DNA of 64,000 nt from Sphingomonas sp. GTDB taxonomy: Bacteria > Pseudomonadota > Alphaproteobacteria > Sphingomonadales > Sphingomonadaceae. Where the stretch lies: NCBI GenBank assembly GCA_017418975.1, contig JAFOMG010000024.1, positions 226,179 to 290,178 of the forward strand, read 5' to 3'. The notes beneath the pieces were generated by a model that searched no databases, was not told the origin of the DNA, and saw nothing but the letters and a program-made list of their open reading frames with translations. Both the position numbers and the translations under genes were made by a program. Positions 1 to 64,000 of the stretch are shown one piece after another. The first letter of the stretch is position 1, and every line of letters begins with the position of its first letter.

Positions 1-249
1 GCATGGCCGGTGCTGAAGGACCGGCTCGCCGCGATCTTCCGCACCCGGACGCGCGACGCATGGTGCGCGCTGCTGGAAGGCACCGATGCCTGCTTCGCCC
101 CCGTGCTCGCGATGGCGGAAGCCCCCACGCATCCGCACAATGTCGCGCGCGGCGCCTTTATCGAGCGGGCGGGCGTGGTCCAGCCAGCCCCTGCCCCGCG
201 CTTCTCCGCGCCTCAGGATTCGACCAGCGCGACCACTTCGAAATCATAG
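1..249 (+). CDS. CaiB/BaiF CoA-transferase family protein, C-terminal fragment
   Basis: The frame is open from the first base, so this is the 3' end of a gene that begins before the window. About 82 residues are visible. They include a helix-rich stretch (KDRLAAIFRTRTRDAW) followed by GTDACFAPVLAMAEAPTHPH, which is the usual C-terminal pattern of class III CoA-transferases and alpha-methylacyl-CoA racemases. The family moves CoA between carboxylic acids or epimerises 2-methylacyl-CoA esters in the cytoplasm. The substrate cannot be told from the tail. The last 37 bases overlap tail-to-tail with the small reverse-strand gene that follows. Confidence 0.8.
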   Translation, partial: AWPVLKDRLAAIFRTRTRDAWCALLEGTDACFAPVLAMAEAPTHPHNVARGAFIERAGVVQPAPAPRFSAPQDSTSATTSKS

Positions 250-467
250 CGCTCCCAGCCGCGCTGCTTCGCCGCCTCGGCCAGCGCGGCCTGCTTGCCC
301 GTCGCTTCCTTGAGCGACTTGACGTGCCCCCAGAACACCTCGGTCCGGCCGCCGCCGAGATGCGCGACGATCCGCCAGTAATGCGTGAAGGGCACCGCGG
401 TCGGCCCGATCGTTTTCACATAGCCATCGGCCATGGTCGCGGTGAGAATGCGCTTCTTCTTCGCCAT
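213..467 (-). CDS. small conserved-looking protein of unknown function
   Basis: An 84-residue basic protein starting MAKKKRILTATMADGYVK. It has an aromatic core (PFTHYWRIVAHLG) and a helical C-terminal part rich in Ala and Lys, ending in FEVVALVES. I do not recognise a named domain. I chose the internal ATG because the upstream extension (MWGCRRANAKGARYRPG) looks like translated spacer. There is no signal peptide or membrane segment, so it is probably cytoplasmic. The gene converges on the CoA-transferase end and is divergent from msrB. The regular codon pattern and sensible amino-acid composition support a real gene. Confidence 0.6.
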   Translation of the reverse strand: MAKKKRILTATMADGYVKTIGPTAVPFTHYWRIVAHLGGGRTEVFWGHVKSLKEATGKQAALAEAAKQRGWERYDFEVVALVES

Positions 468-541
468 GCCCGGACGATAGCGCGCGCCCTTGGCGTTGGC
501 ACGCCGGCATCCCCACATAGCGGGCGAAACGGAGATCCCGC

Positions 542-985
542 ATGACCGACTATCGCAAGACTCCCGAGGCCGTCGCCGCGCTTTCCGCCGAGCAGTATCG
601 CGTGACCCAGCAGAACGGCACCGAGCGCCCCGGCACCGGCGCGCTGCTGCACAACAAGGCGCCCGGCATCTATGTCGACATCGTCTCGGGCGAGCCGCTG
701 TTCGCCTCGACCGACAAATATGAGTCCGGCTGCGGCTGGCCGAGCTTCACCCGGCCGATCGCGAACGTCGCCGAGCTGCGCGACACCAGCCATGGCATGA
801 TCCGCACCGAAGTGCGCTCCGCCCAGGGCGACAGCCATCTCGGCCATGTGTTCGACGACGGCCCGCATGATCGCGGCGGCCTGCGCTACTGCATCAACTC
901 GGCCGCGCTGCGCTTCGTGCCGCGCGCGGAAATGGCAGCCCAGGGCTATGGCGCCTGGCTCGACCAGGTCGAGGACCCCACCTGA
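542..985 (+). CDS. msrB: peptide-methionine (R)-S-oxide reductase MsrB, zinc-free form
   Basis: A 147-residue MsrB, which reduces methionine-R-sulfoxide in oxidised proteins using thioredoxin. The family blocks are clear: GCGWPSF (63-69), [20 protein letters not shown] (about 89-108) and RYCINSAAL, whose Cys117 is the expected catalytic nucleophile. The two CxxC pairs that bind structural zinc in many MsrBs are absent: GIYVDIVSG and RSAQGD stand where the Cys pairs would be. This is therefore the zinc-free subtype. Cys64 is a possible resolving cysteine. There is no signal peptide, so it is cytoplasmic. It appears monocistronic, with a long intergenic region after it. Confidence 0.93.
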
Positions 986-1045
986 ACCCGCCGACTGTAA
1001 ATTCATGTAAGCTATTGATTTAGCTGTATACTTGGCACTCATTTC

Positions 1046-1071
1046 GTCATCCCCGCCCAGGCGGGGATGAC
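1046..1071. repeat. dispersed palindromic repeat of the GTCATCCCCGC family
   Basis: A near-perfect 26-bp palindrome with GTCATCCCCGCC arms lies between msrB and the TonB receptor gene. The adjoining GAATATGAGTCCTCAACC (1080-1097) recurs beside another copy at 63829-63846. Related copies lie near 55249, 62634, 62743, 63795 and 63883, always in intergenic DNA. Confidence 0.75.
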
Positions 1072-1259
1072 GGTTGAAGGAATATGAGTCCTCAACCAAC
1101 CCGCCGAGCGGGCGGGCCATTGCCCCCGCTCGACTCGGCGCGCGCCCATGGCACCGATCCGGACTGAAAATCCCCGCAGGTCCGCAACTTGCCGACTGTC
1201 GGGAGGCGATACCGCGCCACATTCTGTCGCAGTAATGCAACAGTTTGCATCAATCCGCA

Positions 1260-1277
1260 ATTGGAAGCGGTTCCAAT
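1260..1277. promoter_or_regulatory. LacI-family operator upstream of the TonB-receptor operon
   Basis: ATTGGAAGCGGTTCCAAT is an inverted repeat with 7-bp arms and a central CG. Its core TGGAAGCGGTTCCA fits the LacI-family pattern TGNAANCGNTTNCA exactly. It lies 120 bp before the receptor start and just upstream of a TTGACA hexamer (1291-1296). This suggests control by a sugar-responsive LacI-type repressor encoded outside the window. Confidence 0.6.
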
Positions 1278-1309
1278 CATTTCAGCCCAATTGACAGAAG
1301 CCTTCACGA

Positions 1310-1323
1310 TGATAGCGATAACA
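1310..1323. promoter_or_regulatory. second, weaker LacI-type site
   Basis: TGATAGCGATAACA has the same 14-bp frame around a central CG, with two departures from TGNAANCGNTTNCA. Its centre is 48 bp downstream of the first operator and it would overlap the -10 region of a promoter that uses TTGACA at 1291. The pairing suggests looped or cooperative repression. Confidence 0.35.
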
Positions 1324-1396
1324 TCAGGGAGGCATTTCGCTCACCCGAAATAAAAAGAAAGTCGCACTCCGCATGGAGCGCGCTGAAGGAGGGGTT

Positions 1397-4300
1397 ATGA
1401 CTATTCAAAGGCGCATGCCTATACTTGCGCGTTCCGTTTCCATATTCGCCGTCGCCGCCGGGCTCGCCATGCCCGGCCTTGCCCATGCGCAAGCCGACAA
1501 CGCTGTCAGCTCGCAAGCCACGGAGAGCGGCCCGGAGGATGGCCAGGAAATCGTTGTTAGCGGTATCCGTGCCAGCCTGGAGCGCGCGATCGCGATCAAG
1601 CGCGAGGCGCCGGGCATCGTCGATGCGATCTCTGCGGAGGACATCGGCAAGTTCCCCGATACCAATCTGGCGGAATCGCTGCAGCGCATCCCCGGCGTGT
1701 CGATCAACCGCACCAATGGCGAAGGCTCGCAGGTCACGGTGCGCGGCTTCGGCCCGACCTACAACATGGTTACCCTGAACGGCCGCCAGCTCGCCACCTC
1801 GACCGTGTCGGTGGTCGGCGGCGACCAGAATGCCGATGGCGCGCAGGGCACCAGCCGCTCGTTCGACTTCTCCAACCTCGCCACCGAGGGCGTGCGCACG
1901 CTGGAAGTCTACAAGACCGGCCGCGCGGCCGTCCCCTCGGGCGGCATCGGCGCCACGATCAACATCGTCTCGCGCCGTCCGCTCGACGAGCGCAAGAGCG
2001 GCCTGGACGGCAGCATCGGCGCAAAGGCAGTGTACGACACCAGCGTCAACGACTGCCTCGATTGCGGTTCGAAGGTGACGCCCGAATTCTCCGGCGTGCT
2101 CAGCTGGAGCGATCCCGACCAGCGCTTCGGCGTCATGCTGTTCGGCAGCTATCAGAAGCGCAACTACACTTCGATCGCCGCGACGTCGAACGACTGGAAC
2201 ATCGTGTCCTACGACACTTTCCTGACCGGCGGCTTCGCCCGCTCGGGCGGCGCCTGCCCCGGCTCGACGCCCGGGCCGAACTGCACCGTGGTCAACAACG
2301 CGCCGTCGAACCCCAACCAGCTGGTCGCCATCCCGAACGACAGCCGCTACCATTATGCCGAAGGCACGCGCGAGCGCATCAACGGCCAGGCGGTGGTGCA
2401 GTTCAGGCCCACCGACGCGCTGACGATCACCGCGGACGCGCTCTATGCGCAGAACAAGCAGCGCGAGACCCGTTCGGACCTGTCCAACTGGTTCAGCCGC
2501 CCGTTCGACGTGGTGACCTTCGACGGCAACCCCACCGTCGCCACCGCCACCTATCTACACGAGACGATCAACGGCCAGAAGGACGAGGGCTTCGAGGCTC
2601 AGTCGCGCGCGCAGAAGGGCAAGCTGGAGGATTACGGCCTCAACCTCGAATGGGAGCTGGCGAGCAACTTCTCGCTGAAGCTCGACGGTCATATCTCCAC
2701 CTCGTCCAGCACGCCGGACAATGCCAATGGCAACTCGTCGACACTGGTCGGCATGGGCGCCAATGTCGTCGCCGCCCATTCGGTCGACTATTCGGGCGGC
2801 ATTCCGCGCCAGGACATCACGTTCGGCGCCAGCGGCCCGCTCGACGTCAACGATGTCGGCTCGCAGGTCGGCCGCACTTTCCGCTCGACCCAGCGCCAGC
2901 GCGTGAAGGAGTTGCGCGCGGATTTCGGCTGGGACCTGGGCGGCGAAAGCCGTTTCGACTTCGGCGGCAATTACCGCACCACCGACATGCGGCAGACCTT
3001 CGTCGCCACCCAGCAGACGCTGGGCGACTGGGGCATCACCAATCCGGGCGACGTGCAGGCGCTGGCGCCGGGCGCGCTCCAGGCCTTCTGCCTCGAGTGC
3101 AAGTTCCACAAGTTCAATCCGGGCGGCGATCCGGAATCGCAGATCGCCTTTCGCGGCGTCGCTTCGGACCTCTATGCGATCCTCTCGCCCTATTATGCCA
3201 ATCGCGGCAATGCGGTGGGCACCACCGGCCGGCAGGACAACCATGTCACGGAAGACATCTGGGCAGTCTATGGCCAGCTGACCTGGAAGGGCGAGCTGGG
3301 CGGCGCGCCGGCCCGCCTGGTCGCCGGCATCCGCTACGAGCATACCAAGTCGCACACCATTTCGCTCGAGGCGATCCCGGCCGGCATCGCCTGGGTGTCG
3401 GACAACGACTTCACCGTGTCGATCTCGAACCAGACGCAGTTCGTCAGCGACGGCGGCAGCTACAGCAACCTGCTGCCCCAGGTCGATTTCCAGGTCGAGT
3501 TCGCCAAGAACCTGATCGGCCGCCTGTCGTACAGCAAGACGATCGCCCGGCCGAACTACAACAACCTCTACACCTCGACCACCGTCGGCGGCCCGCCGCG
3601 GCCGACCTTCAATGGCGGCATCCCCGGCGCGACCACCGGCAACGCCCGGTTGAAGGCGCTGGAATCGGACAATTTCGACGCCTCGCTGGAATGGTATTTC
3701 AAGCCGGACAGCTATGTGTCGATCGCCTTCTTCGACAAGCGCGTGCGCAACTTCATCGGCAATGGCCAGTTCAACTCGACGCTGTTCGGCCTCCGGGACC
3801 CCAGCTCGGGCGCGGCGGGCAGCCGCTCCGGCCAGGCCAGGACGGCGCTGGGCGGCCTGGGCGCCGATACCAGCGACGGCAATCTGTTCGTGATGTCCGC
3901 GCTGATCCAGGCCACCGGATCGGTCGCCGCCGCCACCGCGCAATTCGCCGCGCACTACAACGCCACCACACGCCAGCTCGACGACGATTATCTCAAGCTG
4001 ATCAACAATACCTACGACCTGAACGGCATCGCCAGCGATCCGCTCTATCAGTTCCAGGTGACCCAGCCGATCAACAACAAGGACGCGGAGATCTACGGCG
4101 TCGAGCTTGCCGGCCAGTATTTTTTCGGGCGCACGGGCATCGGCATCGCGGCGGCCTATACGCTGGTGCGCGGCGATGTCGGGTTCAACCTGGGGGCCAG
4201 TCCGGCGGAGGACCAGTTCGCGCTGCTCGGCCTTTCGGACACGATCAGCGGCACGCTGATCTACGAGAAGCACGGCATCTCGGCCCGTGTGGCCTATAAC

Positions 4301-4543
4301 TGGCGCGACCGGTTCCTTTCGGGAATCAACCGCCAGGGCTCGCGCAACCCCGAGTTCACCGCGCCGTTCGGCCAGCTCGATGCGTCGATCAGCTACGAGA
4401 TCACGCCGCAGGTCGCGATCACGCTGGAGGGCATCAACCTCACCGAGACGGCGGTGCGGACCTATGCCCGCGACAAGAAGGAGCTCTGGTACGCGCAGGA
4501 ACTCGACCGGCGCTTCCTGCTCGGCGCGCGCTTCAAGTTCTGA
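1397..4543 (+). CDS. TonB-dependent receptor (Xanthomonas/Caulobacter type)
   Basis: A 1048-residue outer-membrane receptor that imports a substrate, probably a carbohydrate, using TonB energy. The signal peptide runs to about residue 34 (ending PGLAHAQ). A TonB-box-like EIVVSGIR follows, then the plug domain (VDAISAEDIGKFPDTNLAES, RIPGVSINR, VTVRGFGP, TLNGRQ) and a long beta-barrel that ends in the typical C-terminal FKF. The length fits the large 'TonB-Xanth-Caul' class. AAGGAGG at 1385-1391 precedes this ATG at good spacing, so I reject the ATG 24 bases upstream. SapC, cupin and halogenase genes follow, a grouping typical of sugar-uptake receptors in Caulobacterales and Sphingomonadales. 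Two LacI-type sites lie upstream. Confidence 0.95.
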   Translation: MTIQRRMPILARSVSIFAVAAGLAMPGLAHAQADNAVSSQATESGPEDGQEIVVSGIRASLERAIAIKREAPGIVDAISAEDIGKFPDTNLAESLQRIPGVSINRTNGEGSQVTVRGFGPTYNMVTLNGRQLATSTVSVVGGDQNADGAQGTSRSFDFSNLATEGVRTLEVYKTGRAAVPSGGIGATINIVSRRPLDERKSGLDGSIGAKAVYDTSVNDCLDCGSKVTPEFSGVLSWSDPDQRFGVMLFGSYQKRNYTSIAATSNDWNIVSYDTFLTGGFARSGGACPGSTPGPNCTVVNNAPSNPNQLVAIPNDSRYHYAEGTRERINGQAVVQFRPTDALTITADALYAQNKQRETRSDLSNWFSRPFDVVTFDGNPTVATATYLHETINGQKDEGFEAQSRAQKGKLEDYGLNLEWELASNFSLKLDGHISTSSSTPDNANGNSSTLVGMGANVVAAHSVDYSGGIPRQDITFGASGPLDVNDVGSQVGRTFRSTQRQRVKELRADFGWDLGGESRFDFGGNYRTTDMRQTFVATQQTLGDWGITNPGDVQALAPGALQAFCLECKFHKFNPGGDPESQIAFRGVASDLYAILSPYYANRGNAVGTTGRQDNHVTEDIWAVYGQLTWKGELGGAPARLVAGIRYEHTKSHTISLEAIPAGIAWVSDNDFTVSISNQTQFVSDGGSYSNLLPQVDFQVEFAKNLIGRLSYSKTIARPNYNNLYTSTTVGGPPRPTFNGGIPGATTGNARLKALESDNFDASLEWYFKPDSYVSIAFFDKRVRNFIGNGQFNSTLFGLRDPSSGAAGSRSGQARTALGGLGADTSDGNLFVMSALIQATGSVAAATAQFAAHYNATTRQLDDDYLKLINNTYDLNGIASDPLYQFQVTQPINNKDAEIYGVELAGQYFFGRTGIGIAAAYTLVRGDVGFNLGASPAEDQFALLGLSDTISGTLIYEKHGISARVAYNWRDRFLSGINRQGSRNPEFTAPFGQLDASISYEITPQVAITLEGINLTETAVRTYARDKKELWYAQELDRRFLLGARFKF

Positions 4544-4550
4544 AGATCTC

Positions 4551-4574
4551 CTTCTCCCCACTCGCGGGGAGAGG
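4551..4574 (+). terminator. intercistronic hairpin after the TonB-receptor gene
   Basis: CTTCTCCCC and GGGGAGAGG form a 9-bp stem (one G-T pair) with a 6-base loop, starting 8 bases after the receptor stop codon. There is no strong T-run, so it may attenuate transcription or stabilise the receptor mRNA rather than fully separate it from sapC. Confidence 0.4.
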
Positions 4575-4662
4575 GGGTTTGGGGATTGCCGCCCCTTCTC
4601 TCCAAGTTGAGGCCCGGCGCGCTTTGCGCCATGCTCGCCTGCCCAGGCTGGATGGAGTTACG

Positions 4663-5370
4663 ATGACCCGACCGGTCGCGCTCGACAATATCGCCCATGC
4701 GGATCTCCGCGTCGCGCTCCGCCACGGCGCCGCCCATGGCCATGCCGTGAACCAGGCGCTCCTCTTCCCCACCGAATTCGCCGAGGCGCAGCGCGACTTC
4801 CCCATTCTTTTCCGCCGCGAACCCGCCGAAGGGCTCCAGGCAGTCGCCCTGCTCGGGCTCGACCGTGACGAGAACCTGTTCCTCGAAGGCGATCGCTGGA
4901 CGAGCAGCCATGTTCCGCTGAGCCTCCAGCGCGGTCCCTTCCTGATCGGGCTGACCGCGGACGGCGCCGCGCCGGTGATCCAGATCGACCTCGACGATCC
5001 GCGCGTCGATGCCGAGGACGGCGAACCGCTCTTCCTGCCCCATGGCGGCCAGGCGCCCGTGCTCGATCATGTCGGCCGCCTGCTCGCGGCGATCCATGTC
5101 GGCATGGCCGATGCCGGGCCGATGTACGCCGCGTTCGACGCGCTCGGGCTGATCCAGCCGGTCACGCTCCAGCTGATGCTCGACGACGAGCGCCGCTATG
5201 CGATCTCCGACCACGAGGTCCTGGCCGCCGACCGGCTCGAGGCGCTCGGCCCGGCGGACCTCGGCGGCCTCCACCGCGCCGGCCATCTCGGCGCCGCCTT
5301 CCTGCTCGCCACGTCGCTCGGCAACATGCCGCGGCTGATCGCCCGCAAGAACGCGCGAGACGCCGCATGA
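4663..5370 (+). CDS. SapC family protein
   Basis: A 235-residue protein of the SapC family (named from Campylobacter S-layer work). In alphaproteobacteria it is common beside TonB-dependent receptors. Family features are the early HADLRVALRHG and VNQALLFPTEFAEAQRDFPI, the middle FLIGLTADGAAPVIQIDLDD, and the C-terminal AISDHEVLAADRLEALGPAD. I see no signal peptide, so where it acts is open. The start chosen is the ATG after GGAG at 4654-4657; upstream codons look like spacer. Its stop overlaps the next start by 4 bases, so it is co-translated with the cupin gene. The biochemical role of this family is unknown. Confidence 0.88.
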   Translation: MTRPVALDNIAHADLRVALRHGAAHGHAVNQALLFPTEFAEAQRDFPILFRREPAEGLQAVALLGLDRDENLFLEGDRWTSSHVPLSLQRGPFLIGLTADGAAPVIQIDLDDPRVDAEDGEPLFLPHGGQAPVLDHVGRLLAAIHVGMADAGPMYAAFDALGLIQPVTLQLMLDDERRYAISDHEVLAADRLEALGPADLGGLHRAGHLGAAFLLATSLGNMPRLIARKNARDAA

Positions 5371-6404
5371 ACGTGGCAGCGGCCGGCGCGGCCCGGGTCC
5401 GCGCGCTGGACGGCGTGGCGCCGGGCGCCATTCCCTATGCCGAATTGCTGGCGGGCCAGGCCCCGGTGATCCTGCGCGGAGTGGCGCGCGACTGGCCGCT
5501 GATCGCCATCGCCCGCGAGTCCGATGCGGCGGCGATCGCCTATCTCCAGGGCTTCGATGCCGGCCAGCCGGTGGTGGGCTTTACCGGCCCGCCCGAGATC
5601 CAGGGCCGCTTCCATTATGATCCTGGCCTCACCGGCTTCAATTTCGCGGGCGCCCGTGTCGGCATGGCCGATTTCCTCGCACGGATCGGGGCAAGCCTCG
5701 ACGCGCCCTGCCCCGAGAGCCTCTATATCGGCTCGGCCGATCTCGATCGCCATCTCCCCGGCTTCCGCGCCGCGAACGACTTGCCGCTGGACGATCCGAT
5801 GTTCGCGCACGGCGTGCTCGCCAGCATCTGGATCGGCAACCGCACCACCGCGCATGCGCATCACGACATGTCGCACAACCTGGCAATCTGCGCGGCCGGG
5901 CACCGGCGCTTCACGCTGTTCCCGCCCGGCCAGATCGCCAATCTCTACCCCGGTCCGCTGGAGCCGACGCCCGGCGGCCAGGTGATCTCGATGGTCGACT
6001 TCGCCGATCCCGATCTCGAGCGCCATCCCCGCTTCCGCCAGGCCATGGCCGCGGCGCAGGTGGCGGAGCTGGAGCCCGGCGACCTGCTCTTCTACCCCGC
6101 GCTCTGGTGGCATCATGTCGAGGCGCTGGAGCGCTTCAATATCCTGGTCAATTACTGGTGGAACGAGGCGCCGGGCTTCCTCGATACGCCCCAGACCACG
6201 CTGCTCCACGCCCTGCTGAGCCTGCGCGACCGCTCGGACGCCGAGAAAGCCGGCTGGAAGGCCATGTTCGACTATTATGTCTTCGGCCCCGCCGGCCAGG
6301 CCGCGGCCCACCTGCCCGCGCACGCCCGGGGGCCGCTCGCGCCGATCGACGCGACCGGGGCACGGCGGCTGCGGGCGCAGCTGATCAACAAGCTCAATCG
6401 CTAG
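5367..6404 (+). CDS. cupin-like (JmjC/Cupin_8) domain protein
   Basis: A 345-residue protein with an iron/2-oxoglutarate-type cupin fold. The probable metal-ligand motif is HHDMSHN near residue 163, with the second half PGDLLFYPALWWHHVEAL about 75 residues later. RRFTLFPPGQIANLYPGPLE is the hallmark central strand of Cupin_8 proteins. It overlaps sapC by ATGA. In this gene group the cupin always sits between sapC and the flavin halogenase, so the proteins may jointly modify the receptor substrate or a protein. That is inference; no substrate is known to me. Confidence 0.87.
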   Translation: MNVAAAGAARVRALDGVAPGAIPYAELLAGQAPVILRGVARDWPLIAIARESDAAAIAYLQGFDAGQPVVGFTGPPEIQGRFHYDPGLTGFNFAGARVGMADFLARIGASLDAPCPESLYIGSADLDRHLPGFRAANDLPLDDPMFAHGVLASIWIGNRTTAHAHHDMSHNLAICAAGHRRFTLFPPGQIANLYPGPLEPTPGGQVISMVDFADPDLERHPRFRQAMAAAQVAELEPGDLLFYPALWWHHVEALERFNILVNYWWNEAPGFLDTPQTTLLHALLSLRDRSDAEKAGWKAMFDYYVFGPAGQAAAHLPAHARGPLAPIDATGARRLRAQLINKLNR

Positions 6405-6414
6405 GGGAATGGGG

Positions 6415-7896
6415 ATGGACCAGGCACCGATCCGGCGCGTCGTGATCGCGGGCGGCGGCACCGCGGGCTGGATCGCGGCGGCAGCGCTGGCCAAGCTGCT
6501 CGGGCCGCTGATCGAGATCACCCTGATCGAGAGCGACGAGATCGGCACCATCGGCGTCGGCGAGAGCACCATCCCCACCGCCCGCACCTTCCACCAGCTG
6601 CTCGGGATCGACGAGCGCGCCTTCCTGCGCGACACGCGCTCCACCTTCAAGCTCGGCATCGCATTCGAGAATTGGGCGCGGGAGGGCGATCGCTACATCC
6701 ACAGCTTCGGCCAGATCGGCAGATCGACCTGGATGGGCGATTTCCACCATTTCTGGCTGGAGGCGCGCGCGGAAGGCTGGGGCGGTGATCTGGGCGATTA
6801 TTGCCTGGAGCTGCAGGCGGCGCAGGCCGGCCGCTTCGCCATCCCCGAACAGGGGCACATCAACTATGCCTATCACCTCGATGCCGGGCTCTATGCGCGC
6901 TTCCTGCGCGATTTCGCCGAGCCGCTGGGCGTGCGCCGCGTCGAGGGCAGGATCGAGGCTGTCGAGCAGCATCCGGAGACCGGCTTCGTCACGGCGCTGC
7001 GCCTGGCTTCGGGCGCGCGGATCGAGGGCGATCTCTTCCTCGACTGCACGGGTTTCCGCGGCCTGCTGATCGAGCAGACGCTGCACGCAGGCTATGAGGA
7101 ATGGGGCCATTGGCTCCCCACCGACAGCGCGATCGCGGTGCAGACCGCATCGACGGGGCCCGCGCTCCCCTATACCCGCGCCGCCGCCCACCGGGCCGGC
7201 TGGCAATGGCGCATCCCCCTCCAGCACCGCATCGGCAACGGGCTGGTCTATGCCAGCGACTTCCTCGACGACGACGGCGCCCATGCGCTGCTCGATGCCC
7301 GGATCGAAGGCGAACGGCTGATCGAGCCGCGCATCATCCGCTTCAAGGCCGGGCGGCGGCGCAAGCTGTGGGACCGGAACGTGATCGCGCTCGGCCTGGC
7401 GAGCGGGTTCGTCGAGCCGCTCGAATCGACGAGCATCCACCTGATCATGATCGCGATAACCCGCCTGGTGCAGCTCTTCCCCTTTGGCGGGATCGGCGAT
7501 GGCGTGGCGGCGCGCTTCAACGCGCTCGGCCGCACCGAAATCGAACGGATCCGCGATTTCATCATCCTCCATTATCACCTGAACCAGCGCGCGGACGGCG
7601 GCTTCTGGGACCGGTGCCGGACGATGGCGATCCCCGACAGCCTGGCCGAGCGGATCGCCGCCTTTCGCGACGGCGCGATCGCGTGGCAGGCTTCGGACGA
7701 TCTCTTCCGGATCGACAGCTGGGTGCAGGTGATGCTTGGCCAGCGGCTGGTGCCGGCGCGCCATCATCACATGGGCCGGATGATCGTCGACGGCGAATTG
7801 CGGAGCGCGCTGGGCGAACTCAGGTCGGGCATCGCCGGCGCGGTGGCGCGGATGCCGGCGCACCAGCAATTCCTGGAACGCTACATCGCCGCCTGA
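6415..7896 (+). CDS. flavin-dependent tryptophan halogenase family protein
   Basis: A 493-residue flavin-dependent halogenase homologue. The N-terminal FAD motif is VIAGGGTAGW, followed by GVGESTIPT. The catalytic lysine is expected in TFKLGIAF (Lys79 from this start, the same number as in PrnA). The WxWxIP motif is present as WQWRIP, and EPLESTS holds the conserved Glu. By family the reaction is FADH2- and halide-dependent oxidation. Members linked to TonB receptors in sphingomonads are numerous and mostly untested, so the substrate need not be tryptophan. AGGGG at 6403-6407 suits the ATG at 6415 better than the one at 6409. It is the last gene of the receptor cluster and converges with the LLM oxidoreductase. 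Confidence 0.9.
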   Translation: MDQAPIRRVVIAGGGTAGWIAAAALAKLLGPLIEITLIESDEIGTIGVGESTIPTARTFHQLLGIDERAFLRDTRSTFKLGIAFENWAREGDRYIHSFGQIGRSTWMGDFHHFWLEARAEGWGGDLGDYCLELQAAQAGRFAIPEQGHINYAYHLDAGLYARFLRDFAEPLGVRRVEGRIEAVEQHPETGFVTALRLASGARIEGDLFLDCTGFRGLLIEQTLHAGYEEWGHWLPTDSAIAVQTASTGPALPYTRAAAHRAGWQWRIPLQHRIGNGLVYASDFLDDDGAHALLDARIEGERLIEPRIIRFKAGRRRKLWDRNVIALGLASGFVEPLESTSIHLIMIAITRLVQLFPFGGIGDGVAARFNALGRTEIERIRDFIILHYHLNQRADGGFWDRCRTMAIPDSLAERIAAFRDGAIAWQASDDLFRIDSWVQVMLGQRLVPARHHHMGRMIVDGELRSALGELRSGIAGAVARMPAHQQFLERYIAA

Positions 7897-7928
7897 CGCC
7901 GTTATGCCGCCCCGCCCGTCCGACGCGC

Positions 7929-8945
7929 TCAGCGCCAGCCCAACGACGGCGCGACATGGGTGAGGAGCGCCTCCAGGACATGGGCGTTATAGTCCACTCC
8001 CAGCTGGTTCGGCACCGTCAGCAGCAGCGTATCCGCCTCGGCGATCGCCTCGTCCGCGCGTAGCTGCTCGATCAGCTTGTCCGGCTCGGCCGCATAGGAA
8101 CGCCCGAATACCGCGCGCATATTGTCGATCTCGCCGATCTGGTCGCTGTCGTCGCCGCGGCCGAAATAGTCGCGATCCCGATCGTTCATCAACGCGAAGA
8201 TCGAGCGCGACACCGAGACGCGCGGCTGCCAGCCATGCCCGGCTCGTTGCCATGCCTCGCGGTACAGCCGGATCTGCCGCGCCTGCTGGACATGGAAAGG
8301 CTCGCCGCTCTCGTCCGCCTTCAGGGTCGAGCTCTGCAGGTTCATGCCCTGCTGCGCGGCCCAGACCGCGGTCGCGTCGGACGCCGACCCCCACCAGATG
8401 CGCTTGCGGAGCCCCTCGGAATGCGGCTCGAGCCGGAGCAGACCGGGCGGATTGGGGAACATCGGCCGGGGATTTGGCCGCGCAAAGCCCTCGCCCTTCA
8501 GCAGATCGAGAAAGACCTGGGCATGGCGGCGGCCCATATCGGCATCGCCTTCGCCCTCGGCCGGCGCATAGCCGAAATGACGCCAGCCCTCGACGACCTG
8601 CTCGGGCGATCCCCGGCTGATGCCGAGCTGCAATCGTCCGCCGCTGATCAGGTCGGCCGCGCCGGCATCCTCGGCCATGTAGAAGGGATTCTCATAGCGC
8701 ATGTCGATGACGCCGGTACCGATCTCGATCCGGCTGGTCTTCGCGCCCACCGCTGAGAGCAGCGGAAAGGGCGAAGCCAGCTGCCGGGCGAAATGATGCA
8801 CCCGGAAATAGGCCCCATCCGCACCGAGCTGCTCGGCCGCGACGGCGAGATCGATCGACTGGAGCAGCACGTCGGAGGCCGAGCGAGTCGCCGAATAGGG
8901 CGCGTTCGACCAATGTCCGAACGAGAGAAAGCCGATCTTCTTCAT
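7929..8945 (-). CDS. LLM-class flavin-dependent oxidoreductase
   Basis: A 338-residue luciferase-like (TIM-barrel) oxidoreductase. It begins MKKIGFLSFGHWS and contains DGAYFRVHHFARQLASPFPL, RIEIGTGVIDMRYENPFYMA, ISGGRLQLGISRGSPEQVVE and VPNQLGVDYNAH, all in the order usual for F420- or FMN-dependent members. It probably oxidises a small organic substrate with reduced flavin. The substrate is not evident. It lies downstream of, and on the same strand as, a LysR-type regulator, with about 315 bp between them, so the regulator may control it. The chosen ATG has a GGGGATT-type ribosome site. Confidence 0.88.
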   Translation of the reverse strand: MKKIGFLSFGHWSNAPYSATRSASDVLLQSIDLAVAAEQLGADGAYFRVHHFARQLASPFPLLSAVGAKTSRIEIGTGVIDMRYENPFYMAEDAGAADLISGGRLQLGISRGSPEQVVEGWRHFGYAPAEGEGDADMGRRHAQVFLDLLKGEGFARPNPRPMFPNPPGLLRLEPHSEGLRKRIWWGSASDATAVWAAQQGMNLQSSTLKADESGEPFHVQQARQIRLYREAWQRAGHGWQPRVSVSRSIFALMNDRDRDYFGRGDDSDQIGEIDNMRAVFGRSYAAEPDKLIEQLRADEAIAEADTLLLTVPNQLGVDYNAHVLEALLTHVAPSLGWR

Positions 8946-9259
8946 GCGAAATCCCCGATCTCCAATCCGGGGCCCGTGCCCGGATCACACGCACCGACAT
9001 GGGCTTCGCGCGGAACGATCGCACCCCCGCCCCGGGGTCCGGAATGGAAACACAGGGTTTCCGGCCGCGAAGCCGGGGCCACACGCATCGAGAAAGGCCG
9101 GCCGGCCTGGGAAAGCCCGGCTAGCCATGGCCAGCCGATGGCGCGGGAATGGCGGGGCACGCCCGCTTCCCGTGCGGGCAGGTCTTGCCGCGGCGCCCGC
9201 CCCGCTACGGCATACGCGACGTCCGATCCGGATAAGACGGTCGCTCGGACCGGCAGCGG
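8946..9259. other. intergenic region without a recognised gene
   Basis: About 314 bp of GC-rich sequence between the LLM oxidoreductase and the LysR gene. Short open frames occur on both strands but none has a convincing ribosome site or protein-like composition. It presumably holds the LLM promoter and the LysR terminator. I see no clear hairpin or operator. Confidence 0.4.
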
Positions 9260-10195
9260 CTATGCAATGCGTCCCGGCTTGTGATCGGCCTGCCCCAACT
9301 GGATAGAAGCGGCTGCGGCGCGAAACGCCGGAACGACCCAATCGCGGAATCGGGCGACCTTGCGGCTGCGCCTCTGGTTTTCGGCATAGACGAACCAATA
9401 GGCGGTGCCTTCATCGGCCACCTGGGCGAAGGGACGCACGAGGAGGCCGCTCGCGAGCTCCGAGCGCCAGAGCATCGGGGTCATCAGCGCAAGACCATGC
9501 CCCGCGATCGCCGCCTGGCCTTCGCTTGCCTGCGAGTCCATGCGAATTCCGCCGCGCCTGGAATCGTTCATGTCCTCCATCCCGGCGCTCCGGAACCATA
9601 TCGGCCACCATCGATCCTGCGGGCTGATCCGTTGCATCTCCCGCGCTTCCCGCGCGTCCAGCGGTAGAGTGCGCCCCGCGACTAGCGCCGGACTGCACAT
9701 CGGAGTGAAAAACACCGTCGCCAGATGATCGGCCTTCAGGGCCGGCCAGTCCCCGCGGCCGGTTCGTATGGCGACATCGATGCGGGATTCCGCGAAGTCG
9801 ATCACCGCGCTGCTGACTTCCAGCTCGATCTCGATATCCGGATGCGCGGCGTGAAAGGCTCCGATGTTTCGCGCAAGCCAGTTGTTCGCGATGCTCGCGG
9901 TCGTGGCGATGCGCAGCACCGTTTCGCTCTCGCCGGTCAGCTCGTCGAACGCCATCTCTATCTCATCGAAAGCGGTCGCCAACCGCGCTGCGACGCGGGC
10001 ACCGCCGGCAGTCAGTTCGGCGCGCCTTCCCCGCCGGAAGAAAAGCGGCTCGCCGACCCGCTCCTCGAGTATCTTGATCTGATAGCTGATGGCGGCCTGG
10101 GTCATCCCCAATTCCGCCGCCGCCGCCGTGAAGGTGCCGTTGCGCGCAACCGCTTCAAACGCTCGGACTGCAGGAAGCGGTGGTAGCCGTCGCAT
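9260..10195 (-). CDS. LysR-type transcriptional regulator (GcvA-like)
   Basis: A 311-residue LysR regulator. The N-terminal winged helix-turn-helix is standard (LPAVRAFEAVARNGTFTAAA, then MTQAAISYQIKILEERVGEP), followed by FFRRGRRAELTAGG. The effector domain begins near residue 90 (TVLRIATTASIANNWLARNI) and ends HGLALMTPML, SGLLVRPF and AYWFVY, as in GcvA-like regulators that often adjoin oxidoreductase genes. The start is the internal ATG before RRLPPLPAV; the longer upstream frame is not protein-like. The target is unknown, but the LLM oxidoreductase just downstream is the obvious candidate. Confidence 0.9.
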   Translation of the reverse strand: MRRLPPLPAVRAFEAVARNGTFTAAAAELGMTQAAISYQIKILEERVGEPLFFRRGRRAELTAGGARVAARLATAFDEIEMAFDELTGESETVLRIATTASIANNWLARNIGAFHAAHPDIEIELEVSSAVIDFAESRIDVAIRTGRGDWPALKADHLATVFFTPMCSPALVAGRTLPLDAREAREMQRISPQDRWWPIWFRSAGMEDMNDSRRGGIRMDSQASEGQAAIAGHGLALMTPMLWRSELASGLLVRPFAQVADEGTAYWFVYAENQRRSRKVARFRDWVVPAFRAAAASIQLGQADHKPGRIA

Positions 10196-10764
10196 GCCGC
10201 TTGATAAAGCTTCTTGATAAGGCGAGTCGATCCTTTTGTTGGAAGCTCTCGCCAAAGATCCGCATCTCCCTCCCACTCGCTTCAAAGCCAGGAGGCCGCC
10301 ATGATCGACGAGATGTATGATCGCGCTTGGGTTGGACATCGCGAACGCTTCAGCCAGGACGCGCAGCTTCTGCTCCGGAAAGCCGGGGCGATGTTGAGGT
10401 CCATCCTCGAGCCCCGGCGACAGTCGGCGAAGGGAAGTTTCGCCGCCTCTGTCGGTGAACGGGAACGGGAAGTACCGGCGGCGGCGGCGGACGAGGGCTT
10501 GGCGCAGCGGGTCCGAGCGTCGCGTCATCGGCACGGCGTTTCTGCGGATCCTTGAGGACCGGATAGGCTTTGTCGAGGCGCTTGGCGCGCCGCTCGGCTT
10601 CGTCCTTGTCGCCTGCGAAGATAAGAGTCACGAGGGCGCCTGCACGTTCGTCCACACCTCGGGATAGCGACCGTTCGTTCATCCGGCGTGCGGCGCGCCC
10701 GGTGGGTGCCGGACGCGCCGTGGACATGGACGATGCTGCTGTCCGGATGGACCGCCCGTGCCCT
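10196..10764. other. 569-bp intergenic region with no confident gene
   Basis: This separates the LysR gene from the PRC-barrel-like gene. A reverse-strand frame (10350-10682) starts MNERSLSRGVDERAGALV and is briefly protein-like (AERRAKRLDKAYPVLKD), but it degenerates into proline and arginine runs. I leave it as unproven. Confidence 0.35.
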
Positions 10765-11622
10765 TTACTCCGCAGTCTTGTTGATCTCGCCCTTGCCCAT
10801 GATCGAGATCAGGGCGTTGCCGGAGCCGGTGAAGTTTGCGGCGGGCAGCGTGGCGGTCCTATCCTTCACCTTGACCAGCACCTGCTCGATCCTACCACCC
10901 GCGGCGGCGCGGACCGACTGGACGGTGCCGATCAGCTTGCCCTTGGCATCGGTGACCGGCATGCCGGCCGAGACCGGGAAGGCGCCGCTGCCATTGGCCG
11001 CAGCCGATCCCGCCAGCGTGAGCGTGCCGTTGCCGAGGGAGCCCGCGCCATTGGCGGCGCCCGTGGCGGCTGCCGAGACGCCATCGGTGCTCGGCACCGC
11101 ATTACGGGCCCGCGAGACAGTGTTGCCGGCGGTATCACGGGCGCGATCGGTTGCGGTGCCGGCCCGGTCTCGGACGTTCGAAACGGTTTCCCGAGTGCGG
11201 CCGAGCGCATTGCTCGCCGTGCCGCGCACCGCATCGGTGCCGATCAGTTGGGCATCGGCGCTGCCGCCCGCGCTTCCCGAGGCCGAGCCACTGCCGCCGA
11301 TCGTGCGGTCACCGACATGCGAACTGTTCGCCGCGGTCGAATCGAGCGCGCTTTCGTTCGACGCCTTCACACGGCCCTTGCGGGCATCGACGCTCTTCTC
11401 CGAGTGCGAAGCGCCGCGCAGACTGCCGGTGGTGTCGCTGGCGGTCGGCAGGCGACGCGTCGAACCGTCGATCATGCTGCCGAGCGTGCCCGTGCCCGAA
11501 CCGCCGATATTGCCGCCGAGGCCGCCGCCCAAGCCGCCACCGCCGCCGAGAATCTGCGCCGAAGCCGGAACCGCCGCGAGCGCGAGGGCGAGGAAAGCGC
11601 TGGTGCCGAGAAGCTTGATCAT
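10765..11622 (-). CDS. secreted Gly/Ser/Ala-rich protein with PRC-barrel-like C-terminus
   Basis: A 285-residue exported protein. The signal peptide ends AAVPASAQ, followed by a glycine-rich segment (ILGGGGGLGGGLGGNIGG). A long low-complexity Ser/Thr/Ala/Arg region contains ALGRTRETVSNVRDRAG and DTAGNTVSRARNAV. The final 70 residues (PVTDAKGKLIGTVQSVRA, IEQVLVKVKDRTATLPAANF) resemble a PRC-barrel. GGGAGA before MIKLLG favours this start over the ATG 6 bases upstream. It is likely periplasmic or surface exposed. Its role is unknown. It lies beside the subtilase and sigma genes, but separate transcription is likely. Confidence 0.7.
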   Translation of the reverse strand: MIKLLGTSAFLALALAAVPASAQILGGGGGLGGGLGGNIGGSGTGTLGSMIDGSTRRLPTASDTTGSLRGASHSEKSVDARKGRVKASNESALDSTAANSSHVGDRTIGGSGSASGSAGGSADAQLIGTDAVRGTASNALGRTRETVSNVRDRAGTATDRARDTAGNTVSRARNAVPSTDGVSAAATGAANGAGSLGNGTLTLAGSAAANGSGAFPVSAGMPVTDAKGKLIGTVQSVRAAAGGRIEQVLVKVKDRTATLPAANFTGSGNALISIMGKGEINKTAE

Positions 11623-11731
11623 TTCCATTCTCCCAAAATCCATTGGCATTGGGAGAACGGTGGCCCGATCGCGTTTAATCCCGGCGCGCCGAAAAAATTC
11701 GGGATCGGTAACTTTCCAAAATGAAATCAGT

Positions 11732-12961
11732 TCATTGCACAGGCGTCCGACATGCCTCGCACAGCACCCCGCGGCCATAGAGCTTGTCCGTACCGCGCGA
11801 TCCGGCGTCGCGCGCTTGGGCATCGACCTTGGCCATTGCCGCCCGCAGGCCCGCGGAATCCGGTGCCGGATAGAAGCGTGCGATCGTCGCTGCGGCGAAG
11901 GGGGCGGCAAAGGAGGTGCCGCGCACGCGCATGGTGCGCCCACTCGCTCCCATCGCCAGCATGTCGGCACCGGGAGCGGCATAGTCGAGATGGCCCGCGC
12001 GCCCGGCCTCGATCAGCGCACGACCGCGTCCGTCGATGCCGGTCACCGCGACCACGCCGGCATAGGATGCCGGATAGGCTGGTGGCGCTGCCGGGCCGTT
12101 ATTGCCGACCGCCGAAACGATCACCGTTCCGCGTGCCTGTGCTGCCGCGATCACCCGCCCGAGCACGGGATTGGGCGGACCGACCAGGCTGATCGTGACC
12201 ACGCTCACCCGGTTCTGGACCATCCAGCCGATCGCCCGCGCGATGGCGGTTGCGTTGCCGCCGGCGGGATCGCTGCCATAGACATCGGCTGAAGCGATCC
12301 GCGCGCCGGGCAGGCCACCGCGCACCAGGCCGGCACCCGCTATCAGCGAAGCGACGGCGGTCCCGTGATCATTGGCCCGCGGCGCGCCGGCGGCGAAGCC
12401 GGATGTGAGAGCGGCACCGGCCGCGCCGCCGTCGATCACGCCGACCAGCGGCCCATTGCCGGCATTGACTGGAGCCGCATGCCCCGGGACCGCTCCGCTC
12501 GGCGCGTGGAGCTGATCGGCACTCACCTCATGCCCGCCAAGCTTGCGAAGCTCACGGATCGCTTGCCCCAGCGAGCGCCCGCGCGGCGCCGAGAGGCGCA
12601 CGAAGCCGACGCCGAGCACCTCATCGCGCGCGATCACCGCATAACCCTTGGCCGTAGCCCTCGCGATCAGCGCGTCGTCTGGATCGTCGACGATCACTTC
12701 CCCAGCGCGCGCGGGAAAGCCCTCAGGGTCGAGCGCGATGTGGTCGGGATGTTCGCGAACCAGCTTGGCCGCGGCGGCGCGCCGGACATCCTCGAGCTGC
12801 CGCGCCACATTGCCGGTCACGCGTTCCAGGTCCTGCCCGATCTCGTTCAGCACCGGCCTTGCCGGCAGGGGTAGCGATGGCAGGGGCGGCGCGAGCTGGG
12901 CGCATGCGGGCTGCGCCGTCGCCAGCGAAATCAGCCCGGTCCAGTGCCATATGCCGCGCAT
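11732..12961 (-). CDS. secreted S8 family serine peptidase (subtilisin-like)
   Basis: A 409-residue exported subtilase. After a signal peptide (ending ATAQPACAQ) comes a propeptide-like region of about 140 residues, then the catalytic domain. The aspartate is in LVGVIDGGAAG (near residue 175), the histidine in NDHGTAVASLIAG (near 199) and the serine in RGTSFAAPFAA (near 348). The oxyanion Asn is in SAVGNNGP. The ATG used follows AAGGG; earlier ATGs lack a ribosome site. The gene is divergent from an ECF sigma/anti-sigma pair 88 bp away. I know this arrangement from other sphingomonads, and it suggests the peptidase is a target or a sensor-side component of that pair. Confidence 0.9.
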   Translation of the reverse strand: MRGIWHWTGLISLATAQPACAQLAPPLPSLPLPARPVLNEIGQDLERVTGNVARQLEDVRRAAAAKLVREHPDHIALDPEGFPARAGEVIVDDPDDALIARATAKGYAVIARDEVLGVGFVRLSAPRGRSLGQAIRELRKLGGHEVSADQLHAPSGAVPGHAAPVNAGNGPLVGVIDGGAAGAALTSGFAAGAPRANDHGTAVASLIAGAGLVRGGLPGARIASADVYGSDPAGGNATAIARAIGWMVQNRVSVVTISLVGPPNPVLGRVIAAAQARGTVIVSAVGNNGPAAPPAYPASYAGVVAVTGIDGRGRALIEAGRAGHLDYAAPGADMLAMGASGRTMRVRGTSFAAPFAAATIARFYPAPDSAGLRAAMAKVDAQARDAGSRGTDKLYGRGVLCEACRTPVQ

Positions 12962-13048
12962 TGCCGCGCCCTTCTTGCACAAAATGAAGATCATGTGGAT
13001 TAAACGCCGCACGCCGTCCGTTTCATCCGCGGACAAGAGGAACTGGGT

Positions 13049-13534
13049 TTGGCGGCTTTCGAGGAGAACCTGCTGGCGCTGCTGCCGCGATTGCGGCGCT
13101 TCGCCCGCGCACTCGCCCGTGACGCCGCCGATGCCGACGATCTATGTCAGGTGGCGCTGGAAAAGGCGCTGCTGGCACGCGCATCATGGCAGCCAGGCAC
13201 ACGGATGGACAGTTGGATGTACCGGATCATGCGCAACAGCTGGATCGACGTCACCCGCAGCCGCACCCGCGCCGCGCAGACTTTCGTCGATGCCGATGCA
13301 GGGCTCGGTGTCGGCGCCGATGGTGGGGCCGAGGCGCGCGTGGCGCTCGGCGAGATCGACGTCGCGCTACACATGCTGCCCGATGAGCAGCGCGAGGCGG
13401 TGGCGCTCGTGTTGATCGAGGGGCTGGCGTACAAGGAGGCAGCCGAGATCCTCGACGTGCCGATGGGCACACTGACTTCCCGGCTGGTGCGCGGGCGACA
13501 GGCGCTGATGGCGCGGTTGGGAGAAGCGGCATGA
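13049..13534 (+). CDS. ECF-type RNA polymerase sigma factor
   Basis: A 161-residue sigma-70 family factor. Region 2 is visible as LPRLRRFARALARDAADADDLCQVALEKAL, continuing to DSWMYRIMRNSWID. Region 4 is LPDEQREAVALVLIEGLAYK followed by EAAEILDVPMGTLTSRLVRG. The start is a TTG preceded by AAGAGGA at 7-base spacing; no in-frame ATG is available upstream. The stop overlaps the anti-sigma start by 4 bases. It is likely held inactive at the membrane by the next gene product. The divergent subtilase is a plausible regulon member. The stimulus is unknown. Confidence 0.92.
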   Translation: MAAFEENLLALLPRLRRFARALARDAADADDLCQVALEKALLARASWQPGTRMDSWMYRIMRNSWIDVTRSRTRAAQTFVDADAGLGVGADGGAEARVALGEIDVALHMLPDEQREAVALVLIEGLAYKEAAEILDVPMGTLTSRLVRGRQALMARLGEAA

Positions 13535-14217
13535 GCATCGATCCCGAGATGCTGATGGCCTATGCCGATGGCGAACTGGGCCCGCTCGAGGCCAGGCGCG
13601 TGGAGCGCGCCATTGCCGAGGATCCGGCGCTCGGCGAGGAAGTCGCGCGCCACCGCGCGCTGCGTGCCCGGCTGAGCGGCCATTTCGCACCCGTGACGGA
13701 GGAGCCCGTTCCCGATCGGCTTGCCGCGATGCTGCGCAGCAACCTGGTCGAGCTTCCGGTACGCAAGCCCGTCGCGCGCATTGCCGCATGGATGCGCTTG
13801 GGGGGCGCGGCGGCGGCGTCGCTCGTGCTCGGACTCGCCATCGGGCATGGTCTGCGGGACAGGGGCGTCGTGCAAACCCGGAGCGACCAATTGTACGCCG
13901 CCGGTACTTTGGCCAGCGCGCTCGATGGCAAGCTCGCCGCGGACCAGGGCGCGACCCAGGTGCCCGTGACCTTCCGCGATGCCGGAGGCAGCTATTGCCG
14001 CGTCTTCATCTCGCGGGCCGTGGAGGGCATCGCATGTCATGACAGGCAAGGCTGGGCACTGCGCCAGACCCGTGCAGGTGGTGCCATGGCGAAGACCGAC
14101 TATGTCCAGGCAGGCTCCACCGGCGCGGCCGTGATGGCGGCGGCGCAGGAGATGATGGCAGGCGCTCCGCTGGACGCCACGATGGAAGCCCGGGCGCGGG
14201 CTTCCGGGTGGAGATGA
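13531..14217 (+). CDS. membrane-anchored anti-sigma factor
   Basis: A 228-residue protein with the anti-sigma layout. The N-terminal cytoplasmic part is MLMAYADGELGPLEARRVER, then EDPALGEEVARHRALRARL. One transmembrane helix lies at about 88-107 (MRLGGAAAASLVLGLAIGHG). The periplasmic domain carries two cysteines (SYCRVFISR, GIACHDRQG). It overlaps the sigma gene by ATGA. There is no clear HxxxCxxC zinc motif, so it is not a ZAS-type anti-sigma. The partner is the upstream ECF factor. The periplasmic Cys pair could sense redox state, which is inference only. Confidence 0.83.
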   Translation: MSIDPEMLMAYADGELGPLEARRVERAIAEDPALGEEVARHRALRARLSGHFAPVTEEPVPDRLAAMLRSNLVELPVRKPVARIAAWMRLGGAAAASLVLGLAIGHGLRDRGVVQTRSDQLYAAGTLASALDGKLAADQGATQVPVTFRDAGGSYCRVFISRAVEGIACHDRQGWALRQTRAGGAMAKTDYVQAGSTGAAVMAAAQEMMAGAPLDATMEARARASGWR

Positions 14218-14361
14218 ACGGCCGGGAGAATTGGAAAAGGGCTGGGTTGCGCCCATTTCCAGTCGCTCCGGTTGCCCCGCATCGAGCCGGCTTCAATCGA
14301 TCGGTGTCGTGCGCAAGCGGACGGAGGCGCCCGGCCAGGCCGGGTACCTCCGTCAGCGGCA

Positions 14362-16389
14362 TCAGCGGGCCGGCAGGCTCGCCGCCAGGCCGCTCACGAA
14401 CTCGGCACCCGCCGGCACCTGCGCGGTCGATGCCTTGATCGAATCGCCGATCGGCTCGGCGCGGCCGCCAAGGCATTTGCCGAGGAAATTCTCGGCCACC
14501 GCATTGAAGGCGATATTGTTCTGGGGGCGGGCGAAACCATGGCCTTCGTCGGGGAACAGGACATAGGTCACCGGAATGTTCTTGGCGCGCATCGCCGCGA
14601 CGATCTGGTCCGATTCCGCCTTGTTGACCCGCGGATCGTTGGCGCCCTGGCCGATCAGCAGCGGGCGGACGATCGCATCGGCCTTGTAGAGCGGTGAGGC
14701 CGCATCGAGGAGCTTGCGTCCCTCCTCGGTCGTCGGGTCTCCCATCCGCTTGTAGAATTGCTGCTTGCCGGCCTCCCAATAGGGCGGGATCGTCTTGAGC
14801 AGGGTCTGCAGATTGGACGGCCCGACGATATCGACGCCGCAGGCAAACGCAGTCGGAGTGAAGGTAACCCCGGCAAGGGTGGCATAGCCGCCGTATGAGC
14901 CGCCCATGATCGCGACCTTGTCCGGGGTGGTCACGCCCCGCGCCACCGCCCAGCCGACCGCATCGAGCAGGTCGTCGTGCATCTTGCGGCCCCATTGCAG
15001 GTTGCCGGCGGTTATGAAGTTCTTTCCGAAACCGGTCGAGCCGCGATAGTTGACCGACAGCACCGCATAGCCGCGATTGGCGAGCCATTGGTGATAGCTG
15101 TTGTACCCATATTCGTCGCGCGCCCAGGGGCCGCCATGGACGAACAATATCATCGGCACGGGCTTGTTCGGCTTGCCATCGCCATCCGGGTCGGTACCGG
15201 CCGGGAGCGTGAGGTAGGACACGAGCGTAAGCCCATCGCGCGCCTTGATCTCCTCCGGGTACATGGCGACGAGTGGCGCGCCCTCGAGCTGCGGCCGCGA
15301 GACGTAGAGCGTGCTCAGCTTCCTGGCCTTGCGATCGAACAGATAGGTGGTGCTCGGCGCGACGACCGGATCGACCGAGACGATCCAGCGATCATCGGCA
15401 CGCGTGCGCGAGGCGACGATCGGCTCGCCCTTCAACTGCTTGCGCAGCCAGTCGAGATCGGCCCCGATCCCGGGATCGATCGCGGTCCATTCTTCCTTGA
15501 GATAGTCGATCGAATATGCCTGGACGCGGCCCGTCTCGGCATCGGCCATGACCCCGCCGATATCGGCCTTCGGACTCTCGGCGATCGTCGTCATCTTGCC
15601 GGTGGCGACGTCCTGCGCGAGCAGCGCCGCCGTGTCGCGCCCGCGCGAATCGGTCCAGTAGAGCGTCTTGCCGTCCGCGGTGAAGCCGGCGGGGCCGGTA
15701 GTCAGCGAATCATCGAGCCCGATCGTCACCAGCGGCGTTGCCTCGATCTTGTCGCCGGTCACGCGGAAATAGTCGCTGCCGCCGTCGTCGCGCTGCTTGC
15801 TCGCCATGCGCAGATTGAGCTGGTCGTCGGCCAGGAAGCCGGCATAGCCGTCATTCCGCATCACGAGCGTCAGCTTGCCGGTCTTGAGATCGAGGCTGTA
15901 GACATCGTGCCAGCGCGGATCGCGATTGTTGATGCCGAGCAGGATGCGGCCGGTGACGTGATTGCTGGTGCCGACCAGCTGGACACGGGTCTTCTCGAAC
16001 GGCGTGAGCAGCCTGGGCTCGCCCCCGGCGGGCGCCACGCCGTAGAGCAGGAAATTCTCGTCGCCACCCTTGTCGTTGATGAACATGATCTGCGAGCTGT
16101 CGGGCGCCCAGAAATGACTGCGGATGGGGCGCGTCTTCTCGGCAGTGAGCGGGCGCGCCTGGCCAGGGTCGGATGCCGGCGCGACCCAGATGTTGAGCAC
16201 GCCGTCGCGCGGAGCGATCCAGGATAGCCATTTGCCGTCCGGGCTGAGGCGCGCCTGCGTCTTGGTCGGATTGCCGAACAGGTCGTTGCGTTCGATCAGG
16301 CGCACTGCACCGGGGTCGGTCTGCGGCGCCGCTGCGCCCCCTGTCCCGACAGCCAGCAATCCAAGTCCGACCAGGTGAAGCGTCCGCAT
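14362..16389 (-). CDS. exported S9 family (prolyl oligopeptidase) peptidase
   Basis: A 675-residue peptidase with a signal peptide ([20 protein letters not shown]). An N-terminal beta-propeller-like part has repeated WxAPDS and [10 protein letters not shown] strands. The C-terminal alpha/beta hydrolase domain has the nucleophile in [13 protein letters not shown] (near 496), Asp in [12 protein letters not shown] (near 583) and His in [12 protein letters not shown] (near 613). It cleaves oligopeptides, probably in the periplasm, as do other exported S9C-type peptidases of sphingomonads. GGAGAA precedes the start. It is divergent from the acid phosphatase gene, with an 8+1+8 palindrome between them that may regulate both. 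Confidence 0.93.
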
Positions 16390-16521
16390 TGCCGTTCTCC
16401 AAAGCGATGATGAAGCGGGATCAGCTTATGACTCGATACAACATGTCTCAAGGCGAGTGACCTGGGGCGCCCGGCAAGGCGCTTGTCAGGCCTGTGGATT
16501 TCTGCATAAGGCAATTGCTCT

Positions 16522-16538
16522 ATGATACAATGTATCAT
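16522..16538. promoter_or_regulatory. perfect palindrome between divergent S9 peptidase and acid phosphatase genes
   Basis: ATGATACAATGTATCAT has two perfect 8-bp arms around one central base. It lies 133 bp before the peptidase start and 53 bp before the phosphatase start. Size and spacing suit a GntR-type or similar dimeric repressor. A looser copy (GATACAACATGTCTC) is near 16434. The regulator is not in the window. Confidence 0.5.
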
Positions 16539-16590
16539 TCTCTGCAACTGGATGCCGCGGCTGGCGTTCGCAGCGGCGAAGGAAGTCGAC

Positions 16591-17388
16591 GTGAAATTGA
16601 TCAGGCTGTCCGTTCTGTCGGTGACCTTGCTTGCCGGAGCCGTGGCGGTTCAGGCGCGATCGGAGGGGCAAGGCTATCTGGCGCCGGGGACGTTCGACGT
16701 CCTGGCGATATTGCCGCCGGCTCCGGTGAAGGGCGATGCCCGCTATGAGGCCGACCGCCGGATTTTCCGGGAGACGCGTGCGCTGGTCGGTACGCCGCGC
16801 TGGGATATGGCAACCGGCGACGTTCCGACCGGGCAAGCCGATCTGATGCGCGATTTCAGCTGCGCGCTCGGCGTGACGATCACGCCGGCGAATGCGCCAC
16901 GCACCGAGGCGCTCGTGGCGCGTGCCCGGATCGATACCGGGCGCGGCACCAATGTCGCCAAGGATTTCTACAAGCGCAGGCGTCCGTTCTTGATCGACAG
17001 AGGTGCGATCTGCCAGCCCGCCAGGGAAGTGCTCGACAGCTATGACTATCCTTCCGGCCACACGACGCTGGGTTGGACATGGGCGATGCTGCTCGCCGAG
17101 CTGGCGCCCGATCGCGCGACCCAGCTTCTCGCGCGCGGCCGCGCTTATGGTGAAAGCCGGATCGTGTGCGGCGTGCACAATGCGAGTGCGGTCGAGGGCG
17201 GGAGGCTCTCGGCGACGGTGACGCTGGCCGCGCTCTCGTCCTCGTCTCAGTTCCAGGCCGATTTCGCAGCGGCGCGGGCTGAGCTGGCCGCGCTGCGAGC
17301 CACCGGCCCCGCGCCCGATGCCGGGATGTGCGCGCGTGAGGCGTCGCTCGTCGCCGAACCGATTTTCGATCCGGCGAAGCGGCGCTGA
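16591..17388 (+). CDS. PAP2-superfamily acid phosphatase (class A-like), atypical active site
   Basis: A 265-residue exported protein of the PAP2/class A acid phosphatase type. The signal peptide is MKLIRLSVLSVTLLAGAVAV. Motif 1 is KDFYKRRRPF, motif 2 is PSGHTT and motif 3 is SRIVCGVHNASAVEGGR. In motif 3 the family pattern SRx5Hx3D expects Asp four residues after the catalytic His, but Ala is encoded (GCG). Activity may be reduced, or another acid may substitute. The start is a GTG preceded by AAGGA at 7 bases; the ATG at 16522 lies inside the palindrome and has no ribosome site. The DUF1826 gene follows 3 bases after the stop. Confidence 0.85.
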   Translation: MKLIRLSVLSVTLLAGAVAVQARSEGQGYLAPGTFDVLAILPPAPVKGDARYEADRRIFRETRALVGTPRWDMATGDVPTGQADLMRDFSCALGVTITPANAPRTEALVARARIDTGRGTNVAKDFYKRRRPFLIDRGAICQPAREVLDSYDYPSGHTTLGWTWAMLLAELAPDRATQLLARGRAYGESRIVCGVHNASAVEGGRLSATVTLAALSSSSQFQADFAAARAELAALRATGPAPDAGMCAREASLVAEPIFDPAKRR

Positions 17389-17391
17389 GCG

Positions 17392-18054
17392 ATGGCGAGC
17401 AAGCATCAGGCGGTGCGCACCGAGCCCGTCCGCGCCTGGCGAGGCGTCCAAGCCCACGCGCTCGACGCTATCCTGCGGGATGCCGTCGATCTTGCGATCT
17501 GGGAGCGTGCGCTGGCCGCCGGGCTGAGCGCGGCAATCGGGCAAGCTGACCTCGGCGGAGTCGAGTTCCTCCGCTTCGAAACGCCGGCGGATCGCGTAGC
17601 CGAGGAATTGTGCCTCGCATTTCTGGAGGCGGGCATCGAGGGCGATGGCTGGGCGCTTGCCGAGGATGCGCAGCTGCTGGCATGTGCCTTTGCCCGCAAT
17701 CTCGGGATCGACGACGTTGCGATCCGGCTGGAGCATGTCACCGGGGACGCCTGCCGACGCTTCCATGCCGACTATGTCAGCGCGCGGCTGATCACCACAT
17801 ATTCCGGGCCCGGCACGCAATGGCTCGACGCCGAGGCCGCCGCGCGTCACGAAGCCGGGATTGCGCCGCACCCCACCGAAATCCGCCAGCTTCGCGAGGG
17901 CGATGTCGGCATCTTCAAGGGGCGCCGATGGCCCGGGGCAACCAGCATCGTCCATCGCTCGCCGCCGATCCTGGCAAGCGGGGCCGCGCGGCTGTTGCTG
18001 GTGATCGATCCGGCCAGATCCCAGCCAGGCCAAATCATGGGTGCTGCGCGTTGA
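17392..18054 (+). CDS. DUF1826 domain-containing protein
   Basis: A 220-residue protein I assign to DUF1826 from its layout. An N-terminal helical region (AIWERALAAGLSAAIGQADL) precedes a cupin-like second half with CRRFHADYVSARLITTYSGP, GTQWLDAEAA, LREGDVGIFKGRRW and IVHRSPPI. DUF1826 proteins often accompany metal-homeostasis genes, but the function is unproven. There is no signal peptide. It begins 3 bases after the acid phosphatase stop, so the two are probably co-transcribed. Confidence 0.75.
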   Translation: MASKHQAVRTEPVRAWRGVQAHALDAILRDAVDLAIWERALAAGLSAAIGQADLGGVEFLRFETPADRVAEELCLAFLEAGIEGDGWALAEDAQLLACAFARNLGIDDVAIRLEHVTGDACRRFHADYVSARLITTYSGPGTQWLDAEAAARHEAGIAPHPTEIRQLREGDVGIFKGRRWPGATSIVHRSPPILASGAARLLLVIDPARSQPGQIMGAAR

Positions 18055-18611
18055 GATATCCGGATCGATGTACGGGTTTTCGGCTGCCATCGCTGTCAGC
18101 CATGCGGCATACTCTCGAATTTCGGAGTCTTCCCGAAATCCTCCTTGCCGAAGAAGCGATCTCGGAAGAGCTAGCCCTAGTATAATTTGCGCAGCCGCGC
18201 CTTCCAGCACCGCCGCGACCGCAAAGGGGAGCCCGCTGCGCAAATGATTCACGATGTGCGCCAATCCCTCATGGAGGGCGTAATTCGCGAAATGTAATCG
18301 CACGCTTAAATCGCGTGCAAAGGCCAATCAAAGATTGATCGACCCGAATATACCGATCGTCGATCTCTATCCTAGCGGCACGCACGACCTGGACTTCGCT
18401 TCCACAGGCAGCCCAACTCTCGTGCCGCTCCCAGGGTTTGCTTTTCACCCCTGGCAGGCCGCCCTTCCCATATGCCTCTGGTGCCAATCACTACCGCCCT
18501 GGCCAAGGAGCGCACTTGCTCCGATGAAGGAATAACGCGTATAAGTTGTTATTATTTTCCTTCTGATTTTTGACGGTGTTCGATCTGGTTCTGTAGCGTC
18601 GAGGAGGCGAT
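18055..18611. other. 557-bp intergenic region before the radical SAM gene
   Basis: Base composition drops towards the right (AT-rich 18520-18590), consistent with the promoter of the radical SAM gene. Short frames occur on both strands. A reverse-strand frame ending near 18325 (LHFANYALHEGLAHIVNHL) is mildly protein-like, but no start, ribosome site or family is evident. No precursor-peptide gene stands out. Confidence 0.35.
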
Positions 18612-19670
18612 ATGCTCGGAATAGAGATTACGGACGAAGCCGGTGTTCATGATATCCCAGACCGCTCCGCGCGTATCGCGCGTGATGCAACGGGATTGCG
18701 CTTCATCTGGCTGGAACTGACCCAGCACTGCAATCTTCGATGCCGCCATTGCTACACTACGTCATCGCCAGCCAAACCGCACAACGATATTGATTGGCTT
18801 GGCTTGCTTGTTGAAGCGAAGGCGTTGGGCTGCGAGGGCGTGCAGTTTATCGGCGGCGAGCCGCTGACGCATCCCAAGGTCCAGGAATATGTCACGTTCG
18901 CCGGCGAGAACGGGTTCGCGGATATCGAGATATTCTCGAATGCCGCCCTCCTGAGCGAGGAAATGTGCCGGCTCATGTCCAAATTTGGCGCGCGGCTCGC
19001 GACGTCGTTCTACTCCGCCGATGCTCGCAAGCACGATGCGATAACGCTCACCGAGGGGAGCTTTGCGCGGACGGTTGCCGGCATCGAATTGGCGCTCGAG
19101 CATGACATTCCAATTCGAGTGGGCCTGATCAACCTCGAGGACGAGGGGCAGGCTGCCGTTCGAGATGATATCCAGGAAACGATCGGCTATCTTGAACGAC
19201 TTGGCGTCAGCCGCCAGCGGATCGGCATCGATAATGTCAGGCCCGTTGGGCGGGGAAGCAAGATAACGCCCTTCGTATCGCAATCCGAGACGCTGTGCGG
19301 GGGATGCTGGAAGGGAACCCTCGCCGTTTCTTTCGATGGAAATTGCTATCCCTGCATTTTCTCTCGCCACAAGAACGTCGGAAACATTCGGACATCGACG
19401 TTAAGCGAGATTGTGACGAGTGCGGCGCTAACCGACTTCCGCATCGCTTATGCAGAGGAAGCGATTGCGCGCACGATAAATGCCGATTGTACGCCCGAGT
19501 GCAATCCCGCCGGATGCTCGCCGGTGTGCGCGCCCGCCGATCCATCTCCATGCAATCCTTGGGGATGCGGCCCATTGTGCACGCCCGGCACGCCGAGTTG
19601 CATTCCGGGCAATGGCTGCCGGCCCAGCGACGAATGTCCGCCGCACACCTGCCCGCCGCGCACGAATTGA
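18612..19670 (+). CDS. radical SAM/SPASM protein with a C-terminal C-x-P repeat tail
   Basis: A 352-residue enzyme. The radical SAM cluster motif is CNLRCRHC (Cys40, 44, 47) inside a TIM-barrel with GVQFIGGEPLTHP. A SPASM-like region (CGGCWKGTL, NCYPCIFSRHKNVGN, near 229-258) should bind an auxiliary FeS cluster, as in peptide-modifying maturases. From residue 292 to the end the protein turns into a Cys/Pro-rich tail with eleven cysteines, each followed by x-Pro (CTP, CNP, CSP, CAP, CNP, CGP, CTP, CIP, CRP, CPP, CPP). The tail could bind metal or be a built-in substrate. GAGGAGG precedes the ATG. A 92-residue Cys-containing protein starts 6 bases after the stop. Lower GC than its neighbours suggests transfer. 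Confidence 0.88.
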   Translation: MLGIEITDEAGVHDIPDRSARIARDATGLRFIWLELTQHCNLRCRHCYTTSSPAKPHNDIDWLGLLVEAKALGCEGVQFIGGEPLTHPKVQEYVTFAGENGFADIEIFSNAALLSEEMCRLMSKFGARLATSFYSADARKHDAITLTEGSFARTVAGIELALEHDIPIRVGLINLEDEGQAAVRDDIQETIGYLERLGVSRQRIGIDNVRPVGRGSKITPFVSQSETLCGGCWKGTLAVSFDGNCYPCIFSRHKNVGNIRTSTLSEIVTSAALTDFRIAYAEEAIARTINADCTPECNPAGCSPVCAPADPSPCNPWGCGPLCTPGTPSCIPGNGCRPSDECPPHTCPPRTN

Positions 19671-19676
19671 TCGCGC

Positions 19677-19955
19677 ATGCCCTGGTTCAAATATGGCGAC
19701 TATCTCAAGCATTGCGATCAGCCCTGCTATGATGAAGTGCTCGCAACGGGGAGTCCGGTTGCGTATCAGGGCATTTATCAATGCTCGAGGTGCAGCGGTG
19801 AAATCGCGATGCGGCCGGGCCAGCGCCTGCCCGAGCACATCGAATGCAACGCGCTCGGAAAAGTGGGTTGGCGGCTTCTCGTGTTCGCGGACTCAAAGCC
19901 AAAATGGTCTGGAACGCTAAAGAATCCGAACTGGACCGACGACGTCGACACCTAG
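19677..19955 (+). CDS. small Cys-containing (zinc-ribbon-like) partner of the radical SAM protein
   Basis: A 92-residue protein beginning MPWFKYGDYLKHCDQPCYDE, with CDQPC, CSRCSG and a later Cys in HIECNALG. The spacing suggests a small zinc ribbon. GIYQCSRCSGEIAMRPGQ and WRLLVFADS look like folded core segments. It starts 6 bases after the radical SAM stop, so the two are almost certainly co-translated. It could deliver substrate or be the substrate. I do not recognise a named family. It converges on the bufC gene. Confidence 0.68.
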   Translation: MPWFKYGDYLKHCDQPCYDEVLATGSPVAYQGIYQCSRCSGEIAMRPGQRLPEHIECNALGKVGWRLLVFADSKPKWSGTLKNPNWTDDVDT

Positions 19956-19994
19956 GCTCAGGCCCCGTGTCGATGACCGCCAAGTGCTGAAATG

Positions 19995-20744
19995 CTAATC
20001 GGCGCCGACGATAAGTCCGTCGGATAGCCACTGGCCCAGCATCGCGCCGGCACGCACAACGCCGGTGTCTTCGCCAAGCGCCTCGGCCAGCGCGGCGCAC
20101 AGGCCCGCGAACGGCACGCCCGCCCGCGCCCATAGCACCGCCTGGCGTTCGAGTTGGTCGATGGCGCGGAAGCGCGGTGCCTCCCCGTCACGCCAGGCCA
20201 GGATCGCGCCCACTTCCGGCAGCTGGGCGACTGCGGGCGGCTCCACGCCCTCCGCCAGTGCCGACCAGATCGCGGGCGCATTGGTGGTCAGGTCGGCAAG
20301 GTCCAGCGAAGGCGAGAAGCCCAGCACGACACGATCCCAGTCGACCGCGCCGAGATCCGCGACGGTAAGCGCCGCAGCATCGGGCGCGACAAAGGCATCG
20401 GCAAGCGCCAGGTCGATCCAGGCGAGCTCGGCGACCTCCGGATCGGCGGGATACAGCAGCGCCAGCGTCGCGGGAAAATCGCGCGGATAGGCGTCGAGCG
20501 TCCAGCTGCTCGGCTGCACGCGGGCAACATGCGCGACCACCGCCTGGTGGAATGCATCCCCGCCGATCCAGTCGCGCGTCCGGCCGAAACTCTCCTCCAA
20601 GCAGGCGGCAAGCTGCGCGCGGAAATTGTTCTGATGGATGCGCAGGCCCGGGGCGACATCGTCTCCGCCCAGCCGACCGACGGCGGCGTCCTCCTCGCGC
20701 GCCAGCCAGGCGCGCATGTCGCGCTGCACGTCGAGCAGGCTCAC
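19995..20744 (-). CDS. bufC: BufC-like protein with DUF2063 (DNA-binding-like) domain
   Basis: A 249-residue protein. The N-terminal DUF2063 region is LLDVQRDMRAWLAREED, followed by IHQNNFRAQLAACLEESFGR, then VAHVARVQPSSWTLDAYPRD and FPATLALLYPADPEVAELAW. The C-terminal part is a helical domain. In bufferin systems BufC partners the multinuclear iron oxidase BufB and binds or presents the precursor peptide. The start is a GTG overlapping the bufB stop by 4 bases (GTGA), which explains why no ATG is found. It is the last gene of the bufA2-bufB-bufC operon. Confidence 0.86.
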   Translation of the reverse strand: MSLLDVQRDMRAWLAREEDAAVGRLGGDDVAPGLRIHQNNFRAQLAACLEESFGRTRDWIGGDAFHQAVVAHVARVQPSSWTLDAYPRDFPATLALLYPADPEVAELAWIDLALADAFVAPDAAALTVADLGAVDWDRVVLGFSPSLDLADLTTNAPAIWSALAEGVEPPAVAQLPEVGAILAWRDGEAPRFRAIDQLERQAVLWARAGVPFAGLCAALAEALGEDTGVVRAGAMLGQWLSDGLIVGAD

Positions 20745-21571
20745 GCCGCAGCCCGCCAGCCATCGGCAGCGATGCGCCGGGCGGTGCCAAGCTCCGCTAG
20801 CAGTTCGTGCAGCGGCGGGATCGCATCGTCCCGCTCGATCATCGTCGCGACCGGGCCGAGCCGGGGCAGCACATGGGCATAAAGCTTCCAGACGGGATCG
20901 GGCACCGGCTGGTCGTGCGTGTCGATCAGCAGCTCGGCGCCCTGGCTGTGCCCCGCGAGATGGATCTGGCGCACATGTGCATGCGGAATCCCGTCGAGAT
21001 AGGCGAGAGGATCGAAACCATGGTTGCACGCGCTGACGAAGACGTTGTTGACGTCGAGTAGCAGGCCGCAGCCGGTACTCGCGCAGAGCGCGTCGAGAAA
21101 TGCCCATTCGGTCATGTCGGCACCCGCGAAGTCGATATAGGTCGAGGGGTTCTCGATCAGCATCTCGCGGCCGAGCGCATCCTGAGCGCGCGCGATATTC
21201 TCCGCCACGACGCGCAGCGCCTCCTCCGTATAGGGCAGCGGCAGGAGGTCATGCGAATTGAAGCCCTCGATCCGCGACCAGCTGAGATGATCCGAGACGA
21301 ACAGCGGCTCCACTTCGTCCACCAGCGCGCGCAGCCGCGCGAGATAGGCGCCGTCCAGCCCGTCTGCCGATCCCAGCGACATCGAGACGCCGTGCAGCGC
21401 CACCGGATAGCGCTCGCGCACCTCGCGCAGGATCCGGAGCGGACGCCCACCCTCGACCATGAAATTCTCCGAGATCACTTCGACGAAATCGACGGCGACC
21501 CTGGTTTCCAGGAACTCGGCATAATGCGGCTTGCGCAGGCCAAGGCCGAAGCCGGCAAAGGGAGCAATCAT
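20741..21571 (-). CDS. bufB: BufB-like DUF692 multinuclear non-haem iron oxidase
   Basis: A 276-residue DUF692 (MNIO) enzyme, the family of MbnB. It is expected to install copper-binding heterocycles on cysteines of the neighbouring bufferin peptide. A TIM-barrel start (GFGLGLRKPHYAEFL) is followed by VISENFM, LHGVSMSLGS, VSDHLSW, LIENPSTYIDF, LLDVNNVFVSACNHGFD, QIHLAGHS and DTHDQPV, which carry the conserved His, Glu, Asp and Asn iron ligands. The ATG before IAPFAGFG is used; upstream codons are spacer plus the bufA2 end in another frame. It lies 62 bp after bufA2 and overlaps bufC. Confidence 0.93.
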   Translation of the reverse strand: MIAPFAGFGLGLRKPHYAEFLETRVAVDFVEVISENFMVEGGRPLRILREVRERYPVALHGVSMSLGSADGLDGAYLARLRALVDEVEPLFVSDHLSWSRIEGFNSHDLLPLPYTEEALRVVAENIARAQDALGREMLIENPSTYIDFAGADMTEWAFLDALCASTGCGLLLDVNNVFVSACNHGFDPLAYLDGIPHAHVRQIHLAGHSQGAELLIDTHDQPVPDPVWKLYAHVLPRLGPVATMIERDDAIPPLHELLAELGTARRIAADGWRAAA

Positions 21572-21633
21572 CGTGGCTGTCCTGACTGGGTGGCCGACCC
21601 GGTACCCAGGGAGCGCCGGGCCGGCCGGAGGGA

Positions 21634-21912
21634 TCACTTCGGCGCGGTCAGGCTGCCGCCTGCGGCCTTGCACGCCTTGGCGGTGACTTCCTTGAAGCCC
21701 TGCCCCTTGCAGTCGTTCTGGCCCTTGCAGTCGTTCTTCGCGGTCTTGCAGTCCGAGGTGCCCTTGCAGGTGTTGATGCCGTAGCAATGGACGACCTTGG
21801 CGGCGGCCGCACCGGCGCCCGACTTGGCGATCGCGGCGCTCGGCGCGGCGGCGGTGATGGCGATGACGGCGGCGGAAGCGGCGAGGCTGACGCCGGTGCG
21901 GACGATGGTCAT
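21634..21912 (-). CDS. BufA2-type periplasmic bufferin precursor
   Basis: A 92-residue exported peptide. The signal peptide (VSLAASAAVIAITAAAPSAA, then IAKS) is followed by a core with six cysteines in the pattern HCYGINTCKGTSDCKTAKND, then CKGQNDCKGQGF and KAC near the end. Regular CKG repeats are the expected sites of MNIO modification into copper ligands. By family it acts as a periplasmic copper buffer. Its own SigF-type promoter lies 44-69 bp upstream. It is the first gene of an operon with bufB and bufC. A second, different bufferin (bufA1) lies 1.5 kb away on the other strand. Confidence 0.88.
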   Translation of the reverse strand: MTIVRTGVSLAASAAVIAITAAAPSAAIAKSGAGAAAAKVVHCYGINTCKGTSDCKTAKNDCKGQNDCKGQGFKEVTAKACKAAGGSLTAPK

Positions 21913-21955
21913 TGGGGATACTCCAGAATAGGGTTCGCCGGATTGGCTCTCCCTA

Positions 21956-21981
21956 TTCGCGCCGCCCCGCCGCGCGGTTAC
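21956..21981 (-). promoter_or_regulatory. SigF-type promoter of the bufA2-bufB-bufC operon
   Basis: On the reverse strand GTAACC (21981-21976) is followed after exactly 16 bases by CGAA (21959-21956), 44 bp before the bufA2 start. The same two boxes with the same 16-base spacer precede sigF and bufA1, matching the motif I recall for Caulobacter SigF promoters. Confidence 0.75.
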
Positions 21982-21995
21982 GGACTCGTGCGAAA

Positions 21996-22637
21996 TTACC
22001 AGCGCAGCAGCCGCGGACCGAGCAGCGCGCCAAGCGAGGCAGCCAGCAAAATGCCCAGCGAATACCAGGTCAGCACGAAGATCGCCGACACCTCGGGGCA
22101 GTGCATGCAATAGACCGTCGCGGCGAAGGCGCCCGCGGCGAGACCCGCCGCCGCACCGGCTGCGCGCAGCCGGGTCGGTGCCAGCCGGCGGAACGACCAC
22201 AGCAGACCGACGAAGATCGGCATCGCCAGCGCCAGCACCAGCCAGGGGCAGATCATCCAGCTGTGCCCGAGCCACATCGCCAGCCATTCGCCGGGCGGCG
22301 TGCGTGCCAGCTCAGCAAGGCCGAGAAGCGCGAGCAGGCTTACCGGCACCGCCAGCAGCCAGGCCCAGCGCAGCCGGGCGCTGTCCGGCCGGGCGAGCTG
22401 CACCACCATCACCACCGCCGCGATCGCGAGCGAGAAGGTATAGCTCCACTTCACCCAAAAGGCCGTGCCGCGCATCGCCAGACCGAGGTCCGGGCGAATG
22501 CCGAGGACCAGCGCGACCAACGTCATCGAGACGATTGCGCCCAATGCGATGCCGATTCCGAGCCGCCAGCCGACTGCGCGGCGGCGTACCGGCGGCACGT
22601 CGCTGGAGAGCCGGGCGATGAGATCGTCGGTGTTCAT
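21996..22637 (-). CDS. nrsF: NrsF family (DUF1109) anti-sigma factor
   Basis: A 213-residue polytopic membrane protein with about six hydrophobic helices, for example IGIALGAIVSMTLVALVLGI, WLLAVPVSLLALLGLAELA and ILLAASLGALLGPRLL. It begins MNTDDLIARLSSDVPPVRRR. A conserved Cys pair, YCMHCPE near residue 180, lies at a membrane edge. DUF1109/NrsF proteins hold SigF inactive and sense metals or oxidants through such cysteines. It overlaps sigF by ATGA and has a GGGAGGGG ribosome site. Confidence 0.92.
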   Translation of the reverse strand: MNTDDLIARLSSDVPPVRRRAVGWRLGIGIALGAIVSMTLVALVLGIRPDLGLAMRGTAFWVKWSYTFSLAIAAVVMVVQLARPDSARLRWAWLLAVPVSLLALLGLAELARTPPGEWLAMWLGHSWMICPWLVLALAMPIFVGLLWSFRRLAPTRLRAAGAAAGLAAGAFAATVYCMHCPEVSAIFVLTWYSLGILLAASLGALLGPRLLRW

Positions 22638-23173
22638 CGCGCCCCTCCCTGGATACGTGCCATCAGTGCCTTCAGCCCGCGATGTACCGATACCTTCACG
22701 TCGGACTCGCCGATCCCTCCGGCTGCGGCCGCCTCGGCGACGCTCAGACCCTCGATCCGCGTCGCGCGGATCATGCTGGCCTGTTTCGGCGGAAGGATCG
22801 CGAGCAACTCCTCGACATCGAGGCGGGCGGTGATCGCCGGCTCCTGATCCTCTGCCAGCAGCACATCCTCCAGCCCCTCGATCGGCTGGAGGCGGCGGAC
22901 GCGGCGGAAATGATCCACCATCTTGTAGCGGGCGATCGCGAACAGCCATGCCGTGAAGGCACGGTCGCGGTCATAGGTGGCGCGGCGGACATGCACCGCG
23001 ATCAGCGTTTCCTGCACAAGATCCTCGATATCGTCGTCGGCGCCCTTGGCACGGCGCCGGTAGAAACCACGCAGCACCGGCACGAGCAGGCGCAGCAATG
23101 CCGCATGCGCCGCGGCGTCGCCGCCGAGCCCATCCACCATCAGTCCGCGCAGCACGTCCTCGTCCGCTCGCAT
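22634..23173 (-). CDS. sigF: ECF sigma factor of the SigF type
   Basis: A 179-residue ECF sigma factor. Region 2 spans LLRLLVPVLRGFYRRRAKGA, DDIEDLVQETLIAVHVRR and FTAWLFAIARYKMVDHFRRV. Region 4 is LPPKQASMIRATRIEGLSVA followed by AAAGGIGESDVKVSVHRGLK. It pairs with the overlapping NrsF-type anti-sigma. The gene is preceded by AAGGAGGAGGA and by a GTAACC-N16-CGAA promoter, so it is likely autoregulated. The same promoter form precedes both bufferin genes, which makes the whole 20-24 kb block one regulon. By analogy with Caulobacter, inducers would be heavy metals or oxidants. Confidence 0.93.
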   Translation of the reverse strand: MRADEDVLRGLMVDGLGGDAAAHAALLRLLVPVLRGFYRRRAKGADDDIEDLVQETLIAVHVRRATYDRDRAFTAWLFAIARYKMVDHFRRVRRLQPIEGLEDVLLAEDQEPAITARLDVEELLAILPPKQASMIRATRIEGLSVAEAAAAGGIGESDVKVSVHRGLKALMARIQGGAR

Positions 23174-23193
23174 TCCTCCTCCTTGTGGGGGAG

Positions 23194-23219
23194 TTCGGCG
23201 TAGCCGGGTGAGAGGTTAC
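23194..23219 (-). promoter_or_regulatory. SigF-type promoter of sigF-nrsF
   Basis: Reverse-strand GTAACC (23219-23214), a 16-base spacer and CGAA (23197-23194), 20 bp before the sigF start codon. The match implies autoregulation. The element is back-to-back with the bufA1 promoter. Confidence 0.72.
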
Positions 23220-23251
23220 ACGGCACCGCCAGATATTTTCGCGACGGCCTT

Positions 23252-23277
23252 GTAACGCACCGCGCACGCCCAGCGAA
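23252..23277 (+). promoter_or_regulatory. SigF-type promoter of bufA1-doxX
   Basis: GTAACG (23252-23257), a 16-base spacer and CGAA (23274-23277) lie 107 bp upstream of bufA1. It differs from the other two copies only in the last base of the -35 box. It is divergent from the sigF promoter, with 32 bp between the -35 boxes. Confidence 0.7.
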
Positions 23278-23384
23278 CTGGCAGGGTGATCGGCTTCTCC
23301 CGCCTCCTCGCCGATCACCGCGCGGCCCGGCTTCCCCCGGCACGGGCCGCGCGCCGGAGGCATGGATCAAGAAGGACGGATATC

Positions 23385-23663
23385 ATGCGTTCGACCAACG
23401 CCACGCTTGCCGCCACGCTCGCCATCGCCGTCGCGGGTGCGGCACTCGCCCCCGCCGCCTCCGCCCAGACCAAGCCCGCGATGGAGAAATGCTACGGCGT
23501 CTCCCTCGCCGGCAAGAACGACTGCAAGGCGGGTGCCGGCACCAGCTGCGCCGGTACCTCGAAGGTGAACTATCAGGGCAATGCCTGGAAGCTGGTCAAG
23601 GCCGGCACCTGCACCACGATCAAGACGCCCAAGGGCAATGGTTCGCTGGCGCCCAAGGCCTGA
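23385..23663 (+). CDS. BufA1-type (DUF2282) periplasmic bufferin precursor
   Basis: A 92-residue DUF2282 protein. The signal peptide ends LAPAASAQ. The core carries four cysteines: [20 protein letters not shown], then [15 protein letters not shown] and [12 protein letters not shown]. That is the standard BufA1 (GigA-like) layout. By family it is exported and modified by the MNIO enzyme to bind copper. GAAGGACGG precedes the ATG. No second bufB/bufC follows; doxX is next, so this peptide may use the enzymes of the facing bufA2 operon. Confidence 0.92.
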
Positions 23664-23722
23664 TGTCACGCGGCCGGGGCGCCTGGCCGCGCGCCCGGCC
23701 GCCGCTTTCGGAGACTCTCCAC

Positions 23723-24178
23723 ATGACTTCGCCGGCTGCGCTTTACATGCGCCTCACCCGCCGCGTCTCCTCGCTGGTACCGGATGCGCTGCTGCTGCTC
23801 CTCGCGCGGCTGGGCATTGCCGGCGTGTTCTTCATGTCGGGCCGCACCAAAGTGGACGGCATCCTGCACATCACCGACGGTACCTACGAACTATTCCGCA
23901 CCGAATATGCGCTGCCCTTGGTCCCGCCCGGGATCGCGGCGGTGGCGGCGACCTGGTCGGAACATGTTTTCTCGATCCTGCTCGTGCTGGGCCTGGCAAC
24001 ACGCGTCTCGGCGTTCGCACTGTTCATGATGACGTTGGTAATCGAGGTCTTCGTCTATCCCGACGCCTGGCCGACGCATCTCAGCTGGGCGGCGATCCTG
24101 CTGCCGCTCATGGCGCGCGGCGGCGGCGCATGGTCGCTTGATGCCGTTTTCGGTCGGCGCCTAGGGTCAGGACCATAG
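23723..24178 (+). CDS. DoxX family membrane protein of the bufferin locus, 3' end altered by an IS
   Basis: A 151-residue integral membrane protein with about four helices (DALLLLLARLGIAGVFFMSG, FSILLVLGLATRVSAFALFM, LSWAAILLPLMA). DoxX-type genes are usual partners of bufferin and gig operons and are thought to have redox or electron-transfer roles. I use the ATG after GGAGA at 23710; an ATG overlapping the bufA1 stop is an alternative. The last four codons (GSGP) and the stop are encoded by the end of the IS that begins at 24164, so the native C-terminus has been replaced, probably with little loss. Confidence 0.85.
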   Translation: MTSPAALYMRLTRRVSSLVPDALLLLLARLGIAGVFFMSGRTKVDGILHITDGTYELFRTEYALPLVPPGIAAVAATWSEHVFSILLVLGLATRVSAFALFMMTLVIEVFVYPDAWPTHLSWAAILLPLMARGGGAWSLDAVFGRRLGSGP

Positions 24179-24997
24179 GTCATAGCCAGAAGATGACGGT
24201 GGCAGCGAGGGCGATGGCGGAGAAGAACGCGGTTGGGCATCGGTCGTAGCGTGTGGCGACACGGCGCCAGTCCTTCAGACGTCCGAACATGATCTCGATG
24301 CGGTTGCGGCGACGGTAGCGGCGCTTGTCGTATTTGATAGGTTCGTTGCGCGATTTTCGGACTGGAATACAGGGCCTTACGCCTTTCTCCTGCAGCGTGT
24401 CCCTGAACCGGTCGGCGTCATAGCCCCGGTCGCCGAGCAGCCATTGCGCCTTGGGCAACTCGTCGAGCAGCGCGGCTGCGCCGATATAATCACTGACCTG
24501 GCCAGCGGTCATGAAGAAGCTCAAGGGACGGCCGTTGGCATCGGTAATGGCATGGAGCTTGGTGTTCATGCCTCCTTTGGTGCGGCCGATCAGGCGCCCG
24601 AGATCCCCCTTTTTACCGCCAGGCTCGAGGCCGTGCGGTGCGCCTTCAGATAAGTCGCGTCGATCATCACCGTCCGGCGCTCGGCGCCCGCAGAGGACAG
24701 CCCCTCCATCATCCGAGTGAAGACCCCCATCTCACTCCACCGCTTCCAGCGGTTATCGAGCGTCTTGTGCGGCTCATAATCCTTCGGCGCATCCCGCCAG
24801 CGCAGCCCGTTACGGTTCACGAAGATGATCCCGCTGAGCACCCGCCGATCATCCACCCGCGGCCTGCCGTGGCTCCTCGGGAAATACGGCGCGAGCCGCA
24901 CCATCTGCTCATCCGTCAGCCATACAGATCGCTCAAATCCAGTCTCCTCACCGAGCCTGAATCAGATCGCAGCCCTCACATCAATGGGGCCTGACCC
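24164..24997 (-). mobile_element. IS5-family insertion sequence (IS427-group-like)
   Basis: An 834-bp element with terminal inverted repeats starting GGGTCAGGACC on the left and GGGTCAGGCCC on the right. It is flanked by TA on both sides (24162-24163 and 24998-24999), the target duplication typical of this group. It carries one transposase in two reading frames on the reverse strand. It lies between doxX and the first codons of an integrase gene. Confidence 0.85.
24180..24904 (-). CDS. IS5-family transposase in two frames (programmed -1 frameshift)
   Basis: The first frame (24590-24904) reads VRLAPYFPRSHGRPRVDDRR, RWRDAPKDYEPHKTLDNRWK and VMIDATYLKAHRT, which gives the first catalytic Asp. 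It then stops. The second frame (24180-24569) gives GDRGYDADRF and RRNRIEIMFGRLKDWRRVAT, the second Asp and the Glu of a DDE transposase. The frames meet at A5G5 (24608-24617), a plausible -1 slippery site. Upstream, the usual SDLYWLTDEQ reads as SDLYG-stop because one base is missing, so the normal start is lost and translation would have to begin at an internal ATG. The copy may be inactive. Confidence 0.82.
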
Positions 24998-25037
24998 TAG
25001 GCTTGGCGTTGCGGATCGCAATATCCGAGAGGGGCAT
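24998..25037 (-). pseudogene. 5' remnant of a tyrosine integrase gene cut by the IS
   Basis: The reverse-strand ATG at 25037 opens MPLSDIAIRNAKPR, the start of the arm-binding (DUF4102) domain found in P4-type tyrosine integrases. The reading ends at the IS border. The rest of the gene is absent on the far side, where doxX begins, so sequence was deleted or rearranged. A tRNA-Leu 3' fragment lies about 165 bp upstream, the usual layout for an island integrase next to its att site. Confidence 0.7.
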
Positions 25038-25200
25038 GTGGGGGCCTTTTCCAGACGACTTGCCCGAGCCCCCCCGGCAGAGCTCCCAAAAGCCACTGGA
25101 TCGAGGCGATTGGACGCGAACAAGCCCGGTCGGCTGGGTGCCGATTTTTTCGCAGATTTCCGGGGTTTGTTCAACTGTCGCGATCATCTGCGAACAGGAA

Positions 25201-25224
25201 AATGGTGCCAGAAGAGGACTCGAA
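25201..25224. other. attL: fragment of the tRNA-Leu 3' end
   Basis: The 24 bases match the terminal 3' part of the tRNA-Leu at 47046-47132 in the same orientation, with one missing C (GGTGCC against GGTGCCC). The exact shared block is CCAGAAGAGGACTCGAA. It marks the left end of a 21.8-kb integrated element whose right end is the intact tRNA gene next to the integrase. Confidence 0.8.
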
Positions 25225-25424
25225 TATTTTCTATAAGTAGCTGTAATATAGCGATATTTCTACTTAGCAGTTCAGAAAAGCCCCTCCTTGAGCCCCAGCT
25301 GACGTGGAGATGGGACGACCTTACTGAAATACACCATCACGCAACGGCATTGATCGCGCAGCTCGCGCCCGCTTGCACCGTCCCGTTCCTCAGATTAGCC
25401 ATCGTTGACTTTTGTAGGGGTGGG

Positions 25425-26396
25425 ATGGTGCGGGTCAACAGGCCGGGTGGTACCGGAGAAATGGTGATCGAGCCTCCCTCACCTCATCCCTTGGATTTTG
25501 ATTGGCGATATGACCAGCAGACTACGGGTCGCGTCGCTCAGCTAGTTCGTTGCGAGAGCCCGGTGATCGCATTTGGCGTTCCGAGCGTTGCGCGTTTGCT
25601 GGATCGCGAAGGCACAGCCGTAACGCTGGTTGATCGGCAGCCCTTACAAGGAGTACGCAACCACCTTGTTGGTCCGGTCGAAGACTTTGACGCGGTCGCG
25701 AAATTCAGGACTGCGGTCGTTGACCCCCCTTGGTATCCACGACAACTTTTGAACTGGTCCCGTGTCGCCGCGCGGTCGGTTGGCGTCGGCGGAACAGTAT
25801 TTGTGTCGGTGTGGCCAGATAGCACACGCCAACATGCCGCGCATGAACTCGCAAGCGTTCTCGCCGATGTGTCGCGCTGGGCGAGCATTGAACGGGCCGT
25901 TACGAGGTTGGTCTACAACGAACCTGTGTTCGAAACCACTGCTCGTGCGCACGAAATGGCCCCTCAGCTCTCGCGGTCGCCCCTCGTCGGTGAGCTTGTT
26001 TGTCTCAAGGTGCGGCAGCTTCCTCATTGGATTGCCGAGCCAAAGCGGCAGGAGCAGTGGCTGAGGTTCACCGTCGATGACTATCAACTAGCTTTGCGCA
26101 TCGACACGCCCACGGCTGAGATCGGGATCTCGATTGTTGATGGTGCCAATGGGTGGGAATGGCCGTACGTCAGCGCGCGGGCACCTTGCCGGCAGCAAAT
26201 TGGCCTTTGGAGCTCCGCCGGCGAGGTAGCAGCAGTTTCGGATCCCCGGGCGCTGGCGATGAGTCTACGGAATGCATTCTTAAAAGAAGACAATACGGGT
26301 TTTGAAACAGCACTTGCTGCAACACCTGAACTTCTATCATGGCGCATCCCACGCCCGCCCTTTCGGAGATCGATTGAATGGCAGCACCGACAATAG
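25425..26396 (+). CDS. DPPW-motif protein, methyltransferase-like (defence island)
   Basis: A 323-residue protein. A Rossmann-like block (SPVIAFGVPSVARLLDREG, then VTLVDRQPL) is followed by FRTAVVDPPWYPRQLLNW. DPPW/Y after such a block is the catalytic motif of N6-adenine methyltransferases of the MT-A70 and Dam types, so a nucleic-acid methylase or a degenerate relative is likely. The C-terminal third is unassigned. AGGGG precedes this ATG, but the frame stays protein-like upstream (LIAQLAPACTVPFLRLAIVD), so a TTG at 25350 is possible. The 3' end overlaps the metallophosphoesterase gene by 19 bases. Codon use is lower-GC than the chromosome. Confidence 0.6.
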   Translation: MVRVNRPGGTGEMVIEPPSPHPLDFDWRYDQQTTGRVAQLVRCESPVIAFGVPSVARLLDREGTAVTLVDRQPLQGVRNHLVGPVEDFDAVAKFRTAVVDPPWYPRQLLNWSRVAARSVGVGGTVFVSVWPDSTRQHAAHELASVLADVSRWASIERAVTRLVYNEPVFETTARAHEMAPQLSRSPLVGELVCLKVRQLPHWIAEPKRQEQWLRFTVDDYQLALRIDTPTAEIGISIVDGANGWEWPYVSARAPCRQQIGLWSSAGEVAAVSDPRALAMSLRNAFLKEDNTGFETALAATPELLSWRIPRPPFRRSIEWQHRQ

Positions 26397-27832
26397 CTCT
26401 TCGGTTTCGCGACACCACGCCTGGTTTCGACACGATTGTCGAACACCGAGCGATGCTCGCACGGCAAGGCGTCGTCGGCTGGGGATGGTGGAAGAAGACT
26501 TTCGAACCAGATCAGCATAAGGCCATCGCAAAACGAATTGCCGAAAACGGCGAGATCGATCTTGTGATTTTGGATCGCAGCACAGAACGCGCGTTCTTGT
26601 GTCGTTGCGTTGCATTCCACCCTCCGTTCGAAGCGATCACTGCGATTGTCCCCGAATACTATAGAGACCACATCGACATCACTGCAGGCGTGTTTACCTT
26701 ACGGTCAATTGACGACATCAGCTTCGATAGGTCGCTTGGCGACCTCGTCGGCGACCAAACATTCCTATGGATCGGCTCTCAAGCGGACCGCGGCCTAGGT
26801 CATTTAGCGGCGCCTGCCGAAGCGCCAGGCAGATCATGCGTGCTGCACCTTTCCGATCTTCATTTCGGCAGCGACTATGGTTTTCGCCGACAAGGTGAGG
26901 ATCTAGCCATCGGCGATCAGCGCAGGACGCTTACGGATTGCATCGTTTCCGATCTCGATCGGCTCGGTCTTACCCAAGACATCGCGGTAATTATCGTAAC
27001 CGGCGACTTTATGACTCATGGTCGGTTTGACGATGAGCACAAGAAGGCTGCCCTTGACGAGTTTGAGGCTCTGCGAGGGAGACTGGGCTTAAGTCGAGAG
27101 CAACTGATCCCGGTCCCGGGCAACCACGACGTTGTGCGCTATGCTGACGGTGCCAAGATCAATGTGCGCGACAATGCAGTCGAGAAACAAACCACATATG
27201 AACATGAGACACACTTCCGAACCTTCGTTGACCAGTTGATCGGCAGAGACTGGAAGGCGTCTCTTAATTATGTTCGCCGAGTTCGCCTCAGTCAGATCGA
27301 CCTAGATGTGTGTGTTGTGAACTCATGCACAATCGCGGCAACCGAATGGACTGAATACGGCTATGTCGGAAAGAGCGGAATTGATGCGATTACCGATCTA
27401 GGCGAACAGGCAGTCGAACGACCGACATTCAGGTTCTTGGCACTCCATCACCACCTTCTTCCGGTAGCCAATGTCGAAGCATTGAAGTCAAAAGGCGTGA
27501 CGCTAACGCTGGATGCCTCAGACATTTTGGCCGCGGGCCAGCAGTCGGGTGTTCATGTCGCGTTACATGGTCACCAACACAAAGCGAAGATAGCAAAATA
27601 CCAGAGCCTTGGCCTCAACGGTGAACCGACAAATGAACCAATCTACGTCGTGGCCAACGGAAGTGCCGGAGCCAAGAACAATCGGCTTCCGGCTGGTGAG
27701 CTAAATACCTACTGCCTTTTTCGGCTGAAGGCTGATGGGCTCGACCTCTGGATCCGAGAGCTACGCCTGGATGCGCGCGCCGGTGCGGAGATATTTAGTG
27801 GTTCGCTCACGGCCTTGCCCATCGCATTGTAG
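26378..27832 (+). CDS. metallophosphoesterase with an N-terminal unknown domain (defence island)
   Basis: A 484-residue protein. Residues 1-145 form an unassigned domain (VVGWGWWKKTFEPDQHKAIA, IDLVILDRSTERAFLCRCV). From about 150 the calcineurin-like metallophosphoesterase motifs occur in order: LHLSDLHFG (155), GDFMTHG (209), PGNHDVV (246), LHHHLLP (355) and HGHQHKAKIAK (397). These bind two metals and hydrolyse phosphodiesters, possibly nucleic acid or nucleotide signals. The gene overlaps the DPPW-motif gene, so the pair is one unit. Placed among restriction systems on an integrative element, a defence role is likely but unproven. Confidence 0.83.
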   Translation: MAAPTIALRFRDTTPGFDTIVEHRAMLARQGVVGWGWWKKTFEPDQHKAIAKRIAENGEIDLVILDRSTERAFLCRCVAFHPPFEAITAIVPEYYRDHIDITAGVFTLRSIDDISFDRSLGDLVGDQTFLWIGSQADRGLGHLAAPAEAPGRSCVLHLSDLHFGSDYGFRRQGEDLAIGDQRRTLTDCIVSDLDRLGLTQDIAVIIVTGDFMTHGRFDDEHKKAALDEFEALRGRLGLSREQLIPVPGNHDVVRYADGAKINVRDNAVEKQTTYEHETHFRTFVDQLIGRDWKASLNYVRRVRLSQIDLDVCVVNSCTIAATEWTEYGYVGKSGIDAITDLGEQAVERPTFRFLALHHHLLPVANVEALKSKGVTLTLDASDILAAGQQSGVHVALHGHQHKAKIAKYQSLGLNGEPTNEPIYVVANGSAGAKNNRLPAGELNTYCLFRLKADGLDLWIRELRLDARAGAEIFSGSLTALPIAL

Positions 27833-27839
27833 CTAAGCC

Positions 27840-28139
27840 TCAGCCAGTTTTCCGCCCACCAGTCGCCACTCCGGCTAATTGCATAAGCTCCATGCATTCG
27901 CGCCGGATCGACGCCGCTAGAGCTTGCATTCGCCAAGCGATTTGCTCCTCTTGGAGCGGCTCGATCTGTGATGTCAGCCAAGTTTCCATCCGCTCACGCA
28001 AATCGGCGGACAGGATCACCTTCCCGCTCATCACCTTGCTGTAGTGGCCCTGCGTGATCTCGAACGCGCTTGCCAGCTGTGACTGTGACAAGCGCATCTT
28101 GAGGCGAGCGTGCTCAACCCTCTCTCGTGGATCAATCAT
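27840..28139 (-). CDS. XRE-type helix-turn-helix regulator
   Basis: A 99-residue DNA-binding protein. The helix-turn-helix is RLKMRLSQSQLASAFEITQG followed by HYSKVMSGKVILSADLRERM. The C-terminal helix may dimerise. The start is the ATG before IDPRERVEHA; the upstream extension runs through a palindrome and is rejected. The gene is divergent from the glycosylase-QueC operon. GAATGCATTTATGCATTC sits between them, so it probably represses that operon and itself. Confidence 0.8.
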   Translation of the reverse strand: MIDPRERVEHARLKMRLSQSQLASAFEITQGHYSKVMSGKVILSADLRERMETWLTSQIEPLQEEQIAWRMQALAASIRRECMELMQLAGVATGGRKTG

Positions 28140-28163
28140 TGCGATCGGAATAAATGCATAATA

Positions 28164-28181
28164 GAATGCATTTATGCATTC
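28164..28181. promoter_or_regulatory. palindromic operator between the XRE regulator and the glycosylase operon
   Basis: GAATGCATTTATGCATTC has perfect 8-bp arms around TT. A further half-site, AAATGCATAAT, begins at 28153. The palindrome covers the glycosylase start codon (28174) and lies 25-42 bp before the regulator start, so one bound protein could block both genes. Confidence 0.62.
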
Positions 28182-29007
28182 TCTACCTAGCCCGTCAACG
28201 CAGCAAATTTGCACTTACAGGGACGGCGAGCTGGTCCGGCTTACATTGCCATCCGCGAAACGGCGGATCGCAGGACACGACCTCGCTTGGGGGCGCATCG
28301 AAGAAATCGGAAGCCCTGCTTATTGGACAGCACAGGCATGGATGTGGGAGATTGAGGAACCCGATCACTATCGTTTGGGGCGCTCCCTTAGGGAGGAAGT
28401 CCTCGCCTGCATCCTCGGCGGTTACGGCATCCCCGCGGAGGTAGGGTTAGCGGCCTACGGGCGGCTTCGCGCCGTTCCCGCAGAAGAGCTGTATAGCCAG
28501 GCAACCGTTGAAGCCTTGCTAAGCAAGCCGTTGACAGTTGCTGGGCGCAGCGTGCGTTACCGTTTCGCAGGCCAGAAGGCGCGACATGTGTCCGCTTCCA
28601 TGGCAGCCCTCAATGCGATCAATGAGGAGGCCCCGGACCGCGATTTGCGAAACGCGCTCGTCGCATTACCAGGCATCGGTCCGAAGACCGCCTCTTGGGT
28701 CGTCCGCAATTGGCGCAGCAGCGACCATGTATCTATTCTGGACGTGCATATCATCCGAGCCTGCCGGGCGCTCGGCCTCTTCCAGCAGTCGTGGCGAGTC
28801 GAACGCCACTATACGCTCATGGAGGATGCCTATCTCACGTTCGCCCAAGCGGTCGGTGCGCGTGCCTCGATCCTCGACTCCGTCATGTGGATGACGATGC
28901 GTCAGCTTCCAGCGTCTATCATCGAGAACATGGTCTCTAATGGTGCAAATAAGTTCTACAAAAGACAGTTAAACGCCATCGACAGCGAACAGATGTCCCT
29001 GATATGA
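28174..29007 (+). CDS. OGG-like helix-hairpin-helix DNA glycosylase/lyase
   Basis: A 277-residue protein with the HhH-GPD hallmark of 8-oxoguanine glycosylases. The hairpin is LPGIGPKTASWVVRNW, with Lys171 as the expected Schiff-base residue. SILDVHIIRACRALGLF follows, with Asp190 as the catalytic acid. It should remove a modified base and nick the strand. OGG-like proteins also occur with QueC-like proteins in type IV CBASS, and a QueC-like gene lies three genes downstream here. The ATG lies inside the operator and has no ribosome site, so translation may be leaderless. It is the first gene of the six-gene operon. Confidence 0.82.
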   Translation: MHSLPSPSTQQICTYRDGELVRLTLPSAKRRIAGHDLAWGRIEEIGSPAYWTAQAWMWEIEEPDHYRLGRSLREEVLACILGGYGIPAEVGLAAYGRLRAVPAEELYSQATVEALLSKPLTVAGRSVRYRFAGQKARHVSASMAALNAINEEAPDRDLRNALVALPGIGPKTASWVVRNWRSSDHVSILDVHIIRACRALGLFQQSWRVERHYTLMEDAYLTFAQAVGARASILDSVMWMTMRQLPASIIENMVSNGANKFYKRQLNAIDSEQMSLI

Positions 29008-29044
29008 CCCTTCTAAACCGTTTAAGGTTACTTGGGGGGATACT

Positions 29045-29431
29045 ATGTCTGGCGGCGGTGGCGGGCGTGATGACGACTATACTCCAACCCCTGCGCCGGT
29101 AAGGCCGAGCAATCCTGGTTCAGGTGGCGGTGATAACGGTGGCGAGGGCGGCATAGACCCGTGCGACATTGTCGAGATTGTGCCATTGAATAGCCCGCAG
29201 CCGTCGGTAATTGCCACACTCACAGTGGGTGACGTGCTGATCGTCAACCTCAACCGATCGGGCCCTAATCCAGTTCTAGAAGTACTTGCATCAGGCGGCC
29301 GCCGCGCGGGCGCCCTTACTCACAGAAACCACGTTCGCATTATCGGATGCATCGACTCGGGTAGAACGTATCAAGCCGTCGTTATGAGTATTAGAGGTGG
29401 TTCCGTGGAAGTGCGGGTGGAGCCTGCATGA
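29045..29431 (+). CDS. small Gly-rich-N-terminus protein of the QueC-like operon
   Basis: A 128-residue protein starting MSGGGGGRDDDYTPTPAP. A Gly/Pro-rich linker to about residue 38 is followed by a compact beta-like domain: DPCDIVEIVPLNSPQP, IATLTVGDVLIVNLN, VRIIGCIDSGRTYQAVVM and GGSVEVRVEP. The two Cys (DPCD, IGCID) are far apart. No catalytic motif is seen. A flexible Gly-rich N-terminus beside a QueC-like enzyme suggests a protein substrate for N-terminal modification, which is inference. GGGGGGA precedes the ATG. The stop overlaps the next start by ATGA. I do not know a named family. Confidence 0.72.
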   Translation: MSGGGGGRDDDYTPTPAPVRPSNPGSGGGDNGGEGGIDPCDIVEIVPLNSPQPSVIATLTVGDVLIVNLNRSGPNPVLEVLASGGRRAGALTHRNHVRIIGCIDSGRTYQAVVMSIRGGSVEVRVEPA

Positions 29432-30618
29432 CGACCGTCGCGGGCGGACTCTATCTCGAGCGGTGCATTGAGCCGCGGTGGGACGACGTCTACGGATCCG
29501 GAGGTCGAGCAGCGGCAGCGCTCAGCGCGGCAGTGCCAGGCATCAAGCTCATGACTTACAGGCCCACTTCACTAGAAGACGGCGAAGCAAGCCTTAAATC
29601 CGCCTACGGCATCTCGATCGATGGCCCCGTGGTCGAGGCAGAGATTACCTTCGATTACTTTCATACTTTAGCTACGCCGAAGATAACGCCGCGACCGGAT
29701 GCGATCATCCGCTGCGAGCCGTTTGAGGTTGCCGATGATGTGGTTCTCCGTTTTGGCATGTTGGAGGGCGATGCCCGCGTTAGAGCGCGCACAGCGGTCT
29801 ACGACCCGCAGTCCGCCTTCGATCCCCGACCATTCGCGGAGAACGGTTCAAAAGCCGACCGCGTTGCCCTGATCCTCAATCGCCTCGAAGCACGTCGCTT
29901 CTCTGGAGAAAACGACCCCGAACGGGGCATCGAAATCCTGCTAGCCCGTGGCGAGGCGGACGTAATAGTTTTGAAGATGGGCGGCCACGGAGCCCTAGTG
30001 GCGACCAAGGAAGGCCGCTGGACTGTTCCCGCGTACCGAAGCGATACCGTCTTCAAGATTGGATCGGGCGACGTGTTCTCCGCCGCCTTCACCCAATTCT
30101 GGGCGCTGGAAGGGAGAACCCCAGCCGAATCCGCAGATTTCGCCTCACGCGCGGTGAGCCAATACGTCAACACCAGAAGCCTCCCGATCTCTAGCGCGAA
30201 CGAACTCTTGGGAATCGACGCCGAACCGATCAACCCTGGTAAGGGCCGCATCTACCTCGCAGCACCATTCTTCAATCTCGCGGAGCGATGGATAGTCGAG
30301 GAAATCCGCAACCAGCTTATGACGATGAATGTACCGGTGTTCTCACCGCTCCACGATGTCGGCGAAGGTCCGGGCGAGGTTGTTGCTCCACTGGACCTAA
30401 AAGGTCTCGACGAATGCCAGGCCGTACTCGCCATTTTGAATGGCACTGATGCCGGCACCGTATTTGAGGTCGGCTACGCCGTCGCGCGGGGGACGCCGGT
30501 CGTAGCGCTGGCGCAGAACATGCGCCCCGAAGACGTGAAGATGCCCGCTGGCACCGGTTGCCGTATTGTCGATGATCTCGTCTCGTCAATATACCATGCG
30601 ATCTGGGCACTGCCATGA
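29428..30618 (+). CDS. PfkB-like kinase fused to a nucleoside 2-deoxyribosyltransferase domain
   Basis: A 396-residue two-domain protein. Residues 1-265 are ribokinase/PfkB-like: VIVLKMGGHGALVATKEG, then KIGSGDVFSAAF with the catalytic Asp215. From 273 a nucleoside 2-deoxyribosyltransferase domain follows (GRIYLAAPFFNLAERWIVEE, VFSPLHDVG, GTVFEVGYAVARGTPVVALA). Such domains cleave or transfer the glycosidic bond of (deoxy)nucleosides. Fusion to a kinase suggests handling of one nucleoside-type substrate in sequence. Both ends overlap neighbouring genes by 4 bases. The N-terminal lid of PfkB is shorter than usual. Confidence 0.83.
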   Translation: MTTVAGGLYLERCIEPRWDDVYGSGGRAAAALSAAVPGIKLMTYRPTSLEDGEASLKSAYGISIDGPVVEAEITFDYFHTLATPKITPRPDAIIRCEPFEVADDVVLRFGMLEGDARVRARTAVYDPQSAFDPRPFAENGSKADRVALILNRLEARRFSGENDPERGIEILLARGEADVIVLKMGGHGALVATKEGRWTVPAYRSDTVFKIGSGDVFSAAFTQFWALEGRTPAESADFASRAVSQYVNTRSLPISSANELLGIDAEPINPGKGRIYLAAPFFNLAERWIVEEIRNQLMTMNVPVFSPLHDVGEGPGEVVAPLDLKGLDECQAVLAILNGTDAGTVFEVGYAVARGTPVVALAQNMRPEDVKMPAGTGCRIVDDLVSSIYHAIWALP

Positions 30619-31208
30619 AGGCGGTATTGTTATCAGGCGGAATGGATTCAATCGCTCTCACTTTCTGGCAAAAGCCGGATTTCGTCATCACCATTGACTA
30701 CGGACAGCGGGCCGCATCAACGGAGCTTGAGGTGGCGGCACAGGTCGCTCACTCCCTCGGGATTCAGCATGAAGTGATCCACGTCGATTGCTCGTCGCTT
30801 GGCTCCGGCGACATGTCGGGGCGCCCAGCGTCAATGCACGCCCCGGTCTCCGAGTGGTGGCCGTTCCGGAACCAACTTTTGCTGACTCTAGGAGGCATGC
30901 GCTCAATCGCCATCGGCGCTAAGGAGATGATGTTAGGATCTGTCGCATCCGATGAGAGCCATGCCGATGGCCGAATTGAGTTTTTCAAACTGATCAACGG
31001 ACTGATGGCAATGCAAGAGGGGGCGATCCACGTGACTGCCCCCGCCATCCAAATGTCCACGGTCGAACTTGTGCAACACTCTGGTGCACCTCGAGAGCTG
31101 ATCGCTTGGGCGCACTCGTGCCATACCGGCACGTTGGCGTGCGGAGGGTGCAGGGGCTGCACTAAGCACTATAATGTAATGAAGGAACTCTATGGCGAAC
31201 CGTACTGA
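30615..31208 (+). CDS. QueC-like (7-cyano-7-deazaguanine synthase family) protein
   Basis: A 197-residue protein with the ATP-pyrophosphatase PP-loop SGGMDSIAL (7-15), DYGQRAASTELEVAAQVA, PFRNQLLLTLGG and the zinc motif CHTGTLACGGCRGC near the end. All are QueC hallmarks. Chromosomal QueC makes preQ0 for queuosine. This one lacks queD/E/F neighbours and sits in a defence island with an OGG-like protein, a pairing known from type IV CBASS, where the QueC homologue is reported to modify proteins with a deazaguanine. A defence-type role is therefore more likely than housekeeping. It overlaps the genes on both sides. Confidence 0.85.
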   Translation: MKAVLLSGGMDSIALTFWQKPDFVITIDYGQRAASTELEVAAQVAHSLGIQHEVIHVDCSSLGSGDMSGRPASMHAPVSEWWPFRNQLLLTLGGMRSIAIGAKEMMLGSVASDESHADGRIEFFKLINGLMAMQEGAIHVTAPAIQMSTVELVQHSGAPRELIAWAHSCHTGTLACGGCRGCTKHYNVMKELYGEPY

Positions 31209-31905
31209 CGGTGAGCCAGTCCCGAGAACAGGCGTCAGCGCTTATAGGCGGCCCTTCGGACTACCATCCTCCGTCTCGCTTCCCCGGACCATCGACCGGC
31301 CTGACATAGGGTTCTTCGACGTTCTCGATGCCCGGCGATCATCGACGGGAGGATCGCTTCCAATCGATCAGCTGTCGTCCCTCCTTTGGCACGTGATGCG
31401 GCTTCGCAATCGGCGCCCAGGCCGGTTCGGTATCGGGCGTGAAAGCAGATCTGCTCCATCGGCTGGTGGCCTGCATCCGATCAAGCTTCTCATCCTTCCG
31501 ATCGACGGGCTTGATGCTGGCGCCTATGACGATCATCAACATGCGCTGACCCCGATCGAGCTGTCCGCGCTCGGGCTGAATCGAACCAGCATCGCAGAAA
31601 TCCTTGCCGTCGATACAGGAACAACCATCCAGTTCGCCGCAGACGCAGAACTTGTGGCCGCCTGCTATGAGAATCCGGAATCGCTAGTCTGGCGGGACGC
31701 TGGTGCGCTCGTGGCCACAATGTGCTTGGTAGCTACAGCCCTGAAGCTCACTGCGACACCGGTCGGTCGGATCGGCGACGCGATCGTCAGGGCCGCCGGC
31801 TTGCCGGAAGGGTTCATCGGCGCCGGGGCTGTGCATGTCGGCGGCGTGCCCATCGCGACAGGTGCCGGGCAGCCCAACCTAGACGATGCGAAAGGAATGG
31901 AATGA
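31192..31905 (+). CDS. SagB/ThcOx-type nitroreductase-family oxidoreductase
   Basis: A 237-residue flavoprotein of the SagB/ThcOx branch of nitroreductases. FMN-binding and dimer motifs are DVLDARRSSTGG, PIDQLSSLLWHV, RSAPSAGGLHPIKLLIL and WRDAGALVATMCLVATALKL. Members oxidise azolines in peptide natural products or reduce small molecules. Its place between a QueC-like and a dGTPase gene is unusual. It might oxidise or reduce the product of the QueC step. It overlaps the QueC gene by 17 bases and the dGTPase gene by 4. Confidence 0.8.
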   Translation: MANRTDGEPVPRTGVSAYRRPFGLPSSVSLPRTIDRPDIGFFDVLDARRSSTGGSLPIDQLSSLLWHVMRLRNRRPGRFGIGRESRSAPSAGGLHPIKLLILPIDGLDAGAYDDHQHALTPIELSALGLNRTSIAEILAVDTGTTIQFAADAELVAACYENPESLVWRDAGALVATMCLVATALKLTATPVGRIGDAIVRAAGLPEGFIGAGAVHVGGVPIATGAGQPNLDDAKGME

Positions 31906-33242
31906 GTTGGCTCGAACGACGCGAAAACTGGAATCCTCAGCGTGAGGACGCACGTGACGATGCCGACATCGACTATGCTCGCATCATCCACTCGTCTTCT
32001 TTCCGAAGGCTTCAGGGCAAGACCCAAATCCTGAATCTGGGCGATAGCGACTTTTACAGGACGCGGCTGACCCACAGCCTAGAAGTAGCACAAATTGCCG
32101 GTGGCATTGCGCGGCAGTTTGCAAAAGATGATCCGCACGGATCCGCCGCCGCGTATCTGCCAAGCCTCAGCCTCATTCAGGCTGCAGGGGCAACTCATGA
32201 TCTCGGCCATCCCCCGTTCGGACATGGAGGCGAAGTAGCGCTGAATTACTGCATGCGGGATCACGGTGGGTTCGAGGGTAATGGGCAAACTCTACGTATC
32301 GTCTCTCGCCTAGAGAAGTTCTCAGACAGTGCAGGCGCCAACCTCACTCGGCGTACGCTGCTAAGCCTTCTCAAATATCCAGTCTCCTACAGCCGTGCTA
32401 ATAACCTCGAGCGAGCGCCGAGCCTCGAAACCGAGCCCAAGAGCATCCGGATCATCAATCGCGAGACATCAAAGCCGCCAAAGTGCTTTTTCGACAGCGA
32501 GCAGGATGTGGTCGATTGGATACTGCAACCGCTGGGTGATAAGGAACGAGAACTCTTCACCAGTTTCGAGGCAGTGGCTCAAAAGCACAACAAGGCAATC
32601 CATAAATCCTTCGACTGCAGCATTATGGATTTGGCCGACGACATTGCCTTCGGAGTACACGACCTTGAAGATGCCCTGAATCTCAATCTAATCGAGGAGA
32701 AGGAATTTAGGCGAATAGTTCCCGAGGAGCGCTGCACCAGCTTTCTGGACAAGCTCAAGGAGAAGTACCCCGAAGAGACAGGCAACAACGTCTACGAGAC
32801 CTTCGTCGACAAGCTTTACCGCGGCGGGCGGCTGCGCAAACGCTACATTAGCCGAATGGTACACCACCTAATCACGAGCTGTCGTATCCGTGAGATTGAG
32901 GGCTTCGACGAGCCACTCGTACGATTCCGCGCATATATGGAAGATGGTCCTGCCGAGTTCCTTTCAGCACTTAAAGATGTGGTCCGTGAGCGTGTGATTC
33001 TTGATCCTTCTGTGCAGCAATTGGAGTTCAAGGGGCAACGTATGGTCGTGGCCGTGTTCGAGGCATTCTCCTCTGAACCCAAGTCCCTTCTACCGCGCGA
33101 AACATACGCGCGCTGGGAGCTGGCCGACGATAAGCCGCGCGTAATCTGCGATCACATCGCCGGGATGACTGACAGTTTCCTGTTGAAGACTTATGATCGA
33201 TTCTTCTCGCCCCGCATGGGCTCCGTTTTCGATCGAATCTGA
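31902..33242 (+). CDS. antiphage-type deoxyguanosinetriphosphate triphosphohydrolase (dGTPase)
   Basis: A 446-residue HD-domain dGTPase. It begins SWLERREN and carries IIHSSSFRRLQGKTQILNLG, TRLTHSLEVAQIAGGIARQF (His58), ATHDLGHPPFGHGGE (the HD pair, 99-100) and SIMDLADDIAF (the later metal Asp). The form with FRRLQGKTQI and DFYRTRLTHS matches the dGTPases reported to starve phages of dGTP. It is the last gene of the operon, joined by an ATGA overlap. Together with the nucleoside transferase it points to guanine-nucleotide depletion or rerouting on infection. It converges with hsdM. Confidence 0.9.
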   Translation: MSWLERRENWNPQREDARDDADIDYARIIHSSSFRRLQGKTQILNLGDSDFYRTRLTHSLEVAQIAGGIARQFAKDDPHGSAAAYLPSLSLIQAAGATHDLGHPPFGHGGEVALNYCMRDHGGFEGNGQTLRIVSRLEKFSDSAGANLTRRTLLSLLKYPVSYSRANNLERAPSLETEPKSIRIINRETSKPPKCFFDSEQDVVDWILQPLGDKERELFTSFEAVAQKHNKAIHKSFDCSIMDLADDIAFGVHDLEDALNLNLIEEKEFRRIVPEERCTSFLDKLKEKYPEETGNNVYETFVDKLYRGGRLRKRYISRMVHHLITSCRIREIEGFDEPLVRFRAYMEDGPAEFLSALKDVVRERVILDPSVQQLEFKGQRMVVAVFEAFSSEPKSLLPRETYARWELADDKPRVICDHIAGMTDSFLLKTYDRFFSPRMGSVFDRI

Positions 33243-33299
33243 TGGAGTTTAGCTGCCCAGCAACGGATCGCGATTTCTTCAGCGCGGCTATTGACCGCG

Positions 33300-34757
33300 T
33301 TACTCAATGACGGCCGCACCCAGCTTCGCGGCGACCCCCCTGAATTTCTCAAGCGCCAGCTCCAGGCTCGCGACAATCTCCGCGGCAACCTCGTCAGGAG
33401 GCGGCAAGCTGTCGGGGTCGGTCGCACTGGCGTCCTTCAACCAGAAGATGTCGAGGTTCAGCTTGTCGCGCTTCGCCAGTTCATCATAGCTGAACCGCTT
33501 GAAACGCTCGCTCTCCTCGCGTTCGTGACGTTTGTGCTTCGCCCCATATGCACGCACGAAGTCGTCGAGGTCGCTGCGCTTGAGCGGTCGCTCGCGCAGC
33601 GTGAAGCGCTGGTTGGTACGCAGATCATACACCCACAGCGCTTCGGTGTTCACGCGGTCGCCGGCAGGCGCGGTGTCGAAGAACAGCACATTGGCCTTGA
33701 CACCCTGGCTGTAGAAGATGCCGGTCGGCAGGCGCAGCAACGTGTGGAAGTCGAAATTGTGCAGCAGCTTGCGGCGCAGCGTCTCACCCGCGCCGCCCTC
33801 GAACAGCACGTTGTCGGGCAGCACCACTGCGGCGGACGACTTGGTCACTGTCATAATATGCTGGAGAAAGTTGAGCTGCTTATTCCCCGTCGTGACGGTG
33901 AAGTCGTCGCGGACATAGTCCTGCCGCTCGGTCTCGATCGCGCCGTCGGAATTGACGATTCGGAACGACTGCCGCTTGCCGAACGGCGGGTTGGAAAGGA
34001 TCAGGTCGAAGCGGCGGCCATCGTCAGCGATCAGAGCATCACCCTGGCGCACCGGGGATTGCGCGCCGCCGATGCCATGCAGATACAGGTTCATCGCGCA
34101 AAGACGCACCACCTCGGCAACGATGTCGTTGCCCGACAGCATCTCTTCACGCAGCTTGCGCGCTACCACGCGGTCGGCCGCGGCAGGCTTGTCGCGCATA
34201 TGCTCATAGGCGGAAAGCAGGAAGCCGCCGGTGCCGCAGGCGGGATCGTGGACCGACTCGTCGGGCTCGGGGTCCATCACCTCGACGATCGCCTCGATCA
34301 GCGGCCGCGGGGTGAAATACTGGCCGGCACCGGACTTCACCTCGCCGGCGTTGCGCTCGAGCAAGCCCTCGTAGATCGTGCCCTTCACATCGACGTTGAG
34401 GCCCATCCAGGTCTCGCCGTCGATCAGCTGGATCAGTCGCTGAAGCCGCGCAGGATCGCCGATCTTACTCTCGGCCTTCAGGAACAGCGTACCAACGATG
34501 TCGCTGCGCTTCGACAGCTTCGACAGCACTTCCTTGTAGTGCTCATCAAGCGCTACGCCCGAAAGCGTGCGCAGGCTGTCCCAATTGCAGTCGGTAGGAA
34601 TCGCCGAGGGCTCGCCGAGCGCCTGAGCACGCTCTTTGTCCATCTTAAGGAAGAGCAAGAAGCTAATTTGGCCAAGATAGTCGCCATATGAGACGCCCTC
34701 GTCGCGCAGGACGTGCGCGTAGTTCCATACCTTGGAGACAAGGACCTGTTCGTTCAC
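33300..34757 (-). CDS. hsdM: type I restriction-modification system, methyltransferase subunit HsdM
   Basis: A 485-residue N6-adenine methyltransferase subunit. The N-terminal HsdM_N domain is VWNYAHVLRDEGVSYGDYLG. The SAM motif is DPACGTGGFL (171-180) and the catalytic motif NPPFG (256-260). KSGAGQYFTPRPLIEAIVEV lies between them, and a typical C-terminal helical part follows. With HsdS it methylates the host site, and with HsdR it forms the restriction complex. It overlaps hsdS by 4 bases at its start, so hsdR-hsdS-hsdM is one operon read on the reverse strand. Confidence 0.95.
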   Translation of the reverse strand: MNEQVLVSKVWNYAHVLRDEGVSYGDYLGQISFLLFLKMDKERAQALGEPSAIPTDCNWDSLRTLSGVALDEHYKEVLSKLSKRSDIVGTLFLKAESKIGDPARLQRLIQLIDGETWMGLNVDVKGTIYEGLLERNAGEVKSGAGQYFTPRPLIEAIVEVMDPEPDESVHDPACGTGGFLLSAYEHMRDKPAAADRVVARKLREEMLSGNDIVAEVVRLCAMNLYLHGIGGAQSPVRQGDALIADDGRRFDLILSNPPFGKRQSFRIVNSDGAIETERQDYVRDDFTVTTGNKQLNFLQHIMTVTKSSAAVVLPDNVLFEGGAGETLRRKLLHNFDFHTLLRLPTGIFYSQGVKANVLFFDTAPAGDRVNTEALWVYDLRTNQRFTLRERPLKRSDLDDFVRAYGAKHKRHEREESERFKRFSYDELAKRDKLNLDIFWLKDASATDPDSLPPPDEVAAEIVASLELALEKFRGVAAKLGAAVIE

Positions 34758-36151
34758 TGGACGAGCTCTCCACGGAAGGCCGTGGCCAGGATGGACTGAC
34801 GGAGGCCAGCGCTCCCCGAGGCGGCCTCGACTTCGGATACAACCATGTTTTCTGCGTCTGCCATTAGGTCTTCAACTAATTCAACAATAGCGCTTTGCTC
34901 CGACAGAGGCGGTAGAGGAAGGCTCATTCCGAGCAGTTTTCCCGCGCTGACATTCGCTTGACCCACTTGTTGGCTGCGATTTCGATCGATCCATGCGCGG
35001 CCATATGCTGAGTTCATCCAGTAGCTGAAGAACTGAGGGCGCATGCCTTCCAGCCGCAGTGCCACCAGATAGGAAGCAAATGAACAATCGATGTCGAGAT
35101 CGAAGACAGCCGTCTTGCCAACAAGCTCAGGGCTGTTCGTACGGTTGAAAAGGACGTCACCTTTGGCGAGCAAGGGAACCCTCTCACCGACAGGCGCAAA
35201 CTTTCTCTTCCCAATGACGAGCCGACCATCTTGGATGTCCCCCATTCTAAGGACCAAGAGCCCTTCGTCGAGCTCCGAACATTTGCATGAAGTTCCATAG
35301 ACGGCGTGAAGCGCAAGCTGATCGGTTGACGCAGTTGCCCAACCGGCTGGAAGATTCACGCCGTGATCGTCTCGCGCTCCAATTGGCTCGATATAACGCT
35401 TACTTCGCGTATTACCGCAGGCAGACCAACGTTCCCTCTTCTCCTTCAGGATGCGGGAAAGCAGATCCGGGCCAGTCTCGGAAACCATGTTAGCAGCACG
35501 CCAATCCGCGGTCAGTTCGCCAGTGACAGCTGCCTTGAGCAATGCCTTGCGATAGGCCTCCAGATCAACGCGGACTCGCGCCAGTTCCTCCTCGCCATCG
35601 TCGAGTTCGGAGAATAGCTCGTCGATGCGGGTAACGATGCGGCGCTGGGTTTCGATGTCCGGCAGCGGGATAAGCGCGTTTCGTAGATAGTCTGGTGGTA
35701 CACGCTTCTGACCGGCGGTGCCTGTCATGTTGAACTCAGCTTCGTGGCGGAAGCTTTGCCGCGACAGCCAATAAAACAAGAATCTGGCCTCGACCGCTTC
35801 GGGCACCAAAACATGGAACTCCGTCGAGCCCGCGCCAAACGGAGATTGAAGATCGGGCACAACGGCAATCTTACCGTTCTCCATGCAGGGCGTGATCTTG
35901 GCGAACAGCACATCCCCAGTCTGGAAACGAGTGTAACCCTTCCGGACATCGCGAGCCGGACGATGCTGACTCACATCGATCTTACCGGATTCTTCGCTGA
36001 CAGCGGCCATCGGCACGAACGAGACCAACTCCTCGTCACCCAGGCTCTCTACGCGGCGTTTCGGGTTGACCGGAGCAACGTCGTCGATGCGCTCCCAGCT
36101 CCAATTCTGCGGCAGCTCCCACGGCCCATGAACAGCACTAGAACCTTTCAC
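34754..36151 (-). CDS. hsdS: type I restriction-modification system, specificity subunit HsdS
   Basis: A 465-residue specificity subunit with two target-recognition domains and two coiled helices. The first domain starts at WELPQNWSWERIDDVAPVNP. The central conserved helix is PLPDIETQRRIVTRIDELFS, continuing ELDDGEEELARVRVDLEAYR. The second domain (LPAGWATASTDQLALHAVYG) is followed by LPPLSEQSAIVELVEDLMAD. The layout is complete, with no frameshift. The two target domains determine a bipartite site that cannot be predicted by eye. It lies 1 base after hsdR and overlaps hsdM. Confidence 0.94.
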   Translation of the reverse strand: MKGSSAVHGPWELPQNWSWERIDDVAPVNPKRRVESLGDEELVSFVPMAAVSEESGKIDVSQHRPARDVRKGYTRFQTGDVLFAKITPCMENGKIAVVPDLQSPFGAGSTEFHVLVPEAVEARFLFYWLSRQSFRHEAEFNMTGTAGQKRVPPDYLRNALIPLPDIETQRRIVTRIDELFSELDDGEEELARVRVDLEAYRKALLKAAVTGELTADWRAANMVSETGPDLLSRILKEKRERWSACGNTRSKRYIEPIGARDDHGVNLPAGWATASTDQLALHAVYGTSCKCSELDEGLLVLRMGDIQDGRLVIGKRKFAPVGERVPLLAKGDVLFNRTNSPELVGKTAVFDLDIDCSFASYLVALRLEGMRPQFFSYWMNSAYGRAWIDRNRSQQVGQANVSAGKLLGMSLPLPPLSEQSAIVELVEDLMADAENMVVSEVEAASGSAGLRQSILATAFRGELVQ

Positions 36152-36152
36152 C

Positions 36153-38849
36153 TCAAGCCACCAATGCCGTCGTCAACTCATCTACCACCACATCTAATCG
36201 CCCCGGAAACGTCGCGCGTGCTGCGATAATCCCACCGCGCCGCTCGAACTGGGGCAGATCCTGCAAGTCGCGAAGCGGCAGTTCGATATTGGCGGCGAGA
36301 TGATCGCGGATCGCTTCCAGCCAGCCGAGCTGCGCCTGGCTATATTCGCGCCCCGCCTGCTTCTCGCGGCCCAGCCAGAGGTTGAAACGGCCCGCCATGT
36401 CGCTCGACAGCGGCGCGAGCGTCTCTGCCTGGCCGGTCGCAAAGCGGACCAGCGACACGATGTCTGTCAATGCCTTGGCGGGATTTCCGCGCACTTTGTC
36501 CCCCTGGAGCCGTCGATAGGCGCTCCATAGTTCGAGCGGCTGCAAAAGCCATGGCGGCCGCAACATTGCTGTGCGTAACTCGTCGAGCCCCGCGTAGGTA
36601 AGCCTCGCCTGTGCGGCGGGACGGCCAAGCAGGATTTGGAGCGCGGCGATCTCATCTTGCTGCGCGTCGAGGAAGGTGCGGAAGCTGGAGGTCAGCCGCT
36701 CGGCGGCGGCCGGGTCGAAAGCGGAGGAGATAACCACGTCGCTCGACAAATCGTCGATCACCACTTCGCTGGCGCGCTTCAGTTCGATCAGCAGGTTGCG
36801 CAGCGCCGGTTTGTCGAACGGGATCAACGCTTCCTCACGCAGCCGTTGGCTCTCTGCAGCCGGATCGGTGGCAAATGAGGCACGATCGTAGTCAAGCGCG
36901 TCGACCAACCGCCCAGCCAGATCGGCTGGGGTGAGGCCGTGAGTCGCCTCCGCCACGCGCTGACGATCCTCGGGCGTCAGCTTGCGGTCGAGAGCGGCGA
37001 GGCGATGCGCCAGGCTGGAAACGGTATCCTCGTCAGTGGCACCGACCGCGACATTTTCGAGCAGCTTCTCGAAAGAGACCGTGCGCTTGCGCTCGAGCGG
37101 CTGGACAATCGTCTTGTCGCTTTCGGTAACACCGACCGCATCGATCAGCACAAAGCGATCCTTCGCCGGCGCATCGGGCGTGACACGAGCGAGATCTGTA
37201 GCATTGATCGACCGAACGCCGCGCCCGCGCATCTGCTCGAAATAGATCGCCGAGCGCACGTCGCGCAGGAAGATCAGCACCTCGATCGGCTTCACGTCGG
37301 TGCCGGTGGCAATCATGTCCACGGTCACGGCGATGCGCGGCAGATACTCGGTGCGGAATTGGGCCAGGATCTTCTCGGGCTCGGTGGCCGCATAGGTGAT
37401 CTTCTTGGCAAAGTCGTTGCCTTTGCCGAATACCTCGCGCGCGATCATCACGATCTCCTCGGCATGGTGATCGTCCTTGGCGAAGATCAGTGTCTTGGGC
37501 ACCTCGGCACGGCCAGGAAACAGCTCAGTCGCCAACGTGTCCCGATAGGTCTCCAGAACGGTGCGGATCTGATTGGGGACGACCACCGATCGATCAAGGT
37601 CGCTGCCGGCATAGACGAGATCGTCGTCGAGCTGCTCATAGCGCTGACGGCGGGTGTGACGATCGCGTCGCGGGACGCTGTAGCCTGCGGGCACGCGGCC
37701 GCCATGCTCGCCGATCTGAGTGCGAATGCGGTAGATCTCGAACGGTACATTGACGCCGTCGGCGACCGAGCGCTCATAGGGATATTCAGAGACCAGATTC
37801 TGCTGGAAGAAGCCCATCGTCATCGGCGACGGCGTGGCGGTAAGGCCGATGATCTGCGCGTCGAAATAGTCGAGCACCTGCCGCCAGCTGCCGTAGATCG
37901 AGCGGTGGCATTCATCGACGATGATGAAATCAAAAGTCTCCGGCGGGAGCGCCGGGTTGTAGGCGATGATGCGCGTCGGGGCGTGTGGCCTCTCGAACTC
38001 GCTGTGCTCCTCATCTTCCTCGGTCAGTTCAGTGCCGGTGAGTTGCGAGAAAATGCGCTGGATCGTGGCGATGACGACCTTGTTGGGCGCATCCAGGCCG
38101 GCGGTGCCCAGACGTTGGACGTTGTAGAGTTCGGTGAACAGCCGCCCGGTGCCCGGCGGGCGATAGGTCTGGAACTCCTTGAGCGTCTGTTTGCCTAGGT
38201 TGTTGCGATCGACCAGAAACAGGATGCGGTGCGCCTTGGCGTGCGCGAGCAGGCGATAGGATAGCGTGGCGGCGGTAAAGGTCTTGCCGGCACCGGTCGC
38301 CATCTGCACCAGCGACCGCGGCTGGCCCTGGGCGAGCGAATGCTCGATGCCTTCGATCGCCTCCACCTGGCATTCGCGCAGGCCGTCACGCGGCAGTTCG
38401 GGCATTTCCGGCAGTCGCGCACGGATGCTCGATTCACTCTTCAGCCACTCGAGTAGCGTTTCGGGACGATGGAAGGCGAACAGCTGCCGGGATCGTTGAT
38501 CGGGATCGATACGGTCAGAGAACAGCAGCTCGGAACCGCTGGCCTCATAGTCGAACCGCAAAGGCATGCCCCAGCTGGCGAGCGCGTTCGGCGCGCCAGC
38601 ATTGTAGCCCGTTGCCTGATCGGCGACGCCGGACAACGTGAAGCCCTCCTTCTTCGCCTCTACAACGCCACATGCCTTGCCATCGACGAGAAGGAGATAA
38701 TCGGCTGGGCCAGACGAAAGAGGATACTCGCGCACTGCAACGCCGAGTGATGCGCGGCGTTCGAGTTGATCGCGATCCTGAATGATCCAACCAGCGGCAA
38801 TGAGCTGTTGATCGATTAGGTCACGTGCGCGCTGCTCAGGCGTCACCAT
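36153..38849 (-). CDS. hsdR: type I restriction-modification system, endonuclease subunit HsdR
   Basis: An 898-residue EcoEI-like HsdR. The N-terminal PD-(D/E)XK nuclease is ADYLLLVDGKACGVVEAKKE (49-68). The Walker A is MATGAGKTFTAA (183-194), the DEAD-like box is IIVDECHRS, and the later helicase motifs LTATPSP and FEQMRGRGVRSI are present. The C-terminal part (SYQALGWLEAI-like, DLQDLPQFERRGG) fits the HsdM-binding region. The complex translocates DNA and cuts unmethylated DNA at a distance. It is first in the reverse-strand operon, with a 350-bp upstream region. Confidence 0.95.
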   Translation of the reverse strand: MVTPEQRARDLIDQQLIAAGWIIQDRDQLERRASLGVAVREYPLSSGPADYLLLVDGKACGVVEAKKEGFTLSGVADQATGYNAGAPNALASWGMPLRFDYEASGSELLFSDRIDPDQRSRQLFAFHRPETLLEWLKSESSIRARLPEMPELPRDGLRECQVEAIEGIEHSLAQGQPRSLVQMATGAGKTFTAATLSYRLLAHAKAHRILFLVDRNNLGKQTLKEFQTYRPPGTGRLFTELYNVQRLGTAGLDAPNKVVIATIQRIFSQLTGTELTEEDEEHSEFERPHAPTRIIAYNPALPPETFDFIIVDECHRSIYGSWRQVLDYFDAQIIGLTATPSPMTMGFFQQNLVSEYPYERSVADGVNVPFEIYRIRTQIGEHGGRVPAGYSVPRRDRHTRRQRYEQLDDDLVYAGSDLDRSVVVPNQIRTVLETYRDTLATELFPGRAEVPKTLIFAKDDHHAEEIVMIAREVFGKGNDFAKKITYAATEPEKILAQFRTEYLPRIAVTVDMIATGTDVKPIEVLIFLRDVRSAIYFEQMRGRGVRSINATDLARVTPDAPAKDRFVLIDAVGVTESDKTIVQPLERKRTVSFEKLLENVAVGATDEDTVSSLAHRLAALDRKLTPEDRQRVAEATHGLTPADLAGRLVDALDYDRASFATDPAAESQRLREEALIPFDKPALRNLLIELKRASEVVIDDLSSDVVISSAFDPAAAERLTSSFRTFLDAQQDEIAALQILLGRPAAQARLTYAGLDELRTAMLRPPWLLQPLELWSAYRRLQGDKVRGNPAKALTDIVSLVRFATGQAETLAPLSSDMAGRFNLWLGREKQAGREYSQAQLGWLEAIRDHLAANIELPLRDLQDLPQFERRGGIIAARATFPGRLDVVVDELTTALVA

Positions 38850-39197
38850 AGAGCGCGTCGACTAAAAATAGAACGTGACACCTTCCGACTTACCTCGCGA
38901 AGTATGACCATTTGATGCAAGCATGAACGGGTAAGCCGTTTCAGGGCAAGCCGTTACTTCGTGCCGGCGATCGCCCGCACCGAATGTCTAGCTATGGCTG
39001 TGGATGGGTCTCGATCCAAATTCTCTCGGGCAATTGGCACCATCCGGGTGTGATTGCTCGGCAAACCCTAGGACTTCTCGAATTTAAGGGTAGTATGCAA
39101 ATCGAGCCGTATCCCGAGACCGGATTTCAAGGAAATCATAGCTGCGACAGTGGCAGCTTTCGGTCGATGGTTTGTGCGTCACGGGATGCTACCGAAT
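38850..39197. other. intergenic region upstream of hsdR
   Basis: About 348 bp between hsdR and the end of the McrC-like gene. It should hold the hsd promoter and the mcr terminator. GTAAGCCGTTTCAGGGCAAG followed by CCGTTACTT (38930-38957) contains a near-direct repeat of GCAAGCCGTT. No gene is seen. Confidence 0.4.
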
Positions 39198-40778
39198 CTA
39201 CGTGCGCGCTTCACGCACACCCTTGCGGGGCATGAGCGACGAGACAAGCCTCTCACCGAGCGCTGGATCATCAATCAGGAGAAGACCCATACCCCACTCT
39301 TCGAGGAAATCCTCCCTGCCGAAGCGCTGACAGGTACCGCTGATCGCGGGCACAAGAAGGTACCCGCCATCCGCCCGTGAAACGCGCAAATCAGGGCTGC
39401 GCCAGGCAAGGCTATCTCTATACACGTGCATGGATTGGAGTGCATCGTTGATGGATTCCGGCGCCGTGCGGTATTTGGCGTCCAGCAACACCCAATGCTG
39501 CAATTGCCCTCCGTCGAACAGCGCGAGGCAAAAGTCAGGGTACCTTACCGTCGTAATGCTGATAGGCCCGCTATCAGCTCGGCCGAACCGCTGCTGATAG
39601 TACAGCTCCCACCGCAGCCCGGATGGATGGCTCGCATGCCAGCACTTACCTTCAGCGGGACTGGATAACACGTGCCCCTGGATTGGTTTGCGCTCAAACC
39701 TCCAGCTATCGCCAAGCGCTTGCTCCAGCCCCTCGAGAAGGCGGTAGAGGCTGTAGATCTCGAATAGGTCCCAGGAACGTCGGAGACTGGCCGCCAGGCC
39801 GCCATTGTCATTGATGCTAAGCCCAGGGTCGAGGAGGCGGCGCGCAAGCTTGGCGAAGCGCCCATAGGCGGGGTGGTCGGCAAAAACCTGCACGACACCT
39901 TCCGTCATCTCGCCAGGCTGTAATTCGCGTAGCACAGGGTGCATCAACGCCTCGCTCAGGCGTGTCGCCGCCCGCCGGGTCTCGCTCGCGAGATGGAGCG
40001 CACGATTCTTCTCCTGCGCGCCCAGAAGGCCACCAGCCGCATATTTCACCAGTGAGTCCGCAGTATGATGAAATGACGCACGTAAGCGTTTGAGCACCGC
40101 CACGACATATCGATTGGCCGGATGATCGAACGTTGCCTTGCGCCGATGCTGTGGCACGGCCACTCGCCTATCGCCTGCGCGCATTTGACGCAGGCGCGAT
40201 GGGCGCGACGCCAACCAATTAATTGTACCAGATGTCGCCTGCGAAGATCGTAGCGGTTCAACGACAGTCGCCCGGCGATGGCTTAGCACTGGTTCTCGCA
40301 GCAGCTGTTCGAGCTGCTCAAGGAGCGGCCGCAAGTAATGGTTTATGAGGACAGGGTGGGTCGTCCCAAGCCGCACACCCGCAGCCTCGTCAGCGCTCGA
40401 CAGCCCAGGAGAGAGGCCCCAGGGCAGCTGCGAGCCGTATTCAATGATGCGATTGAGCATCACCTGATATTGGTCGTCGGAATACTTGCTCCCGTTTGGA
40501 CGCGTCTCGATGTCCAGATAAATTGGGGCGCCCTCGGTTACCACCGAGAGCGTCGTTCGACCGCACCAACTTTCGCTCTGATAGATCCATCGCCAAGACA
40601 GACCCGCTTCCGTAATCGATACTTCAGGCACCCCGAGACTAGCACCGTCCATAAGCACATCAGGCCGCGCACTCCGCCCATGCGAGGTCGCCACCTCTAT
40701 CTCGAGGCGCTCATATTCGGTCAGCCTGACGTGCCGTCCGTTCAGCACCTCGCCGTTCAAGCGAAGCGTTACACTCAT
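39198..40778 (-). CDS. McrC-like DUF2357 nuclease (type IV restriction partner)
   Basis: A 526-residue protein. The N-terminal DUF2357 region covers MSVTLRLNGEVLNGRHVRLT to about 250, and a middle helical part follows (RRSWDLFEIYSLYRLLEGLE). A PD-(D/E)XK nuclease domain has TVRYPDFCLALFDGG and WVLLDAKYRTA near residue 433. This is the McrC arrangement: the nuclease cuts when driven by the GTPase or ATPase partner. It overlaps the McrB-like gene by 4 bases. The pair would restrict DNA carrying modified bases. Confidence 0.85.
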   Translation of the reverse strand: MSVTLRLNGEVLNGRHVRLTEYERLEIEVATSHGRSARPDVLMDGASLGVPEVSITEAGLSWRWIYQSESWCGRTTLSVVTEGAPIYLDIETRPNGSKYSDDQYQVMLNRIIEYGSQLPWGLSPGLSSADEAAGVRLGTTHPVLINHYLRPLLEQLEQLLREPVLSHRRATVVEPLRSSQATSGTINWLASRPSRLRQMRAGDRRVAVPQHRRKATFDHPANRYVVAVLKRLRASFHHTADSLVKYAAGGLLGAQEKNRALHLASETRRAATRLSEALMHPVLRELQPGEMTEGVVQVFADHPAYGRFAKLARRLLDPGLSINDNGGLAASLRRSWDLFEIYSLYRLLEGLEQALGDSWRFERKPIQGHVLSSPAEGKCWHASHPSGLRWELYYQQRFGRADSGPISITTVRYPDFCLALFDGGQLQHWVLLDAKYRTAPESINDALQSMHVYRDSLAWRSPDLRVSRADGGYLLVPAISGTCQRFGREDFLEEWGMGLLLIDDPALGERLVSSLMPRKGVREART

Positions 40779-43180
40779 GACCAGAATCGAGCTTGCCCGG
40801 AGTCTTTAAGGCTATCAGACATCTGTTGAATCTTGTGAGCTGCACGCGGGAACCTCGTCGCCGGCGTTGCAGCGGCGAGCGCCGTCAGAGCCTGCTCAAG
40901 TGGGCCAGAATCGTCACCACGTATCCTTGGCAGGACCTTCATGAGGGTCGCACTATCGAGCAGGCTTTCAATCGCGAGCGCGGCGGATCCAGCCTCGCAA
41001 TAAGCCAGCACTTCGTCGGCCGTCCGATAACCGAAGTGTCGCCGCGCAGGATACAGGGCAGAATAGAGCGCTTGCAGGTGCTGCGCGACTTGATCGACGA
41101 TGGTCGCGTCAGCGCCGTCGGCGTGCTTGCTAGTTTTCCAAGCTGCCAGATCCACATCCCAGAACTCGAATGTGAACGCTCGATCTAGAACCTTGTCCGA
41201 GAACGGATGAGTAGACTCATCCATATTCACGGTTCCGAAAATGAAGAGGTTCTCGGGCCAAGCTATGCGTGGTTGCACATTGTCGATGGCATCCATTTCC
41301 CCATGCAACGCCAACGTGCCGGCCGCGCCCTCCATCGCCGAGAGAAAAGGAGCGAAGTAGTGCTCTACGCGCGCCAGGTTCATCTCATCCAAGCACAGGA
41401 AGTACGGTCGCGTGCGGTCAGCGTCCGCGGCCAGTAGAAGGTGCAGCGCCTCGGCGGCCTGAAAGGAAGGGGGGTCCGCGATCGAGTTGACGAAGCCAAG
41501 TAGGCCAGTGGGATCCGTCCAATCAGGGCGAACCGCAATTTGCGCATAGCGACTACGCCAATCGCCGAGCCCTAAAGCGCGGCAATATGCCTCAGCGAAT
41601 GCGCGTGCGACGGATGTTTTGCCAGTACCCGATAGGCCGGCGAGGAGAACAAAGCGTTTGTGATCACTCGCGTGCAGGGCGGCGTGAAGCTCGGCGAGCA
41701 GGCCCTCTGGCAGAATGAGGCGTGATGAGAGCTCACCATCGTCGAAGCGGGCTTGAAACTTGGCCCACTCGGCGGGCACAAATTTGGGAGGCGTAATGGC
41801 CGCCTGCGCGGGCTCACTGGCCTCGCCTTCTGACTGCGACGCGTCGTCCTCTGTCGGGGCTACCAGCTTCCATTCATCGAGGAAGTTGGAGGGCAGAGCC
41901 TCGGCATATGCCGCGCCCTCTTCCGTGAGGATTACCTGCGTGCCCTCTTGCCGCGCCAGTCGAGCAGAGCACGCCCACTGTAAAAGTTCGCCGCCAGCCC
42001 AACGACTCGTGCGGGTTGGAACGAGCTTGGAAAGTTCATCGACAAGCGCCTTCTTGTCCGCACCGTCTGGCTTATCCTTTACCGCCATCAATAGCTGACC
42101 GATGCCAAAGATACGACCGATGAGAAGCGGTTGCAGGACTTGAACAGGGTCCGGAGTCGAGAGAAGTTCTAACCCCCGGTCGGTCGGTCGATAAGCACCA
42201 TCCCTCAGACCAATCAGCGCCAGCCCGCCTTGTGCCTGCGAGATGACGTTCGAGGCGCTGCCTTGTGCTTTGAGTTGTGGCGCCTCCCGCTGGATCGCGG
42301 AAATGAGGTCGTTTCTACTAACACCTTGCTCAGCCTCACGCACGATCGCGACAAGGAGTGAAACGTTATCCGATACGTACACCAACCCCTTGCGCTGAAC
42401 GCTTGCCGGCAAAAGCGATAGCATTGGCGCATCAGTCGCGCGTGCTGAGGGTGCCACCAGCACAGCCCCTTCATCGGGCTTTTGGAAATTGCGCTCCCAC
42501 AAGAACCAACTGAAAATCGATTGCTCGACATCGGCCTCCAGCGACGGAGGCGTGCCCAGGATTTCGCGCAGCCGCTCACGCAACCTCGGATGCTGCGCGA
42601 TATACTCTGCCTTTAGCGAGCGAACTCCAACCAGCTGTAGCACTTGCCAAAGCTTGCGATCTTCGATGATGCACGAGACGTCTGAGGGGAAAAGGCTACC
42701 TAGCAAGCGCACTAACCGGGCTTTGGGACGGCGCGCATTATAGGGCTGCACGGCGAGGAGGGTTCTATCGTAGAGCGCCTGAAGTGCTGCACCCCGCTTT
42801 TCAACAGAGAGCTTCGGAATGGTCTGCCATGCGTCATAAAGCGCCTCTGCGAGCGCCGTGTCGGTGTACGCGCCGTTGACTGTAACCGACCGGCCCGGTC
42901 CGATAGTGGTGACCGCATCGCTGTCCCAAAGCAGTTCCTGGAACGCGGACGTCATCCACTCGTCTCGAGTGGTTGATTGGACGCGCTTAACGTGGGCTAG
43001 ATAATTCGCTCGCCAATCCGCCCACTCGCCGGTGGCGATTAACGCGGCGAAATCCCCTTCATATGCTTTGCGTATCGCAGTGTCGTCGAGTGTCACCAAG
43101 CCCCCGCTACTTCGATCCCCATCCGCACGCAGCTTGTGCAGAACGTGCCCGTTGCAGTCATATAAGCGCGTCAGTGCCAC
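40775..43180 (-). CDS. McrB-like AAA+ ATPase/GTPase (type IV restriction)
   Basis: An 801-residue AAA+ protein. An N-terminal helical region of about 450 residues may recognise modified DNA. The motor follows: FVLLAGLSGTGKTSVARAFA (Walker A near 520), YFLCLDEMNLARVEHYFAPF (Walker B near 597) and FGTVNMDESTHPFSDKVLDR with the McrB-type sensor. The DEMNLARVE motif is characteristic of McrB. The start is a GTG, because an in-frame stop lies four codons upstream. It overlaps the McrC-like gene, and the two form a reverse-strand operon. Confidence 0.87.
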   Translation of the reverse strand: MALTRLYDCNGHVLHKLRADGDRSSGGLVTLDDTAIRKAYEGDFAALIATGEWADWRANYLAHVKRVQSTTRDEWMTSAFQELLWDSDAVTTIGPGRSVTVNGAYTDTALAEALYDAWQTIPKLSVEKRGAALQALYDRTLLAVQPYNARRPKARLVRLLGSLFPSDVSCIIEDRKLWQVLQLVGVRSLKAEYIAQHPRLRERLREILGTPPSLEADVEQSIFSWFLWERNFQKPDEGAVLVAPSARATDAPMLSLLPASVQRKGLVYVSDNVSLLVAIVREAEQGVSRNDLISAIQREAPQLKAQGSASNVISQAQGGLALIGLRDGAYRPTDRGLELLSTPDPVQVLQPLLIGRIFGIGQLLMAVKDKPDGADKKALVDELSKLVPTRTSRWAGGELLQWACSARLARQEGTQVILTEEGAAYAEALPSNFLDEWKLVAPTEDDASQSEGEASEPAQAAITPPKFVPAEWAKFQARFDDGELSSRLILPEGLLAELHAALHASDHKRFVLLAGLSGTGKTSVARAFAEAYCRALGLGDWRSRYAQIAVRPDWTDPTGLLGFVNSIADPPSFQAAEALHLLLAADADRTRPYFLCLDEMNLARVEHYFAPFLSAMEGAAGTLALHGEMDAIDNVQPRIAWPENLFIFGTVNMDESTHPFSDKVLDRAFTFEFWDVDLAAWKTSKHADGADATIVDQVAQHLQALYSALYPARRHFGYRTADEVLAYCEAGSAALAIESLLDSATLMKVLPRIRGDDSGPLEQALTALAAATPATRFPRAAHKIQQMSDSLKDSGQARFWS

Positions 43181-43215
43181 CCTTGGCCATCATAATCCTC
43201 GTCAGGATGATCGTC

Positions 43216-43314
43216 ATGGCCATCGTCGTGCTCATCGCCGCGTACGCGGTGTTCGAGAGCAAAGAGGACTACGAGAAGAGGTATCCCCGGATGCTGGCAG
43301 CTTATCGGCCATGA
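43216..43314 (+). CDS. possible small one-helix membrane protein
   Basis: A 32-residue frame, MAIVVLIAAYAVFESKEDYE and on to YPRMLAAYRP, with one hydrophobic helix and a charged tail. AGGA at 43204-43207 is 8 bases before the ATG; an ATG at 43207 is an alternative. It lies just upstream of, and divergent from, the McrB-like gene. No homologue is known to me, so this is tentative. Confidence 0.35.
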   Translation: MAIVVLIAAYAVFESKEDYEKRYPRMLAAYRP

Positions 43315-43605
43315 CCCTGCCTGCGAAACGGCTATGGCGGCCGAGCGGATCAGAACGGGGTATTGAGCTATCGGTGGCTGGGCGTGGGACTCACGCCGAG
43401 CTCATTGACCGGGACAATCTCCCCACGGAAGTTGGCGATACTCGGTGCGGGCGCGCCTACGCCTCGCCCTGTAGCCACGAGATTGTTCACGTTGACTCTC
43501 GCGATGGGGTTGAGCCGGCAGACCTCGCTGGTTCGAATAGCGATCTACCGGTTGGCGCGCCGGACAGCGTAGGCGACCCTACACTATTCGACGCGCCTTG
43601 AGGGC

Positions 43606-43905
43606 CTAGCTGCAGCCTTGGGAAGGCGGACCGAGTCCGATGGCCTCATAGTTCAGCGGGAGGATCTTCCATCCACTGTAGCGATAGACGCCAATCCCCT
43701 CGATGCAGCGAACACGGGCATCGTATTCATGCGAGACACGGCCGAAACTCCACCAGCAATCGATCTCGGACCCCAGCCAGCCCTTCGGCATCAACTGGAA
43801 GCGCTCGCCGATGGCCTCCCAGATCTCGGACGCCCGCCAATGTGTTTCCGCAAAGATCGCCGCCTGGTTACCCTCATCGTCCTCGAAGAAGCTCATGGCG
43901 AACAT
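43606..43905 (-). CDS. hypothetical protein of the integrative element
   Basis: A 99-residue acidic, Trp-rich protein: MSFFEDDEGNQAAIFAETHW, then RASEIWEAIGERFQLMPKGW. No signal peptide, membrane segment or known domain is visible. An alternative start is the ATG three codons later. It begins immediately after the stop of the 91-residue gene upstream, so the two form one small operon. It may be a small phage-type or anti-defence protein, but nothing in the sequence shows that. Confidence 0.55.
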   Translation of the reverse strand: MFAMSFFEDDEGNQAAIFAETHWRASEIWEAIGERFQLMPKGWLGSEIDCWWSFGRVSHEYDARVRCIEGIGVYRYSGWKILPLNYEAIGLGPPSQGCS

Positions 43906-44181
43906 TCAGGCATACTCCTCGTCGAGGGGAGACCTGATCGACCAGCCGATCCTGGCGTCGTATCGGCCAACACCGGCCAGGCCGCGCTCCAGCGCTGCAA
44001 GGAGGTGATCAGTGTTGATACCCGGCCATCGGGGATTGCGCTGCTTCACTTCGAAATCTGGCACCGGCGTTTCGCGATGCCCAAGGTGCCAGGCCGTGAA
44101 GATTGACGCCGCCTGATCAAAATCCGTCGCAAAGATCGGAAGAGCAGAGCCGGATTGGACGGAAACTTCATATAAATTCAC
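43906..44181 (-). CDS. hypothetical protein of the integrative element
   Basis: A 91-residue protein: MNLYEVSVQSGSALPIFATD, then FDQAASIFTAWHLGHRETPV, ending in SPLDEEYA. It looks like a compact alpha/beta fold with no catalytic motif. It is followed directly, without a gap, by the 99-residue hypothetical gene. I do not recognise it. An AT-rich promoter-like region lies upstream (44182-44280). Confidence 0.55.
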   Translation of the reverse strand: MNLYEVSVQSGSALPIFATDFDQAASIFTAWHLGHRETPVPDFEVKQRNPRWPGINTDHLLAALERGLAGVGRYDARIGWSIRSPLDEEYA

Positions 44182-44851
44182 AATTCAAACTCGCTTAATT
44201 AAAACAGCGAGTAATCTCTAATTCGATTTATTATGATTTACGGGTGGATTCTATATGAAATCATAAATTAATTTGGATCAAGGAATACAGCAGTGACGCT
44301 GCGCGCCACTGCAGATCTCGCGCCGCTTCGCTCTGCTCGATCTATCATTTCATAAGCTTCTCAGAGAAGCTCTATTCCCCCGCACCAGCTGACTGACGGA
44401 AAATCGCCTAGGGGTGCGAGCTGGTGCGGGTGATTGTTCGATTTTCTCGTCGAAGTGGAGAGGAGCTGTATAGTCTGACGAAACAGGCTGGCGGAGTCCG
44501 ATACCAGCCCTTCAAGCTCCCAATCCGTCGCTTTCCAGCGACACTCGGTTATCCAGCGTTAGCCGGAAGCACCCCAGCCTTGCTCTCTTCTCCAACGCCG
44601 CCGGGGCGGGAAGATGCAGCGATGCAGTGCTTCCCTCTTTTACATTCCTTTCGAGTGGTCTGGACCACGTCGGGCGCGAACCAGGGTGCTCCTGATCTTC
44701 CCTTCGCTGGCGCTGCTCAAAGTGCCGGTCTCGTTCCCGGTATCACCGCTGCTCCGTGGGGTTACGGAATGATCCCCTGCGCCTATCGTCTCGGTGAGTC
44801 ACACCGGATCCGACTACTATAACAGGATATGTGTGTTATTCAATACACATA
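44182..44851. other. 670-bp region without a confident gene, containing inverted repeats
   Basis: This AT-rich then mixed region lies between two reverse-strand genes. It holds a short hairpin (AGCTTCTCAGAGAAGCT, 44355-44371) and a longer inverted repeat (44379-44430). A forward frame at 44424-44822 lacks a ribosome site and protein-like composition, so I do not call it. It could contain a small RNA or an origin-like control region of the element. Confidence 0.4.
44379..44430. repeat. 12-bp perfect inverted repeat with a 28-base loop
   Basis: CCCGCACCAGCT (44379-44390) pairs with AGCTGGTGCGGG (44419-44430). The 28-base loop is AT-mixed. No T-run follows, so it is not a plain terminator. A structured RNA or recombination site is possible. 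Confidence 0.55.
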
Positions 44852-45382
44852 TCAAAATGGTCCGAACTCCAACCCATCCCTGATGGCTTGAATGTCAGCG
44901 GCCGACAGCCCCTGGCTCCTCATATGTGGCCGCAAGGCTCGCAACATGTTGACCGCCGAGACCTCCGCGATCGTCAACCAACGCTCCTCCGGATCCCGAT
45001 CGCGTAACATTTCCCGAAGGATGACTTTCTGCTGCTCGGTCAGCTGATCCACGCTTACCGCCTCCGCCCCCGAAGGCGAAGCGCTCTCAAGCAGTCCATA
45101 GTCTTTCCATGGGATAGACGGGAATCGCTGCTTGAGCACAGCTGCAAGGAACAGTTTGGGGTCTAGGCCCAGCACCTCCGCCAAGCAGAGAGCCCTATCG
45201 ACCGGGATGGGCACTCTTCCCGTAGCCATGTGGCTTAGAACTACCGCCTGCTTGTATTTTAGTTGTTGCGCGACCTGACGGAGGCCGATGCCTTCATCAT
45301 GCTTCCGACGCAGGGCCTCTGTGAGCATGAGCGCAGCTCCACTCTCGCGATGCGGGAAGCTGACAGTCTGATCCGAATCCAT
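44852..45382 (-). CDS. XRE-like helix-turn-helix protein of the integrative element
   Basis: A DNA-binding protein of about 176 residues from MDSDQTVSF. The helix-turn-helix is GIGLRQVAQQLKYKQAVVLS followed by HMATGRVPIPVDRALCLAEV. The C-terminal half (LTEQQKVILREMLRDRDPEE) is an extra helical domain. Alternative starts are 45397 and 45430, but the last lies inside a CGTGTG-N8-CACACG palindrome that is probably its operator. It is divergent from the AlpA-like gene, as expected for a regulator of excision and integration. Confidence 0.7.
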   Translation of the reverse strand: MDSDQTVSFPHRESGAALMLTEALRRKHDEGIGLRQVAQQLKYKQAVVLSHMATGRVPIPVDRALCLAEVLGLDPKLFLAAVLKQRFPSIPWKDYGLLESASPSGAEAVSVDQLTEQQKVILREMLRDRDPEERWLTIAEVSAVNMLRALRPHMRSQGLSAADIQAIRDGLEFGPF

Positions 45383-45420
45383 GATCCCGTGTATCATTCC
45401 CCACTCGACCGCATCAAGAT

Positions 45421-45440
45421 CGTGTGCCATATAACACACG
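45421..45440. promoter_or_regulatory. candidate operator between the element repressor and the AlpA-like gene
   Basis: CGTGTGCCATATAACACACG has 6-bp arms (CGTGTG/CACACG) around an AT-rich centre. It lies in the divergent space between the XRE-like gene and the excisionase-like gene. Confidence 0.42.
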
Positions 45441-45503
45441 CCAGCGAAAGCTGCTGTGCTCGGCATTTTGCCAAGCGACCATCCAAGGAATGAGAAGCAG
45501 AAA

Positions 45504-45674
45504 GTGAATAGGATTAGCTACAACATCAACGAAGTCGCCTCGATGCTCGGGCTCGGTCGCACGACCATCTACAAGCTCATCGACGAAGGTAAGCTGGCCC
45601 GAGTGAAGGTCGGCGCGCGCACCCTGATCCTCGCGCGTGACGTGGATGCGCTGCTTCAGCGCCAGGCGGCCTGA
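45504..45674 (+). CDS. AlpA/excisionase-family helix-turn-helix protein
   Basis: A 56-residue MerR-like HTH_17 protein: SYNINEVASMLGLGRTTIYK, then LIDEGKLARVKVGARTLILA. Such proteins act as excisionases or as activators of integrase genes on islands. The start is a GTG after GAGAAG; upstream codons are not protein-like. The integrase begins 13 bases after the stop, so the two are probably one transcript. Confidence 0.82.
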   Translation: MNRISYNINEVASMLGLGRTTIYKLIDEGKLARVKVGARTLILARDVDALLQRQAA

Positions 45675-45687
45675 TCGAGCGGCACGC

Positions 45688-46983
45688 ATGACACTCTCCG
45701 TCAAAGAGATCGAGCACGCACGCCCGTCGGAGCGCAACCGGAAGCTGTGGGATGAGAAAGGTCTGTACCTGCTCATCACCCCTTCCGGCTCCCGGCGCTG
45801 GCATTTCAAATATCGCTTCCTTGGCTCCGAGAAGAAGCTCAGCTTCGGGGCGTATCCCGAGGTCACGCTGAAGGCCGCACGTGCGAAACGCGACGAGGCG
45901 CGCACTATGCTCGCTGAGGACAGGGATCCGTCGCGGGAGCGGCAGGCCAAGAAGTTGGCCGCGAAGGTCGAGGCCGAGAACACCTTCAGCTCAATCGCCC
46001 GCGAGTTCATCGAGAAGCGTGCCGCGGACGGGATCGCCGACACAACCAAATCGAAATCCGAGTGGCTTCTGTCGATCCTCGAGCCGCGTCTGGGCCGCAT
46101 GCCGGTTGCCGACATTACCGCGCCGGTATTGCTCGCCGTCCTCAAGGAGGTACAGGCCTCGGGCCGCCGAGAGACCGCGAGGCGCCTGCGTGCCTTCGCG
46201 AGCCGCGTCATCGACTATGCGGTGATCACCGGGCGCGCGCAGCACAATCCGGCGAAGGCGTTGCAGCGGGCACTGATCACGCCGACCGTTCGGCATCACC
46301 CTGCCATTATCGATCCGGAGAAGCTCGGTGGGCTGCTGCACGCGATAGACGCCTATCCGGGCTACCCATCGACAATCGCGGCCCTGCGGCTCTCTCCGCA
46401 TCTCTTCCAGCGCCCTGGCGAGATCCGAAGCATGCGGTGGGACGAACTGGACCTCGATCGCGCACGCTGGATCATTCCGGAGGGCCGTACCAAGATGCGG
46501 CGGGCGCATGAAGTCCCACTGTCCCGGCAGGCATTGGAGATCATCCGATCGATGACACCGATCTCGGGATGCTCCGAGTTGGTATTCCCTGCATTCCATT
46601 CGATGAGGACGCCGATCTCGGAGAACACCGTGAACGGCGCGCTGCGACGGCTGGGCTATGCCGGGATCATGACCGCGCACGGCTTTCGCTCGACCGCCAG
46701 CTTGCTGTTAAACGAAAGTGGCAACTGGCCGCCGGATGTCATCGAACACGCCCTGGCGCACCAGGACAAGAACGCCATCCGCGCGATCTACAACCGCACC
46801 TCCTACTGGAACGTTCGGGTCGAGATGATGCAGGCCTGGAGCGACCAGTTGGACGCCCTGAAAAAGCAGGCTGCGGGGCTACCGGAGGGGCCAAAAAGCG
46901 AGGCCCCCAAAAGGCCCCCAGCGGAGCCCCGAAAGGCCCCCACTCGCACGCGAACGACCGCGGACCCGGCGGGTCGCACCTAG
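45688..46983 (+). CDS. tyrosine recombinase/integrase of the tRNA-Leu element
   Basis: A 431-residue P4-type integrase. The N-terminal arm-binding DUF4102 domain is KLWDEKGLYLLITPSGSRRW, then FKYRFLGSEKKLSFGAYPEV. A SAM-like core-binding domain occupies about 105-185. The catalytic residues are Arg in GEIRSMRW (near 243), HGFR (near 331), His in EHALAHQ (near 355) and the nucleophile Tyr in IRAIYNRTSYW (near 367). The tail after 395 is Pro/Lys-rich. Its 3' end is about 60 bp from the tRNA-Leu att site, so it is the enzyme that inserted the 25.2-47.05 kb element. Confidence 0.93.
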   Translation: MTLSVKEIEHARPSERNRKLWDEKGLYLLITPSGSRRWHFKYRFLGSEKKLSFGAYPEVTLKAARAKRDEARTMLAEDRDPSRERQAKKLAAKVEAENTFSSIAREFIEKRAADGIADTTKSKSEWLLSILEPRLGRMPVADITAPVLLAVLKEVQASGRRETARRLRAFASRVIDYAVITGRAQHNPAKALQRALITPTVRHHPAIIDPEKLGGLLHAIDAYPGYPSTIAALRLSPHLFQRPGEIRSMRWDELDLDRARWIIPEGRTKMRRAHEVPLSRQALEIIRSMTPISGCSELVFPAFHSMRTPISENTVNGALRRLGYAGIMTAHGFRSTASLLLNESGNWPPDVIEHALAHQDKNAIRAIYNRTSYWNVRVEMMQAWSDQLDALKKQAAGLPEGPKSEAPKRPPAEPRKAPTRTRTTADPAGRT

Positions 46984-47013
46984 CGATATTTTCGTTATTT
47001 CTCTGAAGCTTAG

Positions 47014-47041
47014 CCCATTCGCTGGAAAGTCAGCGAATGGG
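47014..47041. terminator. terminator-like hairpin between integrase and tRNA-Leu
   Basis: CCCATTCGCTG (47014-47024) and CAGCGAATGGG (47031-47041) form a perfect 11-bp stem with a 6-base loop. It directly follows the tRNA-Leu gene on the reverse strand and lies 31 bp after the integrase stop, so it may serve both. Confidence 0.6.
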
Positions 47042-47043
47042 TG

Positions 47044-47068
47044 AATGGTGCCCAGAAGAGGACTCGAA
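47044..47068. other. attR: tRNA-Leu 3' end copy of the attachment site
   Basis: This is the part of the intact tRNA-Leu gene that is repeated at 25201-25224, including CCAGAAGAGGACTCGAA. It forms the right border of the integrated element. Confidence 0.78.
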
Positions 47069-47132
47069 CCTCCACGCCCTTGCGAGCGCCAGCACCTGAA
47101 GCTGGTGCGTCTACCAATTCCGCCATCTGGGC
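47046..47132 (-). tRNA. tRNA-Leu (anticodon CAG)
   Basis: On the reverse strand the gene begins GCCCAGATGGCGGAATTGGT, with D-arm and long variable arm as in class II tRNAs. The anticodon stem CCAGC/GCTGG encloses a loop with CAG. The T-arm is GGTTCGAGTCC, and the acceptor TCTGGGC-A-CCA pairs with GCCCAGA. The CCA is encoded. Its 3' end serves as the attachment site of the defence-island element. Confidence 0.95.
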
Positions 47133-47148
47133 ACGGGGTAGGCGAGCG

Positions 47149-47177
47149 CCTCTACGGGGCACCCAATCCGCTGTCAA
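47149..47177 (-). promoter_or_regulatory. promoter of tRNA-Leu
   Basis: Reverse-strand TTGACA (47177-47172), a 17-base spacer and TAGAGG (47154-47149) lie 17 bp upstream of the tRNA 5' end. Confidence 0.6.
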
Positions 47178-47352
47178 CCGCTCCAAGAACAATTTGTGAT
47201 CAGATTGTCGCGTTCGGCGAAATGCGCGCTCGCCCGCTGGATCCGCCCGCGCCAACGCCCGCCGCGACCAAGCCCATGCGCACGCTATGCAGGCCGCCAC
47301 CCGGCCGAACGCCCGTTCGCCAGGAAACTCTCGCCGATGTCGTGGAAAGCTA

Positions 47353-47395
47353 TGGCGCACCTACAGGACTCGAACCTGTGCCCGCGCATTACGAA
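47353..47395 (-). pseudogene. tRNA-Thr 3'-half fragment (probable att remnant)
   Basis: Read on the reverse strand, this segment carries the anticodon-loop TTCGTAATGCG, a T-arm and a CCA end. It matches the 3' half of tRNA-Thr(CGT) at 53362-53437, including a 21-bp exact block (47360-47380 against 53370-53390) and CGCATTACGAA. The 5' half is missing. It probably marks the far end of an element inserted at tRNA-Thr. Confidence 0.68.
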
Positions 47396-47501
47396 AGCCT
47401 GTGTCGGACCGGCCGGCACTGATTATCAGGAAGCGGACCGCCCAATGGACGCTGGGATTTTGCTCGAATCCTGGAAGGCACTACCGGCATTCCACGCGCC
47501 G

Positions 47502-48014
47502 TCAGCGCCTAATCTTGCTTCTGACAAAGCGGCCAATGGGATCACCGCTGCATGGGGCATCCTGGCACGCCTTTACCAAGGTCATCGCCGCAAAAAATGC
47601 CCCGTCGACAGGGTCCACCCCCGACTTCGGATACAGAAACTCAAGATTGCAACTTCCGTCGCTCTTAATTTTTACAACTAACTTATCCAGAACCTGATCG
47701 CGCCACTTCACCAAATGCTCAAATGATATAAATTCTATTGTATCCGACTTGCCGTTTCTGCAACCAACAGGCTCCTTTATCAGGAGCGGATACTCTTTCC
47801 ACGTCCCACCACGGACTGTCCAATAGCTGGAATATCCCGCCGACTCCGATGGGACATCTTCATACGTGGCGTCGCTATACAATATGCACCAAGCACTTTG
47901 CCTTATTTCACAATGAGAAGGCGGTGCCTTAAGACCTTCCCCCGACTGCGCATGGGCGTGTTGCGACAGCAATACAATCGCAACAGCCACGGCCAGAAGC
48001 GCCCTGCAAATCAT
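47502..48014 (-). CDS. small secreted protein downstream of the RHS gene (possible immunity protein)
   Basis: A 170-residue exported protein. The signal peptide is MICRALLAVAVAIVLLSQ, ending AHAQ. The mature part has several Cys (HCEIRQSAWCILYSD, GCRNGKSDTI, SCNLEFLYP, ACQDAPCSGD), suggesting disulfides, and so a periplasmic or extracellular location. It starts 3 bases after the RHS stop on the same strand. Genes in this position behind RHS toxins usually encode the immunity protein, so that is my best guess. No family is recognised. Confidence 0.68.
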   Translation of the reverse strand: MICRALLAVAVAIVLLSQHAHAQSGEGLKAPPSHCEIRQSAWCILYSDATYEDVPSESAGYSSYWTVRGGTWKEYPLLIKEPVGCRNGKSDTIEFISFEHLVKWRDQVLDKLVVKIKSDGSCNLEFLYPKSGVDPVDGAFFAAMTLVKACQDAPCSGDPIGRFVRSKIRR

Positions 48015-48017
48015 TCT

Positions 48018-51000
48018 CTAGCACCTTCCGTTCGCGGCACTAACACCTTCGGCACAAGTGTTCCGGTTTCTGCGCCCATTTACTATCTCCAGCAGAGACT
48101 GACTGTTTGCTCCGTTCGGCCCCAGGTCTTTCATGCGATTGGCTGGCCCGGGAACGTCCGCGGTAAGCGTGTTTCCCGCTACATCCACGCCGCCTGCATA
48201 CTGATCGCCTGCACCACCCGCATGTCCACCCAATTCGTGCGAGGTTGTCACGGCAGGGTCGGTGCTACCCACTCGAATCCGATTGCCGCCGATTCTGTTT
48301 GTATCCGCCCTTCCCGAGGGCGTCACCCCGACGGTGGTAGGATAAACGGTGATCCTGTTCACCCCTCGCCCGGGCCGACTGACCTGCACCGCCTGGGCGG
48401 TGATGGTGACGACTTGTCCATTGACGATCACGGTACCCGAGAAGTCCTTGGCTATTTGCGCCTGAAGACCTGCGTCGGTGAATCCAGCAGGAGCACGCGA
48501 CGCATCGACATAATATTTGACGGTGTAAGTTACCTGACCGGGGGCCGACCAATATAGCTCGCCATTTTTCCCCGACGGATCGCGCCCGTCGACAGGATCG
48601 TTCCCCACATAGGTATAAAGGTTGATCTGATCCTCATAGCCGATTGGATCTGTTTGCATGAACCGCCCCAGCGTGGGCGAATACATGCGCGCCTTGTAGT
48701 AATACATGCCAAGCTCAGGCAACCAGGCCTGACCGGTATATTGGAAGCGGCCCGTGTTGGCAGGCATACCGCTTATCAGGCCATTGGGAATGCCATAGTC
48801 GTCATAGGCATTGACCGCCACGCGGTTGCCCCAGCAATCCGCCAGCGCGATGATCGAACCTTGGTGATCCGGATTGAGGAAGCGCGTGCCGGAGCAGTTC
48901 AGCGCGCTGCCCTGATCCCAGACGACCGGCTCGTCTACGCCAGGCCCGTGGATATAACGCCCCAGCATGCCGCCGGAACCGTTATACTCGGCGACCAGTT
49001 CGTCGCCATCGTAGAGGAACTGCTTGACGCCCGAGCCTCCCGTCACTTGGAACAGCCGGCCAAGCGGATCGTAGACGAGCGACGCACTGCTCGCTCCGCT
49101 GGCGGAAATCAGCCGATTCTCGACGTCATAGGTATAGGTGCTGGATCCGTCCGAAGTGAGGTTGCCATTGGCGTCGTAGCCAAAGGAAGCGGGCCCGGCG
49201 ACCGTGTATTGGTTGAGGCCATTGGTCGTATAATTGCGTGCGCCAACGACATAGCCGTTGAATGCATAATCGTTGTTGTCCGCCGTCTCCGTAGTGATCT
49301 GGCCGGCGGGATTATAGCCAAAACCCTCGGTCAAGTTGCCGGCGCCACCGGCGAAATGCTGGCCGAGGTTCTGGAGCCGAGAGGCGTTGTCATAGCTATA
49401 GCCCGTGCCGCTGGAGCCGCGCGTGATACTGATGCGTCGCCCCTGTCCATCATAGCTCAGGCCGAGAAACGGGGTCGCCCCGACGCCCGGCACGGTCCAT
49501 GTGCCACTGACCATCCGATCGACGCCGTCATAGCCATAGGTGACATAGACATTGTCCGGATAGAGGAGCTGCGTCCGATTGCCGCTGACATCCCATTGAT
49601 AGTGGAGCGCGCGGCTGTAGCCGCCCATGGTGTTGGTGCTGACTTTCAGCTGCTTCAACCCGTCATAGGTGCTGAAGATGCCCTGCCCCGTCGCGACGAA
49701 GCGGGCTTCGGTCTGCAGGCCGCGCAGATCATAGTCATAGGAGACGTCCGCAGCGGTGTTGCTGGGAATGTGCTTGAGCGTCACGCGATTGAGTGCATCA
49801 TATGTGAAGTTGATTGCCCGCCCGTCCCGCTTCTGCAGCAACGTCCGGTTGTTATTTCCGTCATACTGGTACAGCTCATAATCGGCCGTATTCAGCGCGC
49901 CGGCGGTCGCGAGCGCGGAAGTGGGTGTGCCGGGCGAAAAGCCCGTCACCGCCGATTGCGCGGGGAAGATCCACTTCGACAGGCGGTCGAAGCCGTCATA
50001 TTCCAGCTTCGCGCGGTTGCCGTTCGGGTCGATCACATATTGGCGCTTGCCGTCGAGCGTATAGTCGCTGGTCGAATAGGCCTGCTCGAGCGTGGTACCG
50101 ACTGCCTTGCGCATTTGAAGCAGCTGCCCGGCGGCATCGTAGACATTCTGCGTGATGCGATCGGGGCCATAGGCGCCATCGGGCGTGGTCCGCGTGCATG
50201 CCGCACCCGGCGTCGAGAAGGTCGCCGGATTCATGCGCTGCGCGGTGCACAGCAGCCGCCCGGCCGAATCATAGCTATACTCGGTGAACCCATAGGCTGT
50301 GCCGCTGTCGTCGAGCAGGCGCTCCCACAGCTTGCGGCCGGCATGGTCATAGCCATAGCTGGCGCTGCGATAGACGGCGATCGTATCGAAATCGGCCTTG
50401 GTGGTGCCACTTGTCGTGCCATACTCGATGAGAGAAGGCAGGCCTGCCGCATTGTAGGTGCGGCGCACGGCTGGACGGAGCAGCGATCCCGTACCGTCCG
50501 GATCGGGCCCGATCTGGCCAAGCGGCTGGCGGCTCGCGTTCCAGAAATAATAAGTGCGGTCCGCCGTTCCTAGTTGCGGCCCGTCATCCCAGATCACGTT
50601 CCCAACCGGATCGAGCCCGCGCGAGGTCTGCCGCAGGATCGTGCCATCGCCGAGCGATACCGTGGTGCCGACCATCGAGAGATTGTCGTCATAGCTGTAG
50701 GTGGTGCGCACCTCATCGGCGGTGTTGATGCAGCTGGCGCCCGCCATGGTCATGCAACTGGAGCTGCTGGTGAGCTTCCAGATCGGCGTGCCGGAGGCGA
50801 CAGGCGCGCCGCCATAGCTTTGCTTGTAGACCGCCTGCATCTGTTGATAGGCGTAGCGCGTCTCCGGGCGCACCCCGTGGGCGTCCGCCGGCGCGGTCGA
50901 CTTGAGCAACATGCGCGAAGACGGATCATAGACATAGTCGGTCCGCGCACCGCGCGCGTCGATCGAATAATTGGGCTGCCGGCAAGTGACGGGCGTGGCG

Positions 51001-52310
51001 CACGTGAAGTTGGAGCTCGATTGCAGCGTTCCGCCGTTCGAGCCGGGCTTCGCAGTCGCCTGCCAGGTCGAAGGCACGCCTCCCGAATAGCCCCAGGTCT
51101 CGATCAGGTGCTCGGGCGTATCGCGGCTGTAGACGAGGCCCGGCACCGGCACATAGCTCCAGGGCTGCATGTCCGAACCATAATAGGAATAGGACGTTGT
51201 CCGCCCGATCGGATCGGTGATCGATTCACTGGGCGAGTAGCTCTGGCTGCTCCGCGACCAGCCCGTGCCGTCCGAATAGCTCGCCGAGGAATGGATGATC
51301 TGGCCATTGATATCGCCGGTATAGGAATAATTCGCCGAGCCGAACTCGTCCGAATAGCCGGTGACCAGCACATCGACCCTGTTGATCGTGCTCGGCCCCT
51401 GGTTGTTCTGATAGAGCGTCACCTGCTGCTTGTGGATGTTGCGCACCAACCCGGTAGGCAGCGTGATCGAGGTGTTCGACGTCGAGGTGCCCGAGACATA
51501 GGCCGAACTGAACGTCGTCGTGCGGCCCATGGGATCGGCATATTGGGTCAGCGTGCTCGTCGGCCCCGTGCTCGTGACCGAACGGGTGAAAGTGGGCCAG
51601 GACTGCGACGCCTCGCACCCCGATCCGCTGGTGCCACAATAATCATGGCGCAAATTGACTAGCTTCACGGTCGACTGCCCGGATCCGATGATCAGCCGGT
51701 AGCCGAGATTGCTAGTGATCGTTTCTTCGCCACCCGAATAGGCATAGTCGAGTATGCGGCCATCGACATATTTGACCTTGATCAGCGTACCCGTCTGGGT
51801 GGTCGCGCTCTCGGTTCCGACCCCGGCACGCGCGCCATTGAAGATCCATTTGGTGCCTTCGGAATCATAGACCGCCACGCCATCCGGATCGTTGAGCACC
51901 ATCGTCTCACCCGAAGCCGCCTCCAACTGGTTGCTGCCATCGTCCTGGAAGGTCGCGGTGCGGCCGCCCATGCGGACGACCAGGTAGTTGCGATAGCATT
52001 CGGAATCCGAAATCGAGCAGCCATATTGCTGCACCCAGCCGATCCACGGCGTTCCGCCGGCGAAGGAGCCATTCATGTCGATCGGCGCATAGGAAAGCGC
52101 GGGGCTGTCGATGGGGCCGATCGGCACCGCTTCGCTGGTGGCGACGAACTGCCCCGATTTGACGTCGACCGAATTGCGATCGACCGTCTGAACCTGCGGC
52201 GGCGCGCGGCCGGTATCGATCTGCGCGTGGGCGCAAGGTGCAAGTCCAATAAATATAAAGCTCAGCACAGCAGATAACGCGCAAAGGCGATTTACCTTAA
52301 ATGACAGCAT
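48018..52310 (-). CDS. secreted RHS/YD-repeat protein with a C-terminal variable tip
   Basis: A 1430-residue exported protein (signal peptide ending GLAPCAHAQ). The long middle is built of YD repeats, such as YDALNRVTLKHIPS, YDANGNLTSDGSSTYTYD and YDPLGRLFQVTGG. The RHS core end follows (GRFQYTGQAWLPELGMYYYK, PTLGRFMQTDPIGYEDQINL, then YTYVGNDPVDGRDPSG). The last 185 residues, from about 48570, are a separate tip domain holding SHELGGHAGGAGDQY. An HExxxH motif like this is seen in some metallopeptidases. RHS proteins wall in and deliver such toxic tips. The internal ATG (MLSFKVNRLC) is used because it opens the signal peptide. Confidence 0.88.
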   Translation of the reverse strand: MLSFKVNRLCALSAVLSFIFIGLAPCAHAQIDTGRAPPQVQTVDRNSVDVKSGQFVATSEAVPIGPIDSPALSYAPIDMNGSFAGGTPWIGWVQQYGCSISDSECYRNYLVVRMGGRTATFQDDGSNQLEAASGETMVLNDPDGVAVYDSEGTKWIFNGARAGVGTESATTQTGTLIKVKYVDGRILDYAYSGGEETITSNLGYRLIIGSGQSTVKLVNLRHDYCGTSGSGCEASQSWPTFTRSVTSTGPTSTLTQYADPMGRTTTFSSAYVSGTSTSNTSITLPTGLVRNIHKQQVTLYQNNQGPSTINRVDVLVTGYSDEFGSANYSYTGDINGQIIHSSASYSDGTGWSRSSQSYSPSESITDPIGRTTSYSYYGSDMQPWSYVPVPGLVYSRDTPEHLIETWGYSGGVPSTWQATAKPGSNGGTLQSSSNFTCATPVTCRQPNYSIDARGARTDYVYDPSSRMLLKSTAPADAHGVRPETRYAYQQMQAVYKQSYGGAPVASGTPIWKLTSSSSCMTMAGASCINTADEVRTTYSYDDNLSMVGTTVSLGDGTILRQTSRGLDPVGNVIWDDGPQLGTADRTYYFWNASRQPLGQIGPDPDGTGSLLRPAVRRTYNAAGLPSLIEYGTTSGTTKADFDTIAVYRSASYGYDHAGRKLWERLLDDSGTAYGFTEYSYDSAGRLLCTAQRMNPATFSTPGAACTRTTPDGAYGPDRITQNVYDAAGQLLQMRKAVGTTLEQAYSTSDYTLDGKRQYVIDPNGNRAKLEYDGFDRLSKWIFPAQSAVTGFSPGTPTSALATAGALNTADYELYQYDGNNNRTLLQKRDGRAINFTYDALNRVTLKHIPSNTAADVSYDYDLRGLQTEARFVATGQGIFSTYDGLKQLKVSTNTMGGYSRALHYQWDVSGNRTQLLYPDNVYVTYGYDGVDRMVSGTWTVPGVGATPFLGLSYDGQGRRISITRGSSGTGYSYDNASRLQNLGQHFAGGAGNLTEGFGYNPAGQITTETADNNDYAFNGYVVGARNYTTNGLNQYTVAGPASFGYDANGNLTSDGSSTYTYDVENRLISASGASSASLVYDPLGRLFQVTGGSGVKQFLYDGDELVAEYNGSGGMLGRYIHGPGVDEPVVWDQGSALNCSGTRFLNPDHQGSIIALADCWGNRVAVNAYDDYGIPNGLISGMPANTGRFQYTGQAWLPELGMYYYKARMYSPTLGRFMQTDPIGYEDQINLYTYVGNDPVDGRDPSGKNGELYWSAPGQVTYTVKYYVDASRAPAGFTDAGLQAQIAKDFSGTVIVNGQVVTITAQAVQVSRPGRGVNRITVYPTTVGVTPSGRADTNRIGGNRIRVGSTDPAVTTSHELGGHAGGAGDQYAGGVDVAGNTLTADVPGPANRMKDLGPNGANSQSLLEIVNGRRNRNTCAEGVSAANGRC

Positions 52311-52358
52311 CCAAGCCCCCACCTGCAACGCAATAAGCACCAAATTCAAAATGCCGAG

Positions 52359-52895
52359 CTAACAAAAGCCATAACTGGCAACTGTGATTTGCCCCCATGC
52401 GGCCTGACCGACACTATCTCTCAAGCTGTAGCTGAAAACTGTTGTTGTTTGCCCGCCACCAACCCAAACAGACACACCATCTCCGTCCTGTGAAAGCTGG
52501 CTGGCATCCGGGGGCTCAACCGTCGGCGTTATTGAATCAACGATGACAGGAGAAACCCCTCCCGCACCCGGCAGCAACGATTGGTGTGCCCAAGTATAAC
52601 AAGGCAGGTACAAACTATAGTTCTGTGCAACAAGGGCCGGTGCGGGTGTTGGTGTAGGCGTACCCGGCGTTGGGGTCGGCGTAGAACCCGAGCCAGTTGC
52701 CTGAGCCGTACGATTCCCGGCTGCGTCGTAGCTAGTGCTGGTGTTTTTTCCGTCGTTGACGCCACCGCTTATGCTGGTGCTGATCAAACGGCCCAGTGCA
52801 TCATATTGTCGCGTAATGGTAACCTGAGCCTGAGCAATTCCGATTGTCCACCCCAGAACGACACAACTCGAACCAGCGCGTAGAGCAAATCGCAC
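52359..52895 (-). CDS. short secreted protein with one YD repeat (RHS-associated)
   Basis: A 178-residue exported protein: signal sequence LRAGSSCVVLGWTIGIAQAQ, then one YD-repeat pair (YDALGRLISTSISGG, TSYDAAGNRTAQATG). A Pro/Thr linker (TPTPTPGTPTPTPAPA) leads to a C-terminal beta-rich part with VWVGGGQTTTVFSYSLRDSV and a final Cys. A GTG start after a G-rich ribosome site is assumed; an ATG lies 12 codons further up. It lies just upstream of the large RHS gene on the same strand and could be a truncated paralogue or a companion shell protein. Confidence 0.62.
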   Translation of the reverse strand: MRFALRAGSSCVVLGWTIGIAQAQVTITRQYDALGRLISTSISGGVNDGKNTSTSYDAAGNRTAQATGSGSTPTPTPGTPTPTPAPALVAQNYSLYLPCYTWAHQSLLPGAGGVSPVIVDSITPTVEPPDASQLSQDGDGVSVWVGGGQTTTVFSYSLRDSVGQAAWGQITVASYGFC

Positions 52896-53361
52896 TTCAG
52901 CCCCCACCAGAGACCAGCCCGGCCGATCCAATCCCGGAAACCCCAGCGATTGTCGCCAAACGGTATTTGTCTGAGAATAGCGCCAAGAAATGTTTCGGTG
53001 CTATGTCCAGCGGCTCTATTTCAACCATTGCGGTTCATTCGCCCTGAAACCGCCCGAACCACGACCTCTGCCCCACCCGATTGTCGCGCTTCCATCCGCA
53101 CCATGCGCATCAAATGCAGCGACGATTGCTCGACCCGCGAGTTTGATCGCACCCCAATAGCGATCAAGCGCAGTCGCCAGATCACGTACACCCTCAGCTT
53201 TGCTTCTGCCGAGGGCGCTCCTTCGGGCATAGTCAGCCATGCGTCACCCAGTGGCTGTCCAGCCCAACACCACCCACGCGGCACCCAAACCGCGACCCAG
53301 CCGAACGCCCATCCGCAAGGAAGTGCCCAGAGGTCCCTAGTTTCAACGCTATATAAGGTGA
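52896..53361. other. intergenic region between the RHS cluster and tRNA-Thr
   Basis: About 466 bp. A reverse-strand frame (53016-53240, MADYARRSALGRSKAEGVRD) is weakly protein-like, but a ribosome site and family are lacking. It likely holds the RHS promoter and the end of the inserted segment. Confidence 0.35.
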
Positions 53362-53437
53362 TGGTGCCGCCTACAGGACTCGAACCTGTGACCCCCGCAT
53401 TACGAATGCGATGCTCTACCAGCTGAGCTAAGGCGGC
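53362..53437 (-). tRNA. tRNA-Thr (anticodon CGT)
   Basis: Reverse-strand GCCGCCTTAGCTCAGCTGGT begins a 76-nt class I tRNA. The anticodon loop TTCGTAA gives anticodon CGT. The T-arm is CAGGTTCGAGTCCTG, and the acceptor AGGCGGC-A-CCA pairs with GCCGCCT, with CCA encoded. Part of its 3' half is repeated at 47353-47395. Confidence 0.95.
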
Positions 53438-53471
53438 CAACCAAGGGGCGCGAAGCCCCGAAGGAGCGGCG

Positions 53472-53500
53472 CGCTTACCAGCATGTTTCCTAGCTGACAA
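53472..53500 (-). promoter_or_regulatory. candidate promoter of tRNA-Thr
   Basis: Reverse-strand TTGTCA (53500-53495), a 17-base spacer and TAAGCG (53477-53472) lie about 35 bp upstream of the tRNA. A GGGGCGCGAAGCCCC hairpin lies between promoter and gene. Confidence 0.42.
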
Positions 53501-53625
53501 GCGTTGCGAAAGCCTTGCCGCCGACAAGCCCGGAAAAGCGCCGCCTTTACGCGTCGTTTACCACACAGCGTGCACAAGCGGTTCCACGAATATGTGGGGC
53601 GACCGCCCCGAGTGGAGCATTTGGC

Positions 53626-54924
53626 ATGGACATGGCGCGCGGCATCAACCACCCGCTCGACTCGAACCCCCAGGGCGAGGCGGCGGACGAGGCCGTAAAC
53701 GACCGCGAGCTGGCGATCGGCACCGACGAGCGCCGCATGCACGTGCGCGCCTATAATCACTGGGTCTCGCTGCTCCGCGGCCGCGCCTATCCGTCGATCG
53801 AGGATCTCGATCCGGACAACATCATGGACTTCGGCGCGCACAGCGTGCTGCTCGATTTCTCCAAGGGCGTCGACGATCCCGCGATTCGCTTCCTCGGCCG
53901 CGCGCTGCGCGAGGAGACCGGGCTCGACACCTCGATCACCCATGTCGCCCAGGTGCCCAGCCGCTCGCTGCTGTCGCGCCTGACCGATCATTATCTCCAG
54001 ATCATCGCCAATCGCGCCCCGATCGGCTTCGAGGCCGAGTTCGTCGGCACGCGCGGGCACAACACCCTGTATCGCGGCATCCTGATGCCCTTCTCGTCCG
54101 GCACGGATGCGGAAGAGGACAGGATCGACTTCATCTATGGCGTGATCAACTGGAAGGAACTGGTCGACGCCGAGACCCAGGCGAAGCTCGAGGCCGAGGT
54201 GGAGGAATCCCGCCGCACCGCGCCGCGCAGCCTGGCCGCCGCGCCGGTCTGGGCCGACGGGCCGAGCGCCGGCTTCGGCACGCCGGCCGCGCCCGCCGGG
54301 GAAGCCCCGGCCGCCGATTCGCCCGCCGCCGTCGCTTCGAGCCTGGCCGACAAGCTGCTGCTCGCCCGCGAATCGGCCGCCGCCGCCCGCGCTTCGGACA
54401 CGCGCAGCCGCTCGGCGCTCTATCGCGCGCTCGCCCGCGCCTATGATTTCGCGCTCGCCGCCGATGACGATGCGGAAAGCTATGCCGCGCTGCTCGCCGA
54501 TGCCGGGCTCACCGTCCAGGCGCGCGCGCCGATGACGCCCGCCGTCAAGCTCGTCTTCGGCGCCGACTATGACAAGACCCGCATCACGGAATTCGCCGCC
54601 GTGCTCGCCCATGCCCGGCGCGTCGCGGTGCCGCAGGGCGGGCTCGACGCCTTTCTCGATGCGGCCGAAGGCGGCATCAAGGGCGTAGTGAAGGCCGAGC
54701 GCGCCCATCGCCGCCCGGCACCCCGGCCCGATCGCTTCGCCCAGATCGCCGCCGAGCTGCGCAGCCGCCCGCCGCTCGCCCATGTCGACATCGCGCTCGA
54801 CCTGCCCGCGGACAGCGAGTTCGTGGTGCTGCTCGCCCGCGCCGGCAAGCAGGGCCTGGATATCGTGGCGAGAGTCGAGGACAGTCCGCTCACCGAGCGC
54901 GCCGTCCGCAAGGCCGCAGCCTAA
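53626..54924 (+). CDS. PAS-domain-containing protein
   Basis: A 432-residue cytoplasmic protein. Residues 35-175 form a PAS_5-like domain: AYNHWVSLLRGRAYPSIEDL, then NIMDFGAHSVLLDF, SRLTDHYLQIIANRAPIGFE and FIYGVINWKELVDAET. A Pro/Ala linker (about 195-235) leads to an alpha-helical C-terminal half of unknown type (YDFALAADDDAESYAALLAD, DFAEFAAVLAHA-like segments). Such proteins are common in sphingomonads, but their signal and output are unknown. The ATG before DMARGINH follows GTGGAG. It is monocistronic. Confidence 0.78.
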   Translation: MDMARGINHPLDSNPQGEAADEAVNDRELAIGTDERRMHVRAYNHWVSLLRGRAYPSIEDLDPDNIMDFGAHSVLLDFSKGVDDPAIRFLGRALREETGLDTSITHVAQVPSRSLLSRLTDHYLQIIANRAPIGFEAEFVGTRGHNTLYRGILMPFSSGTDAEEDRIDFIYGVINWKELVDAETQAKLEAEVEESRRTAPRSLAAAPVWADGPSAGFGTPAAPAGEAPAADSPAAVASSLADKLLLARESAAAARASDTRSRSALYRALARAYDFALAADDDAESYAALLADAGLTVQARAPMTPAVKLVFGADYDKTRITEFAAVLAHARRVAVPQGGLDAFLDAAEGGIKGVVKAERAHRRPAPRPDRFAQIAAELRSRPPLAHVDIALDLPADSEFVVLLARAGKQGLDIVARVEDSPLTERAVRKAAA

Positions 54925-55402
54925 ATACCTAGCCGAGGCCTTGTTCCCGCATTTCTGCACGGCGCGCCGGCCGGCTCGCGGAAGGTCACGAAGGCCATGC
55001 CGGCGGCGCGTTCCCCGAGCGGCCTATTTTCCCTAACTTCCCGGGAACGCCGCGCATCTCGCAACTTCCTTGCGCGAGCATGATCCTATCTTGCCAACGG
55101 GTCAAAGAGCGGCCGAGCCCCAGACCCGGCTGCGTCAGGCAAGCAGGCGAAATCCTACTTTGCAAGCGGCACCGCGTTGTCCGCCGCCAGGCCGGCATCG
55201 AATACGGACCCTGGGTTGAAAACCTGAACAAGCGTTTGAGATTACTTCCGTCATCCCCGCGCCCGCCGCCGCCGCGAAGGCGGGCGCCGCCATGTGTCCC
55301 GCCGACACTTTCGTTCGCTTCCGCAACAATGTCGGCAAATTTGTAATTTTCTTACGGAACGAGTCTTGAGCCGGTCACCGCGGAAGCGTAGGCGGTACTG
55401 CC
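54925..55402. other. 478-bp intergenic region upstream of the glutamate dehydrogenase gene
   Basis: It contains a dispersed-repeat copy (55215-55290) and the presumed promoter of the glutamate dehydrogenase gene. No gene is supported; short frames are arginine-rich. Confidence 0.4.
55215..55290. repeat. dispersed repeat copy before the glutamate dehydrogenase gene
   Basis: GTTGAAAACCTGAACAAGCG, then TTTGAGATTACTTC and CGTCATCCCCGC, parallel the copies at 63761 (GTTGAGAACCCAAACAAGGC) and 63849 (GTTGAGAACCAAAACAAGCC), each followed by CGTCATCCC. It shows a repeat with a conserved leader plus the palindromic core. Confidence 0.65.
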
Positions 55403-58400
55403 ATGAAAAGCATGATGACGTCGCTGACGCAGGCGTTCGAGGCGCGGTTGCTCGAAGGGGCACTGCCGGGAGAGTTGGAAGATTTCGGAGAGGCCGAGCG
55501 GGCCGAGGCGGCGAATTTCGTCGCGGAAGCCGCCGCAGTCCGCCTCCCCGATACCGCGAAGGTCGCGCTGGAGACCTTCCAGGGCGAGGAGAGCCGCCGG
55601 ATGCGGCTCGCCGTCGTCAATGACGACATGCCCTTCCTCGTCGATTCCATCTCGGGCGCGATCGCGACCTACGACATTGCCGTCTTCCGCATCATCCACC
55701 CCGTCATCGCCGTGAAGCGCGACAAGGCCGGCAAGCTCGAATCGATCGGCGCCGGCAAGCGCGAATCGATGATCTACATCGAAATGGAGCGCGCCGACGC
55801 GCGCACCCGGCGCAGCCTGGTGGCCGAGCTGGAACGCACGCTCGCCCAGGTCCGCGACGCCGTGAACGACTGGCGCGCGCTGCAGAGCGCGATCGGCTCC
55901 GACGCGGCCACCGTGGGCTCGCGCGAGGGCGCCAAGCTGCTCCGCTGGTTCCAGGAAGGCGCGATGACGCTGCTCGGCCACGAGACCTGGCGCACCGACG
56001 GCAGCGTCTCGGACAAGCTCGGCCTCACCCGCTACGAGCTCGACACGCCGATCCTCGCCGAAGCCTCGCGCAAGGCGGCGGTCGACTATTTCAACAAGGG
56101 CGGCGAAGCGCCGCTGCTGCTCAAGTCCAACTCGATCTCGCCGGTCCATCGCCGCGTGCCGCTCGACATCGTGGCGGTGCCGATCCTCACCGGCAGCGAA
56201 GTGACCGGCCTGTCGATCCATGCCGGCCTGTGGACCAGCGCCGCGCTGTTCGCCAATCCGGACGAGGTGCCGGTGCTCCGGGCCCGGCTGGAAGGGCTGG
56301 AGCGCAAGTTCGGCTTCGATCCGAAGGGCCATACCGGCAAGGCGATGCAGCATGCGCTCACCGCGCTGCCGCACGACCTGACCACGGCGTTCGACGCCGA
56401 TTCGCTCGAGCATCTCGTGCTCACCACGATGTCGGTCGCCGATCGCCCGCGCTCCAAGCTGGTGCTGGTGAAGAGCCTGCTCGGCCGCCACCTGTTCGCC
56501 TTTGTCTGGCTGCCGCGCGACGAAGTCACCACCACGCGCCGCGAGGCGGTGGGCGAGCTGCTCGCCGAAGCCGCCAACGCCAAGATCATCAACTGGTCGA
56601 TCGCGCTCGAGGACGGCGAGGTCGCGCTGCTGCGCTACACGCTCGATCTGCGCGCGGGCGGCACGATGCCGGACGCCGAGGCGCTCGACAATCAGCTCGA
56701 GCGGATGATGCGCGGCTGGGTGCCCGCGGTGGAAGCCGCGTTGATGGAGGATACCGGGCCGACCGGCGCCACGCGCCTCGCGCTGCGCTATGCCCAGGCC
56801 TTCCCGCCGGCCTATCGCACCACCTCGACGCCCGAGGAAGCGGCGCGCGACATCCTGCATTTGGCCCGGCTCGACAATCCGGGCGATCGCTCGGTGCGGA
56901 TCACGCCCATCGACGGCAAGGCCGGCGAGTATCGCGTGAAGCTCTATGCCCAGGGCGGCGCGCTGGCGCTGTCCGACGCGGTGCCCGCGTTCGAGAATTT
57001 CGGCTTCCGGGTGATCGAGGAAGTGCCGACCGCACTCACCGGCGGCGCTTTCGTCCATGATTTCGCGGTCTCGGCCACCGGGCTGAAGGGCGATGCCGCG
57101 GTGATCGAGGAAGCGCTCGCCGCCGTGCTCGAGGGCAATGCCGAGAATGACAGCTTCAACCGGCTGATCGTCGAGAGCGGCATGAAGCCGGCATCGGTAG
57201 TGCTGTTCCGCGCCTGGTTCCGCTATCTGCGCCAGACCGGCATGAACTATGGCATGGCGACGGTGGTCGACGCGCTGCGCCGCGCGCCGGGTGTCGCCAA
57301 CGCGCTGATCGAGCGCTTCGATGCCGCGCACAACCCGGCCCGCGCCGGCGACGATGCGGCGATCGAAGCGGCCGCCGCCGCGATCGAGGCCGGGCTGGCC
57401 CAGGTCCAGGCGATCGACGACGATCGCATCCTGCGCACCATCCGCGGCGTCGTGCTCGCGACGCTGCGCACCAACGCCTATGCTCCCGCCGCCCGGGAGG
57501 CGCTGGCGTTCAAGCTCGATTCGGCCAAGGTGCCGGGCCTGCCCCAGCCGCTCCCCTGGCGCGAGATCTGGGTCTACAGCCCGCGGGTCGAGGGCATCCA
57601 TCTGCGCGCCGGCCCGGTCGCGCGCGGCGGCCTGCGCTGGTCCGACCGGCGCGACGATTTCCGCACCGAGATCCTGGGCCTGATGAAGGCGCAGCGCGTG
57701 AAGAACGCAGTGATCGTGCCGACGGGCGCCAAGGGCGGCTTCTATCCCAAGCAGCTCCCCTCCCCCGCCACCGATCGCGACGCCTGGTTCGCGGAAGGGA
57801 CCGAAAGCTACCGCATCTTCATCCGCACGCTGCTGTCGATCACCGACAACATCGTGTCGGGCGCGGTCGTCCATCCCGAGGGCGTGCGCATCCTCGACGG
57901 CGAGGATCCCTATTTCGTCGTCGCGGCCGACAAGGGCACCGCGACCTTCTCCGACGTCGCCAATGCGATCGCGACCGAGCGCAACTTCTGGCTGGGCGAC
58001 GCCTTCGCCTCGGGCGGCTCGCACGGTTACGACCACAAGGCGATGGGCATCACCGCCAAGGGCGCCTGGGTCTCGGTCCGCCGCCACTTTCTGGAGATGG
58101 GCACCGACATCCAGTCCGAGCCCGTCACCGTGGCTGGCTGCGGCGACATGTCGGGCGACGTGTTCGGCAACGGCATGCTGCTGTCGAAGGCGATCAAGCT
58201 GGTCGCCGCCTTCGATCATCGCCACATCTTCCTCGATCCCGATCCCGATCCGGCGAAGAGCTGGGACGAGCGCGCCCGCATGTTCGCGCTGCCGCGCTCG
58301 AGCTGGGCGGACTATAATCCCGCGCTGATCTCCAAGGGCGGCGGCGTGTTCCCGCGCACCGAGAAGTCGATTCCGCTCAGCCCGGAGGTCCAGGCCCTGC

Positions 58401-60001
58401 TCGGGCTCGACGTGAAGGAGATCGACCCGACCTCGCTGATCTCGGCGATCCTCAAGGCCCGGGTCGGGCTGCTCTGGTTCGGCGGCATCGGCACCTACAT
58501 CAAGGCCGCGTCCGAAAGTAACGGCGAGGTCGGCGATCCCGCCAACGACCGCCTGCGCGTCAATGCCGAGCAGCTGCGCTGCAAGGCGGTCGGCGAGGGC
58601 GCGAACCTGGGCGTCACCCAGGCGGCGCGCATCGCCTTCGCCTCGCAGGGCGGCCGCATCAACACCGACTTCATCGACAATTCGGCCGGCGTCGATTGCT
58701 CGGACAATGAGGTCAACATCAAGATCGCGCTCAACCGCGAGATGATCGAGGGCCGCCTGGCGTTCGAGGACCGCAACACGCTCCTCGCCGCGATGACCGA
58801 CGACGTGTCGCACCTGGTGCTCGAGGACAACCGCCTGCAGACGCTCGCGCTCTCCTTCATGGAGAATGACGGCTATGTCGCCCTGCCCTCCTATGTCCGC
58901 GTCATCGAGATCCTCGAAGGCTCGGGCCGGCTCGACCGCGCGGTCGAGGGCCTCGGCAGCAACGAGGAGCTGCTCCGCCGCGCGCAGGACAAGAACGGCC
59001 TCACCCGGCCGGAACTGGCGGTGCTGCTCGCCTCGACCAAGCTCGCGCTGCAGGACGCGATCGAGCATACCGCGCTCGGCCATGATCCGGCGCTGGAGAG
59101 CGATCTGCGCGACGCCTTCCCCAAGGCGATGCAGGCGAAATTCGGCAAGGCGATCGACGAGCATCGCCTGCGCGGCGAGATCGTCGCCACCAAGCTCGCC
59201 AACCGCGTGATCAACCGGCTGGGCGTGCTCCACCCCTTCGAGCTCGCGGAGGAGGAAGGCGCGGCCATGGCCGACATCGCCGCGATGTTCGTCGTCGCCG
59301 AGCGGCTCTTCTGCCTGCCCGCGCTGTGGGAAGCGGTGGAGACCGCAGCGATCTCGGAAGGCGCGCGCATCGCGCTGCTCGACGAGATGGCGGTGGCGGT
59401 GCGCGGCCAGGTCGCGGACCTGCTCCGCGTCTCCCCGCCGGGCGCCAGCCCCGCCGAAGTGATCGACCGGCTGAAGCCCGGCATCGACGCGCTCGACAAG
59501 GCCGCCAAGGGCCTGCTGCTCGACGAGGTCAAGGCGCAGTCCAGCCGCATCTCCACGCGCCTCGAGGCCGCCGGCGCGCCGAGCGAGCTGGTCGCCAAGG
59601 TGGTCAAGCTGTTCGAGCTGGACGGCGCGGTCGGCCTGGCCGATCTCGGCGTGCGCATGGGGCTGGAAGTGACGCCGCTCACCCGCGCCTTCACGTCGCT
59701 CGGCCAGACGCTTGGGCTCGACTGGGCCCAGTCGACCGCGGCGCGCATCACCACCGGCGATGTGTGGGAAAGGCTGCTGATCGCCGGCCTCGCCCGCGAC
59801 TTCCAGCAGATCCGGCTCGACTTTCTGAGCCGTGGCCACGCCGCGGAGCCCCAGGCGGCGGTGGACTCCTGGCTTGCCGCCAACGCCCCCCGGGTCGAGC
59901 AGTTCACCGCCTTGGTCCGCCGCGCCCGCCAGGCGGCAGTGCCCAATGCCGCGATGCTCGCGCAGATCGCCGGCCAGGCACGCGTGCTCCTCGCCCGCTA
60001 A
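55403..60001 (+). CDS. large NAD-specific glutamate dehydrogenase
   Basis: A 1532-residue enzyme of the 180-kDa NAD-GDH class, which converts glutamate to 2-oxoglutarate plus ammonia. The long N-terminal regulatory region includes NDDMPFLVDSISGAIATYDI and VYSPRVEGIHLRAGPVARGG. The catalytic part near 740-900 has GGLRWSDRRDDFRTEILGLM and NAVIVPTGAKGGFYPKQL. The later CGDMSGDVFGNGMLLS and RAHRHIFLDPDPD-like segments fit the nucleotide-binding domain. Length matches the family (about 1600). It stands alone and is followed by a strong terminator. Confidence 0.95.
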   Translation: MKSMMTSLTQAFEARLLEGALPGELEDFGEAERAEAANFVAEAAAVRLPDTAKVALETFQGEESRRMRLAVVNDDMPFLVDSISGAIATYDIAVFRIIHPVIAVKRDKAGKLESIGAGKRESMIYIEMERADARTRRSLVAELERTLAQVRDAVNDWRALQSAIGSDAATVGSREGAKLLRWFQEGAMTLLGHETWRTDGSVSDKLGLTRYELDTPILAEASRKAAVDYFNKGGEAPLLLKSNSISPVHRRVPLDIVAVPILTGSEVTGLSIHAGLWTSAALFANPDEVPVLRARLEGLERKFGFDPKGHTGKAMQHALTALPHDLTTAFDADSLEHLVLTTMSVADRPRSKLVLVKSLLGRHLFAFVWLPRDEVTTTRREAVGELLAEAANAKIINWSIALEDGEVALLRYTLDLRAGGTMPDAEALDNQLERMMRGWVPAVEAALMEDTGPTGATRLALRYAQAFPPAYRTTSTPEEAARDILHLARLDNPGDRSVRITPIDGKAGEYRVKLYAQGGALALSDAVPAFENFGFRVIEEVPTALTGGAFVHDFAVSATGLKGDAAVIEEALAAVLEGNAENDSFNRLIVESGMKPASVVLFRAWFRYLRQTGMNYGMATVVDALRRAPGVANALIERFDAAHNPARAGDDAAIEAAAAAIEAGLAQVQAIDDDRILRTIRGVVLATLRTNAYAPAAREALAFKLDSAKVPGLPQPLPWREIWVYSPRVEGIHLRAGPVARGGLRWSDRRDDFRTEILGLMKAQRVKNAVIVPTGAKGGFYPKQLPSPATDRDAWFAEGTESYRIFIRTLLSITDNIVSGAVVHPEGVRILDGEDPYFVVAADKGTATFSDVANAIATERNFWLGDAFASGGSHGYDHKAMGITAKGAWVSVRRHFLEMGTDIQSEPVTVAGCGDMSGDVFGNGMLLSKAIKLVAAFDHRHIFLDPDPDPAKSWDERARMFALPRSSWADYNPALISKGGGVFPRTEKSIPLSPEVQALLGLDVKEIDPTSLISAILKARVGLLWFGGIGTYIKAASESNGEVGDPANDRLRVNAEQLRCKAVGEGANLGVTQAARIAFASQGGRINTDFIDNSAGVDCSDNEVNIKIALNREMIEGRLAFEDRNTLLAAMTDDVSHLVLEDNRLQTLALSFMENDGYVALPSYVRVIEILEGSGRLDRAVEGLGSNEELLRRAQDKNGLTRPELAVLLASTKLALQDAIEHTALGHDPALESDLRDAFPKAMQAKFGKAIDEHRLRGEIVATKLANRVINRLGVLHPFELAEEEGAAMADIAAMFVVAERLFCLPALWEAVETAAISEGARIALLDEMAVAVRGQVADLLRVSPPGASPAEVIDRLKPGIDALDKAAKGLLLDEVKAQSSRISTRLEAAGAPSELVAKVVKLFELDGAVGLADLGVRMGLEVTPLTRAFTSLGQTLGLDWAQSTAARITTGDVWERLLIAGLARDFQQIRLDFLSRGHAAEPQAAVDSWLAANAPRVEQFTALVRRARQAAVPNAAMLAQIAGQARVLLAR

Positions 60002-60004
60002 AGA

Positions 60005-60041
60005 AAAGCCCGGCCGGTCCGCCTTGGACCGGCCGGGCTTT
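60005..60041 (+). terminator. strong intrinsic terminator after the glutamate dehydrogenase gene
   Basis: AAAGCCCGGCCGGTCC (60005-60020) pairs perfectly with GGACCGGCCGGGCTTT (60026-60041) around a 5-base loop and ends in a T-run. It starts 4 bases after the stop codon. It can work in both directions and may also end the small reverse-strand gene. Confidence 0.9.
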
Positions 60042-60065
60042 CCTGCCCCGAGGATGTGGCCGCCT

Positions 60066-60188
60066 TCAGGCTTCGGAGTCGGCCCGCGCCGTCGATGGCG
60101 TGCTCCGCAGAATGAGGTACATGCCGCCAAGGCAGGCCGAAACCCCGACTACGCACACCACCGCCAGACCGATATAAAGTGCCGACAT
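60066..60188 (-). CDS. small single-helix membrane protein
   Basis: A 40-residue protein: MSALYIGLAVVCVVGVSACL, then GGMYLILRSTPSTARADSEA. It has one transmembrane helix with a short polar C-terminus. GGGAGGA sits 5 bases before the ATG, which is strong support for such a short gene. The function is unknown. It converges on the glutamate dehydrogenase terminator. Confidence 0.6.
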   Translation of the reverse strand: MSALYIGLAVVCVVGVSACLGGMYLILRSTPSTARADSEA

Positions 60189-60320
60189 CCAGTCCTCCCA
60201 AGTCTTATCTGGCAGGAAGCTGCGTAATTTCTTGGAAGTCGGCAAGAAACATTCGTCGCTGCACCGCGGCACATCTTTGCTGCGCTTGCGAGAACTGGGC
60301 CCGCTGCTCTCCCCGAAGGA

Positions 60321-60393
60321 CCAGGACGAATCGACATTCGGCTCCGTTCCTTCCCGGTGGCGAGGGACGGAAGTCGAATGTCGATTGGTCCCA
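60321..60393. repeat. large imperfect stem-loop (intergenic repeat type)
   Basis: AATCGACATTCG (60329-60340) pairs with CGAATGTCGATT (60375-60386). Pairing continues outward (GGAC/GTCC) and inward (CCGT/ACGG), giving nearly 30-base arms. It sits between the small reverse-strand gene and the PepSY gene. Confidence 0.6.
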
Positions 60394-60427
60394 GGCGCTC
60401 CCCACCCGATCCACCCCTGCATCAGGT

Positions 60428-60449
60428 TTGCAATTGCGAATCGTTCGCG
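60428..60449. promoter_or_regulatory. candidate Fur-type operator before the PepSY cluster
   Basis: TTGCAATTGCGAATCGTTCG, then CG, contains the palindrome GCGAA-TCG-TTCGC at 60436-60448. It lies 43-64 bp upstream of a PepSY gene whose cluster is typical of iron uptake. Reading it as an iron-regulator site is inference. Confidence 0.4.
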
Positions 60450-60491
60450 TTACGGACCGGCATCGAATCGACCCGGAATCACGCACCCGAA

Positions 60492-61148
60492 ATGCACGCC
60501 CCCACCGCCCAGGCAGAACAGGCCAAGGCCAAAGCGAAGCGCAGCCGCAAGAGCTTCTGGCTGAAGCAGCTTCATACCTGGCACTGGATGAGTTCGGCGA
60601 TCAGCCTGATCGGGCTGCTGCTCTTCGCGATCACCGGCTTCACGCTCAATCATGCCGCGGATATCGAGGCAGCGCCGAAATCGGTCGAGCGCGCGGCGCA
60701 ACTGCCTCCTGCCCTGCTCGCCCGGGTCAAGGCCGACGACCAGCCCGACAGCAAGAAGCCGATCCCCGCCGATGTCGCCAAATGGGTGCAGGACCAAGTG
60801 AAGATCGACGCGAGCGGAACGGCCGAATGGTCCGCCGGCGAGATCTATCTCGCCAGGCCGCGGCCCGGCGGCGACGCCTGGATCTCGATCGACCGCGACA
60901 CCGGGGCAGTGACCAGCGAGATCAGCTCGCGCGGCTGGATCGCGTACCTCAACGACCTCCACAAGGGCCGCAACGCCGGCACCGCGTGGAAATGGTTCAT
61001 CGACATCTTCGTGCTGGCCTGCATCGTCTTCACGCTCACGGGCCTGGTCCTTCTCTGGATGCACTCCAGGCATCGCAGAAGCACCTGGCCACTCGTAGCC
61101 GCCGGCCTTGTCATTCCCGCGCTCGTCGCGATTTTCCTGATCCACTAG
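60492..61148 (+). CDS. PepSY-associated transmembrane protein
   Basis: A 218-residue inner-membrane protein. A basic N-terminus (KAKAKRSRKSFWLKQLHTWH) leads to a first helix (SAISLIGLLLFAITGFTLNH). A periplasmic PepSY-like loop (WISIDRDTGAVTSEISSRGW) follows, then two further helices (WFIDIFVLACIVFTLTGLVL, WPLVAAGLVIPALVAIFLIH). WHWMSS and DLHKGRNAG match PepSY_TM proteins, which are linked to reductive iron uptake. It is first of a four-gene run with DUF2271, DUF4198 and ApbE genes. Confidence 0.9.
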   Translation: MHAPTAQAEQAKAKAKRSRKSFWLKQLHTWHWMSSAISLIGLLLFAITGFTLNHAADIEAAPKSVERAAQLPPALLARVKADDQPDSKKPIPADVAKWVQDQVKIDASGTAEWSAGEIYLARPRPGGDAWISIDRDTGAVTSEISSRGWIAYLNDLHKGRNAGTAWKWFIDIFVLACIVFTLTGLVLLWMHSRHRRSTWPLVAAGLVIPALVAIFLIH

Positions 61149-61160
61149 GGAGCCATGCCC

Positions 61161-61688
61161 ATGCACTATCGCATCACCGGCCTCACGCTCGCCGCGATCG
61201 GCGGGGCGGGCCTTCCCGCCGCCGCCGGCGCGCAGACGCTCGATCTGTCGATCGCCATTCCGCAGCTGAAGGTCGCCGAATATCACCGCCCCTATGTGGC
61301 GATCTGGCTGGAGAAGGAGGGCGCCGCGCCGCGCACGCTCCAGGTCTGGTATGATTTCGACGGGAACAGCAAGGAAGGCGCCGGCACCAAATGGCTGCGC
61401 GACATGCGCCAATGGTGGCGCGTGGTCGGCCGCGGCATGACCTTCCCGGCCGACGGCGTCACTGGCGCCACGCGTCCGGCGGGCGGCCACAAGGTCACGC
61501 TGGTGGCCGGGCGCGGCGGCATGCCCGCGCTCACGCCGGGCAATTACAAGCTGATGGTCGAGGCGGCCCGCGAAGTCGGTGGCCGCGAAGTCGTCACGGT
61601 GCCCTTCACCTGGAACGGCACCGCCGCGCGCGGCGCCGCCAAGGGCACGAGCGAGCTCGGCGCCGTCACCGTTTCGATCAAGCGCTGA
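61161..61688 (+). CDS. exported DUF2271 domain protein
   Basis: A 175-residue periplasmic protein. The signal peptide is MHYRITGLTLAAIGGAGLPA, ending AGAQ. The mature domain has YHRPYVAIWLEKEGAAPRTL, VWYDFDGNSKEGAGTKWLRD, WWRVVGRGM and DGVTGATRPAGGHKVTLVAG, the DUF2271 pattern. The ATG at 61161 has better spacing from GGGAG than the one at 61155. DUF2271 proteins accompany PepSY and ApbE proteins, so it may be a flavin- or iron-linked periplasmic component; its reaction is unknown. It lies 12 bases after the PepSY gene. Confidence 0.86.
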   Translation: MHYRITGLTLAAIGGAGLPAAAGAQTLDLSIAIPQLKVAEYHRPYVAIWLEKEGAAPRTLQVWYDFDGNSKEGAGTKWLRDMRQWWRVVGRGMTFPADGVTGATRPAGGHKVTLVAGRGGMPALTPGNYKLMVEAAREVGGREVVTVPFTWNGTAARGAAKGTSELGAVTVSIKR

Positions 61689-61707
61689 TTTCAGGGGGAA
61701 TAGAGCC

Positions 61708-62589
61708 ATGGACTTCCGCAAGCCGCTTCTCGCCGCCGCCGCGATCGCCGCGATCGCCGCCCCGGCCGCCATCGCCCACCGCATGTGGATGCTGCCGTCG
61801 TCGACCACCGTCTCGGGCACCGACAACTGGGTGACCGTCGACGCCGCCGTGTCGAACGACCTGTTCTTCTTCGATCACCAGCCGCTGCGCGCCGTGCCCC
61901 TGGTCACCCAGCCCGACGGCAGCGAAGGCAAGGTCGAGAACCACAATGTCGGCAAGTTCCGCGCAACCTTCGACCTGCACCTGACGCAGCAGGGCACCTA
62001 CAAGGTCGCCGTGGTCAACGAGGGCGTGTTCGGCAGCTATGTGCTGAACGGCGAGCGCAAGATGCTGCCGCGCGGCACCACCGCCGCGACGCTCGCCGCC
62101 GCGATCCCGGCCGGCGCGACCGATGTGCAGACCGCCGAGAATCTCAGCCGCAACGAGATCTTCATCACCCAGGGCGCGCCGACCAGCACGGTGTTCAAGA
62201 CCAGCGGCCGGGGCATCGAGCTGGTGCCGATCACCCATCCGAACGATCTCGTCACCAATGAGCCCGCGAACTTCCAGTTCCTGAAGAACGGCAAGCCCGG
62301 CGCCGGCCTCACCGTCACCGTCATTCCGGGCGGCATCCGCTATCGCGACAATCTGAAGGAGCAGGTCCTCAAGACCGATGCCGAGGGCAAGGTCTCGATC
62401 AAATGGGGCACTCCGGGCATGTATTGGGTGATGGCCAATGAAGGCGGCGAACGCCCCGAAGGCCCGGGCGCCGGCGCGGCACCGGCCGGCCAGCAGACGA
62501 CCCCGGCCGGTCCCGGCGGCGAGCGCCCCGCCGGCCCGCCCCGCGCCCGGGTGAGCTACGTCACCACGCTCGAAGTGCTGGCGCCATAG
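61708..62589 (+). CDS. exported DUF4198 domain protein
   Basis: A 293-residue periplasmic protein. The signal peptide ends APAAIAHR. The start of the mature domain, HRMWMLPSSTTVSGTDNWVT, is the hallmark of DUF4198, found in cobalt/nickel or iron uptake loci. The middle has LTQQGTYKVAVVNEG and GIELVPITHPNDLVTNEPAN. The C-terminal WGTPGMYWVMANEGGERPEG is followed by a Pro/Gly tail. AGGGGGAA precedes the ATG. It belongs to the PepSY-ApbE operon. Confidence 0.9.
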   Translation: MDFRKPLLAAAAIAAIAAPAAIAHRMWMLPSSTTVSGTDNWVTVDAAVSNDLFFFDHQPLRAVPLVTQPDGSEGKVENHNVGKFRATFDLHLTQQGTYKVAVVNEGVFGSYVLNGERKMLPRGTTAATLAAAIPAGATDVQTAENLSRNEIFITQGAPTSTVFKTSGRGIELVPITHPNDLVTNEPANFQFLKNGKPGAGLTVTVIPGGIRYRDNLKEQVLKTDAEGKVSIKWGTPGMYWVMANEGGERPEGPGAGAAPAGQQTTPAGPGGERPAGPPRARVSYVTTLEVLAP

Positions 62590-62633
62590 GGTAACGACCC
62601 AATCACCAGACTCGTCATCTCCGCGACTCCCTT

Positions 62634-62772
62634 CGTCATCCCCGCGCAGGCGGGGATCCAGGGCCAAGGGCGGGTTGCGCGCAATCGAGTCCTGCGCGCT
62701 CCGGGGAGCGCCCGCTTGGTGGCCTCTTCGTTCCCGCGCCACCCTGGATCCCTGCCTGCGCGGGGATGACGA
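62634..62772. repeat. 139-bp dispersed element with terminal inverted repeats
   Basis: The left end TCGTCATCCCCGCGCAGGCG, continuing GGGATCCAGGG, is inverted at the right end (CCCTGGATCC at 62742-62751, then CTGCCTGCGCGGGGATGACG). This gives a MITE-like unit. A similar unit begins at 63883 and runs off the window end, where CCCTGGATCC reappears. It lies just 8 bases before the ApbE start. Confidence 0.65.
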
Positions 62773-62779
62773 TCCGCGC

Positions 62780-63760
62780 ATGACCGTCAGAATAGCCATT
62801 CCCCCCACTCTCTCGCCCGCTGCGTTCCATCGCCGCCGGGCGGGAGCCGCGGTCCTCGCCTGCACCGGCGAGACGATGGGCACCGGCTGGTCGGCCCGGC
62901 TGGTCGCTCCGCCGGAAGGGATCGCGGCGAAGATCCAGGCGGAGCTGGACCGGGTCGTGGCCGAGATGAGCCACTGGGCGCCGGACTCCGCGCTTTCCCG
63001 CTTCAACCGGAGCGCGCCCGGCCGCTGGCAGCCGCTGCCGGCCGGCTTCGCCCGCGTCCTCGCCGCCGCGCTCGAAATCGCGGAGAAGAGCGGCGGTGCC
63101 TTCGATCCGGCGATGGGTGCGCTGGTCGATCTCTGGGGCTTCGGCCCGCCCGGCCCGCGCGCCGGCTTGCCGAGCGACGAGGCGCTCGCCGCCGCCCGCG
63201 TCATTTCCGGCCGCGCGCATATCGAGCAGGATGATCGCCGTGCCCGTCGGCATGGCGAGGCTGCGCTCGATTTCTCCGGCATCGCCAAGGGGCATGGCGT
63301 CGACCGCATCGCCGAAATGCTGCGCAGCATGGAGCTGCGCGACTTCCTGGTCGAAATAGGCGGCGAGCTGCGCGGCGAAGGCGTCAGGCCCGATGGCCAG
63401 CCCTGGTGGGTCGATCTGGAGCCCGTGCCCGGCAGCCGCCTCGCGCCGCTGCGCGCCGCGCTGCACGGCCTGTCGATCGCCACCTCGGGCGATTATCGCC
63501 GCAGCTTCGCGCATGGCGGCCGCGACTATGCCCATACCCTCGATCCGCGCACCGGCCGGCCGCTGGACAATGGCGTCGCCTCGGTCACGGTGCTGCACCC
63601 CAGTTGCATGCTGGCCGATGCCTGGGCGACGGCGCTCACGGTGCTGGGGCCGGCGGGAATGGCACTCGCCGAACGGGAGGGACTGGCGGCGCACATGGCG
63701 GTGCGGGCGGGCACGGGGTTCGTGGAGCACCTCTCCCCGGCGCTGCAGGCGATGCTCTAG
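62780..63760 (+). CDS. apbE: ApbE-like FAD:protein FMN transferase
   Basis: A 326-residue enzyme that attaches FMN to a threonine or serine of partner redox proteins in the periplasm. Motifs are GETMGTGWSARL (30-41), GGAFDPAMGALVDLWGFGP, ALDFSGIAKGHGVDRIAEML, FLVEIGGELRGEG, SIATSGDYRRSF and YAHTLDPRTGRPL, all in family order. A clear lipoprotein signal is lacking, and the N-terminus (MTVRIAIPPTLSPAAFHRRR) is not a strong signal peptide. Possible partners are the PepSY and DUF2271 proteins upstream. A repeat element separates it from the DUF4198 gene, so operon membership is less certain. Confidence 0.92.
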   Translation: MTVRIAIPPTLSPAAFHRRRAGAAVLACTGETMGTGWSARLVAPPEGIAAKIQAELDRVVAEMSHWAPDSALSRFNRSAPGRWQPLPAGFARVLAAALEIAEKSGGAFDPAMGALVDLWGFGPPGPRAGLPSDEALAAARVISGRAHIEQDDRRARRHGEAALDFSGIAKGHGVDRIAEMLRSMELRDFLVEIGGELRGEGVRPDGQPWWVDLEPVPGSRLAPLRAALHGLSIATSGDYRRSFAHGGRDYAHTLDPRTGRPLDNGVASVTVLHPSCMLADAWATALTVLGPAGMALAEREGLAAHMAVRAGTGFVEHLSPALQAML

Positions 63761-64000
63761 GTTGAGAACCCAAACAAGGCTTTGATCTTCTACCGTCATC
63801 CCGGCGCAAGGCCGGGGTGACGAAGGAAGAATATGAGTCCTCAACCTGGTTGAGAACCAAAACAAGCCCTTGAAACCACACCCGTCATCCCCGCGAAGGC
63901 GGGGATCCAGGGTAGCAGGGGACGATCGAAGCAATCACGCGGGTGCGTGCCGGAAACGGCAAGGCGAGCCGCGCCGTCCTTGCCCCTGGCCCTGGATCCC
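63761..64000. repeat. cluster of GTCATCCC-type dispersed repeats at the window end
   Basis: Two leader sequences (GTTGAGAACCCAAACAAGGC at 63761 and GTTGAGAACCAAAACAAGCC at 63849) are each followed by a CGTCATCCC core (63794 and 63883). GAATATGAGTCCTCAACC (63829-63846) matches 1080-1097. No gene is seen. The second unit continues past the window. Confidence 0.65.

Follow-up and report, generated by a model that had tools for sequence, protein, structure and literature searches.

The window, a stretch of 64,000 nucleotides from Sphingomonas sp. (GCA_017418975.1, contig JAFOMG010000024.1, positions 226,179 to 290,178 of the forward strand), carries a six-gene block next to a divergent regulator gene. 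The features are as follows.

27840..28139, minus strand: XRE-family regulator, divergent (weak HTH_3 match, E 3.3e-4)
28154..28179, no strand: operator of three ATGCAT sites with 12- and 8-bp spacing, which recurs in other loci
28174..29007, plus strand: OGG-like HhH DNA glycosylase/lyase (Ogg-HhH, 41.3 bits)
29045..29431, plus strand: Gly-rich protein (GLY), candidate acceptor (N-terminus conservation; AlphaFold2 model; VIA-align)
29428..30618, plus strand: PfkB-type kinase fused to nucleoside 2-deoxyribosyltransferase (NDT) (PfkB, 44.9 bits; PF05014, 60.9 bits)
30615..31208, plus strand: predicted QueC-like ATP-dependent ligase, PF06508 cluster 4 (QueC, 88.4 bits; motifs; tree)
31192..31905, plus strand: SagB-like nitroreductase-fold flavoprotein (Nitroreductase, 26.7 bits; cut-off, 23.5)
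31902..33242, plus strand: anti-phage-type dGTPase, accessory (NF041026, 544.6 bits; cut-off, 400)

An ORF check agreed with the six genes, starts, and stop/start overlaps given in an earlier note on this DNA: 37 bp separate the OGG-like and Gly-rich genes, and the downstream genes overlap successively. Family searches returned the gene identities it had proposed (Ogg-HhH; PfkB plus Nuc_deoxyrib_tr; QueC; nitroreductase/SagB; NF041026), and the divergent XRE gene and its operator were found as described, with ATGCAT sites at 28154, 28166, and 28174. Counted from the ATG at 28139, the regulator is about 99 amino acids long. Because the ATG of the OGG-like gene falls within the third operator site, the exact start of this gene is uncertain. 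A regulator of the same XRE family lay no more than three genes from the core in 27 of 102 sampled loci. Among 21 loci examined, six (L001, L003, L005, L007, L011, and L012) show the 12/8-bp spacing, some of these being near-copies of one another, and the remainder do not; the spacing in L029 is 11/8.

Conserved core and variable companions

Using the QueC-like protein as the query, we gathered 80 GTDB loci. Its companions were PfkB-NDT (77/80), the Gly-rich gene (71/80), SagB (58/80), and OGG (57/80). The nine loci that lack the Gly-rich gene are truncated or disrupted. In lineages from Proteobacteria to haloarchaea, the GLY, PfkB-NDT, and QueC-like genes follow one another in a constant order and are contiguous or overlap. 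No OGG gene was found at 23 of the 80 loci, some of them truncated but with intact Bacteroidota loci among them, and OGG was also missing from three haloarchaeal plasmid loci. For SagB the corresponding number is 22 of the 80, again with some truncated loci. Dam and nuclease genes lie close to the core in some loci. The proposal that all six genes act as one unit did not hold, because few loci (L011, L012, and L084) have the dGTPase gene immediately after SagB or QueC; a dGTPase is present in a minority of these operons only. Five genes form a set, and the dGTPase is a recurrent add-on outside the conserved core.

The loci sit in islands and on plasmids and are spread sporadically across bacteria and archaea. 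The gene cluster is mobile, and the defense-island setting suggested at the outset is supported. When the search was extended to the order of one host, 1 of 396 genomes carried a locus, namely G043, the starting host. Of 64 matches in a phage collection, the 20 listed had <30% identity, several are annotated as QueC, and none of the 20 is a clear cluster-4 member.

PfkB-NDT retains D215 (88/88), N151 and E154 (86/86), and E347 (91/91). K171 and D190 of the OGG-like protein are invariant in all 68 rows and sit at the positions that are catalytic in Ogg. The SagB-like protein scored 52.3 bits against TIGR03605, under the cut-off of 78.4. The best PDB match of the window dGTPase was 9p8w (E 7e-110); its gene is followed by a convergent type I RM gene, with no NTase. 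The dGTPase varies in type and position among loci. In E. coli H6 (L114), the dGTPase beside the operon is accompanied by a protein that looks by eye like an NTase, giving a Clover-like pair; PADLOC did not recognize this partner.

The QueC-like enzyme and its candidate acceptor

The QueC-like protein of the window (197 amino acids) has an SGGMDS loop and a zinc motif, C169-H170-x5-C176-xx-C179-x-G181-C182-x-K184. Five residues separate its YGQ from Glu37, one fewer than in the YGQ-x6-E printed in PMC13329287. The pocket motif is HxDG instead of YxDC in 96 of 98 QueC-like rows, and both canonical QueC motifs, YxQxHxxE and YPDC, are replaced in cluster-4 rows. For the canonical motif count, 14 rows were fetched and 12 counted; L129, a QueC-family row of unclear kind, was excluded, and L130 was rejected as canonical QueC, being a second cluster-4 copy in Bosea. 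The QueC-like rows form a clade separate from canonical QueC (support 99/97). With both motifs replaced and a separate clade, we rejected canonical QueC of the queuosine pathway as the identity of this protein, which on its motifs and tree position belongs to PF06508 cluster 4. Since the Tyr of YPDC is replaced by His, the base might differ from 7-carboxy-7-deazaguanine (CDG).

A phylogenetic comparison with Cap9, proposed in the earlier note, separated these proteins from canonical QueC and left the position of Cap9 unsure, as a single row on a long branch that was flagged by the program. A plasmid search for Cap9 relatives with a 75-amino-acid fragment found none, hence the single row. Profile scores of Cap9 (56.4 bits) and QueC 2pg3 (56.3 bits) were alike. 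L129 also has the x5-E spacing, which is therefore not confined to Cap9 and cluster 4.

In some loci, queD, queE, and transporter genes lie near the core, and in several hosts deazaguanine supply genes adjoin the operon, which argues that the base is not received from phage only. These supply genes support the use of a deazaguanine-type compound, as had been suggested. No 7-deazaguanine source was found in 2 of 51 hosts, both MAGs: G040 and G012, the latter having just a Vut_1 match that stayed under the cut-off. QueD (PF01242) went undetected in 16 of the 51, the window's own genome included, which has QueC and QueE despite this. Both gaps, and the purine salvage proposed by Libby et al., count against the tagging model given below.

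GLY begins with MSGG in the window. Across loci, residue 2 is Ser, Gly, Ala, Cys, or Thr, and the next residue is almost invariably Gly. Residue 2 is mostly Ser, whereas it is Gly in both known systems, which likewise counts against tagging. A first N-terminus control gave 38/1494 genes under a start rule (each ORF's first start codon) that differed from that used for GLY, and the control was redone with one start rule for GLY and the control genes. Ser or Thr occupied residue 2 in 66/66 loci with SagB versus 11/23 without (contig-edge loci L036 and L101 excluded; Fisher p 5.7e-9, uncorrected and with kinship ignored). A phylogenetic test gave three supported independent pairs (seven on the best tree), never in the opposite direction, a weak and not significant result. 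Neither the tree nor the Fisher test includes L096 (Azospirillum) or the decayed loci L030, L067, and L080.

In the AlphaFold2 model of GLY, residues 1 to 40 are a low-confidence tail and residues 41 to 128 a confidently predicted domain, and VIA-align matches the model to HIRAN domains. GLY is thus predicted to have a HIRAN-like fold. Identification as HIRAN from sequence alone failed, and the assignment comes from the predicted fold: GLY had no Pfam match, PF08797 (HIRAN) included, or PADLOC match at E<=1 and only a chance-level NCBIfam match, a profile search of PDB sequences gave nothing at E<=10, and hhalign against four HIRAN sequences gave a probability of 0.5% (E 0.11). GLY looks like the acceptor protein of a tagging reaction, a point that the earlier note overlooked.

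A proposed protein deazaguanylation model and its alternatives

One system that attaches a nucleobase to a protein was reported in 2025, and a second has been proposed: according to the available portions of PMC11996544 and PMC13279940, the CD-NTase of type IV CBASS is tagged with deazaguanine by Cap9, and a like role toward QatB is proposed for QatC in qatABCD (PMC13279940). We think that the operon is probably a mobile defense system built on protein deazaguanylation, with chemical steps and an antiphage role that we infer from gene conservation, the N-terminal motif, the predicted fold, the QueC-like motifs, supply-gene linkage, and mobility. The start Met of GLY would be removed first; the QueC-like enzyme would activate CDG using ATP, and CDG would be joined to the amino group of residue 2, in parallel with Cap9 and QatC. 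HIRAN folds are reported to bind forks and 3' ends of single-stranded DNA, so the HIRAN-like domain may carry the tagged tail to replication or recombination intermediates. NDT, with its base-exchange glycosyltransferase fold, might bind or glycosylate the tethered base (compare the role of Cap10, of TGT fold, in CBASS), the PfkB domain might phosphorylate the NDT product, and SagB, where present, could oxidize the tagged Ser end, e.g., oxazoline to oxazole. The OGG, Dam, nuclease, or dGTPase genes, variable around the core, would provide DNA- or nucleotide-directed executors. A more elaborate version, which we consider quite unlikely, would make the tag a protein-borne deoxynucleotide: NDT would add deoxyribose to CDG on the tail of the HIRAN protein, PfkB would add a phosphate, and SagB would lock the end as an oxazole; with this nucleotide, a guanine analogue, presented to them by the HIRAN domain, phage replication ends would be poisoned or cross-linked, while the dGTPase lowers competing dGTP and OGG excises the analogue from host DNA.

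Other readings take the same genes differently. Salvage of purines or modified bases, in which the QueC-like protein and PfkB-NDT would metabolize free deazaguanine or deoxyguanosine compounds with GLY incidental, is suggested by the published neighborhood analysis of cluster 4 (PMC13329287, available portion) and fits the conserved PfkB and NDT residues and the nearby queD, queE, and transporter genes. We regard it as unlikely, since neither the frequent presence of GLY with its conserved N-terminus and HIRAN-like domain nor the islands, plasmids, and sporadic spread would be explained. Phages with deazaguanine in their DNA exist (PMC6884629, available portion), and the operon could sense or excise such DNA, with OGG removing modified guanines, NDT and the QueC-like protein processing them, and dGTP depletion as the response. 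The invariant OGG residues and the Dam and nuclease genes would suit this; however, the loci without OGG, intact Bacteroidota and haloarchaeal plasmids among them, and the hosts with their own supply genes make it decidedly improbable.

SagB relatives act in azole RiPP pathways, and the QueC-like protein and SagB might cyclize and oxidize a Gly/Ser-rich tail into an azole peptide such as a microcin-like toxin, which would agree with the link between SagB and Ser/Thr at residue 2. We find this very improbable: no YcaO match was found among the window operon proteins, the C-terminal half of GLY is a confidently predicted HIRAN-like domain rather than a leader peptide, SagB is not found in all loci, and the deazaguanine supply genes would be unexplained. 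That unrelated defense genes were simply collected in islands would account for the variable dGTPase and the Clover-like pair in E. coli H6, yet it is extremely improbable given the conserved order of the three-gene core, an argument that applies to the core and not to the dGTPase.

If protein deazaguanylation is correct, this would be a third such system, one that differs in its acceptor (HIRAN-like fold) and has NDT, PfkB, and SagB as extra enzymes. Protein tagging by QueC enzymes would then be a general immune chemistry, and a testable function would be offered for PF06508 cluster 4 enzymes. Because copies occur in E. coli and the acceptor protein is small, the question of the tag's role becomes tractable.

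Comparison with known systems

Like type IV CBASS, the operon has a QueC-family enzyme of similar size (197 amino acids versus a Cap9 median of about 185; PMC13329287, available portion), a partner protein with a small-residue/Gly N-terminus, and a second enzyme of base-exchange fold alongside. The SGGxDS loop, [YF]GQ-x5-E, GSG and RN motifs, and zinc cysteines are shared with Cap9. However, the pocket is YxDC in Cap9 and HxDG here, the partner is HIRAN-like, NDT-PfkB stands in the place of Cap10, and SagB is added. In agreement with the earlier note, no CD-NTase was found among the operon proteins and scanned neighbors (PADLOC, Pfam, and NCBIfam), and no operon protein matched a TGT family, that of Cap10; membership in type IV CBASS was rejected on these grounds. 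Membership in qatABCD was also rejected: QatC is an extended protein of about 400 amino acids whose pocket is Thr/Thr, QatB has a helical structure, and QatA and QatD are missing here, as none of the operon proteins matched KAP ATPase or TatD.

The dGTPase of the window belongs to an anti-phage family and lacks an NTase partner, whereas Clover pairs a dGTPase with an NTase, CloB (PMC12265719, available portion), as the pair adjoining the operon in E. coli H6 appears to do. Residues 41 to 128 of GLY resemble, by predicted fold, the HIRAN domains of HLTF and Rad5. The earlier note had called the operon possibly undescribed, which is right in part. In July 2026, Libby et al. (PMC13329287) described the QueC/PfkB-NDT pairing under the name PF06508 cluster 4, with the SGGxDS loop, CH-x5-CxxCxGCxK, and PfkB/PF05014 neighbor also seen here, and read it as purine salvage; the defense tagging reading is different. 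For cluster 4, sections 4 and 9 of that paper are silent on the Gly-rich/HIRAN partner, on SagB and OGG, and on the linkage to queD/queE and transporter genes. Taken together, the cluster appears to be a third, distinct QueC protein-deazaguanylation defense system.

Operon genes and setting

A re-check of ORFs bore out the six genes described in the earlier note, including the way they overlap, and likewise the divergently transcribed XRE gene.

28174-29007, OGG-like glycosylase
29045-29431, GLY, a Gly-rich protein with an MSGG N-terminus and a predicted HIRAN-like domain
29428-30618, PfkB fused to a nucleoside 2-deoxyribosyltransferase (NDT) domain
30615-31208, QueC-like enzyme
31192-31905, SagB-like protein
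31902-33242, dGTPase

Family searches assigned the proteins to OGG-HhH, PfkB plus nucleoside deoxyribosyltransferase, QueC, nitroreductase/SagB and anti-phage dGTPase, and returned no meaningful match for GLY. Among the six, PADLOC matched QueC and the dGTPase only. In alignments, OGG K171 and D190 (68/68), PfkB D215 (88/88) and NDT E347 (91/91) were invariant, and we take these to be catalytic-type places. The operator was also present, as three ATGCAT sites with 12/8-bp spacing, which was conserved in 6 of 21 loci inspected, some of the six being near-copies.

The operon lies inside a 21.9-kb island (25208-47068) bounded by two copies of a 17-bp repeat, one at 25208-25224 and the other, in tRNA-Leu(cag), at 47052-47068. 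G+C is 0.55 to 0.63 over 24-54 kb of the window and 0.66 to 0.70 in most of the remainder, so the low stretch extends beyond the island. A type I restriction system is also found in the island, along with the following.

45637-46983, island integrase
39198-43180, DUF2357/PD-(D/E)XK and AAA pair, the AAA protein matching PADLOC PDC-M26A
26378-27832, phosphoesterase with a Pua-like N-terminus, near anti-phage family DS9_1 (403.9 bits versus a cut-off of 420)

The DUF2357/AAA pair looks McrBC-like. A 523-aa ORF without a family match (24825-26396) stands ahead of the phosphoesterase.

Relatives and companion genes

Scanning one genome per species (84,980 species) gave 81 relatives, with 80 loci kept. 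Profile searches found QueC in 80 of these, PfkB-NDT in 77, GLY in 71, SagB in 58 and OGG in 57; the SagB-less and OGG-less counts include some truncated loci. The nine loci without GLY either meet contig ends (L010, L058 and L063) or are broken or rearranged upstream (L013, L014, L030, L055, L067 and L080). Of the proposed six-gene unit, five genes belong together, the dGTPase being accessory. Nine of the 51 host genomes searched had a dGTPase gene no more than 10 kb from QueC, versus 0.26 expected from 61 dGTPase genes (p = 1e-11, a value that ignores kinship and general defence-gene clustering), and eight of these nine hosts carried an additional copy elsewhere. In E. coli H6 (L114:14998-17197), a dGTPase and NTase pair, Clover-like by eye, adjoins the QueC operon. 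Taken together, these data make the dGTPase a frequent companion of the operon rather than an established part. A tRNA-Sec gene and a recombinase are near the H6 pair. Clover was cloned from E. coli H5 (PMC12265719), whose genome also has this operon's QueC.

Other neighbors vary. Dam lay no more than three genes away from the core in 8 of 102 loci, a gene annotated as a restriction endonuclease overlaps the QueC stop codon at SagB's usual place (L094:8591-9310), and a PADLOC candidate nucleotidase precedes GLY in L050. Immediately 3' of QueC, two loci without SagB and OGG encode proteins similar to each other by eye, of no recognised family (L049:10578-11306 and L062:4546-5193).

By record titles, the relatives fall in Pseudomonadota, Myxococcota, Acidobacteriota, Actinomycetota, Bacteroidota, Verrucomicrobiota, Planctomycetota and others. 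A plasmid search added 24 records, haloarchaea and a cyanobacterium included (14 regions retrieved). Among 5,426 complete genomes of E. coli, 18 carried the system on the chromosome, and the four loci inspected lay near recombinase genes and had a dGTPase gene in the vicinity. Of 14 IMG/VR loci, four were close relatives (49-53% identical). The system was present in 5 of 250 other species of the window's genus and in none of 395 other genomes from the order of host G043. Such patchy occurrence is typical of a system that is mobile and sporadic.

By eye, haloarchaeal GLY appears to have its C-terminal domain doubled in tandem (L090:6116-6772 and L091:6143-6775). An IMG/VR contig (L100:6292-9369) has the operon without SagB, a GLY starting MGGS and, by eye, adjoining lysis and UmuC/D-type genes. 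An Azospirillum relative (L096:5602-8585) has its P-loop altered to SGGVESS, a GLY without the MSG start and, by eye, a QueE-like ORF close by (4953-5336, minus strand).

Substrate supply and proposed mechanism

A search for QueC, PTPS/QueD, QueE and the queuosine-precursor transporter family Vut_1 covered 51 host genomes, namely the window's own and those carrying 50 of the 80 loci. QueE was found in 43 hosts, and in the window's own genome it is adjacent to canonical QueC. PTPS matches were absent in 16 of the 51, the window's own genome included. Six actinobacterial hosts (G041, G044, G045, G047, G048 and G049) had no second QueC match, and queE and queD adjoin their operons. Among the eight QueE-less hosts, G003, G009, G043 and G046 carry a Vut_1 gene less than about 3 kb from the operon's QueC, and G008 and G032 have a canonical QueC. 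Two MAGs had neither a canonical QueC nor a Vut_1 gene, with a sub-cut-off Vut_1 match only in G012 and nothing in G040. On balance, this pattern fits 7-carboxy-7-deazaguanine (CDG) as substrate. A transporter gene of this kind follows SagB in some loci (L085:9314-9853 and L006:11212-11850).

We favor the view that the operon is a third QueC protein-tagging defence system, in which CDG would be attached to the N-terminus of the HIRAN-like GLY, and NDT-PfkB and SagB would read the tag or elaborate it. In all 66 loci with SagB, GLY residue 2 was Ser, or Thr in the case of L004; of the loci lacking SagB, 11 had Ser and 12 had Gly, Ala or Cys (counts without L030, L036, L067, L080, L096 and L101). 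On the tree, this association was consistent, yet not significant. The second step of QueC is activation of an amide oxygen. An acylated Ser of GLY could thus conceivably close to an oxazoline and then be oxidised by SagB, which we offer tentatively. A bolder version of the tagging model, that the operon makes a protein-borne deoxynucleotide, strikes us as improbable.

Comparison with known QueC systems

Among the papers listed by searches of open-licence PMC literature, a scope mostly excluding subscription papers and bioRxiv, only Libby et al. (PMC13329287) link QueC with PfkB or a deoxyribosyltransferase in such a setting. PfkB, deazaguanine, dGTP, deoxyribosyl and nitroreductase are all absent from the DefensePredictor main text. 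The window's enzyme agrees with cluster 4, the PF06508 QueC-like group of Libby et al., in its zinc motif and PfkB-NDT neighbor. In a 50-row tree, cluster 4 formed a single clade (99/97) separate from canonical QueC. Cap9, the QueC-family enzyme of type IV CBASS, was placed on the same side as cluster 4 (98/96), but its branch is long and was flagged as unsure by the program, and by profile Cap9 and QueC 2pg3 were equally near (56.4 versus 56.3 bits). Two motif features are common to cluster 4 and Cap9, namely [YF]GQ-x5-E lacking the His and GxGx[LMI]; each is present in 94 of 98 cluster-4 rows. A further QueC-family row, L129, likewise has the x5 spacing. In contrast, the GxG motif occurred in none of 12 canonical QueC rows, of which 10 kept YxQxHxxE. 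The base pocket also differs, reading HxDG in 96 of 98 cluster-4 rows and YxDC in the 12 canonical rows.
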